Assembly (NCBI RefSeq): GCF_029873635.1
Contig: NC_080421.1
Coordinates: 1,116,001 to 1,180,000 of the forward strand
Source: Malania oleifera
Taxonomy: Eukaryota > Streptophyta > Magnoliopsida > Santalales > Ximeniaceae
Reading direction: 5' to 3'
DNA: 64,000 bases
Under the pieces are notes generated by a model, which searched no databases, had not been told where the DNA came from, and worked only from the letters and a program-made list of their open reading frames with translations. The first letter of the stretch is position 1; each line of letters opens with the position of its first letter. The position numbers and the translations under genes are program-made. This document shows positions 1 to 64,000 of this stretch, in pieces.

Positions 1-774
1 GGGCTTAGAAAATATTAAAATAATATTTTATTTAGGGTTGATTTCATGGAATTAGGATTCTTGATTCAGGATTGGAGTAAGCGCCGCAAGTGTAATTTCG
101 GGACCGTATCGACATAGTTAAGGAAAACCAAGGTAATTTGATTATTTTGGAGTTTAACAATTTATTTAGATTATTGGGAGCTTAGGAAATGTTTTATGGA
201 AATTATGTTGGAATTATGTTGAATGTTTTTGGGAAATAGAAATTGTAGATTTTGTGTTGGAAATGCCACGGGTTTAGGATTGAACTGTGTGGGCATCTCA
301 GTAAGCCAGGTAAGGGAATAAATTTAGTCAATATTTTTCATGGAAATATTTACTATTTTACAACATTTTATTTTAGGAAATTATGTATAGCATATAATTA
401 TGTTTGGGAAATTTACTGCTGTTAATAGGAGTTTGTTTTAATACATTTAATCATGGAAAATGATTTCAGTGCATATTTTATAAGTAGAACATCATTTACT
501 TTTGTGCAGCATAGGTATAGAATTTTATGATTTTATGTAATAACAAAATACTATGTTTTCAGAATAAGCATGCTATCACTATTTCAGGAAATTGTTAAAA
601 ATAGTACAGAAATATGTTTAAAGTATATTATAATGTAACAGCGCAAAGGCCGTAATTTATATGAAATGGGGCAAGGGCCATAATTTATATGATATGATAT
701 GCTGGCGCAAATGTGACAACTTGAATAAAAATGAAATTTGAATAATTAAAAGGGAGAAAATACCGAGCGGGATT

Positions 775-870
775 TTTGGCCGCTCTGAATTTCGTCGACA
801 AATACAGGGCTTCATCGACGAATTTAATGAAAGACTCGTCGACGAGGTAACGTGTCTCGTCGACGAATCC
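775..870 (+). promoter_or_regulatory. TCGTCGACGA palindrome array upstream of the LTR TATA box
   Basis: Copies and near-copies of the self-complementary 10-mer TCGTCGACGA lie between the LTR start and the TATAAATA at 878-885. Variants differ mostly by C/T or G/A changes. The position just upstream of the LTR promoter suggests an enhancer or silencing target. The function is inferred. Confidence 0.6.
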
Positions 871-922
871 CCTGTTCTATAAATATAAAAAATTCCTAAT
901 TTATCTTCACAATTAAGCTAAG

Positions 923-924
<2 letters not shown>

Positions 925-985
<61 letters not shown>
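925..985 (+). repeat. (CT)n microsatellite downstream of an LTR TATA box
   Basis: This is a nearly pure CT run about 40 bp after the TATA box at 878-885. The same arrangement recurs in the LTRs at 8566 and 59128, so the run is part of the family's promoter or leader rather than a random locus. Confidence 0.9.
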
Positions 986-989
<4 letters not shown>

Positions 990-1653
990 ATTTTGGCCCC
1001 GCCAGTCGCCGGATCGAAGATTTGAGGCTACCACGACGCTCCTGGCGAAGTTCTTTACGAGTTTGTTGGAGCGAATCGTTGGGAAAACGAAGTTGAAAAT
1101 CATCCCTAAGTTGAGGTAAGACTTTTTAAGCCGAATTTGGTCTTGCAATAGTTATAGGAAATAATATACGCATGAAAATACTGAGGTTTAATACTGAAAA
1201 TTTTCAGTTTCTAGGTATTGATTAGGAAATCCTACGGGGGTCAGGTTAGGATATTTTAGGGGCTTTCTCAGTAGTTAGGTAAGGGAATAAACTAAAGCTG
1301 TTATTTTCTATGCAAATCATTATTAATTATGAGTAAATCTAATTTCAGAAAAGCATATGTTATATTTGTTTATTACGAATGAAATGTACAATTAGGAAAA
1401 TACTGCTATGATGATTAAAATGTATATGTATGTATGAGATGCCAGAAAACCACTATTTTAGAATATGAAGTATGACTTTTAACAGCACATGTGTAGCATG
1501 AATATTATTTTACGTGAAATGTATTATGATATGAAAGATTTTACGGGTAAAGCATGTTTTCATGTATTATGAAAAGATAAGTTATGTTGTGATGATTTTG
1601 ATGAATATATGATAAATGATTTATTTTCATAATGTATATACCTGAAACGATTT

Positions 1654-1765
1654 TGGTGCGAGGCCATGTATTTCTGTTATCGGCACGAGACCGTATTTAT
1701 GTATGATTTCGGCCCGAGGCCGTATTTATGATTCCGGCGTGGGGCCGTATTTATGAAAATGATTG
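1654..1765 (+). repeat. Short tandem array, GGCACGAGGCCGTATTTA type
   Basis: About four degenerate copies of a roughly 30-bp unit with the core GCACGAGGCCGTATTTA. The same array occurs in other B1 LTRs: 19243-19376, 58205-58290 and, on the minus strand, 49955-50075. It marks the B1 subfamily. Confidence 0.75.
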
Positions 1766-3079
1766 GCATGAGGCCGCTATTATATCATGTATTATATGTT
1801 ATCAGAACTCGGATGTTAGTTTAGTTCAATTCAGGGGCTTGGTACCATAGCTTATAGATAAGATGTTTATGATCAGATTAGTGCTAACCACCCTACGAGG
1901 GGGTGGGAGATGGATAGTCAATGTGGCTTTTAGTAAAGTGTGGACGTCCACCTGGCAGTCCAGACCAGGGTGTGGCAGGCTCATCGTACTTATAGACATA
2001 TTTGACTCGGCAGTGGTCGGCCAGCCATTGTCGGGTCCCGCCTTCAGGTTGCATAACCCATCATGGGAGGTAATACATGACACCAGCTAACTATTCATTT
2101 TTGGTATATTTTCAGTATTATAGTTGTAATAGATGTTTAATGTATATTATGATTTATTAACAAAAATGAGGTTATATGATTATCTTGTATGATATGTGGA
2201 ATGTTTACGAAAATATGAAATGTACTGTATATGTATAATTGCATTAAATATTCATGTTACCACACAACAGTATTTAGTTTATTTTCCCTTACTGAGAAGT
2301 GTCTCACCCCCGAATATTAAATGATTTTCAAGAAACCCAGAGAGATCGGCGGGTCAGGGCCGCCGTTAAGTGGGTTTAGCTTCCCTACTAGAAGGGTAAG
2401 CATTGAGCTAGGATCATGAGATTTTTGTTATACGATCCTAGTGTTATTTTGAATTTTTAAAAAATTGTAAATAAATACAGTATTTTGAGAATGTAAATAA
2501 CTTTGGTATTATGTTTCATGGTTGTATGATTGAGATTTTATTTTACTCCTGCTTAAGTTTCTGCTGTGATTGACAAGTGTTCCCGTTACCCACAGGTTCG
2601 GGTTGACTTTTCCATTCATTATATTACATTTTATGTTAAAAGAAATTAGGGTCGCTACAGCAAGGGCTGTGATGTATGATATGTTATTTTCCATAAATTA
2701 TTATTATGTCAGATATTATGATGAAACAATTATGTTCAGCATATGAAACATAGTATATGATATCAGAATTCGGATGACTTAGTTTAGTTCAGTTTTTAGG
2801 AGCACATTATCGTAGCTATATATATTTAGATTATGATAGTACAACTACACAATCAGAGTGTGGTAAGGTGGCAGTCGATGTGGTTTCAGTATAGTTTGGA
2901 GATGTTCCCCTGGCAGTCTGGACCAGGTGGGGTAGGCCCATCATACTTACAGATAAGAGTTTTTCATCTACCATGGTCGGCCAGCCATTGCTAGGTCCCG
3001 CCTTCGGGCCGCATAACTCAGTCATGTGGGGACAATACATGACACCAACTAACTATCCATCCTGAGATTTATTTCACGT

Positions 3080-3945
3080 ATTCAGACAGCTGCTGAAGCC
3101 ATTGCCAGCCACGGCCAGCCATCTCCCAACTATCTCTCCCTTCTTTTTCTTTCTTTTAATTGATTCTTGTTATTATTGTTTTTTTTAAATTGAGTTATTG
3201 TTATTTACTTTCTTTGGCAAAGTTTTATTTTAAAGTTTTAATTTTTGGAATATAGTTTGGGTGTTATTATTATTAAAGTTTATTTATTTTTATTTTTTTA
3301 ATTACTAATTAGCATTAGAATTAATTTTTCTTAAGGTAGTTGATTAAAGTTTGGTTTAGTCTTTTAAAATACAAAAAGAAAAAAAAAATAATTCTTTTTT
3401 TTTTTTGTAGAAGTTATATTAGTAGTTCTCTTTAAAATTTAAATTGTGTTTGTTGAAGTTCGGTTTAGTTTAGGTTGGTCTTACTCTTGTTGCGTTTAAA
3501 GTTTGATTTTGATTCAAGTTCTTAAATTTGTTAAAAGTTCGGTTTTTTTTATTGTTCACATTTGTGTTTGATTGAGTTTTCATTATTGCGTGTTTTAATT
3601 ACGTGTTAAAATTATTGTTTTTAGCTTTCATTCCGAAGTTCAATGCGTGTTTAAATTCTTGCTTGATTAGACGTAGGTTTTCTGTTTCTCGTTATTTAAT
3701 TCAGTGCATGCTAGGATTAGGGTTTAATTTGCATGTTCATTTAATTTGTCAAAAGAAATCTTAAACAATCCTGAAAACCTCGAATCTGAACTGAGTTCAG
3801 TAACTTTTTATTTTCGATTAGAAATACGTAAAATTTGGAATTTAAACCGCATTCCTTGAGGAAACGACTGGCCTTTGGGCTGAATATTACACGACAAAAC
3901 TCCTATACTTGGGATAGCTTCCAAGCTACTCATTTTTCGAGTGAG
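3080..3945. other. Unassigned AT-rich block inside the left LTR
   Basis: This stretch has no counterpart in the other family A or B LTRs here. It starts near a GCC-rich segment (3095-3125), is then T-rich with several poly-T runs, and ends at 3945 where family A sequence resumes. I see no open frame of note. It could be part of another retroelement leader. Its edges are approximate. Confidence 0.4.
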
Positions 3946-4265
3946 TCAAATAACTTATTCCATATTACTGAGATGTGTCTCACCCAAGTATTAAATATTT
4001 CAGGAAATCGAGATTGAGTTGGTAATAAAGCTCTCAAATAAAGTGGAGCAGGGATCCTGATATTTTTGGATGGATTATAGAGTATGTATATTTGTTGTGG
4101 CGTATGTATATATTGTCATCCGCTGATAAGTATTTGAAATATAATGTGACCGGTATACTGGTGCCCAATACGGGTCAGGTAATATGTATGGTATCGGGGT
4201 GTTGACGTGTTCGATAAATATGATGTAAAAGAAAAAATGGTATGAAAAATTGGGGCATCATAGTT

Positions 4266-4277
4266 TGGTATCAGAGC
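4266..4277 (+). promoter_or_regulatory. Primer binding site (tRNA-iMet type)
   Basis: TGGTATCAGAGC matches the complement of the 3' end of plant initiator Met tRNA, the usual plant LTR-retrotransposon primer. It lies 3 bp after the LTR end at 4262. Confidence 0.85.
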
Positions 4278-4742
4278 TTAGGTTGCTAGGTTCTACATAT
4301 TTTAGTAAACAGCGGAATACAATATCAGAGTATAGGAATGGATTTTGAGGAAAATAGGAGATGGGTAGATTGAAATGTAAGTCAGTCATTGTGAAGGATG
4401 AGGTTAGAATTTAGGGTTCTATCTTGCGGCCTAGAGACAAGAGTACCGGGTTTGTTTCTATGTTTTTCTTGGGATGACGATTTCAGGAAAACCATGGATA
4501 CTATTGCTGGGTCTTGTTTTTGAGTGGTAGGACTGAATATTAAATGCAGATTCAGGACGTGAAGATAAAGGGTCATAGAAGAGTAATTTATGAGTTATAG
4601 CAGTGTATTGGTTGTGTGATAGTAATTGTATACTGAGACTAGTTGTTCCCCTTTCAAAATAGACCCTGGGAATAACAACGTAAATACTGAAAGTAGTTGT
4701 AACGAGAGGGCTTCTAGCATAGATGGCAGTGACCTTGAATAG

Positions 4743-5465
4743 GTGCTGTGTAGTGCAGGCCAGCAGGTCATGGCTGGGATTGTGTGGAACTATGGGAGAC
4801 AGAACTGCCTACTAGCTGACCCGGGTTGCAGTGTCGAGCAATTTATCCACATAAATCCCTCGACTTTTATGGGGAGAGCTGATCAAATCATTGTTAAGGA
4901 ATGGATCCAAGAGATGGAAGATATATTAGCAAGTCTCCGCGATGCAGATGAGCAGAAAGTTTTGTATGTTGTTTTGAAAATAACTAGGGAGGCCAAGTAT
5001 TGGTGGATGTCGGTAAAGCTACTTGAAGAACAAAGGGTAGAACCAGCAACCCTAACATGGAACCATTTTAAAGAAATTTTTTATGATCAATATATTTACT
5101 CTTCTACCAAAAATGCTTAGGCAAAAGAGTTTATGAACCTGAATCAGAGGAAGAGATCTATGCCTCCTGAATTTCAGGCAGGTACCAGTTAGGGGACTTG
5201 GAGAAGACATGGTGGCAGTGTAGGACAGAGCTAGGGAAAAAGGCTCGTGCCTCCCGATTTTCAGGCAGGGTCCAGTTGAGGGTCGTGAAGGAGATATGAT
5301 AGCAGAGGGGGATAGCAACAGGGAGGAAGAGAACAAATAGTATAGGGTAGACACATGCCTCCTTCTTGTCCCAGATGTTACAGGAGACACACAGGAGAGT
5401 GCCGAGTGAGGGAGGTTATCTGTTATCGGTGCTATCAGCCTGGACATATTTTAAAAAATTGTCAG
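4743..5465 (+). pseudogene. Ty3/gypsy gag fossil
   Basis: The translated remnant shows a Retrotrans_gag-type region (a WIQEMEDIL-like segment, then a YWWMSV and a WNHFKEIF-like segment) between about 4840 and 5090. Near 5418-5460 it shows a CCHC zinc knuckle of the form C-x2-C-x4-H-x4-C. This places the element in Ty3/gypsy. It is broken in several places and not expected to make a working protein. It follows the primer site at 4266 in the correct order. Confidence 0.75.
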
Positions 5466-5589
5466 GCACCTCCAGCGATAGCGTTTACTCCTTGACCATA
5501 TAGAGGAGACTATTAGGCACCTCGAGGCGGACAACAGATGAATACTACTCTAACGCAAGTTTATGCACTGACGCCGTGAGATACTAAGG

Positions 5590-6375
5590 CCGCAGGAGAC
5601 ATGGTGACAGGTAGTAAAGTTATAATTTTAGTTAAAGTTATTGTTTTATGTGATTTAGAAGAAATGTATTCGTTTATTTCTTGGGAATATATCAGATTGT
5701 GTAAGATAAAAACTTAATTGTTAGACATCAAATTATTTGTAACCACACCAACAGGAACAATGGTAAAATGTAGAAGGGTGTTTAAGGATTGTCCAGCAGA
5801 TATTCAGGGAAGGATATTGTCTGCTGGTCTTGTAGTGCTTTATAGGCACTAGTTTGTTTTGATCCTGGCAATGGACTGACTAGCTATCAGTTAGGCCAGT
5901 ATTAACTATTATTAGAAAGAGGTAGTGTTCGGACCTCCAAGAGGACAGGAGTATAGTTTACTGGGGCCATGTGTGCGCACCTCACCACAGTTGTTATCTA
6001 CCATTCAGGCGAGGAAGTTGTTGTTGGAGGGTTTTCAAGGATTTGTGGCCTGTGTGAAGGAAGTATTAGAAGGGGAGTTGAGGGTTGAGGATATCCCGGT
6101 AGTGAGGACTTTTCTTGATATATTTTTCTAGGATTTTTCAGGACTACCTCATGAACATGAGGTAGAATTTGCTATTGATCTGGTTCCGGGGACAGCGCCG
6201 ATTTTGAAAGCGCCGTACAAAATGGTACCAGCAGAGCTGAAAGAATTGGATGAATAGTTGCGAAAAATTGTTAGATAAGAGGTTTATCAAGCCCAGTGTG
6301 TCACCCTAGGGAGCACTAGTATTGTTTATGAGGAAGGAAGATGGGTCGACGAGAGTGTGCATCGACTACATATTT
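5590..6375 (+). pseudogene. Ty3/gypsy pol fossil, protease to start of reverse transcriptase
   Basis: A protease-like stretch (about 5610-5760) is followed by the conserved link to reverse transcriptase, with a PVVRTFLDIF-like segment near 6090 and an [15 protein letters not shown]-like segment near 6160. The first RT block ends in a VCIDY-like motif near 6370. Family order is normal for Ty3/gypsy. It is broken in several places and stops at an unrelated block at about 6376. Confidence 0.7.
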
Positions 6376-7740
6376 TCATATTTCCATAAGTCGGCCAAAA
6401 TAATGGGGACAGTGTAATCCTAAAATTAAGAAGCCCATAAAAATGTAAGATACTAAGTGGGCAACAATTTGACTTCTATGTTCTATGGAAATTATTTATT
6501 CCTTGGGAAGTGATGCTGTCACCATAAGCTGAAAACAAACCTAAGAATAAGATGTCATGGGCATCACATTGCCAAGTAACCTGAAGGATCCTGTGAATCA
6601 AATAACACCAAAAACAATCATCTTTATCAACTTAATTAGAAGAAAAATCATAATGATACTTGGACTTTTAGCAATCTACTATCCAGAAAGAAATTGGACA
6701 TGCTAGGACCCGGAACTTTATCTTTTTGCTCTATCCTATGCGAATCTTACTTGGCAATGGGATACCAATTTAACCTCTTAGGCATAAGCTCTATTGGGAT
6801 TTGATTTGTATACAACCTAATGTGGAGTCTTCTATTGTTGTCTATAATTGATTGTGGCTTTTGAAACCATCCTCAGAATCTGATTTTTCTACCATTAGCA
6901 ACTCTCTGGTACAAATAAACGTCACCCTTTCCTTCCTGGTCCATTCCACACAAGATTTGTGCTTCCAGAAAATATTCAATCACTGATCATAGCTAATTAA
7001 ACAACTTCATTAGTATTGTTCTTTGTACCAAAAACCAAGACACGTGTTTATTACATATTTGGCCAATCACTGGAGCAAGATCAGGGTTGGCTTGAGTCAG
7101 TATACCAAGACTTAGACTTGCCATAATTGCAATCCTTGTTTTTCATTAAGGATATTTTCCAACTATATTTTGATATTCAATATGTGTCACCAAAGCTTAG
7201 AAGTTGAGTCTTAAAAACTGTTTGAAGCAAGGAAAAAAAAATTTAAGAACCAATTTGGTAGAAAAATGATACTTTATCTTAATTTAAAAGTGTAAGCCTA
7301 TGCATTAGATTGGCATTGAAATGGAATTGGGTGATTAAAATTCTAGGGAATGTTTGGAAGTTCATATAATTTTTATTCAAACGAATTATAAAGTTATGAT
7401 GAGAGTTTTGAAGTGCTTTTATACATTTGATCTGATAAACAAATGATTATAAATCCTGATCTGAAATTTTTTAGTAGGTATGGTTCTTGATGAGTATGAA
7501 TCATCATTGTAAGTTCTTTGTTTAAAGAAGAGGCTAACCATTGAGGGTTAACAATTTATTATACACCTAGTTGATTTTTTTTAAAAGAAAATAGTATTCA
7601 GAGATCCAAATGGAGTGAGAGTTTTCTTTCTAACTAATAAGCTCTCATACTTGACATCTTGAGTGCTTGGGAAAGGATAGAATTTGGGCGCATGTTTGGG
7701 GTTGTAGCAGTGATGGAAGAAATATATGAGTTAACAAATC
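6376..7740. other. Unassigned block between two pol remnants
   Basis: No retroelement protein similarity is visible here, yet pol remnants lie on both sides. The composition is more mixed than in the LTRs. On the minus strand short open stretches are bounded by splice-like AG and GT sites (for example around 6540-6600). It could be inserted host-derived sequence or badly decayed element DNA. I do not recognise any product. Confidence 0.35.
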
Positions 7741-8560
7741 CCAAACTTCTTTACACATAGGTGATGAATTTTTAGATATTCTTTCCAGATGACTTATCGG
7801 GGCTACCTTCAAGAGGAGATTGAATATAATATTAATTTGGTGCTAGGAGCGGAGCCTATGTCGATTGCTTCCTATAGAATGACATCAACTGAACTATGGT
7901 AACTTAAGGTGCAACTAGAAGATTTCCTTAACAAAGAATATGTTCGACCTAGTATATCATTATAGGTTGCACTTGTGTTATTCACTAAGAGATATAATGG
8001 GGCCTTGAGGTTATGCATTAATCATTGGAAGTTGAATCACGTTACAGTAGGAATTGGTATCGACTTCCAGAGATTGGGGGATTATTGGAATAATTGATAA
8101 ATCCCAAAATTTTTGAAGATTGATTTACAATTAAATTATCACTAATTAAGAATTGGAAATTATACATTTCAAAGACAGAATTGAATACATAGTAAGATCA
8201 CAATAAGTTTTTTGTGTTACTAATTGAGGGTTATTAATGCACCTTACATTTTCATAGATATAATGAATCAAGTCATTCAATCATAGTTGGATCAGTGTAT
8301 TGTAATTTTATGGATGATTTTTAGGGTATTCAAAGACTTAAGAAGAACATGAACAATATTTGTGATTAATTTTACAAACACTATGAGAGCATCAGTACAT
8401 GCTAAATAGGAAATGTGGGTTTTGAACAACTAATACAGAAATTTTGGGTCATATCATTATCAAAGGACAGTTATCTATTAATTCTTTTAAGGTTATGTTA
8501 GTGTTGGATTTTTGAAAGACTCAAGGTAAAAAAATTGAAGTTGTCGAGTGTTGGAGCTAA
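7741..8560 (+). pseudogene. Ty3/gypsy reverse transcriptase fossil, badly decayed
   Basis: The remnant again shows the pre-RT region (an LSGLPSRGEIEY-like stretch near 7795), the region before the first RT block (a VALVLFTKR-like stretch near 7965), and weaker similarity to later RT blocks between 8200 and 8510. Because it restarts at the same domain found at 6130, it may be a second copy or a different element from the 5590-6375 remnant. It has many breaks. Confidence 0.55.
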
Positions 8561-8565
8561 AGCAA

Positions 8566-8925
8566 TGTAATGACCCGAAGAATAATGATATTTAAATAAT
8601 AAAGAGGGAGGAAAATGGAAACAGTAATAGAAGGAGGCAGCCGACTTCGTCAACGATATTGCATTTTGGAGATGATAATTCCAAGAAATTTCCTAGGCCT
8701 CGTCGATGTACACAGAGGTTTCGTCGACGAGGGTTCTTTAGGATCTCGTCAACGAGAAGATACCGAGAGAGGATTTTTGGAAGTCTAAAGTTCATCGACG
8801 AGGGTGCAGGTTCGTTGACGAACTTTGTACAGGACTCGTCGAAGAGGTGACGGGTCTCGTCCACGAATCCGGCTCTATAAATAGCTGAAAGTTGGATTTT
8901 TGCGCAGAAAACTTATAGAAATTCA

Positions 8926-8988
<63 letters not shown>

Positions 8989-10580
8989 GGCTCCACCTCC
9001 ATCTCTCTTTAATTTAGCTCCGTTGTTCACAGGATCGATGATCTGAGGCTACCACGATGCTTCTGGGGAAGTTCTCCTTTAGTCTGCCAGAGCAGATCGT
9101 CGGTGGGACGAAGTTGGAATTCATCCCAGATTTAGGGTAAAGTCTTTTATTCGAAATTAGGCTTTTCGGGAGTTGTAGGAAATGACGTAGATGTAGAAAT
9201 AGTAATATTTTGTTATGGGATTTATGGTTTTCAAGGTGTTGAGTGGAGAACCCTACGGATGTAAGACCCGTTACAGTGGGGAGATTTTAGCAGAAATCAG
9301 GTAAGGGAAATATGCTATGCTAGGCAGTTTTGGAATGATTTTTAGTATGAAATGTATATTTTACCAGATTATTATTCACAACATAAATTTATACAATTAA
9401 TCAATTATGTATTATATGTTTTAAATCATTGTGTGGCTTAAGAATATAGATATTATACAGAGACATGCTTTACAGTATTTTTTAGAGTTATGTTTTACAC
9501 AATATACAGACAGTGAATATATTTTTTCATAAATTATAGAATACCATGATTATATAGTTTACAGTACCATGACATACAGTTTTACAGTTCATTTCAGAAA
9601 TACAGTTGATACAGATACAGTTTATCATAGCGTCATGGTAAATACAGTTATTTCAGAATCATGGTAAAACAGATATTTATATACATAAATGTATTATATA
9701 GTATCAGACCCTATTGGACCATTACAGTTTACAGAGTACGGTACCGTAGCTACATCCAATATAGAGTGTAACCGCCTATTCAAATAATACGTGGTATATA
9801 AGTCGATCGTATAGAGCCCACGAGTGGACAGGCTCCCCATCAAATATGGGTTTAAGAGGGCCCACGTGGTATATAGTGGTTTATCTTGGTCAGCCAGCCA
9901 GGATAGGTCTCACCTACGGGTCGCACGACTCTGTCATGAGGGGTTAAATCATGACATACAGTTATCCACAGGGAAGTTTTTAGCTATTATTATGTATATA
10001 CAGATTTATAAAGACAAAAAATATACTTATATACATTAGAAGTATTTTAAGTAGAAACCTAAAGTACAGATATGTTAAGCAACAGGGAAAAGGTGATGGT
10101 TTATATTACTGGTATTGTATTTATAGATTTAGTGATACATGAATATATAGTACTATAGATTTTCATAGTATTGTAACTCATTTGCCACACGCTAGCAATA
10201 GCATATTTCGTCTTACTGAGCGTTGACTCATCTCATTACTTTAATATTTTTCAAGTGATCCAGGTAGGCGAGTAGATCAGGCTCGCAGATAGAAGGCCCT
10301 TAGTATTGCCCTGACAACAGAGTGAGCATTTTTTGGAGTATTTTTGTATAACCCTAGCCAGTTGAGGGTATTTTGGGAAACAGTCATATATGTATATTTT
10401 GGGAAACATTTTAGCACTCTGGTATTGTATATAATTATATATGGTTATGTTTATTTGATTTCTGCTTCTCGCTCCTTAGGTTAAAGGTTGGGTTTAATTC
10501 AGTTTGGTATCAGAGCATTATGAATGTTATAGTATAAAAAATAAAAATAAAAAACCCCAGTTAAATAGCAGGTCGTCACA
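8566..10580 (+). mobile_element. Solo LTR, Ty3/gypsy-like family B2
   Basis: It starts TGTAATGACCCG and ends AGGTCGTCACA, flanked by AGCAA (8561-8565) and AGTAA (10581-10585), a target-site duplication with one difference. It contains a palindrome array (about 8645-8865), TATAAATAG at 8876-8884, a (CT)n run (8930-8985), the B2 middle with an ACGGTACCGT motif near 9740, and the TGAG/CTCA hairpin near 10218. A TGGTATCAGAGC string near 10503 lies within the LTR, close to its end. Length 2015 bp. Confidence 0.85.
8640..8865 (+). promoter_or_regulatory. TCGTCGACGA palindrome array
   Basis: Seven or more copies or one-to-two-base variants of TCGTCGACGA lie directly upstream of the TATA box at 8876-8884. 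Most variants are transitions within CpG steps. Confidence 0.6.
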
Positions 10581-10745
10581 AGTAAGGTGTATTAGGACAA
10601 GATGTACACCCATCGATTTATATCAGTTACCAATTCTAATAGGGTGGTTTACAAGATTAACTCAAAACTTATTAGGTTAACGATGGATTTTATTTGGGTT
10701 CTATTCAACAAATTTCGAGGACAAAATTTTATAAGGAAGGGAGAA
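10581..10745 (+). pseudogene. 3' end of a Ty3/gypsy internal region
   Basis: It ends in the sequence that commonly closes plant Ty3/gypsy pol next to the polypurine tract: an FRGQNF-like segment, then AAGGAAGGGAGAA, immediately before the right LTR at 10746. This supports reading 4263-10745 as the internal region of one element, interrupted by the solo LTR at 8566-10580. Confidence 0.65.
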
Positions 10746-12859
10746 CGTAAGGACCCCAAAAATATTTAGGTGTAATGATTTTTTAAAAAATAAATTAAAT
10801 TAAATTAAATTAAAATTAAATAAATAATTAAGTTAATTAAAATAAATAATTAAATGAATAAATAAATAATTATTATTAATTAAATTATATATATCTTCTG
10901 AAGCTTCCAGCTTCAGGAGAATTGAATTTCATTCAATTCTGCACCCCCTGTCTGCAATTGTCCATATCTTTCTCACGCTCTCTCGTCGCTCCTCCGTCTC
11001 ACTCTCCCACTTTCTTCAATTTTTCAGCTGATATTCGTCCGATCGAAAATCAGAAAATACCGTCGGACTCCATTCTCTGCTAGCGACATTTCTACCGGAG
11101 TGGATTTGTCATAGGAGCGAGTAGGCATATCTCCTCGAGTAAACCCAATTCTCACTTTTATCTCAATTTCTCGTAAATCTTAAGCCCAATTGACGATCAA
11201 ACACCACCACGAGAATCTAGGGACGATTCTTTACAAGTCTAGTAGAGTGGATTTCTCATGGGGTTGTCGTAAGTATAACCCCAAAATTAGGCTAAGGGGA
11301 TTATTAAGGGGCTAATTATTATTTAATTATTGTAGATTTGGAAATGTTAAATATTGGGCATTTTGGGTTGAATTAGGGTTATTAAATTCAGGGCTCGGGT
11401 AAGCCCTACAGGTGTAATTTCAGGACCCTACAAGCATAATTCAGGAAAACCAAGGTAAGTTGATTATTTTGGAGTTTAACAATTTATTTAGGTTATTTGG
11501 AGCCTAGGAAATGTTTTATGGAAATTATGTTGGAATTTTATTGAATGTTTAGGGGAAATGTAATTTATAGGTTCTTGTGCTAGAAATACCACTAGCTCAG
11601 GATTGAATTGTGTGCACATTTCAATAAGACATGTAAGGGGAATAAGTTATAGCAGGTATTTTTATGAAATACTGGTTGAAATATATGTGAAATGAATTAT
11701 CGTATTTTTCCTGAAATTATTATGATGATGATATGAATAATAGATGAGAAATTGTGTGGCATATGATTTTATGAAAATTATGAAATGTATTGTGTAAAAT
11801 GTGATTTGAAATGGGAAATCAAGGAAAATGTTATGATGATGAATATCCCTGAGAAAATGAAATGAAATGTAGAAAAGTTATACGATTTTCTATAAAATTA
11901 TTGAAAAGGGATAAATGTATATATGGAAATGATTTTATGGGAACAGTGTAAATATAAAACACTGATATATGTAAATATTGAGAAATGTAGAATATGGGAA
12001 ATATGGAAATGATTTTCTATGAAATGAGACTAAAAATAAACAACTGATATGTGCATACTGGAAATGATTAAATATATGAAATGTGATATATTCCCATATT
12101 TGCTTATATATTATTATAAGATAAACTGTGAAGTTGAAATGCTGAGAATGAAATAGTAGAAAAATGAGAAATCTCTTAGGAATATTGTTTTATGAATATT
12201 GAATGAAAATACTGGATATGTGAATTTTGATATATGAATATGGAAATATTGCAATGTGAAATTCTGCAATATGAATAATAAAATTTGGGAATTGATTTGT
12301 GAATGATGAAGTGTGAATACTGGAAATGAAATATGAATATTGGAAATGAAATGTGAATACTGGAATTGTAAACATTGCAGCGTAACAAATGCAATGAATA
12401 TATGTATTGATATGTGAAACGTTGATATGAGAAAAGTGAAATAGTGGAAATGAAAACCTGATGGATGGATATGTATATCTCGGCAATGGGTTATGATAAG
12501 GACTGTACATGGTTCGGTGCGATTCGATTTTGGCCACAACTGAAAACCGAACTAAATTTTTCAGTTTTGGGATTTTTTAATCGAAACAGAAATCGAACCG
12601 AAATTATGCTTTAATTAAAAATCGAAAATGTGGCGGTTCAGGTGCGGTTTTAAGTGCATTGTATTCTTATCCACATATAAATAAAAGCAGAAAATAAAAC
12701 AAAGAAAGCATATAAAACTTACAGGCTTACAGCAGGACGCAGGTGCTCTGAAGAATTGAAGATACAGGGGTCGGGAGGGAGGTAAAGCTGCAGGCGCTAG
12801 GTAGAGTCGTAGAGGTGTTGGCTAGCAGAGTAGCAAAAGCAGTAGACCTACAGACGATT

Positions 12860-13205
12860 GAGAGTTTGAGAGACGACTTAGACGAGACCGGACGGCAGAC
12901 GCACGGCGCAACGGAGACGAGAGAGTGAGTCTATGAGAGTGATGAGTGAGAGTCTGAGAGACAACTCAGACGAGGTCGGACGAGTGACGACGGACACACT
13001 GCGCAACGGAGTTACAGACTCACAACGAGAGCCGAGAAGAGAAGAAGAAAAATGAGGAAGGAGGAGGAGGAGGAGGCGGAGGCGGAGGCGGGAGGCACAC
13101 AAGGTGGACGACACAACAGAGTCACATACTCACACCGAGAGCCGAGAAGAGAAAAAGAAAAATGAGGAAAGAGGAGGAGGAGGCGGAGGCGGGAGGCATG
13201 CTGCA
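12860..13205. repeat. Imperfect tandem duplications in the hAT-like element
   Basis: A segment with CGAGAGCCGAGAAGAGAA followed by GAGGAGG/GCGGAGGCGG runs is present twice (about 13015-13105 and 13130-13200). A GAGACGACTTAGACGAG-like segment also occurs twice (about 12870 and 12958). Confidence 0.65.
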
Positions 13206-13375
13206 CACATACGCCGCTCACAGTGAACTATGAAGAAGAGACATGAGGAACTGAGGAAGAAGGAAGAGGAGGAGGTGGGAGGGGGAAGGTGGCGTGAATT
13301 GATTGAAAGTGAAAACTGAAAAGGTGAAAAGTGAAAATGAAAAATTAAAAGTTAAAACCATAAGGCACATAACCC

Positions 13376-13378
<3 letters not shown>

Positions 13379-13441
<63 letters not shown>
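13379..13441. repeat. (TA)n microsatellite
   Basis: An uninterrupted TA run inside the hAT-like element, about 150 bp from its right end. Confidence 0.9.
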
Positions 13442-13445
<4 letters not shown>

Positions 13446-14604
13446 TTTTTAGTTTTTTGTTGGTGAAACCAAACATTTTTATTTTTGTAAACCGCAACCG
13501 AAACCGAAAACCAAAAAACTGAACCGTTTATGGTTTTGGTTTGGTTTCGGTCCGATTTTTGATTTTTCGGTAATTTTTGTGTACCCCTAGTTATGATATC
13601 GAGCACAATACCGATGCTAGCAGTTTAAAAGGGCAACCACTCGGACTCGTGGAGCATGTGGTGTGGCAGTGCGAATGGGTCATAGTAGAGTTGTTTATTG
13701 CCCCTTAGATTCTGGACTAGGGTATGTGTTCGTTACTATAGACAAGTATAGGATATTATTTGATCTAATCAAGTCGGCCAACCGCGATTAGATCCATCCT
13801 TCGGGCTACCTAACCTTGACCATGGGGGGAAGCATGGCGTGAAGAAAAATCCTTAGGGCAGCCATGGGTTACAGACACAACATGTTATGGTTATAGAGGA
13901 TACCCATGGGCTTGATAGCAGATTGGAAATGACCATGAGCTACAAACACGATATGGAAAGATTACTAAGGATACTCATGGGCCGAATAAATGAGAAAAGA
14001 ATGATATAATGAAAATAAACTAAAATGAAAGAAAGATGAGAAAAATAAATGAAACTGAGAAATATGATATAAAGTTTATAACGGTTGTGTTTTATATTTA
14101 TATAACTATTTGCACATATCAGATATCATATCAGTTGAATAATGTTTTGACCGAATATATACATATGTATGTATGTATATTGATGTAATCACACTCATAT
14201 TGTCACACACTGTCAATAACTTATTCCGTCTTACTGAGATGTGTCTCACCCAAGTAATAAATATTTCAGAAAATCGAGATCGAATTGGTAATAGAGCTCC
14301 CAGATAGAGTACAGTAAGGACCTTGATATACAGGATGAGTGTTTGATCTAAGGATGGATATTTCTCCTAGAGTTTTGTTATATTTGGGGTGTTTTGATGT
14401 ATATATTTTTAGATGGATTATACTCAGGTATGTACATTCATTGTGGCGTATGTATATATTATCTTCTCTTGATAAGCATTTGAAATATAATGTGACTGGT
14501 ATAATCGTGCCCAATGTGGATAAGGTGATATGTATGGTATCAGAGTATTGATGTATCCGTTAAATATGATGTAAAAAAAATGATATGAAAAATCGGGGTG
14601 TCAC

Positions 14605-15046
14605 AATTTATATATTAAGACAAGTAAAATTCTATCCATCATTAGCGCATTGTGCAAATAAGGTCCATACGCATATACTATTCCACGGACTAGTGTTTAA
14701 TGCCCTTAAAAAAAAAATGTTGATCACTTATAAAGCCATTTGAATTCATGCACTCATCATGTTTGATGTTAATTTAATCCAACTTCGATTTAAAAAAAAA
14801 AAATTATGTAAGTCTGGTGGTAAAGTAATTATATATTTTTATTTTTGATAATTAAATATAAACAAATTTAATTTTCAAAGTACTTTTCAGACTCAATGAC
14901 GCATGCATGCATGTGACATAGCAAAAGGACAAAGCATACGTGCATGCATGGGCCACACTAAATACATATTTGTGTGGGTCTGCTGGGCCGTAAGTGGGCG
15001 TTGTGAACGAGGTTCTTGCCAGCTACCAAGGCTAAAACCCTAAACC

Positions 15047-15112
<66 letters not shown>

Positions 15113-15655
15113 TTGTGCAGTTAGGGGTCAGGTTCATTTCGATGATGGCAAGTGATATGCAGGCGTCAGGATCATTTCGATTATGACAAGTCATACATGC
15201 AGGAAGCAACTCCCGTTCCAAGGGAATTGGCTGTAGTGAATTCTTTAATGGTTTGTCAAAATTGAGAACGTAAACGGAGGATAAGTTAAACCTCATAAAA
15301 ACTCGTTTTTATTTTCTCTTTCCATTACTCTTTACATTCAACGTATATAAATTGTGTGAATAATTTATTTTTTTTAATTATATAAATTACGTAATTTGAA
15401 AGTTATATAAATTTAAAGTTCAATTTTGATGTGGGATCGTGGAAATCGAAAGAAAATACGTTGATTGATCAAACTTTTGCGAAAATCTCAAAAGTAAGTA
15501 CGTTAACATTCAAAGAAAAATTAACCAAAGAGTTTATTCAAATTTTGAGTTGATTAGGAAATGGGTTGTGGTTTGCATTGAAGGAACGATTTCGTATATA
15601 CAGGGCTTGATTCAAATTCACATTCACTACGATGCTTGAATATAAATCATATATG
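14605..15655. other. Unique AT-rich stretch without a gene
   Basis: No coding signal or element end was found. It holds clustered CATGCATG strings near 14898-14950 and an (AT)n run at 15049-15108. It separates the gypsy fossil from a truncated LTR and is likely old host sequence or unrecognised repeat. Confidence 0.5.
15049..15108. repeat. (AT)n microsatellite
   Basis: About 30 uninterrupted AT units in otherwise unannotated sequence. Confidence 0.9.
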
Positions 15656-15729
15656 GAGAGTTCGTTGACGACATCACATTATGAAGATAATTATAGTTGG
15701 GGATAATAATAATAATTTCAAGGAATTGT

Positions 15730-15850
15730 CAGAACTCGTCGACGAATACAGAGTTTCGTCGACGAGTACATAAGGAAACTCGTTGACGAATATAGGGCTT
15801 CGTCGACGAGTACATAAGGAAACTCGTCGATGAGATGACGTGTCTTGTCG
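15730..15850 (+). promoter_or_regulatory. TCGTCGACGA array with alternating 20/24-bp spacing
   Basis: Units start at 15736, 15756, 15780, 15800 and 15824, giving spacings of 20, 24, 20 and 24 bp. Each close pair has the form CTCGTCGACGAA, 8 bases, TTCGTCGACGAG, so the pair is itself a dyad. This is the clearest view of the 44-bp higher-order unit. Confidence 0.7.
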
Positions 15851-17515
15851 ACGAAGGCCGCAGTATAAAAGTGAAAAACTCAGATTTTTATCATTTATCC
15901 GCGCCCCTCTCTTTCTCATCTCTCTCTCTACGACTCTCTCTCACTTCTCTCTTCGTTTCCGACCCTATTTCTCGTCGGATCGAAGATCTGAGGCTACCAC
16001 GACCCTCCTGGCGAGATTCTCTGCAAGTCTGCTGGAACTGATTGCTGGAAAAGTTGGGTTGGATTTCGTCTCAATCTCAGGATAAGGCATTTTATTCAGT
16101 ATTTACTTTTTTTCCAATTATAAGAAATGTTATAGGTAAGAAAATACTAATGTTTTGTTCTGGGGAATTGTGTTTTCAGGATGTTGAGTTAGGAACCCTG
16201 CGGGTATAGAGCCAGAAGTTTACAGGGGCTTTTCAAAGTTGGAGTAAGGGAAATATGCTATGTTAGGAGTTTTCATAATGCTATTATAGATTTCATGAAC
16301 ACATAGTTATACCAGTTTGTTATATAATATTTACAGAATATGAATTTAAATGCTTGTGTGGCCTAAGTAGGTTTTCACGTGATAAAGAATTTATACAGCT
16401 TTTATAATGTATCATACTATACTGAATGCAAAGAGAAATTTACATATATATACAACTTTTATACGAATAGTTTCATGCTACATATATATACACACACATA
16501 TACATGTATACAGTTTTACTCAAATCAGTATATATAGTACAGTGTTATAGCATGTCATGTTTTCCTATTACCATAACATACAGAGTATACAAATAGATAT
16601 ACAGAGATTACAGTATTTACAGTACATAAAGATAACGTTATGGTAATTTTTGGGAACATGATGAAAACAGTAAAAGAGTATATATGTATATATGTATATA
16701 GTATCAGATCCCTATGGAAAGGTTACAGACAGATACAGTTTACAGAGAACGGTATCGTTGCTATATACAGATAGAGTGCAGCCACATATTTCAGATAATG
16801 TGTGGGTATCGTCTAACTGTGCTCGGAAAGGATGCAGCTCCTTAGTACACTGGGTAGAGGGGGCCGGTTAGACGAGGTAGTAACCAGTCCCGCGCCTAGG
16901 AGAGGATGCAGTTTGGCCGGGCTGAAGTAGTGTAGAGTATATTGACTTATTTGGAGGGCCGACCAGATGAAGTCCCGCCTACGGGCTGCACAACCCTATC
17001 ATGAGGGGTCAAATCATGACGTACAGAGTCTTAGGGATAAAGTATAGATATGTAAATGTATACAGTTTTACAGTATATGATGAGTATAGTATGATACTAT
17101 CAGTATGAAAAGTAAAAAAAACAGACAATATAATATATTTTAAATTGTGAAAGAAAGATATGCTTTACAGATGATTTATTGCATTACAGTTCAGTACTAT
17201 TTTTAAGTATTCTTAACTTAGTTGACACACACTAGTAATAGCATATTTCCACTTACTGAATGTCGACTCACTCCATTACTTTACCATTTTTCAGGTGAGC
17301 CAGTTAGGCAAGTAGATCAGGCTCGCGAATAGAGAGTAGTTTGATCACCCTGGTTATAGGGTGAGTTTTTTACAGAATTGTGTATAATTCTGAGTAAATG
17401 ATGCTTGAGGGATATTTTTGTTTGGCTATAGTCTGTATATATTGGATTCTGGTATTGTTTAATATATATGTGAATGGCTGTATGATTTGTGTTTCCGCTG
17501 CTTAGGTATGGATAT

Positions 17516-17517
<2 letters not shown>

Positions 17518-17569
<52 letters not shown>
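17518..17569. repeat. (TA)n microsatellite near the 3' end of an LTR
   Basis: A pure TA run shortly before the LTR end at 17595. Confidence 0.9.
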
Positions 17570-17571
<2 letters not shown>

Positions 17572-17869
17572 GGTATGAATTTTGAGGTTGTTACAATATA
17601 CACAGGGTTACATACAACAAAGTTGAATCTATCAAAGTGCTGCATCTTGATTGAATATATTTTGTTTGATTGAGTTTTGTTTGATTCTTTACTTGAATTG
17701 GTTGGTTGTGGATTGAAATCTTTGAAAAAATTAAAAGGCTTAAAAATTCATTAAAAGATTTGAAAGAAATTTTAATAACCCAAATCACTCCCTGTAATGG
17801 TCCGAATAATAATGGTATTTAAATAATAAAGAGAGAGAAAATGGGAATAGAAAAGAGGATGCAGCAAAC

Positions 17870-17990
17870 TTCGTCGATGAGAAAATACCGAGGAGGGTTC
17901 TGGCAATTCTCAATTTCGTCAACGAAAGGTGAAGGTTCGTCGACGAAACTCTTCAGGGACTTATTGACGAGGTGACGAGTCTCGTCGACG
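17870..17990 (+). promoter_or_regulatory. TCGTCGACGA palindrome array
   Basis: Several copies and variants (for example CGTCGACGAAACTC near 17939 and CTCGTCGACGAATG near 17981) lie directly upstream of the CCTATAGATAGCC TATA-like site near 18000. Confidence 0.55.
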
Positions 17991-19242
17991 AATGCAACCC
18001 TATAGATAGCCTAAAACTCGAATTAAACGCAGAAAAATCAGAAAATTTCTTACTCTCTCTCTCCTCTACAATTCCTCTCTCCTCTCTCTTTGATTTCGGC
18101 TCTATCGTTCGCCGGATCGACGATCTGAGGCCACCATGACGCTCTTGGGAAAGCTCTCTCCAAATTTGCTGGAGCAGATCGTTGGTGGAAGATCTCTCCA
18201 AATCTCCAAAATTTCCTACAACTCTCTCTCTCCTTACGTTCTCTCTCCCTCTCTCCTCGATTTCGTGACGGATTTTTGCCCGATCGAAAATCCGAAGATA
18301 CCACTGGACTCCATTCGCCGCTGCTGTCATTTCTATCGGAGTGGATCGGTGGTAGGAGCAACGAAAGCGTATTCCCTAGGGTAAGCCATTTTTCCCTTTT
18401 TCTTTAATTTCTTGCAAAATATAAGACTAATTGACTAACAGACACCACCGCGAGAATCTAGGGATGATTCTCTACAAGTCTAGCAGGACGGAATTCTCGT
18501 GGGGGTGTCAGGCCAAAACCCCAAATTTGGGGTACGGACATCATTAAGGGGCTTTTTTTAATTAATTAGCATTAATTTAGAAATGTAAAAATATTAAGCA
18601 TCTGGGACTGAAGTAGGATTTCTAGAATTTAGGGCTCAAGTGAGTGCCGCGGGTGTAATTTTGGGACCTACAAGCAAATTTTAGAAAATTAAGTGGGGAT
18701 GTTAAATAATAGTTTAAATATTAATTTGAGGTATATGGAGCCTAGGGAATGATAGATGAGTATTATTTTGGAGAAATAGATTAATTAATCTGGGAAAAAT
18801 GTAAATTTTAGGAGTTGAATTTCAGGCGCCAAGGGCGTAGGATTTGGGTCCTAACGAATTTCTTAATAGTTAGGTAATGGAATAAATTAAAGCAGTTATT
18901 TTCCATGCAAATTATTAATGATTATGAAAAAATTTATTTTCAGAAAAGCATATGTTATATTTGTTTATTACGAATGAAATGTACGATTGAGAAAATACTG
19001 CTATGATGATTAAAATGCATATGTATGTATAAGATGCCAGAAAATTACGATTTTAGAATATGAAGTATTACTTTTAACAACACATGTGTGGCATGAATAT
19101 TATTTTACGAGAATTGTATTATGATATGAAAGACTTTACGAGCAAAACATGTATTCAGGTATTATGAAAAGATAAGTTATGTTGTGATGATTTTGACGAA
19201 TATATGATAAATGATTTATTTTCAGAATATATAAACCTGAAA

Positions 19243-19376
19243 CGATTTTGGCGCGAGGCCATGTATTTATGTTATCGGCACGATGCCGTATTTATGTTAT
19301 CGGCACGAGGCCGTATTTATGTATGATTTCGGCACGAGTCTGTAATTACTATATTTTCGGCACGAGACCGTAATGA
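19243..19376 (+). repeat. Short tandem array, GGCACGAGGCCGTATTTA type
   Basis: Five degenerate copies of a unit of about 30 bp with the core GGCACGAGGCCGTATTTATG, in the B1-type part of the mosaic LTR. Confidence 0.8.
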
Positions 19377-20268
19377 TGTTATATATATGATCATGTATTA
19401 TATGTTATCACAACCAGGATGTTAGTTTAGTTTAGTTCAGGAACTCGGTATCGTAACTATATTGTAGATTAGATATCTACGTCAGATTAGTGCTAACCAT
19501 CCCACGAGGGGACGGGAGATGGAAAGTCGATGTGGCTTTTAGTAGAGTGTGGACGTCCACCTGGCAGTCCGGACTAGGGTGTGGCGGGCTCATCATACTT
19601 ACAGACATATTTGATTCAGCAGTGGTCGGCCAACCATTGTCAGGTCCCGCCTTCGAGCTGCACAACCCGTCATAGGGGGTAATACATGACACCAGCTAGC
19701 TATTCATCCTGAGTATATTTTCAATATTATCAGTATAACAGATGTTTTATGTATGATATGACTTACTAGAAAATACGAAGGCATGTGATTTTTCAGTATG
19801 GTATGATGAACATTTATGAAATATGAAATGTACTATATACGTATAATTGCATTAAATATTCATGTTGTCACACAACTGTATTTAGTTTACTTTCACTTAC
19901 TGAGAAGCGTCTCACCCCTGAACTTATTTAACTTTTCAGGAAACACAAAGAAACCAGCGTGTCAAGGCCGTCGTTGAGTGAGTGGAGCTTCCCTACTAGA
20001 AGGGTAAGCATTGAACTAGGACCAGGAGATTTTTGTTGTATGGTCCTAGTGTTGTTTTGACTTTTTGGTAGTTGTGTATAAATACAGTATTTTGATGATG
20101 TAATAAACTCTGGTATTATGTATGATGGATGGATGATTTCAATTTTATACTTACTGCTGCTTAGGTTTCCATTGTAAATAACAGGTGTCCCCGTTACCCA
20201 TGGGTTCGAGTTGACCATTTTATCTATTATGTGACTTTTTATGTTAAGAAATTGAGGGATGTTACATT

Positions 20269-20280
20269 TGGTATCAGAGC
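20269..20280 (+). promoter_or_regulatory. Primer binding site (tRNA-iMet type)
   Basis: TGGTATCAGAGC lies 2 bp after the LTR end at 20266. It is the expected start of the internal region. Confidence 0.9.
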
Positions 20281-20571
20281 CTAAGATACTAGGTTCTGTA
20301 GACTCTAAAGTGCAGCAGTAATAATACCAGAGTATAGGATAAGGGAATTTGAGGTCTAGTTTTGTAGTTTAGATGTAGGACTTCCGTGGTGGTTTGTGTG
20401 ATTTTTCTGAGGTGACGACTTCAGGAAATTCATTGTAAACTATTGTCGGGTTGGGTATCTAGGTTGCAGGATTGAACCTTAAATTAAGATCAAGAGTGAT
20501 GAGTTAATTAGGAAAATATACCATATGAGCTGAGTGATATGTATAGAGAATGAGGTTTTGAGTTAAGTTAC

Positions 20572-21300
20572 ATGTTTTTCAGGATGGAGCTTGGTGGCAA
20601 TAGTGCCCACGCCAGTGGGAGTGAGGGTGCTAGACCCTCGAGCGCTGCGGGTAGTGATTCAAATATTATTTTATGCAGCGTAGCACAGCAAATGATGGCA
20701 GAGATTGCTAGAAGTTCAAAGGGACAGGGTGGTCCATATGGAGGCCACAATAGCTTGATAGAGAAGTTCATAAAGATGAATCCTCCATCTTTCTCAGGGG
20801 GAACGGATCCTGCAGTTGCTAAGAATTGGGTGCAGGAAATAGAAAAAATATTTGCAGTGCTGCAGTGTTCTAAGGAACAAAAGGTACTATTTGCCACATA
20901 TAAATTGACTGGAGAGGCCGAGAGGTGGTGGTCGATGGTGAGAGTGTTAGAGCAACAGAGGATTGTACCTGTAGAGATGACGTGGGAACGGTTTAAAGAA
21001 ACATTCTTCGACAGGTTTTTTCTAGCCTCTTCTAGGGAGGCTAAGATTGAGGAATTCCTGAATCTGAAGTAGGGACAGCTGTCAATGCAGCAATATGCGG
21101 CGAGGTTCATCGAGCTATCTTGTTTCGCCCCATACATTATTCTAGATGAGGCGAAGAAGGTACGACAGTTTGAAAGAGGCTTGAGGAGAGAAATTTATAA
21201 GCAGATATCGATTTTGAAGTTGTAAGATTTCGCCGAGTTGGTTGACCGAGCCACTATAGCAGAAATTGGTGATCGGTTGGAGGCTAAGGAGCAGAGGTAG
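20572..21300 (+). pseudogene. Ty3/gypsy gag fossil
   Basis: The best-kept gag in the window. A Retrotrans_gag-type domain is clear, with [27 protein letters not shown] and [13 protein letters not shown]-like segments between about 20775 and 21025, followed by the usual downstream helical region to about 21290. It sits about 300 bp after the primer site, as expected. It is broken at least once and the rest of the element is missing: the remnant stops where a minus-strand LTR fragment begins (21404). Confidence 0.85.
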
Positions 21301-21403
21301 AAGAAGAGGTCTACACCTTCTGGTTCCCAGCAGAGAGTCAGCCGTGCCGCGTGGAAGAGAGGTGGCTATAATAGAGAGGTGGCTATTATACTCACTCTCA
21401 GAC

Positions 21404-22225
21404 AAGGCACTACAGACGCCCCTCTATTTGCGAGCCTGATCTGCTTGCCTACCTGGATCACCTAAAAAATATTTCAACACTGGGATAAGCCAATGCTCAA
21501 TAAGGAGAAATATGCTATTACTAGTGTGTGGCAAATGAGCTACTATATATCATGAAATCTGTTTCATATAAACATGAATAACTGAGTACAAAAGTACATC
21601 ACAAATAATAAAGTACACCACCCCTTTTTCCTTATTACTTGACATATCAGTATTATGGTTATAATTCAAAATATTTCTAGTGTATATAGTAGGATCACCG
21701 TTTCTGTAAATCAATACGTAAGTAATAGTAATTGAAACTGTTCCCTGTGGCTATCTGTGCATTGACATGCCCCTCAAGAAACTAAATTCGTAAAACATAT
21801 CCCCGTACCATATACATAATCACAAGCCACACCATACTAACATACATAATTTCCGTAAATAAATAAACTGTATAATATTTAGAAATTTTCTAACATAACA
21901 TATTTCTCATACCTTAACTTTGAAAAGCCCCTACTGTACTCTAACCCAATACCCGCAGGGCCTCCTACAAAACACCCTGAAACCAATATTTTTCAAAACT
22001 AAACATCAGTATTTTTCTGCATGTATCATTTCCTATAACTACCACAAGGCCAAAAGGAGACTAAACGGTCTTACCCTGAATTTAGGATGATTTCCAACTC
22101 CGATTTCCTGACGATCCGCTCTGGTAGATGTGTGGAGAACTCCGCCAGGAGCGTCGTGGTAGCTTCGGATCGTTGATACGGCAACTGGTGGGGCCAAAAA
22201 TGAAGAGAGAAGGGAGAGAGAGTCG

Positions 22226-22272
<47 letters not shown>

Positions 22273-22676
22273 CGGCGAGAGAAATGGTAAAAATCCCAGG
22301 TTTCCACTATTTATAGGGCCAGGTTCGTCGACGAGACATGTCACTTCGTCGACGAGCCCTCCACAAAATTCATCGACGAGACCCTGTGTTCGTCGACGAA
22401 ATTCAAAGCAGCCCAAACCGTCTCTCAGTATTTTCTCGTCGACGAAGCCCTGTGTTCGTCGACGAAATTCTAAAGACCTTCGTCGACGAGACCTTGTGTT
22501 CGTCGACGAAGCTGGGCAATTTCCTGAATTTATGATTATTTAATATTATCCCCAAAATGCAATGCCGTAGACGAACACAAAGCGTTCGTCGACAAAGTCT
22601 ACGGCCTCCTTCTATTTCTGTTTCTATTTTCTCTCCGTCTAATATTTAAAATGCTATTATTCTTCGGGTCACTACA
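21404..22676 (-). mobile_element. Truncated minus-strand LTR, family B2
   Basis: Read on the minus strand it starts at TGTAGTGACCCG (22676), carries a palindrome array (22320-22600), a (GA)n/(CT)n tract (22232-22272), the B2 leader and the hairpin near 21485. Similarity then stops at about 21404 (compare 41268 in the complete copy). The last several hundred bases of the LTR are missing and the break abuts gag remnant DNA. Confidence 0.75.
22320..22600 (-). promoter_or_regulatory. TCGTCGACGA palindrome array
   Basis: At least nine copies or near-copies, several exact (near 22326, 22350, 22391, 22438, 22458, 22480 and 22500). They lie upstream of the minus-strand TATA (CTATTTATAG near 22307). 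Confidence 0.65.
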
Positions 22677-23256
22677 ATTATCACCAGTAAAGATTTCAAA
22701 AACAAGTAATGCACCAGGATTGTCACTTGAATGCAAGTAGTATGGACTGGATGAATCGTCCAAAGGATTGATCGTGTGATAATAAGTATGAGAACTGATA
22801 TAATTTTCATCAACAGAAGTCATTTCTAGAATTTCTCTAAGAAATGCAAGAAAATATGTATAAGGAAAATACAAGAAAGATTTCAGAGCAAAATCTTTCC
22901 TTTCAAAAATAGTCACAACCGTAATTCAATATACACTTGGGGACAATGCTTGCAGCTCGATACAAGGCCAATGCCAAGCAACAATGTCTTCTCTGCTTTT
23001 CTTCTCCCTATGAGTATTGCATGCGACTCAGTTATTTTTCTGTGAGACCATGTCAAATTTTAGATGATTGAAAAATACATCTTATTTCTTAAAATTACAG
23101 AGTACCTGACTATATTTATACAAGGCAAGAAATTTAACTAACTTTGATAACGAACTATAACTATAATAACTAACTCATCTTCTCCTATTCCAGTTTAACA
23201 TGTGTAGCCTTAGATTTTAACTCCATTTGTTCAATCCATGAGGCAATATTCCAACA
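22677..23256 (-). mobile_element. 5' end of a Ty1/copia fossil (LTR, primer site, start of gag)
   Basis: On the minus strand an LTR of about 206 bp (23256 down to 23051) begins TGTTGGAATATTGCC and ends in TTTGACA. It has a TATAAATATAG-like box near 23115 and is followed by a diverged tRNA-Met-type primer site (about 23038-23050). An open stretch from 22823 to 22677 shows the conserved copia gag N-terminus (PYYLHSSDNPGALLV and an FTGDN-like motif). The element stops at the LTR fragment ending at 22676, which seems to have landed inside gag. Confidence 0.75.
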
Positions 23257-23301
23257 TGTGGAGGCTCTTATATGTTCTCAAGATTGGTTTCGAAATTTAT
23301 C

Positions 23302-25345
23302 TGTAATGACCTGAAATTTCCATCAATTTTTTTTCTTCTACATTAATATATAATTTATGATACCTTGCATGAGCATAGCTGACGTCATCACGGCCTGAAG
23401 TGGGACCGTGGTATCATGTGCATTTCATATAACACCTAAGCAGTAGAAGTACATACATATCCAACATATTCCAAAATACAATACCAAAGTACTATATCCC
23501 TAACTGTACCCATACAAACATATACATAACATATCCCAAAAGTCCCAAAAAAGTTGTGGGCTCCACAGACCAGCCCAAAACTCACCCCAAAAACTACGCC
23601 GACTCAACACCATCTCTACCTCTAAGCTAGCCCTGCTCGCTTCTCTGAATTACCTGAAATGTTTAATAATGTTGGGGGTGAGACACCTCTCAGTAAGGAG
23701 AAACATGTTATCACCAATGTGTGGCACATGATTTAGTTGGCAACATATCATTTAATTAATATTGTATACCATATACATCACGTAAAACATCTGTATAATA
23801 ACACATGCTTACATCATTTAGAATATGAAAATTTCCGAGTTATCTATTGAAAAGTACTTCTATCTATAATAAGTAATCTTTACTTTCTGTGTGTACTATA
23901 CATATACATAAATTTTTAAACTTCCCCCCTAGATGGCTATACGTCATGACTTACCCCCTCATGACTGAGTTGTGCGGCCCACAGGCGGGGCTAAACACTG
24001 GTTGGCCCTCCAGTGCTAGCCTAATTGTATGCACATCTGGATGCCTATAGCACGAAAGGCCCGCTCCACCTAGTTCGGACGTCAGGGAGCTCACAACTCT
24101 ACCTAAGGGCACAATTGGTTATACCATACTCTATCCAAGACGTATGGTTGCACTGTCTATATTTTATAGCAATGGTACCCGTGCTTTGTAAACTGTTGTA
24201 TTCCATCAGGGTCTGATACTGTATAATAATATTTCTATATAAGTCTAACTATTTTACCATGATTATGTATTTCTATAATAACCATTATTCTATATCGACT
24301 GTATAGTCATGACGCTGTAATAACTGTATATTTTTATATTCTGTGGCTATAATTCTGTATTCTGTATGTCATGGCTCTATGTTATGCATAATCTATATTT
24401 ATGTATGTCATGGTTCTATAAAATTCTGTATAATCATGGTTCTGTATGTTTCTGTATAATCATGGTAATAAAAACACTGTACAATCATATTCTGAAATAC
24501 ATTGCGTAATCATAATTCTGTAACCGTATAAGCATGATTCTGTAAAATACTATATATCATATAAACCGTATTTCTGTAAAATTATGTATAGTCGTAGCTC
24601 TATATATAAGACTATATAAGTTATGTTTCATAACTCTATAAGCTATATAATCATGTTTGGGTAAAACTGTATAACATATTCTATAATATTCTAGTATTTC
24701 TCATGCCACACAATTCAATAAAACTCTATAAATATATTCTATAAAACTGTATAATTTTCATGCTCTGATAAAATACTATATTATACTAGTAAAATGTCTA
24801 ATAATGTTGGCATAACATGTATTCCCCTTACATGACTATCTGGGCTCTAAATACTATTTATAATTTCACGCATGCAGCGTTTATAATTTTCAACACCCTG
24901 AAATAACACCCATATAAATCCCAGTCAAACAAAAAAATTGACCATAATAATTATTACATTCATATTTCCCCAAATCACCTATCCAGATGTTCTAAACTAT
25001 ACTTTACCTAAGCTCCTGAAAAAAAATATTCGATGGGGTCCTCAACTCATGCCTGTAGGATTTCCAAAAACACCCAACCCTGAAAATATAATACCCTAGT
25101 TTTTTTCCACAAAACATCAGTACATTCCCATATAACATAGAATCTTAACTTAGATAAGTCTGGTAATACTGAAAATACCCAAATAAGAAACTTACCCTGA
25201 TTTTGGGATGGTACTCAAATTGGCCTAACCAACAATCTACTCCAGCAGACTTGAAGAGAATCTTCCCAGGAGTAGCGTGGCGGCTTCCAATTGTCGAAGT
25301 GGTGAAGAACGAAGTTGGAATTGTAAAGAGAAGGAGAGGGGAACA

Positions 25346-25383
<38 letters not shown>

Positions 25384-25694
25384 TGTATGCAATCCTCGCA
25401 GAAATGTGATTTTTGGCCTTATATAGAATGCTTATCCACGTGGCCTCGTCGACGAGCCAAAGAGGGTTTGTCGATGAACACTTAACCCTCGCCGATGAGT
25501 TTCAAGCCCTGAAATGAGCCCTCCCGGTAAGTTTTCGTCGACGAGACACGAGTCCACATCAACGATCCCAATAAGGCTTCTCGTCAACGAGCGCTCTGTG
25601 TTCGTCGACAAGATCCTGTTGAGTCCCTTTTGAAATTTTCATTTTCTCTCTTTTCTTTTATTATTTAATTACTATAATTCTTTAGGTTTCTACA
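23302..25694 (-). mobile_element. Solo LTR, minus strand, Ty3/gypsy-like family B2
   Basis: On the + strand it starts TGTAATGACCTG and ends GGTTTCTACA, flanked by TTATC (23297-23301) and TCATC (25695-25699), one difference. On the minus strand it has the palindrome array (25440-25620), a TATA-like site near 25420, a (GA)n/(CT)n run near 25353-25381, the B2 middle, and a TGAGA/TCTCA hairpin near 23680. Length 2393 bp. Confidence 0.85.
25440..25620 (-). promoter_or_regulatory. Decayed TCGTCGACGA palindrome array
   Basis: Six or more copies, several intact in core (near 25448, 25536 and 25602), many with C/T or G/A differences, upstream of the minus-strand LTR promoter. Confidence 0.55.
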
Positions 25695-25699
25695 TCATC

Positions 25700-26808
25700 A
25701 CTACCAATTAACTATGAAAAAAATCTTAAGGAACTTGATAAACTTGAAAAAAGTAAAAAATAATCTTACTATTAGTCTTTTTTTACATTTCCTAATTGTT
25801 TTATTCCAATTACTATATATTTCACATTTCTTTTGTCTAATTTATTAACTTTTTATTTTTAATTTATTTCAAACTTTGATAAATTTGACCTAAATTTTTC
25901 TAGTATTGACACTGTCGATGATTTTTTGGTAAGATTATATGTTCATTTCTGTTATCCACATTGTTATAAGTTTAATTTTGTTTTCTTCTAACTTTCATTT
26001 GTTTTATTTTATTAGGAAGAATGCGTTATTCTTGTATATAGATCAAAGAAATGAAGCTGCAATTTTGAATATTGAAGAATGTGGACGACTTCAATTATTT
26101 CAAAGTTGCAAATATTTATTTTCTTTTTGGGAATAATTTTAACGTCTGTTGTTTGGGCTGTTATTTGGGATATTTCAAATTTTCTTATTTATTTTAAATT
26201 TTTGTTTATTTTGGGCAATTAGGAATAGGAAGACTTAACTACTGAAGTTCCAAGAATTTGCTTGGTTAGGTGATATGTAATTTGCACGAAGTGTTTGACA
26301 GAGTAGCTAATATGAACTAGAAACAAAAATAAAAGAATATATGTTTCCATATTTTCATATCAATTTCAATTCGCGAAAAATGAAAACTACAATTTTTTGT
26401 TCGATTTTCGATTTTTTGATTTTCTCTAGAACCAAACCAAACATAACCGAGTTCAGACCTTGGATACGCATGATATTTTTAAATTTTCTTTTAGAGTAAA
26501 ACTTGATTAGACATTTATAGTGAGAGTTTATAATTCGTTTTATATAAAAAGTAGTGCTACAGTTACCTACCAAACATTATATTTTCTCTTATCAATTATT
26601 TTAAATAATTATATCATATACATATTATAATACCCACAAAACAATGAGTATATGTTATTATCGTGTTTTTCTTTTCTTTTTCTTTTATCCACATGCATGC
26701 ATAGCCCAAAAAACCAAGTGGATTAACCAACATCACACATATACACTTACAGAAATAATCAGGATAAAACATATATATCTAATATTGCAGCCACAGGTTT
26801 ATATGTAC

Positions 26809-26845
<37 letters not shown>

Positions 26846-27550
26846 ACCCTCCATATCCCCAATGTTCAATTCTGGCCTCTCCTTTAATCAACATCAACTT
26901 TTTTTTTTCTTTTCCTTTTTTGTTGACAGGGCTTCGTTAATTATGCTCTTCAAATAATATAATTTAATTGGATAAATCTCTATCAAGCTTTGGTTGGTCT
27001 ACATATATGAAAAGGTTGGGTCTCTATCATACAACATGGATGATTGTCGTCATTATATTATCAAATACTTAGGTTTAACATTATTAATCATGATTAATAT
27101 GTATCGAGGTCGGTCTTTAATTCTTCACACGATCCAAATTTAACACCTTATACGCGAAAGGTTTAAATAACTCTTTTGATAATTTTTTTTAATAACTCGA
27201 GAACTTCAATCATCATCGCGCCACTTTGAACATTTTACTGTAACACCAAATTCGAGAGATAAAAGTCACCCGTTCGTTGATGCACCTTGATAATTCACCA
27301 ACGTAATGTTTCGAGAGAGAGTCGAATCAATGATTTTGAGGTTACCAAAGTTACAAATAGCCCATACTCTTGAGTGACCCTGGCATGACCAGATGCTAGA
27401 CAATTCTTTTGATAAATTACATATACTTTTATTCAGATAATTTAACTCCAACAAAGGTTTAATTCATAAATTTTCAGGTCAATGAGATTCTAATAGTAAT
27501 GTAGTTGTGAACTAACTTAAACATAAAACTCCAATGATCGAAACATTTCA
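25700..27550. other. AT-rich upstream region without a supported gene
   Basis: No element ends or conserved coding regions were recognised. It holds a (GA)n run at about 26813-26841 and a stretch near 26385-26460 with TTCGATTTTCGATTTT and ACCAAACCAAACATAACC strings. Those resemble the subterminal parts of the hAT-like element at 12498, but are too weak to call. Confidence 0.45.
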
Positions 27551-27794
27551 ATTCGTAAATGAAGAGTAAGAAATTTTTAGGCTCCAAACAAAATCCAATT
27601 TCAAATAGGCTGAGATTATGTGGAGAGATGGAGTGGGACAAAGCAGCAGTAGCGCACTGGCCGAAGGGAGGGAGCCAGGCCTTTCATTTTTTAAAAGTGA
27701 AACGACCAAGGATCGTCGTTTTACACTCAGGCCGGCACCAAACATTTGCAAGACCCGATCCTGGGGGGTTCAATAATGCAAACCAAGCATGCTG

Positions 27795-27800
27795 CACGTG
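27795..27800 (+). promoter_or_regulatory. G-box (CACGTG) upstream of the cis-prenyltransferase gene
   Basis: GCACGTGGG contains the G-box core bound by plant bZIP and bHLH factors. It lies about 115 bp upstream of the TATA-rich stretch. Use in vivo is unproven. Confidence 0.4.
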
Positions 27801-27878
27801 GGAGGCGCTACTCGCATCTGCTCCCCCACTAGCTCCTTGTATTATATTGTACTCACTCAATTGGGTTCAGTGCCTTCT

Positions 27879-27880
<2 letters not shown>

Positions 27881-27930
<50 letters not shown>
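27881..27930 (+). promoter_or_regulatory. (CT)n-(TA)n core promoter region of the cis-prenyltransferase gene
   Basis: A CT run (27881-27912) is followed by a TATATATA run to 27930 that can act as a TATA box. Transcription would then start near 27955-27970, in front of the proposed leader exon ending at 28065. The repeats may vary in length between individuals. Confidence 0.45.
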
Positions 27931-28065
27931 AGCACGTATGTATGGCTGCTCCCCAATTTGCAAGAGTCGAAAGCTAGGGGGGCTTCAAGCTTAATTTGCA
28001 GGCTCATAGACTCAACCTTCGATCTCCATCTATTGTTGAATCTTTGTGCTGCGGCTAAATTGAAG

Positions 28066-28809
28066 GTATGTCTATCTGCATGTTTTTACTTCTCTGCCTG
28101 TTTTTTTATTAGTGTTAATGCTGCTTTAATGATTCGGCACTCCACCCATAGCCATATGGGTTATTTTTCTTTTGCGGTTTCTTTCGTTATGTTTCTGGGG
28201 GGCTTAAAGTGTTTCTCTTTCTTCTCCCCTGTTCTGGTTCCGGAAAAGAAAGTCAATCATGCATGTATAAAGTTGAGGACAGTATTGAGTGCATCGATTA
28301 TTAATGACGTTTGAAGTTCCAACACTGCTCATCTCTTCATTTATGTTTCTCTCCTGTTCTGAATGCAATATACTCTGGTCCCCCTGCTCCATTTTTAAAG
28401 AACGGAGACAAATCAATGAAAAATTTTGCAGCGAGTCAAATGCTTTTTCTGTTTATTCAGCACTGCATCGATTCAGAAACCCCATCTTGATTTGAATTTC
28501 GAACCATAATTAAGGGAAAATTTTTTACAACTCAACGAGCTTCGAACATGCAGGGCATTTCGATGTCCAACCCGAAAGGAAGAATTTCATTTTAAACAAA
28601 AAATGAGTGGGATTTGGTAATTAGTATGCAGGGGATTTCAATTTTCAGTGCATTTTCTTCTCTATCAAATGCTTTCATTTGTAGCTACCCCATCTCATAG
28701 ACGATTAATTTCTTATATATTTAACTGCTCAACACCGATAATCCCCAAAATCGATCTGATTAAATTAAATTAGAGGGGTTCAATCTGCAATAAATCAATC
28801 AATTAAAAC

Positions 28810-28855
<46 letters not shown>

Positions 28856-28867
28856 GTATATTTACAG
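28066..28867 (+). other. Probable intron in the 5' untranslated leader
   Basis: GAAG|GTATGT at 28065/28066 is a good plant donor. TATTTACAG|AG at 28867 is a good acceptor, and the span between is T-rich with an (AT)n run at 28811-28842. Splicing would place the leader exon end 20 bases before the ATG at 28888. It would also remove the in-frame ATG at 28846, which lies inside the intron. Not verified by transcripts. Confidence 0.5.
28811..28842. repeat. (AT)n microsatellite in the proposed leader intron
   Basis: A pure AT run, followed by a short GTAT tandem to about 28860. Confidence 0.9.
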
Positions 28868-28887
28868 AGTCAGGAGAGAGGGCGACG

Positions 28888-29835
28888 ATGGAGAACAAGA
28901 AAGGAGGGTGTGACGACAGCATAGCGGGGCAGCTGTTCACGGCGGGGCTGGACAACAAGAGCAGCAGCGAGGACAGCATAGCCAGCCAGATCTTCTGGAA
29001 TATCAGCAACCTCCTCCGCAAAGCCTTCTTCTCCGTCCTCTCCGTCGGCCCTGTCCCGTCCCACGTCGCCTTCATCCTCGACGGCAACCGCCGCTTCGCC
29101 AAGAAGAACAAACTCTCCGAGGGCGCCGGCCATGTCGCCGGCTTCCTCGCCGTCATCAACATGCTCAAGTACTGCTACGAGCTCGGCATCAAATACGCCA
29201 CCATCTACGCCTTCAGCCTCGACAACTACCGCCGCCGCCCCGACGAAGTCCAGCTCCTCATGAACCTCATGCAAATCAAAATGGAGGAGCTGAACGAGGT
29301 CAGGGGCCTAGTCAACCAGTTCGGCGTCAGGGTCTACTTCATCGGCAACATCCATCTGCTGCCGGAAAACGTCCGGAAGGCGGCGGAGAAGTTGATGGAG
29401 ACGACGGCGAAGAACACCAAGGCGGTGCTCGCCGTCTGCCTCGCCTACACTTCCACCAACGAGATCATGCTCTCGGTGCGCCAATCCTGCGAGGAGAAAT
29501 GGAAGAACTGCCCTGTTGCGGCGCCAGCGGAGAACGGGATGAACGGAACGGACACCGGCGGCTGGCAGAAGGGGGAATGCATAGAGGTCGGGGACCTAGA
29601 GAAGCACATGTTCATGGCGGTGACGCCGGAGCCGGACATACTGGTGCGGACGTCGGGAGAGACGAGGCTGAGCAATTTTCTGTTGTGGCAGACGACGCAC
29701 TGCCTGCTGTACTCGCCGTTCGCGCTGTGGCCGGAGATTGGGTTCCAACATCTTGTTTGGGCGGTGCTGAATTTCCAGCGACATCATGCATACTTCCAGA
29801 AGAACAAGGAGAAGGAGAAGCTGAAGATGGCCTGA
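28888..29835 (+). CDS. cis-prenyltransferase (dehydrodolichyl diphosphate synthase / HRT-like)
   Basis: The predicted protein has 315 residues, within the plant family's usual length. It would add isopentenyl diphosphate units in cis to an allylic diphosphate, making dolichol- or rubber-type polyprenyl diphosphates, normally at the ER membrane. All family regions are present: HVAFILDGNRR at 59-69 with the catalytic Asp65; GAGHVAGF at 79-86; YAFSLDNYRRRPDEV at 107-121; the YTSTNEI region at 187-193; and RTSGETRLSN at 254-263 followed by FLLWQ and the WPEIG segment. A loop rich in Gly, Asn and Thr (about 207-230) is the variable part. The wording RTSGETRLSN matches the Hevea HRT clade. The C-terminus is lysine-rich and has no RxG motif, so a Nogo-B-receptor-like partner subunit is likely (inference). 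The start at 28888 is chosen because the upstream in-frame ATG at 28846 lies before a splice acceptor. The coding region is intronless and much more GC-rich than its surroundings. Confidence 0.95.
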   Translation: MENKKGGCDDSIAGQLFTAGLDNKSSSEDSIASQIFWNISNLLRKAFFSVLSVGPVPSHVAFILDGNRRFAKKNKLSEGAGHVAGFLAVINMLKYCYELGIKYATIYAFSLDNYRRRPDEVQLLMNLMQIKMEELNEVRGLVNQFGVRVYFIGNIHLLPENVRKAAEKLMETTAKNTKAVLAVCLAYTSTNEIMLSVRQSCEEKWKNCPVAAPAENGMNGTDTGGWQKGECIEVGDLEKHMFMAVTPEPDILVRTSGETRLSNFLLWQTTHCLLYSPFALWPEIGFQHLVWAVLNFQRHHAYFQKNKEKEKLKMA

Positions 29836-29975
29836 AGAGCTCAGTAGCCTTGAAGATCGAAGTGTTTGTGGGGTTTTCTGCAACTCTTCATCTTCAAGAT
29901 CACGATGTAATAGTTAATTAGTTAAATAATTTCAGCAGTAGGAGATGAGAGTCAGTGTTATAAAGTCCTTGTACT

Positions 29976-29981
29976 AATAAT
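29976..29981 (+). terminator. Possible polyadenylation signal of the cis-prenyltransferase gene
   Basis: AATAAT about 140 bp after the stop codon, followed by a T-rich stretch near 29986-30005. Plant signals are loose, so the exact site is uncertain. Confidence 0.35.
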
Positions 29982-30009
29982 GGTAACTTTTCTTCGCTTA
30001 ATCAATTGT

Positions 30010-31071
30010 GCTTTGGCAGCTCTCAGGCACTGCACGTGTTTTGATTCTCGTGATACGCGAGCTATATTGGCTTTTCAGGTATATATATATATATATATAT
30101 TATGTTATATTTGATTTGAAAGATTTGTGGGAATGAGGTGTTTATATGTTTAGTTTATTCTTGTAATTTTGTAACTTTTTATTGGACAAAGAACACTAAC
30201 ATCTCCAGAAACTTCATATAAGATTCCTTATTTTTTGTAGCAAAATTTTTTTTTTAAAGAGTATCTGTATCGTTTTGTCAAACCTTGGAGAGACCTATGT
30301 CATTTTTAAAATTTCATAAAATTTTATGGAACATCATCATCTTTTTGGCAAACATGAAATGAGTGTCTTTTGTTTTTTTTTTTTTGTTTTAAATATTTTT
30401 AAATTGAACAAATGATGCTTCATAAAAAAATAATATTTGCATATAATATTCTAGCACACAATTTAAAAACAAAATATTAAAAAAAATGTCCCATTTGTTG
30501 AAAACACAAAATAAAAAATAATAATTAAAATAAGAAAGTAAAGTAATTCAAAAATGTAAAAATACAAAATAGGGTTATGTATTATAAATCTAAATCCATC
30601 GTGATCCGCTCCTTTCTCAAACTCTTCATACACTACAAATCAAAATATAAAATTTGTTGAATTGTGTGTATGAATCATGTCTTTTGTGGATGATGATTAG
30701 CAGAGTTATTTGATAGACTCATTTTTCACATGTGTCAAATACTAAGTCCTTTTTTGCAACTAACAAGAGTATACTATCCAGCCAATACGTATAATTCCAA
30801 AAATAAAGGAAAGTATTTTGAGAAGAATTTTCCCTACAAGTAGGTATATTGGAACCTCAAATATTATACATACATATTTTCTTCCTTAAAATAATAATGG
30901 TCAAGACCTTTTAGATACTCAATCAATCAAAATTAAATTAAATTGAATTAATAAATTAATTCGTGTAAAAAATGTTGTGCCCAAATCAAATAACTATACT
31001 TGGTGCCGGAAGAGGACAAAATATAGATTTAGAAAATAATCTCGAAGAAATTGTAACATATATTAAGGCAT
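30010..31071. other. AT-rich downstream region without a gene
   Basis: Poly-A and poly-T runs and no conserved coding segment. Nothing recognised. Confidence 0.5.
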
Positions 31072-31364
31072 TCGATACCACTATTAGATTACCACTTTAC
31101 CTAAAAGTTTACGTTTTTAGGTTGTGGGCCAACAATATATATTAAGTTAACACTCCCTTGCACGTATAGGCCGATAGCACGTGGAGAAACAAACATGATA
31201 AATAGCACCGTGATAGGAAACATAATTTTTTTAAATACCACAGAATAAATATAGACAACAAGACTGGAATCTAGGACCTTGTAGTAACCAGCTTTGATAC
31301 CATGTTAAATTACCACTTTAAGCTTTTAAGTCGTGGGTCAGCAATGTATGTCAAGCTTTTAATA
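31072..31364 (-). mobile_element. TRIM-like element (miniature LTR retrotransposon)
   Basis: Two short related repeats, 31082-31152 and 31303-31364, both contain TTACCACTTTA, a GGTTGTGGG/AGTCGTGGG segment and ATGTAT/ATATAT. On the minus strand the right copy ends in TTTAACA and is followed by TGGTATCAAAGC (31291-31302), a tRNA-Met primer site. A GGGAG purine tract sits just before the left copy. LTRs of about 62-71 bp and an interior of about 150 bp without coding sequence fit TRIMs. A second primer-like TGGTATCGA beside the left copy (31072-31081) suggests a tandem multimer. Confidence 0.6.
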
Positions 31365-31491
31365 GCTATTAAATAGGAGCATAGAACCTTGTTGGAAGCC
31401 TCAATTCTCATTAATCACACGTCAATGTCAAGACATAACACTATAAACCAAAGTTTTTAAGAACAAACTCACATGAATGTTTAGAATTTAA

Positions 31492-31963
31492 TGTTAGGAA
31501 ATTTTAATTTTCTATTGTGGGCTCACATATTTAAGAATAATTATTTTATTGGGCTATTTTAACATTTATTGGGTATGAGTTTTGTAATGTGTAGAAGCTC
31601 AATACTCGGTTAATTTATGACGGATGTGCTTCTAAAATTAACCTAGTATATAAAGAAAGCATAATAGGGTTGTGGTCTTTGAGTCAAATCAGAAACAATT
31701 TCACCTTTTTTCTTTTCCCCATTTAAAGAGAAGAACATAAGTGAGACACTTAGGGATTTGACTGTACAATATCAAAACTTTTCGTTAAAGGCTGTTGGAC
31801 AGTCAAATCAGACATATCTACTAATCCAGGTATTTATTCCGCATTCAGTATGGATCCAGGTATTTGTTCCGCTTTTAGTTTTCTTAATTAAATAACATGA
31901 TGATCTTGGATAATTATATTTTATGGATTAAAGATTTTCCCAAACAAGCGATATCAGAGTCTA
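31492..31963 (+). mobile_element. Ty1/copia-type LTR with primer site
   Basis: It starts TGTTAGGAAATTTT and ends TTCCCAAACA (31946), with a TATATAAAGAAAG box near 31650. It is followed by AGCGATATCAGAGT (31947-31960), a slightly diverged tRNA-Met primer site. The 455-bp length is typical of plant copia. It stands upstream of the copia gag start at about 33285 and may be the 5' LTR of that element. No matching 3' LTR was found in the window. Confidence 0.6.
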
Positions 31964-33284
31964 ATCATGTTGTTGATTAAGAAACTGTGCATGATCTAAT
32001 TTAGGAATGATATTGATTGTATTAAAGCTCTAGATCTTGATTTTGCATGATAAAGTTTTAAAAAAAATCTAGATTGAAAATATTGTGTATCGATTGTCCA
32101 TAAAATCAATGTTGGTGGTGTGTGTGGTTAATATTTTGTTAAATTTTGTATTGCTGCCTTTAATGATTATGGACTTACGGCAGTATTTATGCTACGCAGA
32201 TTTGATTCACAAGCAAGCGCCGAAAGCCGCCCACATAATGGCGCCGTCCCAAATTTATTAAGCGTGAACTTGTGTGCTACTGTACTGTAATTAGTTTTTT
32301 TTTAAAAAAGGTTTTAGGCTGGAGGATGTGCTTCACCCAGGAACATGATGGACGAGTTATGGCCATTTGATCTTGCATATGTGCTTGTTCAATTCTATGA
32401 CTATGACAGAGATTGGACGATGATAGGGATTTTCCTTTTGGGTTTAGAAAAATCAATCACTTTTTGCACTTTGAATTCACAAAGTCGATTTTCTTGGGAA
32501 TAGGTTTCTGTATTAGTTTATGGATCCAGGGGATGCATGACTTGATTTTAATACGGGGTTTTTTTTTTTTTTTTTACAAAGAAGATGGAGTCAAATGTAG
32601 CAATTTCATGGGCAATCTTAAATATTAAGATCAGCATATTTGAAACACTTTTCTTGCTTTGTGAGGATATAAAGTGCATTGACATAAGTTTTAGAAAGCA
32701 AAAAAAAGTTATTTTTGAAATGTTGATAAATTATCCATGGCCCGGCATATGAGAAAAATAATAATAATAATAATATATATATATATTTTTTTCTTTCTGA
32801 GGTAATTTGTATATGTCTAGTGTTTCAGTATAAGTATATTTAAGTAATAAGTTGCCAAAGTAACATCTGTTATGTAGATGCATTTATATTGAAATATTAG
32901 GGACGCATGTGTGTTATTTGGGCAAGTAATGATCGGCTCAAAGGAAGGTCATTGTTAGGCCAAATAACTTGCGTATTTGCGGTGATAAATACGTTACAAT
33001 TGTTAGGTTATCCATGTCAATAATAAGTCGGTTCAAAGAAAGGCTTGTTGTTTGATAGGACTTATTATAAGTATTTGATCACTGCATGAAGGATACCACT
33101 AACAAGTTAATATTTTTGCCTAAAGATAGAGTATTAATGTTGTACTAGGTATCTTCATATGGGACCCACTTTTATTTGTTAATATACTTGTCATGTATGT
33201 ATCGAACTCATTTGGGAATTTAATATAACTCGTATATTATGACCGACCATGTTATTTGATTTTTCTTTTGTTCTGCATTCAGTT
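31964..33284. other. Leader-like stretch without a gene
   Basis: Between the copia-type LTR and the gag remnant. No conserved coding segment. It holds a T-run near 32558-32575 and small AT repeats near 32757-32790. It is longer than a normal copia leader, so part may be unrelated insertion. Confidence 0.4.
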
Positions 33285-33394
33285 ACTGCATTACTACTAC
33301 AATTTTTGCCAACATAAATTTCATTCCGGTGCTTAACGGCTCCAAAGAACTGGAAGGAGAACGTCATGATTGTTCTAGGCTGTATAGATTTGGA
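33285..33394 (+). pseudogene. Ty1/copia gag fossil, N-terminal piece
   Basis: Translation shows the copia gag start of the UBN2/DUF4219 type, including a WKENVMIVLG-like motif and an IDLD ending near 33394, where an LTR begins. The rest of gag is absent before the pol remnant at 35340. Confidence 0.6.
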
Positions 33395-35133
33395 TGTAAT
33401 AACATGAACGCATAAAATAAAATAAAATAAATATAAAAGACAGAAATAAAGGAAGACAAAAGAAAAAGGAAAGAATTTGGTTGGTAGGGCCAAAACCATA
33501 GACGGTTTCAGAGAGCATGAAAAAATCGTCGCTGGTTTTGGGTCAATTGGGCGAGTCAACTAGCAAACCGGCGATGGTTTTGTGGGTACAAGGAAAATCG
33601 GCACCGATTTTCTCCTAGGCTGCCCATATATAAATAGAAGTGAGCTCATTTTTTTCTTGAAATTTCAAAATCCTCTCTTCTTGGGCTTTGCTAGGGTTCA
33701 ATTTTTTTCTTCATTAAAAGGCTCCTACGGGTTCTCAATTGCTCATGATTCACTCTCTCTCCTCCAGGCTAGTCGGTACTCGTAGTTCTACCAATTCAAA
33801 AGCTTAGGGTTTCAATTTTTCCATCTGTTTCGGTTTCTTTTTCAGAAACATGTAAGGGGAATTAATTATAACAAGTTTTTATTAAGTTTGAACCAGTTAT
33901 TTTTTAGTAAATGGGTCGTTTATATATAGTATGATTTTCTGAACAGCTTAGGCATTTGAAAAGGATGATTTTGTTTATGATTCATATCTAGGGAAAAATC
34001 AACTTGAGTAGGTTATATTATTTATTAACAGTGTACAACAGTATGGATTACTTTTAAACCATGTGGCAAAGATATAATTTTTCGTAATTTAATTGGTTGC
34101 AAATACTGGCTGTTGTGAATATTGATTGGTGATAAATAATGTTTGTTTGTGAATATTGGCTGGTTGTGGATATAGTTTATTTGTGAACATTGATTGGTTG
34201 CGAATACTGGCTACTTGTGATTACTATGTGGTGAATAATTTGATGTGTGCAAATGAGTCATTTTGTGTGGTTATTCGTGTGTATCACGATATAACGTTAA
34301 CATGCCTGAAGAGTTTGTTATATTGTCATTATATATTGGGGTAGAACATTGGTAGGCCTGAGGAGGTTATTCTACTAATATACTATGGATAGATCATTAT
34401 GAAGGTGTGACAATGATGGTTGGCGGGGAAGAACTTGTGCAGAATCCTGTGTGGATGTGAGTCATGTGTGGACTGTATTTCCTGTGTGGATAATTGACAT
34501 GGAACGTGTTCTAATAGGATATATGGTATGTGAGTTTAAATTGCATGAATATTTATGGTAAAATAAAACTCTCCGCTTGAGGGCTTACTGAAAAAGGCGA
34601 GTGCCCTGGTAATTTCAGTCTGGTACTAGAGAAAAGGTAAGTTAGATGTATGGGAGTGTAATATTCCCTATCCTCGGGAACTTTCACTATAAATAATTAT
34701 GTATGTGTGAATGTAATCTGTATGTGCTTCCTCTACTGATGTTAAATAACAAATGATTATATTTTGTATTTATTAAACTCTCTACCACACACTGTTTTAG
34801 TTTATTCTTCCTTACTGAGATGTGTTTCACCCTAACGAATGATTACATTTTCAGGTCCTTCAGGTGATCGAACCTTGAGCTTCGAGTAGGGTAATATTTT
34901 TTGTAAAATTTTGGGGTGATTGTAAGAACAATTTATGTAGTTTATATTTTTAAATACTGAGATGTAATATAAACAGATGGATGCTGTTGTTTTTGGGATT
35001 TATAGATATGCTCTGGTATTTAAATTGAGATTGTTTATTTATTTTCACTGTGTGAATGATGTTTATAGTATCAGAAACATGTGCATGAAACACGTAACTT
35101 TAGGGCCCCACTTGGCGGGTTCGGGGTGTTACA
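33395..35133 (+). mobile_element. Probable solo LTR, Ty3/gypsy-like family E
   Basis: It starts TGTAATAACATG and ends GGGGTGTTACA. It has a CG-rich palindromic array (33480-33605), a TATATAAATAG box near 33629, a CTCTCTCTCC leader, a GTAAGGGG site near 33852, the conserved TGAGATGTGTTTCA hairpin near 34816, and a splice-like TTTTCAGG after it. The order matches the other families though the sequence differs. No clear target-site duplication was seen, so the left edge is approximate. Confidence 0.65.
33480..33605 (+). promoter_or_regulatory. Palindromic CG-rich array of family E
   Basis: Four related units: ACCATAGACGGTTTC, AAAATCGTCGCTGGTTTTG, AAACCGGCGATGGTTTTG and AAAATCGGCACCGATTTTC. Each is roughly dyad-symmetric around a CG-rich centre. 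They sit directly upstream of the TATA box near 33629, where B-type LTRs keep TCGTCGACGA arrays. Confidence 0.55.
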
Positions 35134-35136
35134 GAT

Positions 35137-35180
35137 TGTAACGCCCTGGGTCCCTTTATACTTATCCATTATTATATACT

Positions 35181-35211
<31 letters not shown>

Positions 35212-35339
35212 ATTTTTCCCTATATGTATTTAAGCATATATATACACATAACCCTCAGATTTCTTAATTTAATTAATTAATTCATTAATAATTAATATTT
35301 ATTTATTTATTTTATTATTATTTTTTTCTGGTTACTACA
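35137..35339. mobile_element. Very short LTR-like block
   Basis: It is bounded by TGTAACGCCCTGG and CTGGTTACTACA, like the LTR ends in this window, but is only 203 bp of mostly AT repeats. It may be an internally deleted solo LTR or a separate small element. No target-site duplication was found. Confidence 0.35.
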
Positions 35340-35405
35340 AGAACCATATGTAATATTAGACATATACTGAAGTTAAGGAAGAATTTAATTTCATTGGGTA
35401 CTTTA
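35340..35405 (+). pseudogene. Ty1/copia pol fossil, piece before integrase
   Basis: Translation gives the conserved copia segment upstream of the integrase zinc finger (an LRKNLISLGTL-like motif). It ends in CTTTA (35401-35405), the target-site copy for the solo LTR that follows. The same pol region continues at 53359. Confidence 0.7.
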
Positions 35406-36304
35406 TGTGATGACCTGCTTATCTTATCATATACTAAAACATAATTAGAAAAATAGTCAACCCGAACCCGTGAGTAACGGGGACACCTGTCAAACACAGC
35501 GGAATTTAGGCAACAGTAAATGTAAATCACATTCTCATAACCATAAAATACGTAATACTAGTGAAACGCCCCGAACCCTTAAACCCGGGTTTGACGCGTT
35601 ATAACTGATAAAATCCCTGATAATCCATAATCAACATATACGCAGTGGAAAACATAACTATAATCTTCAAACTATATAATACCAGAGTTTACTATCCCTA
35701 TCTACCAACCATAATAAACTAATCATCCACCTGTATTCAAATATATACATATCTCCAAAAACATCCAGTATTCACAACCATTCTTATCTCAGAAAAGTTA
35801 AAACATAGAACAAATAATATAAATTTATACATCTAAAAATTAACATAAAAATATACCATTTTTTCTTTCTATTTCCCGAAAATGCTACAAAACCTCAAAC
35901 TTTCAAAGCTCAATCTCGAGGAAATCCTGAAAAAGATAAATTCATATTCAAGTGAGACACATCTCAGTAAGGGAAGAAACCATATTTTAAAAGAGTGAGT
36001 AGCTCACATGAGTTTATAAATATCATTTTAGTAACATTTGCAAAACATTATCATAAACACTGAAATCATTTTCTGAACCTAATTAATCACATGGAAATAT
36101 TTAACCCACAAGATTACCCAAGGATAAGGGTGATTACCGCCCATAGAAGTAGCACCCCTCTACTCTGACACCTAAGCAACCCAAAGGTCACAGCTAAAGC
36201 ATACCAGGGCACTCACCTTACTCAATAATGTAACGACCTGGAAAATACTGATATTTAAATATTGAAGAGAGAGGAAAATGGAAACAGGAACAGAAAGAGG
36301 TAGT

Positions 36305-36600
36305 AGACTTCGTCGACGAACGCGGATCACATTTTGAAGATAATAATAATTTCAAGAGATTGCCAGAACCCGTCGACGAATACAGGGCTTCTTCGATGAG
36401 TGCATAAGGAAACTTGTCGACGAATATAGGGCTTCATCGACGAGTACATAAGGAAATTCGTCGATGAATTCAGGGCATCGTCGACGAGAAAATACCAAAA
36501 GGGGGTATGGAGTAGCCTGAATTTCATCGACGAATACATGGACTCTTTGACGAATTTAATGAAAGACTCGTCGACGAGGTGATGTGTCTCGTCGACAAAT
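36305..36600 (+). promoter_or_regulatory. Largest TCGTCGACGA palindrome array
   Basis: About eleven units in 290 bp. Starts at 36370, 36390, 36414, 36434, 36458 and 36478 give spacings of 20, 24, 20, 24 and 20 bp. The last unit ends about 10 bp before TATAAAT at 36608. Close pairs have the form TCGTCGACGAA, spacer, TTCGTCGACGAG. Confidence 0.7.
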
Positions 36601-37244
36601 CTGCCAGTATAAATGGAGGGAAACCGAGAAATTTCGTCATTTTTCAACGTCTCTCTCTCTCACCTCTCTCTCTCTCTCCGTCTCCCTCTCCCTTCTTTCT
36701 TCGATTTCGACCCCACCAGTCACCGGATCGATGATCCAAAGCTACCACGACGCTCCTGGCAGAATTCTCTACAAGCCTGCCGGAGCGGATCGTCGGGAAA
36801 ACAAAGTTGGATTTCATCCCAAATTCAGGGTAAGGGCTTTTAGCCTATTTTTGGCTTTATGGTAGTTATAAGAAATGTTGTAGGCGATGAAATACTGATA
36901 TTTTGTCTGGGGGATTGTGTTTTTAGGATGTTGGGCTAGGAACCTCGCGAGTATAGAGTCAGAATTATATAGTGGCTTTTCAGAGTTAAGGTAAGGGAAA
37001 TATGCTATGCTAGGAGTTTTCATAATGCTATTAAAGATTTCATAGACACATATTTAAATCAGTTTATTATACAGTATTTATAGAATATGAGTTAAAATAC
37101 TTGTATGACCTGAGTAGATTTTTATATAATGAAGAATGTATACAACTGTTATAAAGTATCATACTATACTGAATATACAGATAGAGATATATATTCACAA
37201 AGATTCATATACAATTTTTATATGAGTAGTTTCATGAAATAGAC

Positions 37245-37301
<57 letters not shown>

Positions 37302-37859
37302 TATACATGTATACAGTGTTACTCAGATCAGTATTTATATTACAGCTTATTATAGAGCAGTATACACAGAGTTATAGTATGCCATGTTCCTATTACCATA
37401 ACCTATAGAGTATACAAAATTTACAGTAATTACAGTACAAAAAGATAGCATTATGGTAATTTTGGAAACATGGCAAAAATAGTAAAAGAGTATATATGTA
37501 TATATGCATATAGTATCAGATCCCTGTGGAAAGATTATAGATAGATACAGTTTACAAAGCACAGTACCGTTGCTATATTCAGATAGAGTGCAACCACACA
37601 TCTTAGATAGTGTGTGGGTACCATCTAACCGTGCTCAGAGAGGATGCAGCTCCCCAGTACGCTGGGTAGAGGGGGCCGGTTAGATGAGGTAGCAGCTAGT
37701 CCCGCGCCTAGGAGAGGATGCAATTTGGCCGGGCTGAGGTAGTGTAGACTATATTGACTTATCTAGAGGGCCGACCAGATAGAGTCCCGCCTACGGGCCA
37801 CACAACCCTGTCATGAGGGGTCAAATCATGACGTATAGAGTCCAGGGAATAAGTACAGT

Positions 37860-37890
<31 letters not shown>

Positions 37891-38297
37891 ACAGTATTTA
37901 CAGTATATAATGAGTATAGTATGATATTATCAGTATGAAAAGTAGAAAATACAGACGATATAGTACATTTTAAATTTAGTAAGAAAGATATGTTTTACAG
38001 GTTATTTATTGCATTACAATTCAGTTGCTATTTTTAAGTATTCTTAACTTAGTTGTCACACACTAGTAATAGCATATTTCCACTTATTGAGCATCGTCTC
38101 ACCCTATTATTGTTAACATTTTTCAAGTGAGCCAGTTAGGCGAGCAGATCAGGCTCGTGGTTAGAGAGAGTGTTGATTACCCTGGTTACAAGGTATGAGT
38201 TTTTTACAGAGTTGTATATATTTTTGGGTAGATGATGCTTGAGGGGTATTTTTTTTGTATGGTCTGTATATACTGGATTCTGGTATTGTATAGTAAA

Positions 38298-40353
38298 TGT
38301 AACGACCCAGAAAATATTGAGATTTAAATATTAAAGAGAGAGGAAATGGAAACAAAAATAGAAGGGGGCAGTAGACTTCGTCGACGACATCGCATTTTGG
38401 AGATAATAATAATAAAAATAATTTTAAGAAAATGCCAAGGAATTCGTCGACGAATACAGGGCTTCGTCGACAAGAAAATACCGAGAGTCGGATATGTGTT
38501 GCTCTGAATTTCATCGACGAATACAGGGTTTTGTCGACAAAATTAATGAAGGACTCGTCAACGAGGTGACGTGTCTCGTCGACGAATCTAGCAGTATAAA
38601 TGAAGGAAAATCAGGATTTTTATCCATTTAGCCGCGCCTCTCTCTCTCTCTTCTCTCTCTCTACGAACCCTCTCCCTTCTCTCTTCGATTTCGGGCCCGT
38701 TTCTCACTGGATTGACGATCCGAAGCTACCACGACGCTCCTGGTGGAATTCTCTACAAGTTTGCCGGAGCGGATCGTCTAGAAAATGAAGTTGGATTTCA
38801 TCACAAATTCAGGGTAAGGTCTTTTATTGAATTTTTGACTTCTTGGCAGTTATAGAAAATGATGTAGACTAAGAAATACTGATGTTTTGCTCTAGGGGAT
38901 TTCGTTTTTAGGATGTGGGCTAGGAACCCTGCGGGTATAGAACCAGATTTTTATAGGGGCTTTTCAAAGTTGAGGTAAGGGAAATATGCTATGCTAGGAG
39001 TTTTTATAATGATATTAGAGATTTTAGAGATGCATAACTACACCATTTTACTATATTTTCAGAATATGAGTTTGAAATAGTATTTGTTTTAGAATATGAG
39101 TTTAAATGCTTGTGTGGTCTAAGTAGATTTTTATGAGATGAAGAAATTCATACAGTTATTATTATATATCATACCATACTAAATTGAGGGACGGCGATAC
39201 GTAATGCCTTAATCTCAGTGAGAGATTATACAGATTATACAGATAAGGATATACATATACAGAGAAATTTACATGCATATACAGTTTTTATACGAGTAGT
39301 TTCATGAACAAATATTTATATATATACATATACATGTATGCATATTTATTCAAATCAGTATGTGTATCACAGTTTTATACAGAATGTTATATATACAGAG
39401 ATTGCAGCATTTACAGTACAGAAAGAAGGAGTTACGGTAATTTTGAAAACAGTAAAAGAGTATATATGTATATATGTATATAGTATCAGATCCTTGAAGG
39501 AAAGATACACAGACAGATTTAGATTACAGAGCACGGTACCGTTGCTAGATAAAGAAAGAGTGCAACCACATATCTCAGATAGTATGTGGGTACTGTCAGC
39601 CGTGCTTGGAGAGTATGCAGCTCCCTAGTACACTGGATTAAGGGGATCGGTTTGACGAGATAGTAGCCAGTCCCAAGCTTAGGAGAGGATGCAGTTTGAC
39701 CGGGCTGAGGTAGTGTAGAGTATGATGACTTATGTGGAGGGCCGACCAGACAGAGTCCCGCCTACGGGCCACACAACCCTGTCATGAGGGTTCAAATCAT
39801 AACGTACAAAGTTCCAGGGATACAGAATAGTTATATGTATGAAAACAGTTTTACAATATATGATGAGAATAGTATGATATATTATCAGTATGAAAAGTAG
39901 GAAACATATGATACAGTATATTTTAATTGAGAAAGAAAGAAATGTTTGAAAGAAATGTTTTACAGAATATATATTGCATTACAGTTCAATTGCTATTTTT
40001 AAATATTCTTATCTTAGTTGCCACACACTAGCAATAGCATATTTCCACTTACTGAGCGTCGACTCACCCCATTACTTTACCATTTTTCAAGTCAGCTAGC
40101 TAGGCGAGCAGATCAGGCTCGCGGAATGAAAGTAGTTAGATCACCTTGGTTATAGGGTGAGTTTTTGTCAGAGCTGTATATCTTTTGAGTAGATGACACT
40201 GGAGGGATATTTTGTATGGTCTGTATATTCTGGATTCTGGTATTGTACAGTTTATGTATAAATGGCTTTATGATTTGTGTTTCTACTGCGTAGGAATGTT
40301 TATTGTATATATTAAAAAAAAATGAAAATGATAAGAATTTCGAGGTCATTACA
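38298..40353 (+). mobile_element. Solo LTR, family B2, nesting level 4 (deepest)
   Basis: It begins TGTAACGACCCAG and ends GAGGTCATTACA, with exact GTAAA duplications (38293-38297 and 40354-40358). It is 2056 bp and uninterrupted. It has a palindrome array at 38375-38590, a TATA-like AGTATAAATG near 38593, the CT-rich leader, a GTAAGG site near 38814 and the TGAGCGTCGACTCA hairpin near 40052. It is closely similar to its host LTR, so both belong to the same subfamily. Confidence 0.9.
38375..38590 (+). promoter_or_regulatory. TCGTCGACGA palindrome array
   Basis: About seven units (for example near 38379, 38445, 38466, 38512 and 38577) ending just before the TATA box near 38593. Confidence 0.6.
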
Positions 40354-40859
40354 GTAAATATGTGAATGGCTACATGATATGTGTTTCTGTTGCTTAGGCA
40401 TGGATGTGAATATATATATATAATGATATGAAATTTTGAGGACGTTACAAATAAGCCCTCAAGTGATAAACTGATCTCGTACTCACACAGTTTATACAAA
40501 AGTTTACCGGCGAAGGCTCCCAAGAATAGGGAAATCTACTCACCCATACAAGTAGTTTCTCTCTACCCTAACACGTTATGCAGCCTACTACTACACCTAA
40601 TACAACCAGGGCACTTACCTTTCTCAGCAAGCCTTTAGGCGAAGAGTTTGTCTCGCACAAACGTAACATGTTCTACTAGCATAAATACTGCTAATACCCT
40701 AATATATTATTCTTTCTGTCATTGTTTAACCATTAACCTATGTTCATGTTCATAACTTTAACATTTCACTTCATTTCAGTTTAAGTGACTTTTTCCCATT
40801 TTACATTGTTTACATTTCACATTTCATTTTCATTTCATTCATTTCCCTTTTCATTTCAT

Positions 40860-40990
40860 ACCCAGCATCTTTCAGCTGTTTTACCCAGCATCGTTCAGTT
40901 GTTTTACCCAGCATTTTTCAGTTGTCATACATCTACCCAACATCTTTCAGCTGTTTTACCTAACATTTTTTAGCTATTATACATTTACCC
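40860..40990 (-). repeat. Short tandem repeats, CAGCATCTTTCAGCTGTTTTACC unit
   Basis: Five degenerate copies of a unit of about 25-27 bp. The array continues beyond the inserted LTR at 42935-43025, so the LTR at 40991-42934 landed within it. Confidence 0.75.
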
Positions 40991-42934
40991 TGTAACGACC
41001 TGCTTAATTAACTAAATATTTTTTTAAAATAATAATACTATAATAATTAACATACTCTGATACCACATCAATAACCTAAGCAGCGAGAAGCATAATCACA
41101 TAGACATAACCATATGAAAATATATACCCAATACAAAAACCAATACCAGAGTACTACCATGTTTTCCCAAATTATATATATACATATCACTGTTTTCCCC
41201 AAAAATACCCTCAGCTAGCTAGGGTATACAAAAATCTTCTACTGTACTCACTTTGCTGTTAGGACACTACAGACGCTCCTCTACTTGCGAGCCTAGTCTG
41301 CTCGCCTACCTGAATCACCTGAAAAATATTTCAACACTGGGATGAGCCAAAGCTCAGTAAGATGATATATGTTATTACTAGTGTGTGGCAATTGAGTTAT
41401 CATATCATAAAAATCTGTTTCCATATAATCAAGTATATCTGGATCTATAATTACAATACAAATCATAATATCCATCCCCATTTCCATGTCATTTAACACA
41501 TTTGTATTTAAGTTATTATTTAGAAATACTTCTAACATACATAGATAATTTCCCTGTCTCTGTAAAATCAGTATATACATAATAATAACTGTAAATTTTC
41601 CCTTGTAGATATTTGTATGTCATGATTTAACCCCTCATGACAGGGTTGTGCAGCCCGTAGGCGGGATCTACACTAGCTGGCCGACCAGGTAAATCATTAT
41701 ACTCCCTCAGTCTGATCTGCCCACCTCAACCCATATCTGGATGGGGAGCCTGTCCACGTCAAGGGCACTATATGATCGACCTACAACCTATTATCTGAAT
41801 AGGCGATTGCACTCTGTAACTGTAAACTGTATGTAGTTACGGTACCGTGCTCTGTAAACTGTATGGTCCAACAGGGTCTGATACTATATACATATTCATA
41901 TATACTCTTTCATTGTTTTCATCATGTTTTCAAAATTACCATAACGTTATCTTTCTGATCCGTAAATTCTGTAACTGTAACATCTAGATGCTATCTCTGT
42001 ATAACTGTCTGTATATTATGTATATGCTCTGTCTGTATACTCTGTATGTTATGGTAATAGAAAACATGGCATTACTTTAAACTCTGTAAATCATAATACT
42101 GGAACTACATAATCATAATACTGTGTCCGTAATTCATATAATCATGGTATTAAAATCCGTAAAATCATGGTACTGTAATTCACATAATCATAGCAATGAA
42201 ATACATAAAATCATGAAACTACAATTCATAAAACAGATTCCCGTGCTACATACATATTCTCAAGCCACACCATACCGTAATATATAATTTTCATAAATAA
42301 ATAAAGTGTATCGTAATTTGAAACTTCCTAACATAGCATATATCCCTTACCTTACTACTGAAAAGCCCCTACTATACTCTAGTTTGATACCCGCAGGGCC
42401 TCCTATAAAACACCCTGAAATCAACATATGTCAGAACTAAACATCAATATTTTTCTACCTACATTATTTCCTATAACTGCCATGAGACCAAAAAGAGGCT
42501 AAAAGGTCTTACCCTGAATTTGGGATGAAATCCAACTTCGTTTTCCTGACGATCCACTCTGACAGTCTTGCAGAGAACTCCATCAAGAGTGTCGTGGTAG
42601 CTTTGGATCGTCGATTTGGCAACTGGTGGGGCCGAAAAAGAAGAGAGAAGGGAGAGAGAGTCGTAGGAGAGAGAGAGAGAGGCGAGAGAAATGAGAAATA
42701 TCCCGATTTTCCTCCTTATATACTGCCAGATTCGTCGACGAGACACGTCATCTCGTCGATGAGTCCTTCATTAAATTCGTTGACGAAGCCCTGTATTCGT
42801 CGACGAAGTTCAGGCTGCCTCGAAACCCCTCTCGGTACTTTCTCGTCGACGAAGTCTATGGCCTCCTTCTGATTCTGGTTCTATTCTCTCCTTCTTATTA
42901 TCACTAAAATGCTATTATTCTTCGGGTCACTACA
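40991..42934 (-). mobile_element. Solo LTR, minus strand, family B2, nesting level 3
   Basis: On the + strand it begins TGTAACGACCTGC and ends CGGGTCACTACA, with exact TACCC duplications (40986-40990 and 42935-42939). It is 1944 bp and uninterrupted. On the minus strand it has the palindrome array (42725-42860), a TATATAAGG-like box near 42717, a (CT)n leader and the hairpin near 41345. Confidence 0.9.
42725..42860 (-). promoter_or_regulatory. TCGTCGACGA palindrome array
   Basis: Six units (near 42731, 42752, 42776, 42798 and 42843, and a variant) upstream of the minus-strand LTR promoter. Confidence 0.6.
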
Positions 42935-44874
42935 TACCCAGCATCTTTCAGCTGTTTTATGCAGCATCTTTCAGCTGTTTTACCTAATATTTTTCAGCTG
43001 TTAACCAAACATTTTTTAGCTGTTTACATGATTGCATTAACACACACAAGCAACATAGTCGATATCATGTTTTATTCACAATGCATTACTTACTTAACCT
43101 ACATCTCATACATTTAAAATATATTTGCACAGAATCTCATGTCACACAGTTTAGTAATAAAATTCATACATTGCCTGTAAAATACACCAACCAATATTTA
43201 ACATTTATATATTGAAAATATCTTTCATTCCTTACATAATTACCCTGAAAATATTTTTTCACTTTTATCAGTTCATTTTCGCATATACATATTTAATAAA
43301 CAGTCCTAAACTCAAAAAAATATAATTTAAATGGTTGGCATTTTATACTCATACCGAAACATGTACACGTATATATAACACAATTTATTTTTCATTAAAT
43401 TCATAAAAATTCTAATTTAATATATATTTTTCCCCTTACCTGGTTTCTTGAACTACGCCAACAGGAACCCCGAAAAATACCTATGACGCTCACCCGGACC
43501 CTGGATCAAAAATCCTAATTCCATGTAATTAATCATGAATAAAATATTATTTTAATATATCATAGGCCCTTAAATGCCCAATAAATAATTATACCCTTAA
43601 ATATAACCAAATTACCAAATTTTCCAAATCTCACTACTCTCACTTTGGAGTAGGGTCTAGAAAATCTTAATTTAAGCTTTACTTATGTCAAAATGACGAC
43701 AATCACGACTAGGATATCATGGTGGTGTCTGATCATAGATTTAACAGAAGATTTAACAAGAAATTGAGAAATTAGGAAAAATATACCTTTTTCCTAAAGT
43801 GGTGCCTACGCTGCTCCCGCGATAAATCCGCTCTAGTAGAAATGTCGGTGACGGAGTTAGGAATCCAACAATACCTTCCGTTTCCTGATCGATCGAATAT
43901 CCGTCGAGAAATGAGGGAAGAGAGAGAGAGATGAAGATGAAGAGGTGACGAGCAGGAGAGAGCACAGAGAGAGGTGCAGGAGACGCCTCTGGAAGAAAGC
44001 TTCAACTTTCTTAACTTTTTTTTTTTTCACTTACTTAACTTAACTTATGTATATATCTATAATCACCATTTTACTTAACTTAATTAATTCAAGTTAATAA
44101 TATTTAATTAACTAATTAATTAATTAATAATTACTCTTAACTTTTTTTCCCTACTATTTCTTTTTATTTGTTTATTTAATACATTAATTTAATAGTGTTT
44201 AACTAATTAATTGATTAATAATTTTAATTAATTAATTTTTTTTAATTTGTTTTTTTCGAGTTATTACAACTAGAGCCAACTACATTCCCAAAATACTGTA
44301 TTTATATACAATCTCCAAGAATACAAAAATATTTACATATTTAGGAACCCACAACAAAATTTCCTAACCCTATAACAAAACTTACCCTCCTAGTGGGGTA
44401 GTGTCAACCAATCTCAACGGCGGCCTTGATCTGCTGGTCTTTCTGGGTTTCCTAAAAATTATTTAATGCTTGGGGTGAGACACCTCTCAGTAAGGAAAAA
44501 TAAACTAAATGCAGTTGTATGGCAACATGAACATTTAATGTTATAATAGATATACAGTACATTTCATATGTTAGAAAACATTCATCATAATATATTAAAT
44601 AATCATGTACTTTCATAATTTCTAATAATTCATACTGATCATGAAAATATTTGATATATTTGATAATACTAAAATTTATCCAGGATGTATAACTAGCTGA
44701 TGTCATGTATTACCTCCCATGATAGATTGTGCAGCTCGAAGGCGGTACCCAACTGTAATAACCCCAAAAATAGAAAATGGCTATAACAAATTAGTGGGGT
44801 GATTTCAAAAAAATAAAAATTAAAAATTAAAAAAATTTTGAAAATTAAGTTAATTAAAAATAAATAAATTATTA

Positions 44875-44917
<43 letters not shown>

Positions 44918-46787
44918 CTCATCCTGAAGCTTAAAGAAGCTTCAGGATTTCATTTCTTCTTCAAAACTTGCACAGATATCCAGCCCCCCCCCCCTGAACT
45001 TCTCTTTCTCTCCTCTCGTTCTCTCTCCCTCTCTCCTCCGTTCCGTGACGGATTATCGCCCGATCAGAAATTGGAAGACACCACTGGATTCCATTCTCTA
45101 CTGCCTTCATTTCTACCGGAGCGGATTGGTGGTAGGAACGACATAGGCTTATCTCCTGGGGGAAATTAATTTCTCATTTTTCTTCAATTTCTTGCAAATT
45201 ATAAGCCCGATTAATGAACGGACACTACCACGAGAATCTAGGGGTAATTCTCTACAAGTCTAAGGGAACGGATTTCTCGTGGGATCGTCATGGACATAAC
45301 CCCAAATTTGGGATATGGGGGTTATTAAGGGGCTTATTTTTAATTAATTAGGGTTAATTTAGAAATATTAGAATATTGAACATATAAAGTTGAAGTAAAA
45401 TTTTTGAAATTTAGGACCCGGGTGAGCGCTGTAGGTGTAATTTTGGGACCCGCAAGCATAATTTAGAAAATTAAGTGGGGGTGTTAAATATTAGTTCAAA
45501 TGTTAATTTAGGGTATGTGGAGCTTAGGGAAGGTTTAATGAGTATTATTTTGGAAAAATGAATTAATTAATCTAGGAAAAATACAAATTTCAGGATTTAA
45601 GTTTCGGGAGCCAAGGGCGCATGATATGGGTGTTAACGAGACTCTCAGTAAGCCAGGTAAGGGGAATAAATTATAGCAGCATTTTTAGAATTACTATTTA
45701 AATTGATATGTGAAAATGAGCATATGGTATTTTGCCTGAAAGTTATTATGATATAAATTTTAGATAAATTGTGTGGCATTTGAGTAATATTAAATTATGA
45801 GGTTTTGGAGTGTGAAATTAATATATTATGAATATTAGATGAAAACTGTGTGGCACATAACATGTGTTGAAAAATGTGAAATATAACGATGGGTATTTTC
45901 TGAGAAAATATTGAAATGAGAATGATTGATGTGATTAGTGGAAAATAATGAAATGTGGTATTTATATGTTAGTAGAAATGATTTGCATGAAAAATGAGAT
46001 TTTACGAATTACTGATATGAGTATTTTGAGAAATGTTGAAATATGTGAAACACGATATATATTATTATGAGATGATGAAATGTGCATAGAAAATGATGAG
46101 AATATTTATATTGAACTGAATTGAGATATACTGAAATATGATTGATGAAATGACAATACCGCATAATGATTGAGGGTATGTGGTAGTGAACCCTGATGGA
46201 TGGTTATGATATTGGGCACGATACTGTTGTTAGTGGTGTAGTGCAACCACATAGACTCTTGGAGCGTGTGGCGTGATAGTCTACTGTGCCATTTTGAGGG
46301 TTGTTAGGCCCCCTGAGTCAGGATCAGGGCTATAGGCCGGCCAGTCGTACTACAGACGCGATATGTGATATGATATTTGATCTAACCAGGTTGGCCAACC
46401 GCGGTTAAATCTAGCCTTCGAACCGCACAATCTTGACCATGGGAGGAAGCATGGAGTGAAAAGAAAGATCCTTAGGGTAGCCATGAGTTACAGACACGAT
46501 GTTAGTACTAGATACCAAGGATACTCATGAGCTAGATGGTAAAATGGAAACGGAAAGTGAAAGAATGATAAAATTGGCTAAAATGAGAAATGAAAGAAAG
46601 AATGGAAATTGAGAAATAAAGAATGATAAAATTGAGAAATGGAATCGTATGGGTTGATAATTTAAATAACTGAGGCGAAGTGAAATTCTCTGCCTAAGGG
46701 CTTACCGAGTAAGGTGAGTGCCCTAATAGGTATCAGATGTGGTTATACTTGACTGCATAATGTGTTAGGGTAGAGGGAAACTACCTG

Positions 46788-46908
46788 TGTAGTAACCCGA
46801 AAAAAAATATATAATAATAATAATAATAAAATAATAAAATAAAATTAATTAATTAAATTAATAAATAAAATAAACAGTATGATAAGGAACAAATATATAT
46901 ACTTGTGG

Positions 46909-46960
<52 letters not shown>

Positions 46961-49049
46961 GTATGAAAGCATCTATACTGTACTTTAGGTTTATTATATA
47001 TATATATTATTAAATTAGCAAGCTTCTTTAAGAAGCTTTGGAAGGAAATCCAATTTTTGGATTTGTTGGCCGTGTCTCTCTTCTCTCTCACTTTCTCTCT
47101 CTCTCTCTCTCCTACAACTCTCTCTCTCTCTCTTCGATTTCGGGTTAGTTTTACGCCGGATCGACAAACCGAAACCACCACGACGCTCCTGGCGAAATTC
47201 TCTACAAGTTTGCCGGAACGGATCGTCAGGAAAACGAAATTGGATTTCATCCCAAATCCAAGGTAAGGCTTTATATTGAATATTTGGATTTTTGACAGTT
47301 GAAGAAAGTGATATACGCGTAAAAATACTGAACTTTAATACTGGAAATTTTCAGTTCCAGGGTGTTGATTGGGAACGTGGGAAATCATCCCTAAGTTGAG
47401 GTAAGACTTTTTAAAGTCGAATTTGACTTAGTGGTAGTTATAGAAAATGTTGTACGTACGAAAATACTGAACTTTAATTCTGCGAAATTTCATTTTCAGG
47501 GTGTTGAGTTGAGAACCTTGTGGGTACGGGGGAGATTTTCTTAGGGGCTTTTCAGGAATCAGGTAAGGGGATAAACTAAGCTAGTTTTGTTTAAGAAAAT
47601 GCATGTATACATATATGTAGCATCTGGTTTTAGGAAAAATAAATATATTTATATATATGATTTATATTTGGAAAATACTGTTTAAATGATGATATGTTGA
47701 ATACGAGGAAAATTGTTTAGTGTGGCATGAGTATAAAAATGTTTTGTACTGTTTTTTTTTTTGAATGGGGATGATATGGATTTCTATGATGGAAAACCGG
47801 CGTACGGGCCGAGATATTTTTATATGTATATGTGATTTGCCGGCGTATGGGTCGTGCTATGTGGATGAGATTTGCCAGCGTATGGGCTGTGCTATGTGAT
47901 TTGCCAGCATACGGGCTGTGCTATGTGATTGCCGGCGTATGGGCCGTGCTATGTGGATTGCCAGCGTACGGGCTGTGCTATGTGATTTGCCGGCGTACGG
48001 GCCGTGCTATGTTAAAATGTGTAATACCGGCGTACGGGCCGATGATTTTTATGATACACGTATATATGTGAAATGATATGATTGATAAGAAAATAAATGA
48101 TATGAGATATTTATGTATCACGATTTTAGTATATGTATATGATATCAGAACCTGGTTGGCTTGGTCTAGGCTAGCACTTGCACGGTACCGTTGTTATGTG
48201 TCCATGGTCTTCGTGATCATGATATCTGTGTTAACGCCGGTGTACGGAGTGGTGTGAGATTGGATGGTCGATGTGGTTATTTTCAAGAAGTGTGCTGTTA
48301 TCGCCCCTGGTGTACGGACCAGTCTGGGTAGACCCATCGGACCTACAGACTACTGTTTGACTTGGCAGTGGTCGGCCAACTTTTGTCAAGTCCCGCCTTC
48401 GGGCCACATAACCCAGTCATGTGGGGGTAATACATGACAACAGCCAGCTAACCTACCAGGATTGTTTTATGTTATTATTAGTGTATGAGATGAGATATGT
48501 TTATGAAAACGCAGTATATTCTGCTATGTGTTGATATGCATATGTTTTCCCATATTTGATAAACAGTATTGAATATGTTATGTATGGTATATGTAGAACA
48601 CAGAATACTCATGTTGCCACACACTGGTATTAGTTTATTTCCCTTACTGAGAGGTGTCTCACCCCTAAATCTTATACATTTTTCAGGAGCCCCTGATAGG
48701 AGAGCGGGAAAAGCCCCGCTGATCTAGATCAGTTGGTTGCCCTCTTTGGAAGGGTAAGTTTTTGGTAGGGACAGTTAGGTTTTTGTGGGGATTGTCCCTA
48801 GATTTCATTTTTGGGATGTATATACTGTGAGATAGTAATTGTAGTGACTCTGGTATGTGTTATGCACATTGTGATGAGATGTATATAATTTTGTACTTTC
48901 TGCTGCGTAGGCTTCTGCTGTATGTTTTGTTATATCCCTGGTGCCCACGGGTCCAGGTGGATTGTGACCTGCTGAGCTGGAATGTATGATATGATGATAA
49001 TTTATTTATATAAAAAAAATAATATGCGAAAAAGGAGCGGGTCGTTACA
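46788..49049 (+). mobile_element. Solo LTR, family B1', nesting level 3
   Basis: It begins TGTAGTAACCCG and ends GCGGGTCGTTACA, with exact ACCTG duplications (46783-46787 and 49050-49054). Length 2262 bp. It has an (AT)n run (46919-46957), a CT-rich leader near 47075-47135, the tandem GCCGGCGTACGGGC array (47795-48045) and the TGAGAGGTGTCTCA hairpin near 48646. Unlike its relatives it has no TCGTCGACGA array. Confidence 0.9.
47795..48045 (+). repeat. Tandem array, GCCGGCGTACGGGCCGTGCT type
   Basis: Eight copies of a unit of about 30 bp (GCCGGCGTACGGGC, then TGTGCTATGTGATTT), with CpG-type C/T and G/A differences between copies. It occupies the same place in the LTR as the GGCACGAGGCCG array of B1. 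Confidence 0.85.
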
Positions 49050-51146
49050 ACCTGTATGGGAGGGTAATCTTCCTTATTCTCAGGAATTTCACAGGTATAT
49101 CTGGATGATTATGAGAATATATTTATCAGTGTATTTTTCTCAGATGAAATGTTGTTTTGAAAAGTAAAGCATGTTATAACTAAACTCATATAGCCACACA
49201 CTGTAAATAATTTATTCCTTCTTACTGAGATGCGTCTCACCCAAATTATCTAAATTTTTCAGGGAACAGGGATAGGCCAGGTGATAGAGCTCCATGACCA
49301 TTAGGAGCTAAGACCCTGACACACAGGGTGAGTTTTTGGACTAGGGGAGGTGTAATTCCCCTAGTGTTGAGTTGTTCTTGAGTCTGTGGTGGTGATGTTT
49401 ATATACATGTATGTTGATACTCTAGGGATTGTATTCTGACTAATATGTATATACTGTCTTTCGTTGTTAGGTTGTATAATTGAAATAACTGTTTACCCGA
49501 TACCCAATGCGAGTCAAGTCATATGAATGGTAATAGGGTTGTTAATGTGGCCAATTTAGGGATGTGACGATGAATTGAATATTTATTTATCTATTTCTAA
49601 AAAAAAATTTACGAAAATCGGGGCATCACACTGACAATGGTTGGCCAACCACTATCGAGTCAAAAATGTCTATAAGTACGATGGGCTCGCCACACCCTGG
49701 TCCGGACTGCCAGGTGGACATCTACAACTCTACACTAAAAGTCACATCGACTATTCATCTCCCACCCCCTTGTGGGGCGGTTAGCACAAGTCTGAACATA
49801 GTAATCTGATTTGTATAGTTACGGTACTGTGCTCCTGTAACTAAACTAAACTATCATCCGGGTTTTGATAACATATAATACATGATAATATACTTGTCTA
49901 ACATAAATAGATTGATAGCATTTTCTGAAATAACATACATACATATGGCTTTGCACCAGTTTCTTTCATATCTGCGACCTTGCGCCAAACATTCATAAAT
50001 ACGGCCTTGTACCAAAATCATACGTAAAACACGGCCTTGCGTCGGCTATCAATCACGGCCTTGCACTGAATATTCATAAATATCATTCTGAATAAATAAT
50101 TCATTTATCATGTGTTTTAAAAATCATAATATATTACATTATTTCTTACTCTCTAAAAAACATACTTTATTCATAAAATTGTCATATCATAATAGTTTCC
50201 ATGTAAAATAATATTCATGCCACACAATGCTGTATAAAACCATACATTCAATTCTAAAATCATATTTTCTGGCATTTCATACTTATATATACATTTCAAC
50301 ATAATAGCAATATTTTCCCAAATATGCATTTTCTCAATAATATCCAAATATAATACATGCTTTCCTGAAAATTAATTTGCTAATAAGTAATAATAGCTTG
50401 CATGGAAAAATAACTGCTTTAGTTTATTCTCTTACCTGATTACTTGAAAAAGAAACCCTCCTAAAATATATTGGTCCAGCCCCCACAGGGTTCCCTAATC
50501 AACACCCTGAAAACGACAACTCTCTGACCTAAACTTCAATATTTCTCCGTGTACAACATTTCCTATAACTATGGAAAGACAAAATTCTAAATAAATAGTC
50601 TTACCTTAAACTAGGGATGAATTCCAACTGTACCCCACCAACGATCCGCTCCGGCAGTGTCACGACCTGCTCATTTTTCACATTTTTTTTAATAATAATA
50701 TCAACGTCATACATTCCAGCTTAGCAGGTCACCATCCACCTGAACCCATGGGTACTAAGGATATATCAAAATATATAGCAGAAGTCTAAGCAGCAGAAAG
50801 CATATAATCATATACATCTCATCATAACATGCATTACAACACCAGAGTTACTATCTTCATTGTATCTCAGTATATACATCCCAAAAATCATATCTAGGAA
50901 CATTCCCCGCAAAATTTAACTATCCCTAGAAAAACTTACCCTTCAAAAAGGGCAGCTAAACAGTACTATATTAGCGGGGCTTTTTCCGCTCTCCTATCTG
51001 AGGCTCCTAAAAAGTTAATAAGATTTAGGGGTGAGACATCTCTCAGTAAAGGAAATAAACTAATACCAGTGTGTGGCAACATGAGTATTTCATGTTATAC
51101 ATATACCATACATAACATATTCAGTACTGTTTCGTCAAATCTGGAA

Positions 51147-51185
<39 letters not shown>

Positions 51186-51689
51186 ACACATGGCAGAACA
51201 TACTGCATTTTCATAAACATATCTCATCTCATACAATAATAATAACATAAAAACATTCCTGGTAGGTTAGCTGGCCGTTGTCATGTATTACCCCAACATG
51301 ACTAGGTTGTGTGGCACGACGGCGGGACTTGACAATGGTTGGCAGACTACTGCCAAGTCAATCATATATTCTGTAAGTCCGATGGGTCTGCCAGACTTGG
51401 TCCGTACACTAGAGGCGATCAGCACAATTCTTATAAACCACATCAACCATCCAATCTCACACCACTCCGTACAGCGGCGTTAACACAAATATCATGATCA
51501 CGAAGACCATAGACACATAGCAACAGTACCGTGCAAGTGCTAGTTTAGACCAAGCCAACTAGGTTCTGATATCATATAACATATACTAAAACTGTGATAC
51601 ATAGGTATCTCATATAATTTATTTTCACATCAATCATATCATTTTGCATATATACGTGTATCATGAAAATCATTGGCCCATATATCGGT

Positions 51690-51960
51690 ATTACACATTT
51701 TATCATAGCTCGGTCCGTACGCCGGCAAATCATATCACAACCCGTACGCTAGCAAATCACATCCACATAGCACAGCCCGTATGCCGGCAAATCATATCTA
51801 CATAGCACGATCCGTACGCCAGCAAATCATATCCACATAGCACGGCCCGTACGCCGACAAATCATAGCACAGTTCGTACGCTGGCAAATCAAAGTCACAT
51901 AACACGGCCCATACGCCGGCAAAACATATAAAAATCTTGGCCCGTACGCCAATTTTTCAT
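51690..51960 (-). repeat. Tandem array, GCCGGCGTACGGGC type (minus strand)
   Basis: About eight to nine copies of the unit of about 30 bp seen in + orientation at 47795-48045. Confidence 0.85.
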
Positions 51961-52579
51961 CATAAAAATCCATATCATAACACATTTCCAGAAACAGCAT
52001 CTCATAACATTTTATACTCATGCCACACTAACAGATTTTCATATATTCAACATACAATCATTTTCACAGTATTTTTCAAATATAAATTATATATATATTT
52101 ATTTTTTTGAATCCAGATGCTATATATATATATAAATACATGCATTTTCTAAAAACAAAATTAGTTTAGTTTATCCTCTTACTTGATTCCTGAAAAAGCC
52201 CCTAAGAAAATCTTCCCCGCACCCGCAGGGTTCCCGACTCAACACCCTGAAACAGAAAATTTTTAGTATTAAACTTCAGTATTTTCATGAGTACAACATT
52301 TTCTATAACTGTCACAAAGTCAAATTTGGCTTAAAAAGTCTTACCTCAACTTAGGGATGATTCCCAACTTGCTTTCACCAATGATCCGCTCCGGCAGATT
52401 TGGAGAGAACTTCCCTAGGAGCGTCATGGTGACTTCGTATTGTCGATCCGGTGTAAATTTGGCCCAGAATCGAAGAGAGAGAGAGAGAGAGAAAAAAAAA
52501 AACCGAAGGGAAGAGAGAGATGATAAATTTCTTAATCCTTAAGTAAAATCCGAATTTTCCCATATTTATAGAATAGGGG

Positions 52580-52830
52580 ATTTCGTCAACGAGCCCGTCC
52601 TTCATCGATGAATTCTTTATTAATTTCACCGACGAAATTTAGTCCTTCGTCGACGAAATTTAGTCAGCTCAAACCCCCCTCTCGGTATCTCTTTGTCAAC
52701 GAGTCCCATAAATTCGTCGACGAATTCTCTTAAGCCTTCATCGACGAATCCCTTGTATTCATCGACGAAGCCCTGCTAATCCCCTTTCCGTTAGTCCTTC
52801 CAAAGTTCAATGTCATTGACGAAGTTGACT
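52580..52830 (-). promoter_or_regulatory. TCGTCGACGA palindrome array
   Basis: About nine units, many with single C/T or G/A changes (for example TCGTCAACGA, TCATCGATGA, TCATCGACGA). They lie upstream of the minus-strand TATA (TATTTATAG near 52564). Confidence 0.6.
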
Positions 52831-53084
52831 ACTTCCTTCTGTTTCCGGCTTCCATTTTCCCTTTCTTTTATTATTTAAATACCATTTTTATTCGGGTCGT
52901 TACAGGAAGACTTGGAGAGAACTTCCCCAGGAGCGTCATAATGGCCTCAAATCGTCGATTCGGTGAATTTTGGAGCCTAAATCGAAGAGAGAGGAGAGAA
53001 AAACCATAGAGAGGAAAGAGAGTGAGGATTTTTCTAATTTTCTACGTAAAAATCTAAGGTTGGGCTATTTATACAATGGGCTTC

Positions 53085-53260
53085 GTCGACGAGCCACGTC
53101 ACCACGTCGACAAGGTCAAGAGGAAATTCGTCGACGAACTCTCCCCTTCGTCTATGAAATTCAAAGTCGCCCAAAACATTTTCTTGGTTTCTTCTCGCTG
53201 ACGAAGCGTACCCTCATCGACAAGCCCACAGTGCAACGTCGTCAACGAACGCTAGTCTGC
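53085..53260 (-). promoter_or_regulatory. TCGTCGACGA palindrome array of the outermost LTR
   Basis: Six to seven units (near 53091, 53105, 53129, 53215 and 53238) belonging to the level-1 LTR whose TATA (CTATTTATAC) is near 53069. Confidence 0.6.
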
Positions 53261-53358
53261 TGCCTCCTTCTGTTACTGTTTCCATTTCCCTCTCTTTTAT
53301 TATTCCCATTTTCCATTTTCTCTATTATTTAAATATCATTATTCTTCGGGTCATTACA

Positions 53359-53417
53359 CTTTAGATTGTAACGGGCTTAGTTACAAGTCTTCAAGTGGGG
53401 TAATGAAGGTGAGTAAG
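53359..53417 (+). pseudogene. Ty1/copia pol fossil, 59-bp island between two LTR stacks
   Basis: It starts with the CTTTA target-site copy and ends with GTAAG, the target-site copy of the next solo LTR. Translation gives the copia segment between the remnants at 35340 and 61176 in the same family order (an SSGVMKVSK-like end). It shows that both LTR stacks entered one copia element. Confidence 0.7.
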
Positions 53418-53479
53418 TGTAGAGACCCGAATAATTATTGTTATTTAATAATAGAAGGAGGAAAGAAAAGCAGGAGGGT

Positions 53480-53670
53480 CTCGTCGACGAACAGGGGATT
53501 CATTGACAAGAACACATTAGAGGCTCTTCGACAAGGACGCGTCTTGTCAACGAGAAGATACTGAGGGGATATATCACAGTTCTAAATTTTTTCAACGAGG
53601 AGTAAGCATTCGTCGACGAATTGCCTTCTTGACCTCGTCAACGAAGTGACGTGGCTCGTCGACAAAAGCC
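53480..53670 (+). promoter_or_regulatory. TCGTCGACGA palindrome array
   Basis: About eight units or variants (near 53481, 53502, 53526, 53546, 53591, 53612, 53635 and 53656) ending just before the TATA box near 53671. Confidence 0.6.
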
Positions 53671-53812
53671 AGTGTATAAATAGGCTTAAACCTCATTTTT
53701 GGCTAAAAATCATGCGAGAAATTCTTCTCTCTCCTCAATTTGTCCCTCCTCCCTTCTCTCTAAGATTTTGGGCCAGATTCTTACCGGTTCGATGATCTAA
53801 AGCCACCACGAT

Positions 53813-54344
53813 TGTAACGACCTGCTATTTATTTTCCAGTTTTTTTTTAATATATACTGTAAAATTTATAATGCTCTGATACCTACTAGATTAAACCAAA
53901 CCATCAACCTAAGCAGCGAAAAGCGGAATTCATATAAACACAATCAAGAAAATAAACAATACCAGAGTGCTAAAATGTTCCCTAAAATATACATATATGA
54001 TTGTTTCCAAAATACCCTCAACTGGGCTAGGGCTATATATAAATACTCCCAAAAATACTCACTTTACTGATAGGGCAGTACTGAAGCCCCTCTAACTGCG
54101 AGCCTGATCTGCTTGCTTACCTGGATCACCTGAAAAATGTTAAAGTAATGAGATGAGACGACGCTTAGTAAAACGAAATATGCTATTGCTAGTATGTGGC
54201 AAATAAGTTGCAATACTAAGAAGATCTGTTTCTATATAATCATATATAACTGAATCTGTAAATATAGTACAAATAATATAACCACCACCTTTCCCATGTT
54301 GCTTAACATATCAGTATTTTAGGTTTCTATACATAATACTTTTA

Positions 54345-54375
<31 letters not shown>

Positions 54376-55793
54376 TTCCCTATTTCTGTGAAACTGTACA
54401 TACATAATAATAACTAAAAACTTTCCTGGATGGATAACTGTATGTCATGATTTAACCCTTCATGACAAGATTGTACGGCCCATAGGCGGGATCTACCCTA
54501 ACTGGCCTCCTAGGATAAACCACTATACTCCATCAGTCTGATAAGCCCTCTTTAACTCATATCTAATGGGGAGCCTGTCTACATATGGGCATGTGATCGA
54601 CCTACCTACCACGTATTATCTAAATAGGTGGTTGCACTCTATTCTGTATATAGAAACGGTACCGTGCTCTATAAACTATATCTGTAAGGGTCCATCAGGG
54701 TCTAATACTATATAATACATCTCTATATACAACTATCTGTTTTACTATGATTCTATAATAACTGTATTAACCATGACGTTGTGATAAACTATATTTGTAT
54801 CATCTATATTTCTGAAATGAATTGTAAAACTGTATGTCATGGTACTGTAAACTATATAATCATGGTATTCTGTAAGTACTATAAAATATATCCACTGTCT
54901 GTATATTCTGTAAAACATAACTCTGAAAAATATTGTAAAACATGTTTCTGTACTACATCTTTATTCTTAAGTCACACAGTAATTTAAAATATATTGTTCA
55001 TAATTAATAAACTGTATAAAGTTTCACCGTGAATAATAACCTAGTAAAAATATATACATTTCATACTAAAAATCATTCTAAAACTGTCTAGCATAACATA
55101 TTTCCCTTACCTGATTCTTGCTAAAATCCCCTGCTGTGACGAGTCTTACACCCGCAGGGTTCACCACTCAACACCCTAAAAACCATATATCCCATAACAA
55201 AGTATCATTATTTCTAAGTCTACTACATTTCCTACAACTGCTGCAAAACCAAATTTTGCTTGAAAGACCTTACCCTAAATCTGGGATGAAATTCAACTTC
55301 GTCCCACCAACAATCCGCTCCAGTAGATTTGGAGAGAACTTCCCCAGAAGCGTCATGGTGGCCTCAAATCGTCGATTCGACTACTAACAGGGCCAAAATC
55401 GAAGAGAGAAGGAGGAGGAGCCGTAGGAGAGAAGAGAGAGAGAGTGTCGGTGAATTTTCTGCGTAAAAATCTTCGTTTAACACTATTTATACTACGAGAT
55501 TCGTTGACGAGCCACGTCATCTCGTCGACGAGTCCTGTAGAAAGTTTGTCGATGAACCTGCACCCTCGTTGAGACTTCCAAAAATCATCTTTCGGTATCT
55601 TCTCATCAACGAGGCCCTCTTGTACCGTCGTCGACGAATCCCTTGTGTTCGTCGACAAGGACCTGATAACTTTCTTGAGTCATTGCATCCCATAGTTCGC
55701 GTTCGTCGACGAAGTCGGCTGCCTCCTTCTATTACTGTTTCCATTTCTCTCCCTCTTTATTATTTAAATACCATTATTCTTCAGGTCGTTACA
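53813..55793 (-). mobile_element. Solo LTR, minus strand, family B2
   Basis: It has perfect 12-bp inverted ends, TGTAACGACCTG and CAGGTCGTTACA. It splits the host leader inside its ACCACGACGCTCC segment. The flanking 5-mers ACGAT and ACAAC agree at 3 of 5 positions, with the differences being C/T or G/A. Length 1981 bp, with palindrome array (55495-55715), TATA-like site near 55487 and hairpin near 54151. Confidence 0.85.
55495..55715 (-). promoter_or_regulatory. TCGTCGACGA palindrome array
   Basis: About eight units (near 55500, 55521, 55545, 55607, 55630, 55650 and 55705) upstream of the minus-strand TATA (CTATTTATAC near 55482). Confidence 0.6.
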
Positions 55794-56459
55794 ACAACAC
55801 TTCTAAAAAAGTTCTCTACAAATCTACTAGAGTAGATTGTCCGTGGAGTTACCTTGAAATTCATCCCAAATTCAAGACAAGACTTTTTATTCGGAATTTG
55901 GTCTTTCCATAGTTATAGGAAATGTTGTACACAAAGAAATACTGAAGTTTAGTTCTGAGAAATGTTGATTTTAGGGTATTGAACGAGGAACCCTGTGGGT
56001 GCAGGACTAGTATATTTTAGGGGGTTTCTTTTCAAAAATCAGGTAAGGGAATAAACTAAAGTAGTAATTTTTTCATGAAAATTATTATGAAATTATTAGT
56101 AGATTTATGTTTAGAAAGTATGTATTATATTTGAGTATTACTGAAGAAATGTATATTTGAGAAAATACTGCTGATACACTAGAATGTATATTTTTATTAT
56201 AAAATGCCAGAGAAGATGATTTCAGAATAGAATGTACGATTTTATTCAGAATTATGTGGCATGAATAGTATTTTTATGTAAATTATATTATGTTAAGGCA
56301 ACTTTGCAAGTAAAGCATGATTCAGTGATTTTCAGAAATTATGAAATAATGTAGTACATCATTATTTTAGAATACATGATAAATAAATTATCTATTCAGA
56401 TCAATATGTATGAAATGTTAGGCGCAAGGCCGTGATTGATAGCCAGTGCAAAGCCATGT

Positions 56460-58191
56460 TGTCACGCCTCGAACCCAGTAATGGGACTCGAGGGTGAATA
56501 AGTAACCTAATCTTATCCCTGTATTATACAAATCACCAATGACACAGTACAATGAATGAGGGTCTGTCCCTGTGGGGTTCCTAGGCACCCTATACACATT
56601 CACATATACCACAGAAACACAACGGAAGATAAGTCTTTCTATACATGTACAATACCATACCAGAGTCTATACAAAGGAGTCTAACTCCACAAAAAAACAA
56701 TACAAATCCGAGTGGCAGTCAAAACCCCTAAAAAACCACCCAACATAAGCTTAGAACTTATCCAGGTACTTTCTGCAGTACACCAACACTACGCTTCTAC
56801 ACCAGGTAGCTAGCTCCGATTACCCGAAGGACCTAAAAAATATGTACATACAGCAGGGGTGAGACACCTCTCAGTAAGGCAGATATAGGTTATATCAGTG
56901 TGTGGCATTTGAGTATTATCATGATAGCAAAACATACACTGTTAAATGCAATTCCAGTACTTTCACAAAACAGTTTCAAAACAGTGCACACACACACACA
57001 CACACACAAACATGATCAAATAAGTAGGTGTCGTCACACCCTTCGGCCTGAAGCCAGCTCGCGATACCCAGTGTCGGCCGGTAGCCGGTCTGTGATACAC
57101 GGCGTCCCTGGCACATGGTGAATCCCAGGCTCCCATGGCATCATACCAGTACAAACTGGTGGATCCACACCCTTCATTAATCAGCCAATACGGCTAATGC
57201 CCTCGAATATAGAGTTGAACACTCTTGCCAACGTGGCAGACGATAAACACACGCCCTCAGATATAGAGCCGAACACTCTTTTAGTACCTGGAATAACTTG
57301 GAACCCAGTTCCTATTGCATATCATCAAAACACAACTATGCATGCTCATATAACCAAATAACCCACACTCATTTGGTGATCTATAAATCTTTTCCAAGCA
57401 TATACAGTTTAATAAAGTCAAGACACGACCATCCGTAACACAATACATAACACAGTATACTAAAGGTTTTCCAACAAAACCAAGGATTTCAGCCCAGTAC
57501 CCCTTTTTTCCTAAAAATTGTTACATGAAAAACCCATAATTTTACTCATTAGATTTTCCCAAATAAGTAACCAAAACACTTATAGGACCGTGAACTACAG
57601 TTCTACTGAGTCCGATTTCAAAAATAACCAACATAAACTGAATCCCTTTACCTTTTCCTAAATGAAAAATCCCGAACTCCAAGGCCCCTTCCAAGGCCCC
57701 TAAACCACGAACTGAGTTCCAAAACCTACAACCCACAGTACAAAACTCGCTCACAACTATGTTACCTACAAGACTACCGAATCAGAACTGAAAACTGAGC
57801 CTTACCTCTATTTTGGGCCAAAACCCGAGAATGCCTGAAATGAAAATCCAATCCATAGAACTTGTAGAGAATCCTTCCCTGATCCTCATGGTAATGTCGG
57901 ATCTACGATTCCCGCTACATACAACGAAGAAATCTAGAGAGATAGAGAGTAGGTTGAGTTTCTAGAGAGATAGAGAGAGAATTTGAGTTTTCTTAACTGA
58001 GAAGCAATGAAAATATTTATTTATAACCCTTTGATCCGACCACTCCTAGTCAACGAGACTCTACACTTCGTCATCGAGAAATACAAAGACTTCGTCGACG
58101 AACTCTGGCTTCGTCGACGAAGCTTGCTTAATTACCAATTTACCCCTATGTTAATTAATTAATTCCCTATATCACGGTTCAGGTTCTTACA
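56460..58191 (-). mobile_element. Solo LTR, minus strand, family D
   Basis: On the + strand it begins TGTCACGCCTCG and ends CAGGTTCTTACA, flanked by CATGT (56455-56459) and CGTGT (58192-58196), one difference. Length 1732 bp. Its middle differs from the A and B families (a (CA)n run at 56986-57007 and GGCCGAACACTC-type strings). It still has the hairpin near 56863 and a short TCGTCGACGA array (58045-58125). Confidence 0.85.
58045..58125 (-). promoter_or_regulatory. Short TCGTCGACGA array in family D
   Basis: Two exact copies (near 58092 and 58113) with the pair form TTCGTCGACGAA, and two decayed copies, upstream of the minus-strand TATA-like site near 58016-58024. Confidence 0.55.
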
Positions 58192-59127
58192 CGTGTATTA
58201 TGTATGATTTTGGCGCAAGGCCATATTTATGAATGATTTCAGTGTAAGGCCGCAGATATGAAACTAATCAGCATAAGGCCTTATTTATTTATGTTATTAC
58301 AGAAAATGCTTTCAATCTATTTACGTTAAACAGTATATGATCATGTATTATATGTTATCAGAACTCAGATGATAGTTCAATTTAGTTTCAAGAGCACGAT
58401 ACGGTAGCTATACAGATCAGATTATTACAGTTTAGACTTGTGCTAACCGCCCCTGCAAGTAGAAAGGGTAGGAGATGGATAGTCGATGTGGCTTTCAGTG
58501 TAGAGTTGTAGACGTCCACCTGGATGTCCGGACCAGGGTGTGGAGGGCCCATCGTACTTATACACATTTTTGACTCGGCAGTGGTCGGCCAGCCATTGTC
58601 AGGTCCCGCCTTCGAGCTGCACAACCCGTCATAGGGGGTAATACACAACATCATCTAGCTATACATCTTGGGTAAATTACTGTATTATCAGTTATATCAG
58701 ACATTTCATGAACAATGTGATTTATTAGAATTATGAAATTATATGTTTACTCAACCATGTTATGCTCAGTATTCTCCAGTATGTGAATTGTACTGTATAT
58801 CTGCTATAGCATTAAATATTCATGTTGTCACACAATTGTATTTAGTTTATTTTCCCTTACTGAGAGGTGTCTCACCCCCAGCTTGAATAAATTTTTAGGA
58901 AACCTAGATAGACCGGCGGACCAAGGTCGCCGCTAAAGCAGTAGTTGTTACCCCGCTAGGAGGGTAAGTATTGGGCTAGCATTAGGGGATTTTGTTATTG
59001 GATCCTAGGTGTATTTTTGTTGTTTTGGGAATTGTATATAAATATGGTATTTAGTGGATTGTAGATAACTATGGTATTATGTATTTTATGGTTTGATGGA
59101 TGTAATTTATAATTACTACTGCTTAAG

Positions 59128-59500
59128 TGTAACGACCTGAAGAATAATGTAATTTAAATAATAAAGAGAAAGGGAAATGGGAACAAGAACAGAAGGAGGC
59201 AGCAGACTTCATCGACGAACGCTTCGCGTTTGTTGACGACATTGCATTTTGGATATAATAACCCAATAAATTTTTCCAGGCCTCATTGACGAAAACAGGG
59301 GTTTTGTCAATGAGGGTTTTTTAGGACCTCGTCGATGAGGTCCCGTCTCGTCGACGAGAAGATACCAAGAGAGGATTTTTGGGAAGTCTGAAATTTATTG
59401 ACGAGGGTGCAAATTTGTCAACAAGGTGATGTGGCTCGTTGACGAATCCCGCAATATAAATAGCCCTAAACTTAGTTTAATCGCAAAAAAATCAACGCAA

Positions 59501-59548
<48 letters not shown>

Positions 59549-61069
59549 CGGCCTCTCCTCCATCTCTCTTCGATTTTGGCCCCTTCAATAGTCGAATTGA
59601 CTATTTGAGGCCATCACGACGCTCTTGGTGAAGTTCTCTCCAAGTTTACCAGAGCAGATCGTCAATGGAATCGAGTTGAATTTCTTCCCGGAATCAGGGT
59701 AAGGTCTTTCAGTTAGTTTTTAACCTTCTGACAGTTGTAGGAAATGAAGTAGGCAAATAAATAATGATATTCTGTTATGAAAAATGTTGTTTTTAGGGTG
59801 TTGAGTATGAGCTTTCCAGTAGTCAGGTAAGGGAAACATGCTATGCTAGGAAAACCTAGTATGATTTCAGTATGAAGTTTATATTTTTACCAGATTATTA
59901 TTTAGAGCAGAAATTTATGCAATTTATTATTGATGTTAAAGTATTCTAAATTATTGTGTGGCATGAGAGCATGAATACAGTATAGAAACATGTTTTTATA
60001 GTATTTTTAGGAATATGTTTTACAGAATATACAGACAATGAAATGCGTTTGCAGTATCTTTTAGAATACCATGATTTTACAGTTTTACAGCACCATAACA
60101 GGTAGATTTACAGTTTATCTCAAAAAAATACAGTTGATATAGTTACAAATTATTACAGCGTTATGGTTTATACAGTTATTACAGAATCATGGTAAAATAT
60201 TTAGTTGTATATAAAAACGTATTATATAGTATTAGACCCTAATGGATCAGACAGCAGAGCACAGTACCGTAGTTACAGATATTCAGATCAGAGTGCAACC
60301 ACTTTACTCAGATAGTAAGTGGTATGAGGTCGATTGTGCCCACGTCGGGACAGGCTCTCCATCAGATATGGATTGAGGGGGCCGATCAAACTGTCGAAGT
60401 TCAGTTGACTTACCCTGGTTGGCCAGCTAGGATAGGTCTCGCATTCGGGCCGCACAACCATGTCATGAGGGGTTAAATCATGACATACAACTATTCGGGG
60501 AAATTTTTCTCAGATATTATAAGTATAAGTAGATTTTTCAGAAATAGTAGTAATAATATGAAAAGTAGTTTCATACAGATTGACATGTTAAATAATATAG
60601 TTAATGGTTTTATTATACATTATGTAATATCAACATTTTCAAATTCAATTATTCATACTATTCCTAAATCAGATTACTTTTACCAAACTATAGCTCAGTG
60701 GTCACACACTAGTAATAACATGTTTCATCTTACTGGGCGATGGCTCATCCCAGTGTTGAATTGTTTTTTTTTTTTTTTTTTAAGGTGAACCAGTTAGGTG
60801 AGCGGAGCAGGCTCGCAGGTAGAGGGGCTGTTGTACTGCCCTTTTTGAGAGTGAGTATCAATTTTTGAGTGACATGTTTTTGTAAACCCTTGAAATTAGT
60901 AAGGGTAGTTTTTATAGAACAACGATGTTTGTATATTATGGGATGATTTGACACTCTGGTATTGTATTATATGTGGATGTATTTTATATGATCGGCCTCC
61001 CACTATTTAGGTTATTGTTGGATACTAAAATAGGGGAAAAAGATTTTATTTTATTAGCAGGCTGTTTCA
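59128..61069 (+). mobile_element. Solo LTR, family B2
   Basis: It begins TGTAACGACCTG and ends GGCTGTTTCA, with exact TTAAG duplications (59123-59127 and 61070-61074). The host B1 LTR resumes with TTTCCGCTGTG. Length 1942 bp. It has a palindrome array (59208-59450), TATAAATAG near 59454, a (CT)n run (59503-59545), a middle like that of the LTR at 8566, and the TGGGCGATGGCTCA hairpin variant near 60732. Confidence 0.85.
59208..59450 (+). promoter_or_regulatory. Decayed TCGTCGACGA palindrome array
   Basis: About nine units, most with one or two C/T or G/A differences, one exact (near 59348), directly upstream of the TATA box near 59454. Confidence 0.55.
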
Positions 61070-61175
61070 TTAAGTTTCCGCTGTGTATGATAGGTGTGCA
61101 TCCCCGTTACCCACAGGTTTGGGTTAACTATATTATGTGTGTTTAATTATATGGTAAGTTAAGCAGGTCGTTACA

Positions 61176-63085
61176 ATAAGGGTGTTTTGACTATGATAAA
61201 AGGGCAAAAAGTACCAAGGAATATCTATACACTGTTAGGTACCACAATTGTATGTGGAGCTACAATTGTAAAGTCTAAGTCAGATAATACCGTCTTGTGG
61301 CATATGCGGTTAGAGCATAAAGGTGAGCGTGGGATAATGGAGCTCCATAAGAAAAATCTTTTAAAGGGTGTCAAAACATGCAAGTTGAGTTTCTGCAGGT
61401 ATTGTGGGCTTAGGAAACAGAATAGGGTGTAGTTCATGAAAGCCACATACAAGACGGAGGGGATCATTGACTACATTCATTCAAATGTTTGGGGGCCGAT
61501 AAGGGTAGCTTCACAAAGAGGACATATGTACTTTGTGAGTTTTATCGATGATTATTCACAAAAGGTCTAGGTGTACTTTATGCGGTACAAGTCAAAGATG
61601 TTTGCCATGTATAAATTATGAAAAGTTGAGGTGGGAAACCAGACCAAGAGGAAGATTAAGTGCCTTAAGTCAAACAATGGAACTGAGTACATTGATTCAA
61701 GGTTCATGGAGTTGTGTGAGCAACATGGCATAAGTAGACATTTCATAGTACGCAAGACACCACAACAAAATGGTGTGGTGAAAATGATGAACCAAACCAT
61801 AGCTGAAAAGGCTCGGTGTCTTAGGTTGAATGCAGGGTTCGCGAAGATCTTCTAGGTAGAGGTATTAAATATGGCATGTTTCCTTATTAACAAATCACCA
61901 AGGGCAGTACTGGATGGGAAAGTTGCATAGGAGGTGTGGACAGGCAGTGGGGTAGATTACTTCGATTTGAGAGTATTTGGATGTCCAACCTATGTGCACA
62001 TTCTAGTGAGGAGAGATCAAAACTTGATGTAAAGTTTAGACAGTACATCTTTCTTGGGTATTAGAAAGGGGTGAAAGAGTTCAAACTATGGGATTCGAAG
62101 GCAAACAAAGTGATGATCAGTAAAGATATAATTTTTGATGAAAAAGTCATGTTACAGTGTACTTAGAAAGAAGAAGAGAAACTGGTGCCAAAAAACTGCA
62201 GCAGCAATGAGCATATGGTGCAGGTGGAGTTAGACTCAAGGTGGAGATGATAATGTGCAAAACGCAGGGAGTTCTAGCTCAGGAAACTAGCAGCAACGCA
62301 GTATAGGTAGACCCAGACGCACTATCAGGCCACCGCCCAGGTATGGATTTGATGATCTGGTGTCTGATGCACTTATCACTTGTATTAAGGATCCTACTAC
62401 TTTTCAAGAGGCGGTGCACAACCAAGAGAAAAATATATGGATGGGTGCTATGGTGGAGGAGATGGAGTCATTGCATAAAAACCAGATGTGAGAGTTGGTG
62501 GAGCTTCTAGAAAGGAAGAGGGCGATAGGATGCAAGTGAGTGTATAGAAAGAAAGAAGCGGTATCAAAAAAAGAAGTAGAGAAGCTCAAGGCTCGATTAG
62601 TAGCAAAGGGTTACTCACAGAGGAAAGAAGTTGATTATGATGAAATCTTCTCCCCTGTGGTCAAACACACTTCCATCAGGGTAGTGTTAGGATTGGTGGA
62701 GCATTTCGACATGCATTTGGAGCAGATGGACGTAAAGACAACATTTCTCTATGATGATTTGGAGGACCTGATTTACATGGTACAACCAAAAGGGTCTAGT
62801 CAACCTGAATAGGAGCACTTGGTTTGTAAACTAAAAAATTCATTTTATGGGCTGAAGTAGTCTTCGAGGTAGTGGTATAAACGTTTTGACTCCTACATGA
62901 CCCAGATTGGCTATAGGAGACGTAAGTATGATTGTTGCGTGTATGTGAAGAGTCTGGATGATGGTTCGTTAATTTTTCTGTTGCTTTATGTTGATGACAT
63001 GCTGATTGTGTCGAAGGATATGATTGAGGTAAATCAGTTGAAGGCTCTGTTGAGTAAAGAGTTTAACATGAAGGATTAGAGAGAG
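61176..63085 (+). pseudogene. Ty1/copia pol fossil, integrase and reverse transcriptase
   Basis: In family order, translation shows the GAG-pre-integrase region (an LWHMRLEHKGERG-like motif near 61300 and a CRYCG-like zinc ligand region near 61400). Next come the integrase core (GTEYIDSRF and TPQQNGV-like motifs near 61685 and 61760) and the integrase C-terminal segment near 62060-62150. The RT domain follows (ARLVAKGYSQ near 62590, a DVKTTFLY-like block near 62730, the catalytic YVDDM near 62990). It ends after FNMKD near 63080, with the later RT and RNase H regions absent. Several breaks are present and it cannot be active. Confidence 0.85.
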
Positions 63086-64000
63086 GTAGCTACCTACATC
63101 CAAGTAAAGGGGATTCACGTATGTGAGGCAATTTGGAGGAAAGAAGTCAGGTAAAAAGGGATAAGTTCCCTAGGAGAGGATGAATTCACACTCATCCTTC
63201 TTCTCACTCTCTCTTTTTCATGCTTTAACGAGAACGATCAACTGACTTTGGCATAAGAAAGATTCTCTAAAAGTTACTAAACATTCCAAGAGTCAACCTT
63301 TGAGTTTACATATCATAAGTGAGATGGATATTTCGTAAACATTGACATAATTGATTTTTGAAACATCGGTCTACTTTTAAACATCAACATAATAAAAAAA
63401 TAAATAACCATAATAACACGTGTTGTGAACTTTTTATTTATTTATTTTTTGACTTGTATTCTTTTGTATTGTTCATTATTTTAATAATTTTTATTAATGG
63501 TTATTTAATCAATGATAAAAAGGGGCATGCTCAAATCTAACTTTTAATTTAGGGTTTTTTTTACCAAATAGGTACTAATTTCTATTTTAATATCTATATT
63601 TTACTTCTAATAGTTTTCGACAATCATGCTCAACACTAGTACAGTTCCTAAATTGAATTAAGATAGATTTGGTTCTCACATTCAAACATCATATGTTCGT
63701 TGGAAAGGGCATGGGAAGTCTAATTAATATCAATAATTGTTGGATCCGCAGCATCCCAACATTCTCATTCTCAAATTCGATTTCCCAAGATTGCAGCAAA
63801 AATAGATTCACGGCGCAGGTGTACGAGGCAGCGACGTCGTGGTCTGGCGTTTGTTTGGCACGTTTACGTTTGGCGGATGAATGTCACTGTTGCCAGGAAG
63901 TCAACGACAACTAGTCCCTGCCCATGACTCGCCGCCTCCCCTGGTTTAATTTTATGAATACCAATAATACTTTGATTTGTTTACATGTTCACCGGCGAAT
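63086..64000. other. No gene seen; less repetitive sequence at the window end
   Basis: No copia 3' LTR or coding region was recognised. From about 63700 the sequence becomes more GC-rich, which may be the upstream part of a gene beyond the window edge. This is a guess from composition only. Confidence 0.4.

Follow-up and report, generated by a model that had tools for sequence, protein, structure and literature searches.

Tto1 is one of the plant LTR retrotransposons with a tandem-repeat enhancer in the U3 region. Tandem repeats in U3 also occur in tobacco Tnt1 and in retroviruses (PMC3601003), cis sites in LTRs recruit host transcription factors in ONSEN (heat-shock factor) and EVADE (WRKY) (PMC12786077), and recombination between LTR retrotransposon copies is described for the ONSEN family (PMC5668417). 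U3 tandem-repeat enhancers, host-factor sites in LTRs and recombination within a family are already known, and what is new here is the sharing of a promoter array across two superfamilies together with the grammar of its spacing. The arrays described here are like the U3 enhancers of Tnt1 in that short repeats lie in U3 upstream of the TATA box, and are unlike them in that the repeat is a palindrome, follows a two-step spacing rule, occurs in both Ty3/gypsy and Ty1/copia elements and is present at more than 130,000 exact sites in one genome. ONSEN and EVADE are single families with known factors, whereas the array here is common to unrelated families and would be served by a factor of the host. 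Part-swapping by exchange between co-replicating elements is an established route (PMC5668417), although that exchange is within one family while the similarity here is limited to the promoter array and spans two superfamilies. Open-access literature searches about repeats in U3, the sharing of modules and exchange between elements listed no title that deals with one promoter array in both gypsy and copia elements.

The repeated site, P, is the ten-letter palindrome TCGTCGACGA. The window (the whole 64-kb stretch of DNA that was analyzed) contains 78 matches to P at ≤1 mismatch where 0.39 are expected (mean of 100 dinucleotide-preserving shuffles; largest 2), and not one of the 78 is isolated, every match having a neighbor ≤130 bp away. 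We delimited 15 arrays, A1 to A15 (Table 1); the leader word of the gypsy LTRs (≤6 mismatches) lies downstream of 13 of them, is cut short, by eye, in A12, and A14 belongs to a second LTR type. The source genome (1.494-Gb assembly, 510 contigs), in which the window occupies C5:1116001-1180000 and which we take to be that of a plant judging from its LTR lineages and composition, holds 132,361 exact copies of P, compared with 433 of a control palindrome that has P's letter composition and the same three CpGs (TCGACGTCGA) and 1,383 of the reversed P word, and P is thus far commoner than, rather than as frequent as, the control words. Among 100 genome places listed, 15 exact P had no exact neighbor within 250 bp. 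Degenerate neighbors at array-like distances accompany 13 of these 15 (one of the 15, C1:685593, falls within L042) and are lacking for L178 and L179, the lone P of L179 being, by eye, in apparent pol coding sequence. Spaced P pairs are also present in viral (10 stretches) and prokaryote (at least 120 stretches) collections, where we take them to be chance or coding repeats, and a search of the whole window against Rfam gave no family reaching its gathering score. The P arrays are confirmed as real and larger in scale than first noted, since the excess of P, the steps named in the earlier note (20, 24, 20, 24 at 15736-15824, then 21 to 15845) and the symmetric close pair that it described were all found in the window. 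At 36370-36478, the second of its clearest cases, steps of 20, 24, 20, 24, 20 are obtained when ≤2 mismatches are allowed.

Table 1. Palindrome arrays and associated features in the window (P, ten-letter palindrome; numbers in brackets or after "steps" are start-to-start distances in bp).
Feature	Position	Strand	Description
A1	792..866	+	4 P (20,24,21), upstream of TATA; nearby LTR start not found
A2	8647..8866	+	8 P; LTR start ~8566
A3, first-noted array	15736..15854	+	P at 15736, 15756, 15780, 15800, 15824, 15845; steps 20,24,20,24,21
A3, distal P	15662		
A3, TATA box	15864		
A3, symmetric close pair CTCGTCGACGAA-N8-TTCGTCGACGAG	15735..15766	.	exact
A3, spacer between two promoter-proximal palindromes	15834..15844	+	ACGT core (GATGACGTGTC)
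A4	17871..17991	+	4 P
A5	22325..22595	-	10 P; sense order 21,65,20,24,20,46,20,24,21; LTR start ~22676
A6	25446..25611	-	6 P; diverged relative
A7	36310..36598	+	11 P (60,20,24,20,24,20,46,20,24,21); LTR start 36229; tandem period 44 (x2.8)
A8	38378..38585	+	7 P; LTR 38298 to ~40353
A9	42732..42852	-	5 P; LTR start ~42934
A10	52583..52822	-	9 P; LTR start ~52904
A11	53083..53248	-	7 P; LTR start ~53358
A12	53481..53665	+	6 P; LTR start ~53418
A13	55501..55712	-	8 matches, two overlapping; LTR start ~55793
A14	58047..58120	-	4 P; second LTR type (TGTAAGAACCTGAACC... from 58191, minus strand)
A15	59209..59445	+	6 P; LTR start 59128

Most sampled arrays are inside LTRs and upstream of the TATA box. 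The placement between LTR start and TATA box that had been noted earlier holds for 36 gypsy-type loci, and the copia array of L020 (4933-5231) lies within its LTR (4512-5929). Specifically, in the 36 gypsy-type loci, which were found by leader and TATA box and in which the best P starts 17-22 bp upstream of TATA, 30 have this P starting exactly 19 bp from TATA, and in 29 another P follows 21 bp farther upstream. The spacer between the two promoter-proximal palindromes of gypsy-type LTRs often contains TGACGTG(T/G)C, a word that 17 of the 36 loci have in exact form, and 25 at ≤1 mismatch, within the 45 bp that precede TATA, and we take its ACGT core to be a possible site for ACGT-binding bZIP factors. 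Of 20 successive array loci between C1:93 kb and 706 kb, 16 had an LTR start (≤2 mismatches) or a leader (≤5 mismatches) by a rule that was set after the data had been seen, and the remaining four (L025, L035, L041 and L042) look LTR-like by eye.

The arrays were first noted in two LTR families of the window, B and D, and are not restricted to them: the same array also occurs in Ty1/copia LTRs. L015 is a Ty3/gypsy element, with Retrotrans_gag, RVP_2 (protease) and RVT_1 domains, and L045, a gypsy element of the same type, has Integrase_H2C2 (integrase zinc-binding) and SH3_Tf2-1; in L015 the tRNA primer site TGGTATCAGAGC directly follows the LTR. The LTR pair of L015 is 91.2% identical over its main 1,902-bp piece, with the target duplication ATCTG on both sides if the start of the 5' LTR is read as TA for TG. 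A chromodomain after the integrase, as in Tekay-like chromoviruses, had no match among four short ORF pieces that precede the L045 LTR and do not extend over positions 1386-1823. L020 is a Ty1/copia element, with Pol_BBD, gag_pre-integrs, integrase (rve) and SH3_retrovirus, and L046, of the L020 type, has RVT_2 further downstream, after the integrase, which is the order of Ty1/copia. The LTR pair of L020 is 95.3% identical over 1,422 bp and is flanked by ACGAC and ATGAC, a target duplication with one mismatch. Both LTRs of L015 and both of L020 contain the array, and further copia-like arrays are those of L019 (with RVT_2) and L182 (by eye). The same array is found in a second LTR type with the start TGTAAGAACC (L034, L036, L037, L044 and A14, window 57800-58200), which we take as gypsy-like. 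Separately, the arrays of L177 and L188 resemble each other, combine variant palindromes with steps of 20-21, 25 and 45-48 bp, and are perhaps a further family.

The conserved site is longer than P itself. In the 280 sites of 140 close pairs, P is preceded by T or C in 272 (97%) and followed by A or G in 274 (98%), and the site is therefore the 12-bp YTCGTCGACGAR. CpG transitions make up 247 of the 384 changes in 279 neighbor sites and are the mark of methylated-cytosine decay. The idea that selection shows in old copies through the retention of CpG was rejected, as 133 of 216 CpGs are kept in the two promoter-proximal palindromes versus 112 of 180 in the leader, with no difference, and therefore no protection is visible in old copies. 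The predominance of CpG transitions is consistent with dense methylation and to that degree with a factor that is a host repressor or silencing recruiter, the arrays being relics of an arms race. However, an element would gain nothing from multiplying and exchanging a silencer, and the site adjoins the core promoter and precedes an extra ORF in copia elements (see below); we regard a repressor as very improbable.

Concerning the identity of a factor, INDETERMINATE DOMAIN (IDD) zinc fingers recognize TTTGTCGTATT (PMC10298287). One half of the site in its commoner form here, TTCGTCG, is one letter from the IDD sequence TTTGTCG, but the site here is palindromic and has a CpG where IDD sites have TpG. 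The site does not match the IDD core TTTGTCG, since the dominant half-site is YTCGTCG, one letter off, and the core is exact in 15 of the 279 neighbor sites. 5-Methylcytosine resembles T in the major groove, and TT(5mC)GTCG thus resembles TTTGTCG, which offers the lead that a methylated site could mimic an IDD site. The earlier note knew of no plant factor for the site, and no described factor turned up in text searches of the open-access literature, as judged from the listings: the P 10-mer gave no title concerning LTR promoters, CGTCGACG with retrotransposon gave no title concerning such a site, and TCGTCGACG with Arabidopsis transcription-factor binding gave no factor description.

The spacing of the palindromes is given here as steps, the start-to-start distance of P, with 19-21 bp termed short and 24-25 bp medium. 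The genome-wide search for pairs at 20 and 24 bp that had been suggested earlier shows that the spacing is strict and that 22-23 bp is nearly absent. There are 25,387 exact P pairs with 4-34 bases between them (steps of 14-44 bp), including 13,519 at 19-21 bp, 6,374 at 24-25 bp, 1,702 at 26-43 bp and merely 269 at 22-23 bp, with zero pairs for the reversed control overall and in each of these classes. The first 97 pairs listed comprise 58 at 19-21, 25 at 24-26 and 14 at 43-44 bp, with no other distance within 14-44, and in the 26-43 bp class 42 of the 50 pairs listed are at 40-43 bp, several enclosing a third palindrome. The close pair CTCGTCGACGAA-N8-TTCGTCGACGAG has 285 exact copies in the genome and its reversed control none. 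For the order of the steps, the window and 40 loci together supplied 71 runs; 20 of these loci had been chosen for holding an exact close pair. Short and medium steps alternate, such that short-short is observed once versus 76 times expected from within-run shuffling, short-medium and medium-short together are observed 195 times versus 112 expected (largest of 2,000 shuffles, 138), and short-medium-short, a dyad-symmetric group of four palindromes, occurs 83 times. The order of steps is 20-24-20, then ~46. The letters of the spacers vary while the 14-bp length holds: the 29 different 14-bp spacers among those listed have a mean identity of 51.5%, versus 33.5% when shuffled, and 59% of the comparisons are at or below 50%. 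As the spacers are related beyond chance, the strict spacing of exact pairs could partly come from recent common descent.

All-pair distances fit a lattice of ~22.4 bp: their periodicity peaks at 22.1-22.6 bp, with a vector strength of 0.66-0.75 in three sets, and at 10.5 bp the vector strength in these sets is 0.12-0.26. The idea put forward earlier, that a spacing near two helical turns places the sites on one DNA face, stands in that neighbors are about two turns apart but does not stand for the array as a whole, and a uniform two-turn period is rejected in light of the lattice peak and the weak 10.5-bp phasing.

These spacing data also bear on neutral tandem duplication, by which the arrays go back to a minisatellite with a single origin in an LTR and the spacing reflects inherited history without function. 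Direct repeats of the unit, of period 44 (x2.8) in A7 and 112 (x2.5) in copia L020, agree with such a history, as do the relatedness of the spacers and the resemblance of CpG decay in old palindromes to that in the leader. Duplication by itself does not lead one to expect that 24-25 bp steps should outnumber those of 22-23 bp by 6,374 to 269 despite widely differing spacer letters, that the 20-24-20 order should be preserved in both gypsy and copia arrays, that the bases flanking P should be so consistently Y and R, or that the distance from array to TATA should be fixed, and we consider a purely neutral origin unlikely. The same spacing rule speaks against a structural role, in which paired palindromes would form 12-bp stems, either in DNA or at the 3' end of the RNA, that serve dimerization, packaging or small-RNA production, because stems have no need for 20 or 24 but not 22, and the array precedes TATA and so is outside the RNA 5' end. 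Any two P are able to pair, and the inner flanks of close pairs are complementary in 66% versus 51% expected (140 pairs). Double changes at positions 2/9 and 3/8, at ≤5 mismatches, number 17 and 20 versus 9.1 and 15.1 expected, eight of each being compensatory, but this includes 26 sites with 5 mismatches that are probably not sites, and at ≤3 mismatches (249 sites), a limit that itself removes doubles, there are 2 and 9 versus 3.3 and 8.3, with no excess. Stems as the reason for the arrays appear to us highly doubtful.

We now put forward a mechanism that we consider to be probable as a whole. The palindromes would be binding sites in a putative modular U3 promoter/enhancer cassette of LTR retrotransposons whose unit is the 12-bp YTCGTCGACGAR site. 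Four sites at 20-24-20 form a dyad-symmetric group, groups are joined via a 44-48-bp link, often with ATACCGAG, and the last site of the gypsy-type array is set 19 bp before TATA. We propose that a host DNA-binding protein binds each palindrome as a dimer and that neighboring dimers touch side by side next to the core promoter, because this would fit a palindromic site with constrained flanks, a choice of only two steps and a constant distance to TATA; dimers in contact would account for the palindromic form of the site as well as for the near absence of 22-23-bp steps. The simplest reading of the sequence is the one suggested in the earlier note, that a dimeric factor binds repeatedly. The bound protein is most likely that of the host, since gypsy and copia elements are not known to have a DNA-binding regulator in common. 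The cassette would change in size through unequal duplication, of a 44-bp unit in the gypsy array and a 112-bp unit in the copia array, would be transferred between Ty3/gypsy and Ty1/copia through recombination, and would be kept because it drives transcription, with selection acting on both site and spacing. Of all this, the site, the spacing, the place before TATA, the occurrence in both superfamilies and the likeness of the spacers are observed, and protein binding, the host origin of the protein, activation as opposed to repression, selection on the spacing and the recombination route are inferred from them.

The evidence for transfer comes from the spacers, which were compared between 14 gypsy-type arrays of the window and 11 copia arrays. 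ACACAGGGCT makes up 12 of 41 short spacers in copia and is found in gypsy as well, the gypsy spacer ATTTAATGAAGGAC is two letters away from the copia spacer ATTACATGAAGGAC, and ATACCGAG at ≤1 mismatch is present in 6 of 13 long gaps in gypsy and 12 of 17 in copia (0.14 and 0.30 when shuffled). As these words were picked after the gaps had been seen, a word-free test is fairer. With 5 gypsy and 3 copia elements and 200 shuffles, the copia-to-gypsy spacer match is 6.27 versus 1.48 shuffled in the short class (largest of 200, 5.67) and 3.75 versus 0.72 in the medium class (largest of 200, 3.5), and in the long class the value of 4.5 equals the largest of 200 shuffles (mean -1.63). When two LTRs of gypsy type 1 were each compared by blastn with two of copia type 1, the similarity, as judged from the first three pieces listed for every pair, is confined to the array within ~10 bp, and inside the array it is collinear over 146-292 bp. 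Gypsy and copia LTRs could alternatively have acquired the same host-factor site independently without DNA exchange, and convergent gain of this kind is in keeping with P, the spacing and the Y/R flanks being best conserved while many spacers differ. It does not, however, accommodate the common spacer words, the collinear similarity within the array or the excess of spacer similarity over shuffles in two of three classes, and we judge it to be quite unlikely. The spacer and blastn similarity therefore favors DNA exchange over independent gain, which suggests that the array is a switch shared and exchanged between two unrelated kinds of element.

A second array is found inside copia elements, at L046:1017-1172, downstream of pol and at a distance of 263 bp from a following ATG, with the same layout at L012:6595-6713 on the minus strand, where the array is 266 bp before the ATG. 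The frame from that ATG stops after 132 codons in L046 and 55 in L012, and the extra ORF is thus broken in each element; farther downstream, both have an ORF piece with a match to PF20167, at 38.9 and 39.3 bits, which is below the curated cut-off of 45. Identity between the two internal regions is 69%, and their similarity to LTRs, among the matches listed, is within the array, the leader of which is pyrimidine-rich and resembles LTR promoter leaders by eye. Judged from these features, it is possible that the internal array was formerly an internal promoter for the extra ORF. It is known from two related copies of one copia type, and the copia pol piece of L018 (RVT_2, 6146-6685), which has no array in the next 3.3 kb, counts against an internal array as a general rule. 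The array after pol in L019 is taken as the LTR's own.

A more far-reaching version of the mechanism, which we offer tentatively and would not ourselves bet on, is that the cassette is a transferable lattice of ~22 bp, in which each 110-112 bp comprises four slots occupied by sites and a fifth for the link, that moves between gypsy and copia and was also copied inside copia for the extra ORF, so that much LTR transcription would hang on a single host factor, perhaps one that binds methylated sites and escapes silencing. If one cis site and a spacing code do drive unrelated retrotransposons, these elements would burst under joint regulation, and it would become possible to name a single transcription factor as the shared gate for the mobile DNA of this genome, which the P sites would have seeded with more than 130,000 possible regulatory sequences. 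The 22-23-bp gap in the spacing histogram provides a handle for a single-base test of cooperative binding, and the sharing between superfamilies would be a tangible example of elements that swap promoters although they are regarded as evolving separately.

Two other features of the window should be mentioned. At 36229-40353, two LTRs of the same type lie head to tail without an internal region, the first stopping, by eye, before its expected 3' end where the second starts (38298). At 28846-29835 there is a 329-aa ORF with a cis-prenyltransferase domain (PF01255, E 2e-63), which is one of two ORFs of at least 200 aa in the window and lies in its most G+C-rich 2-kb step (0.468).
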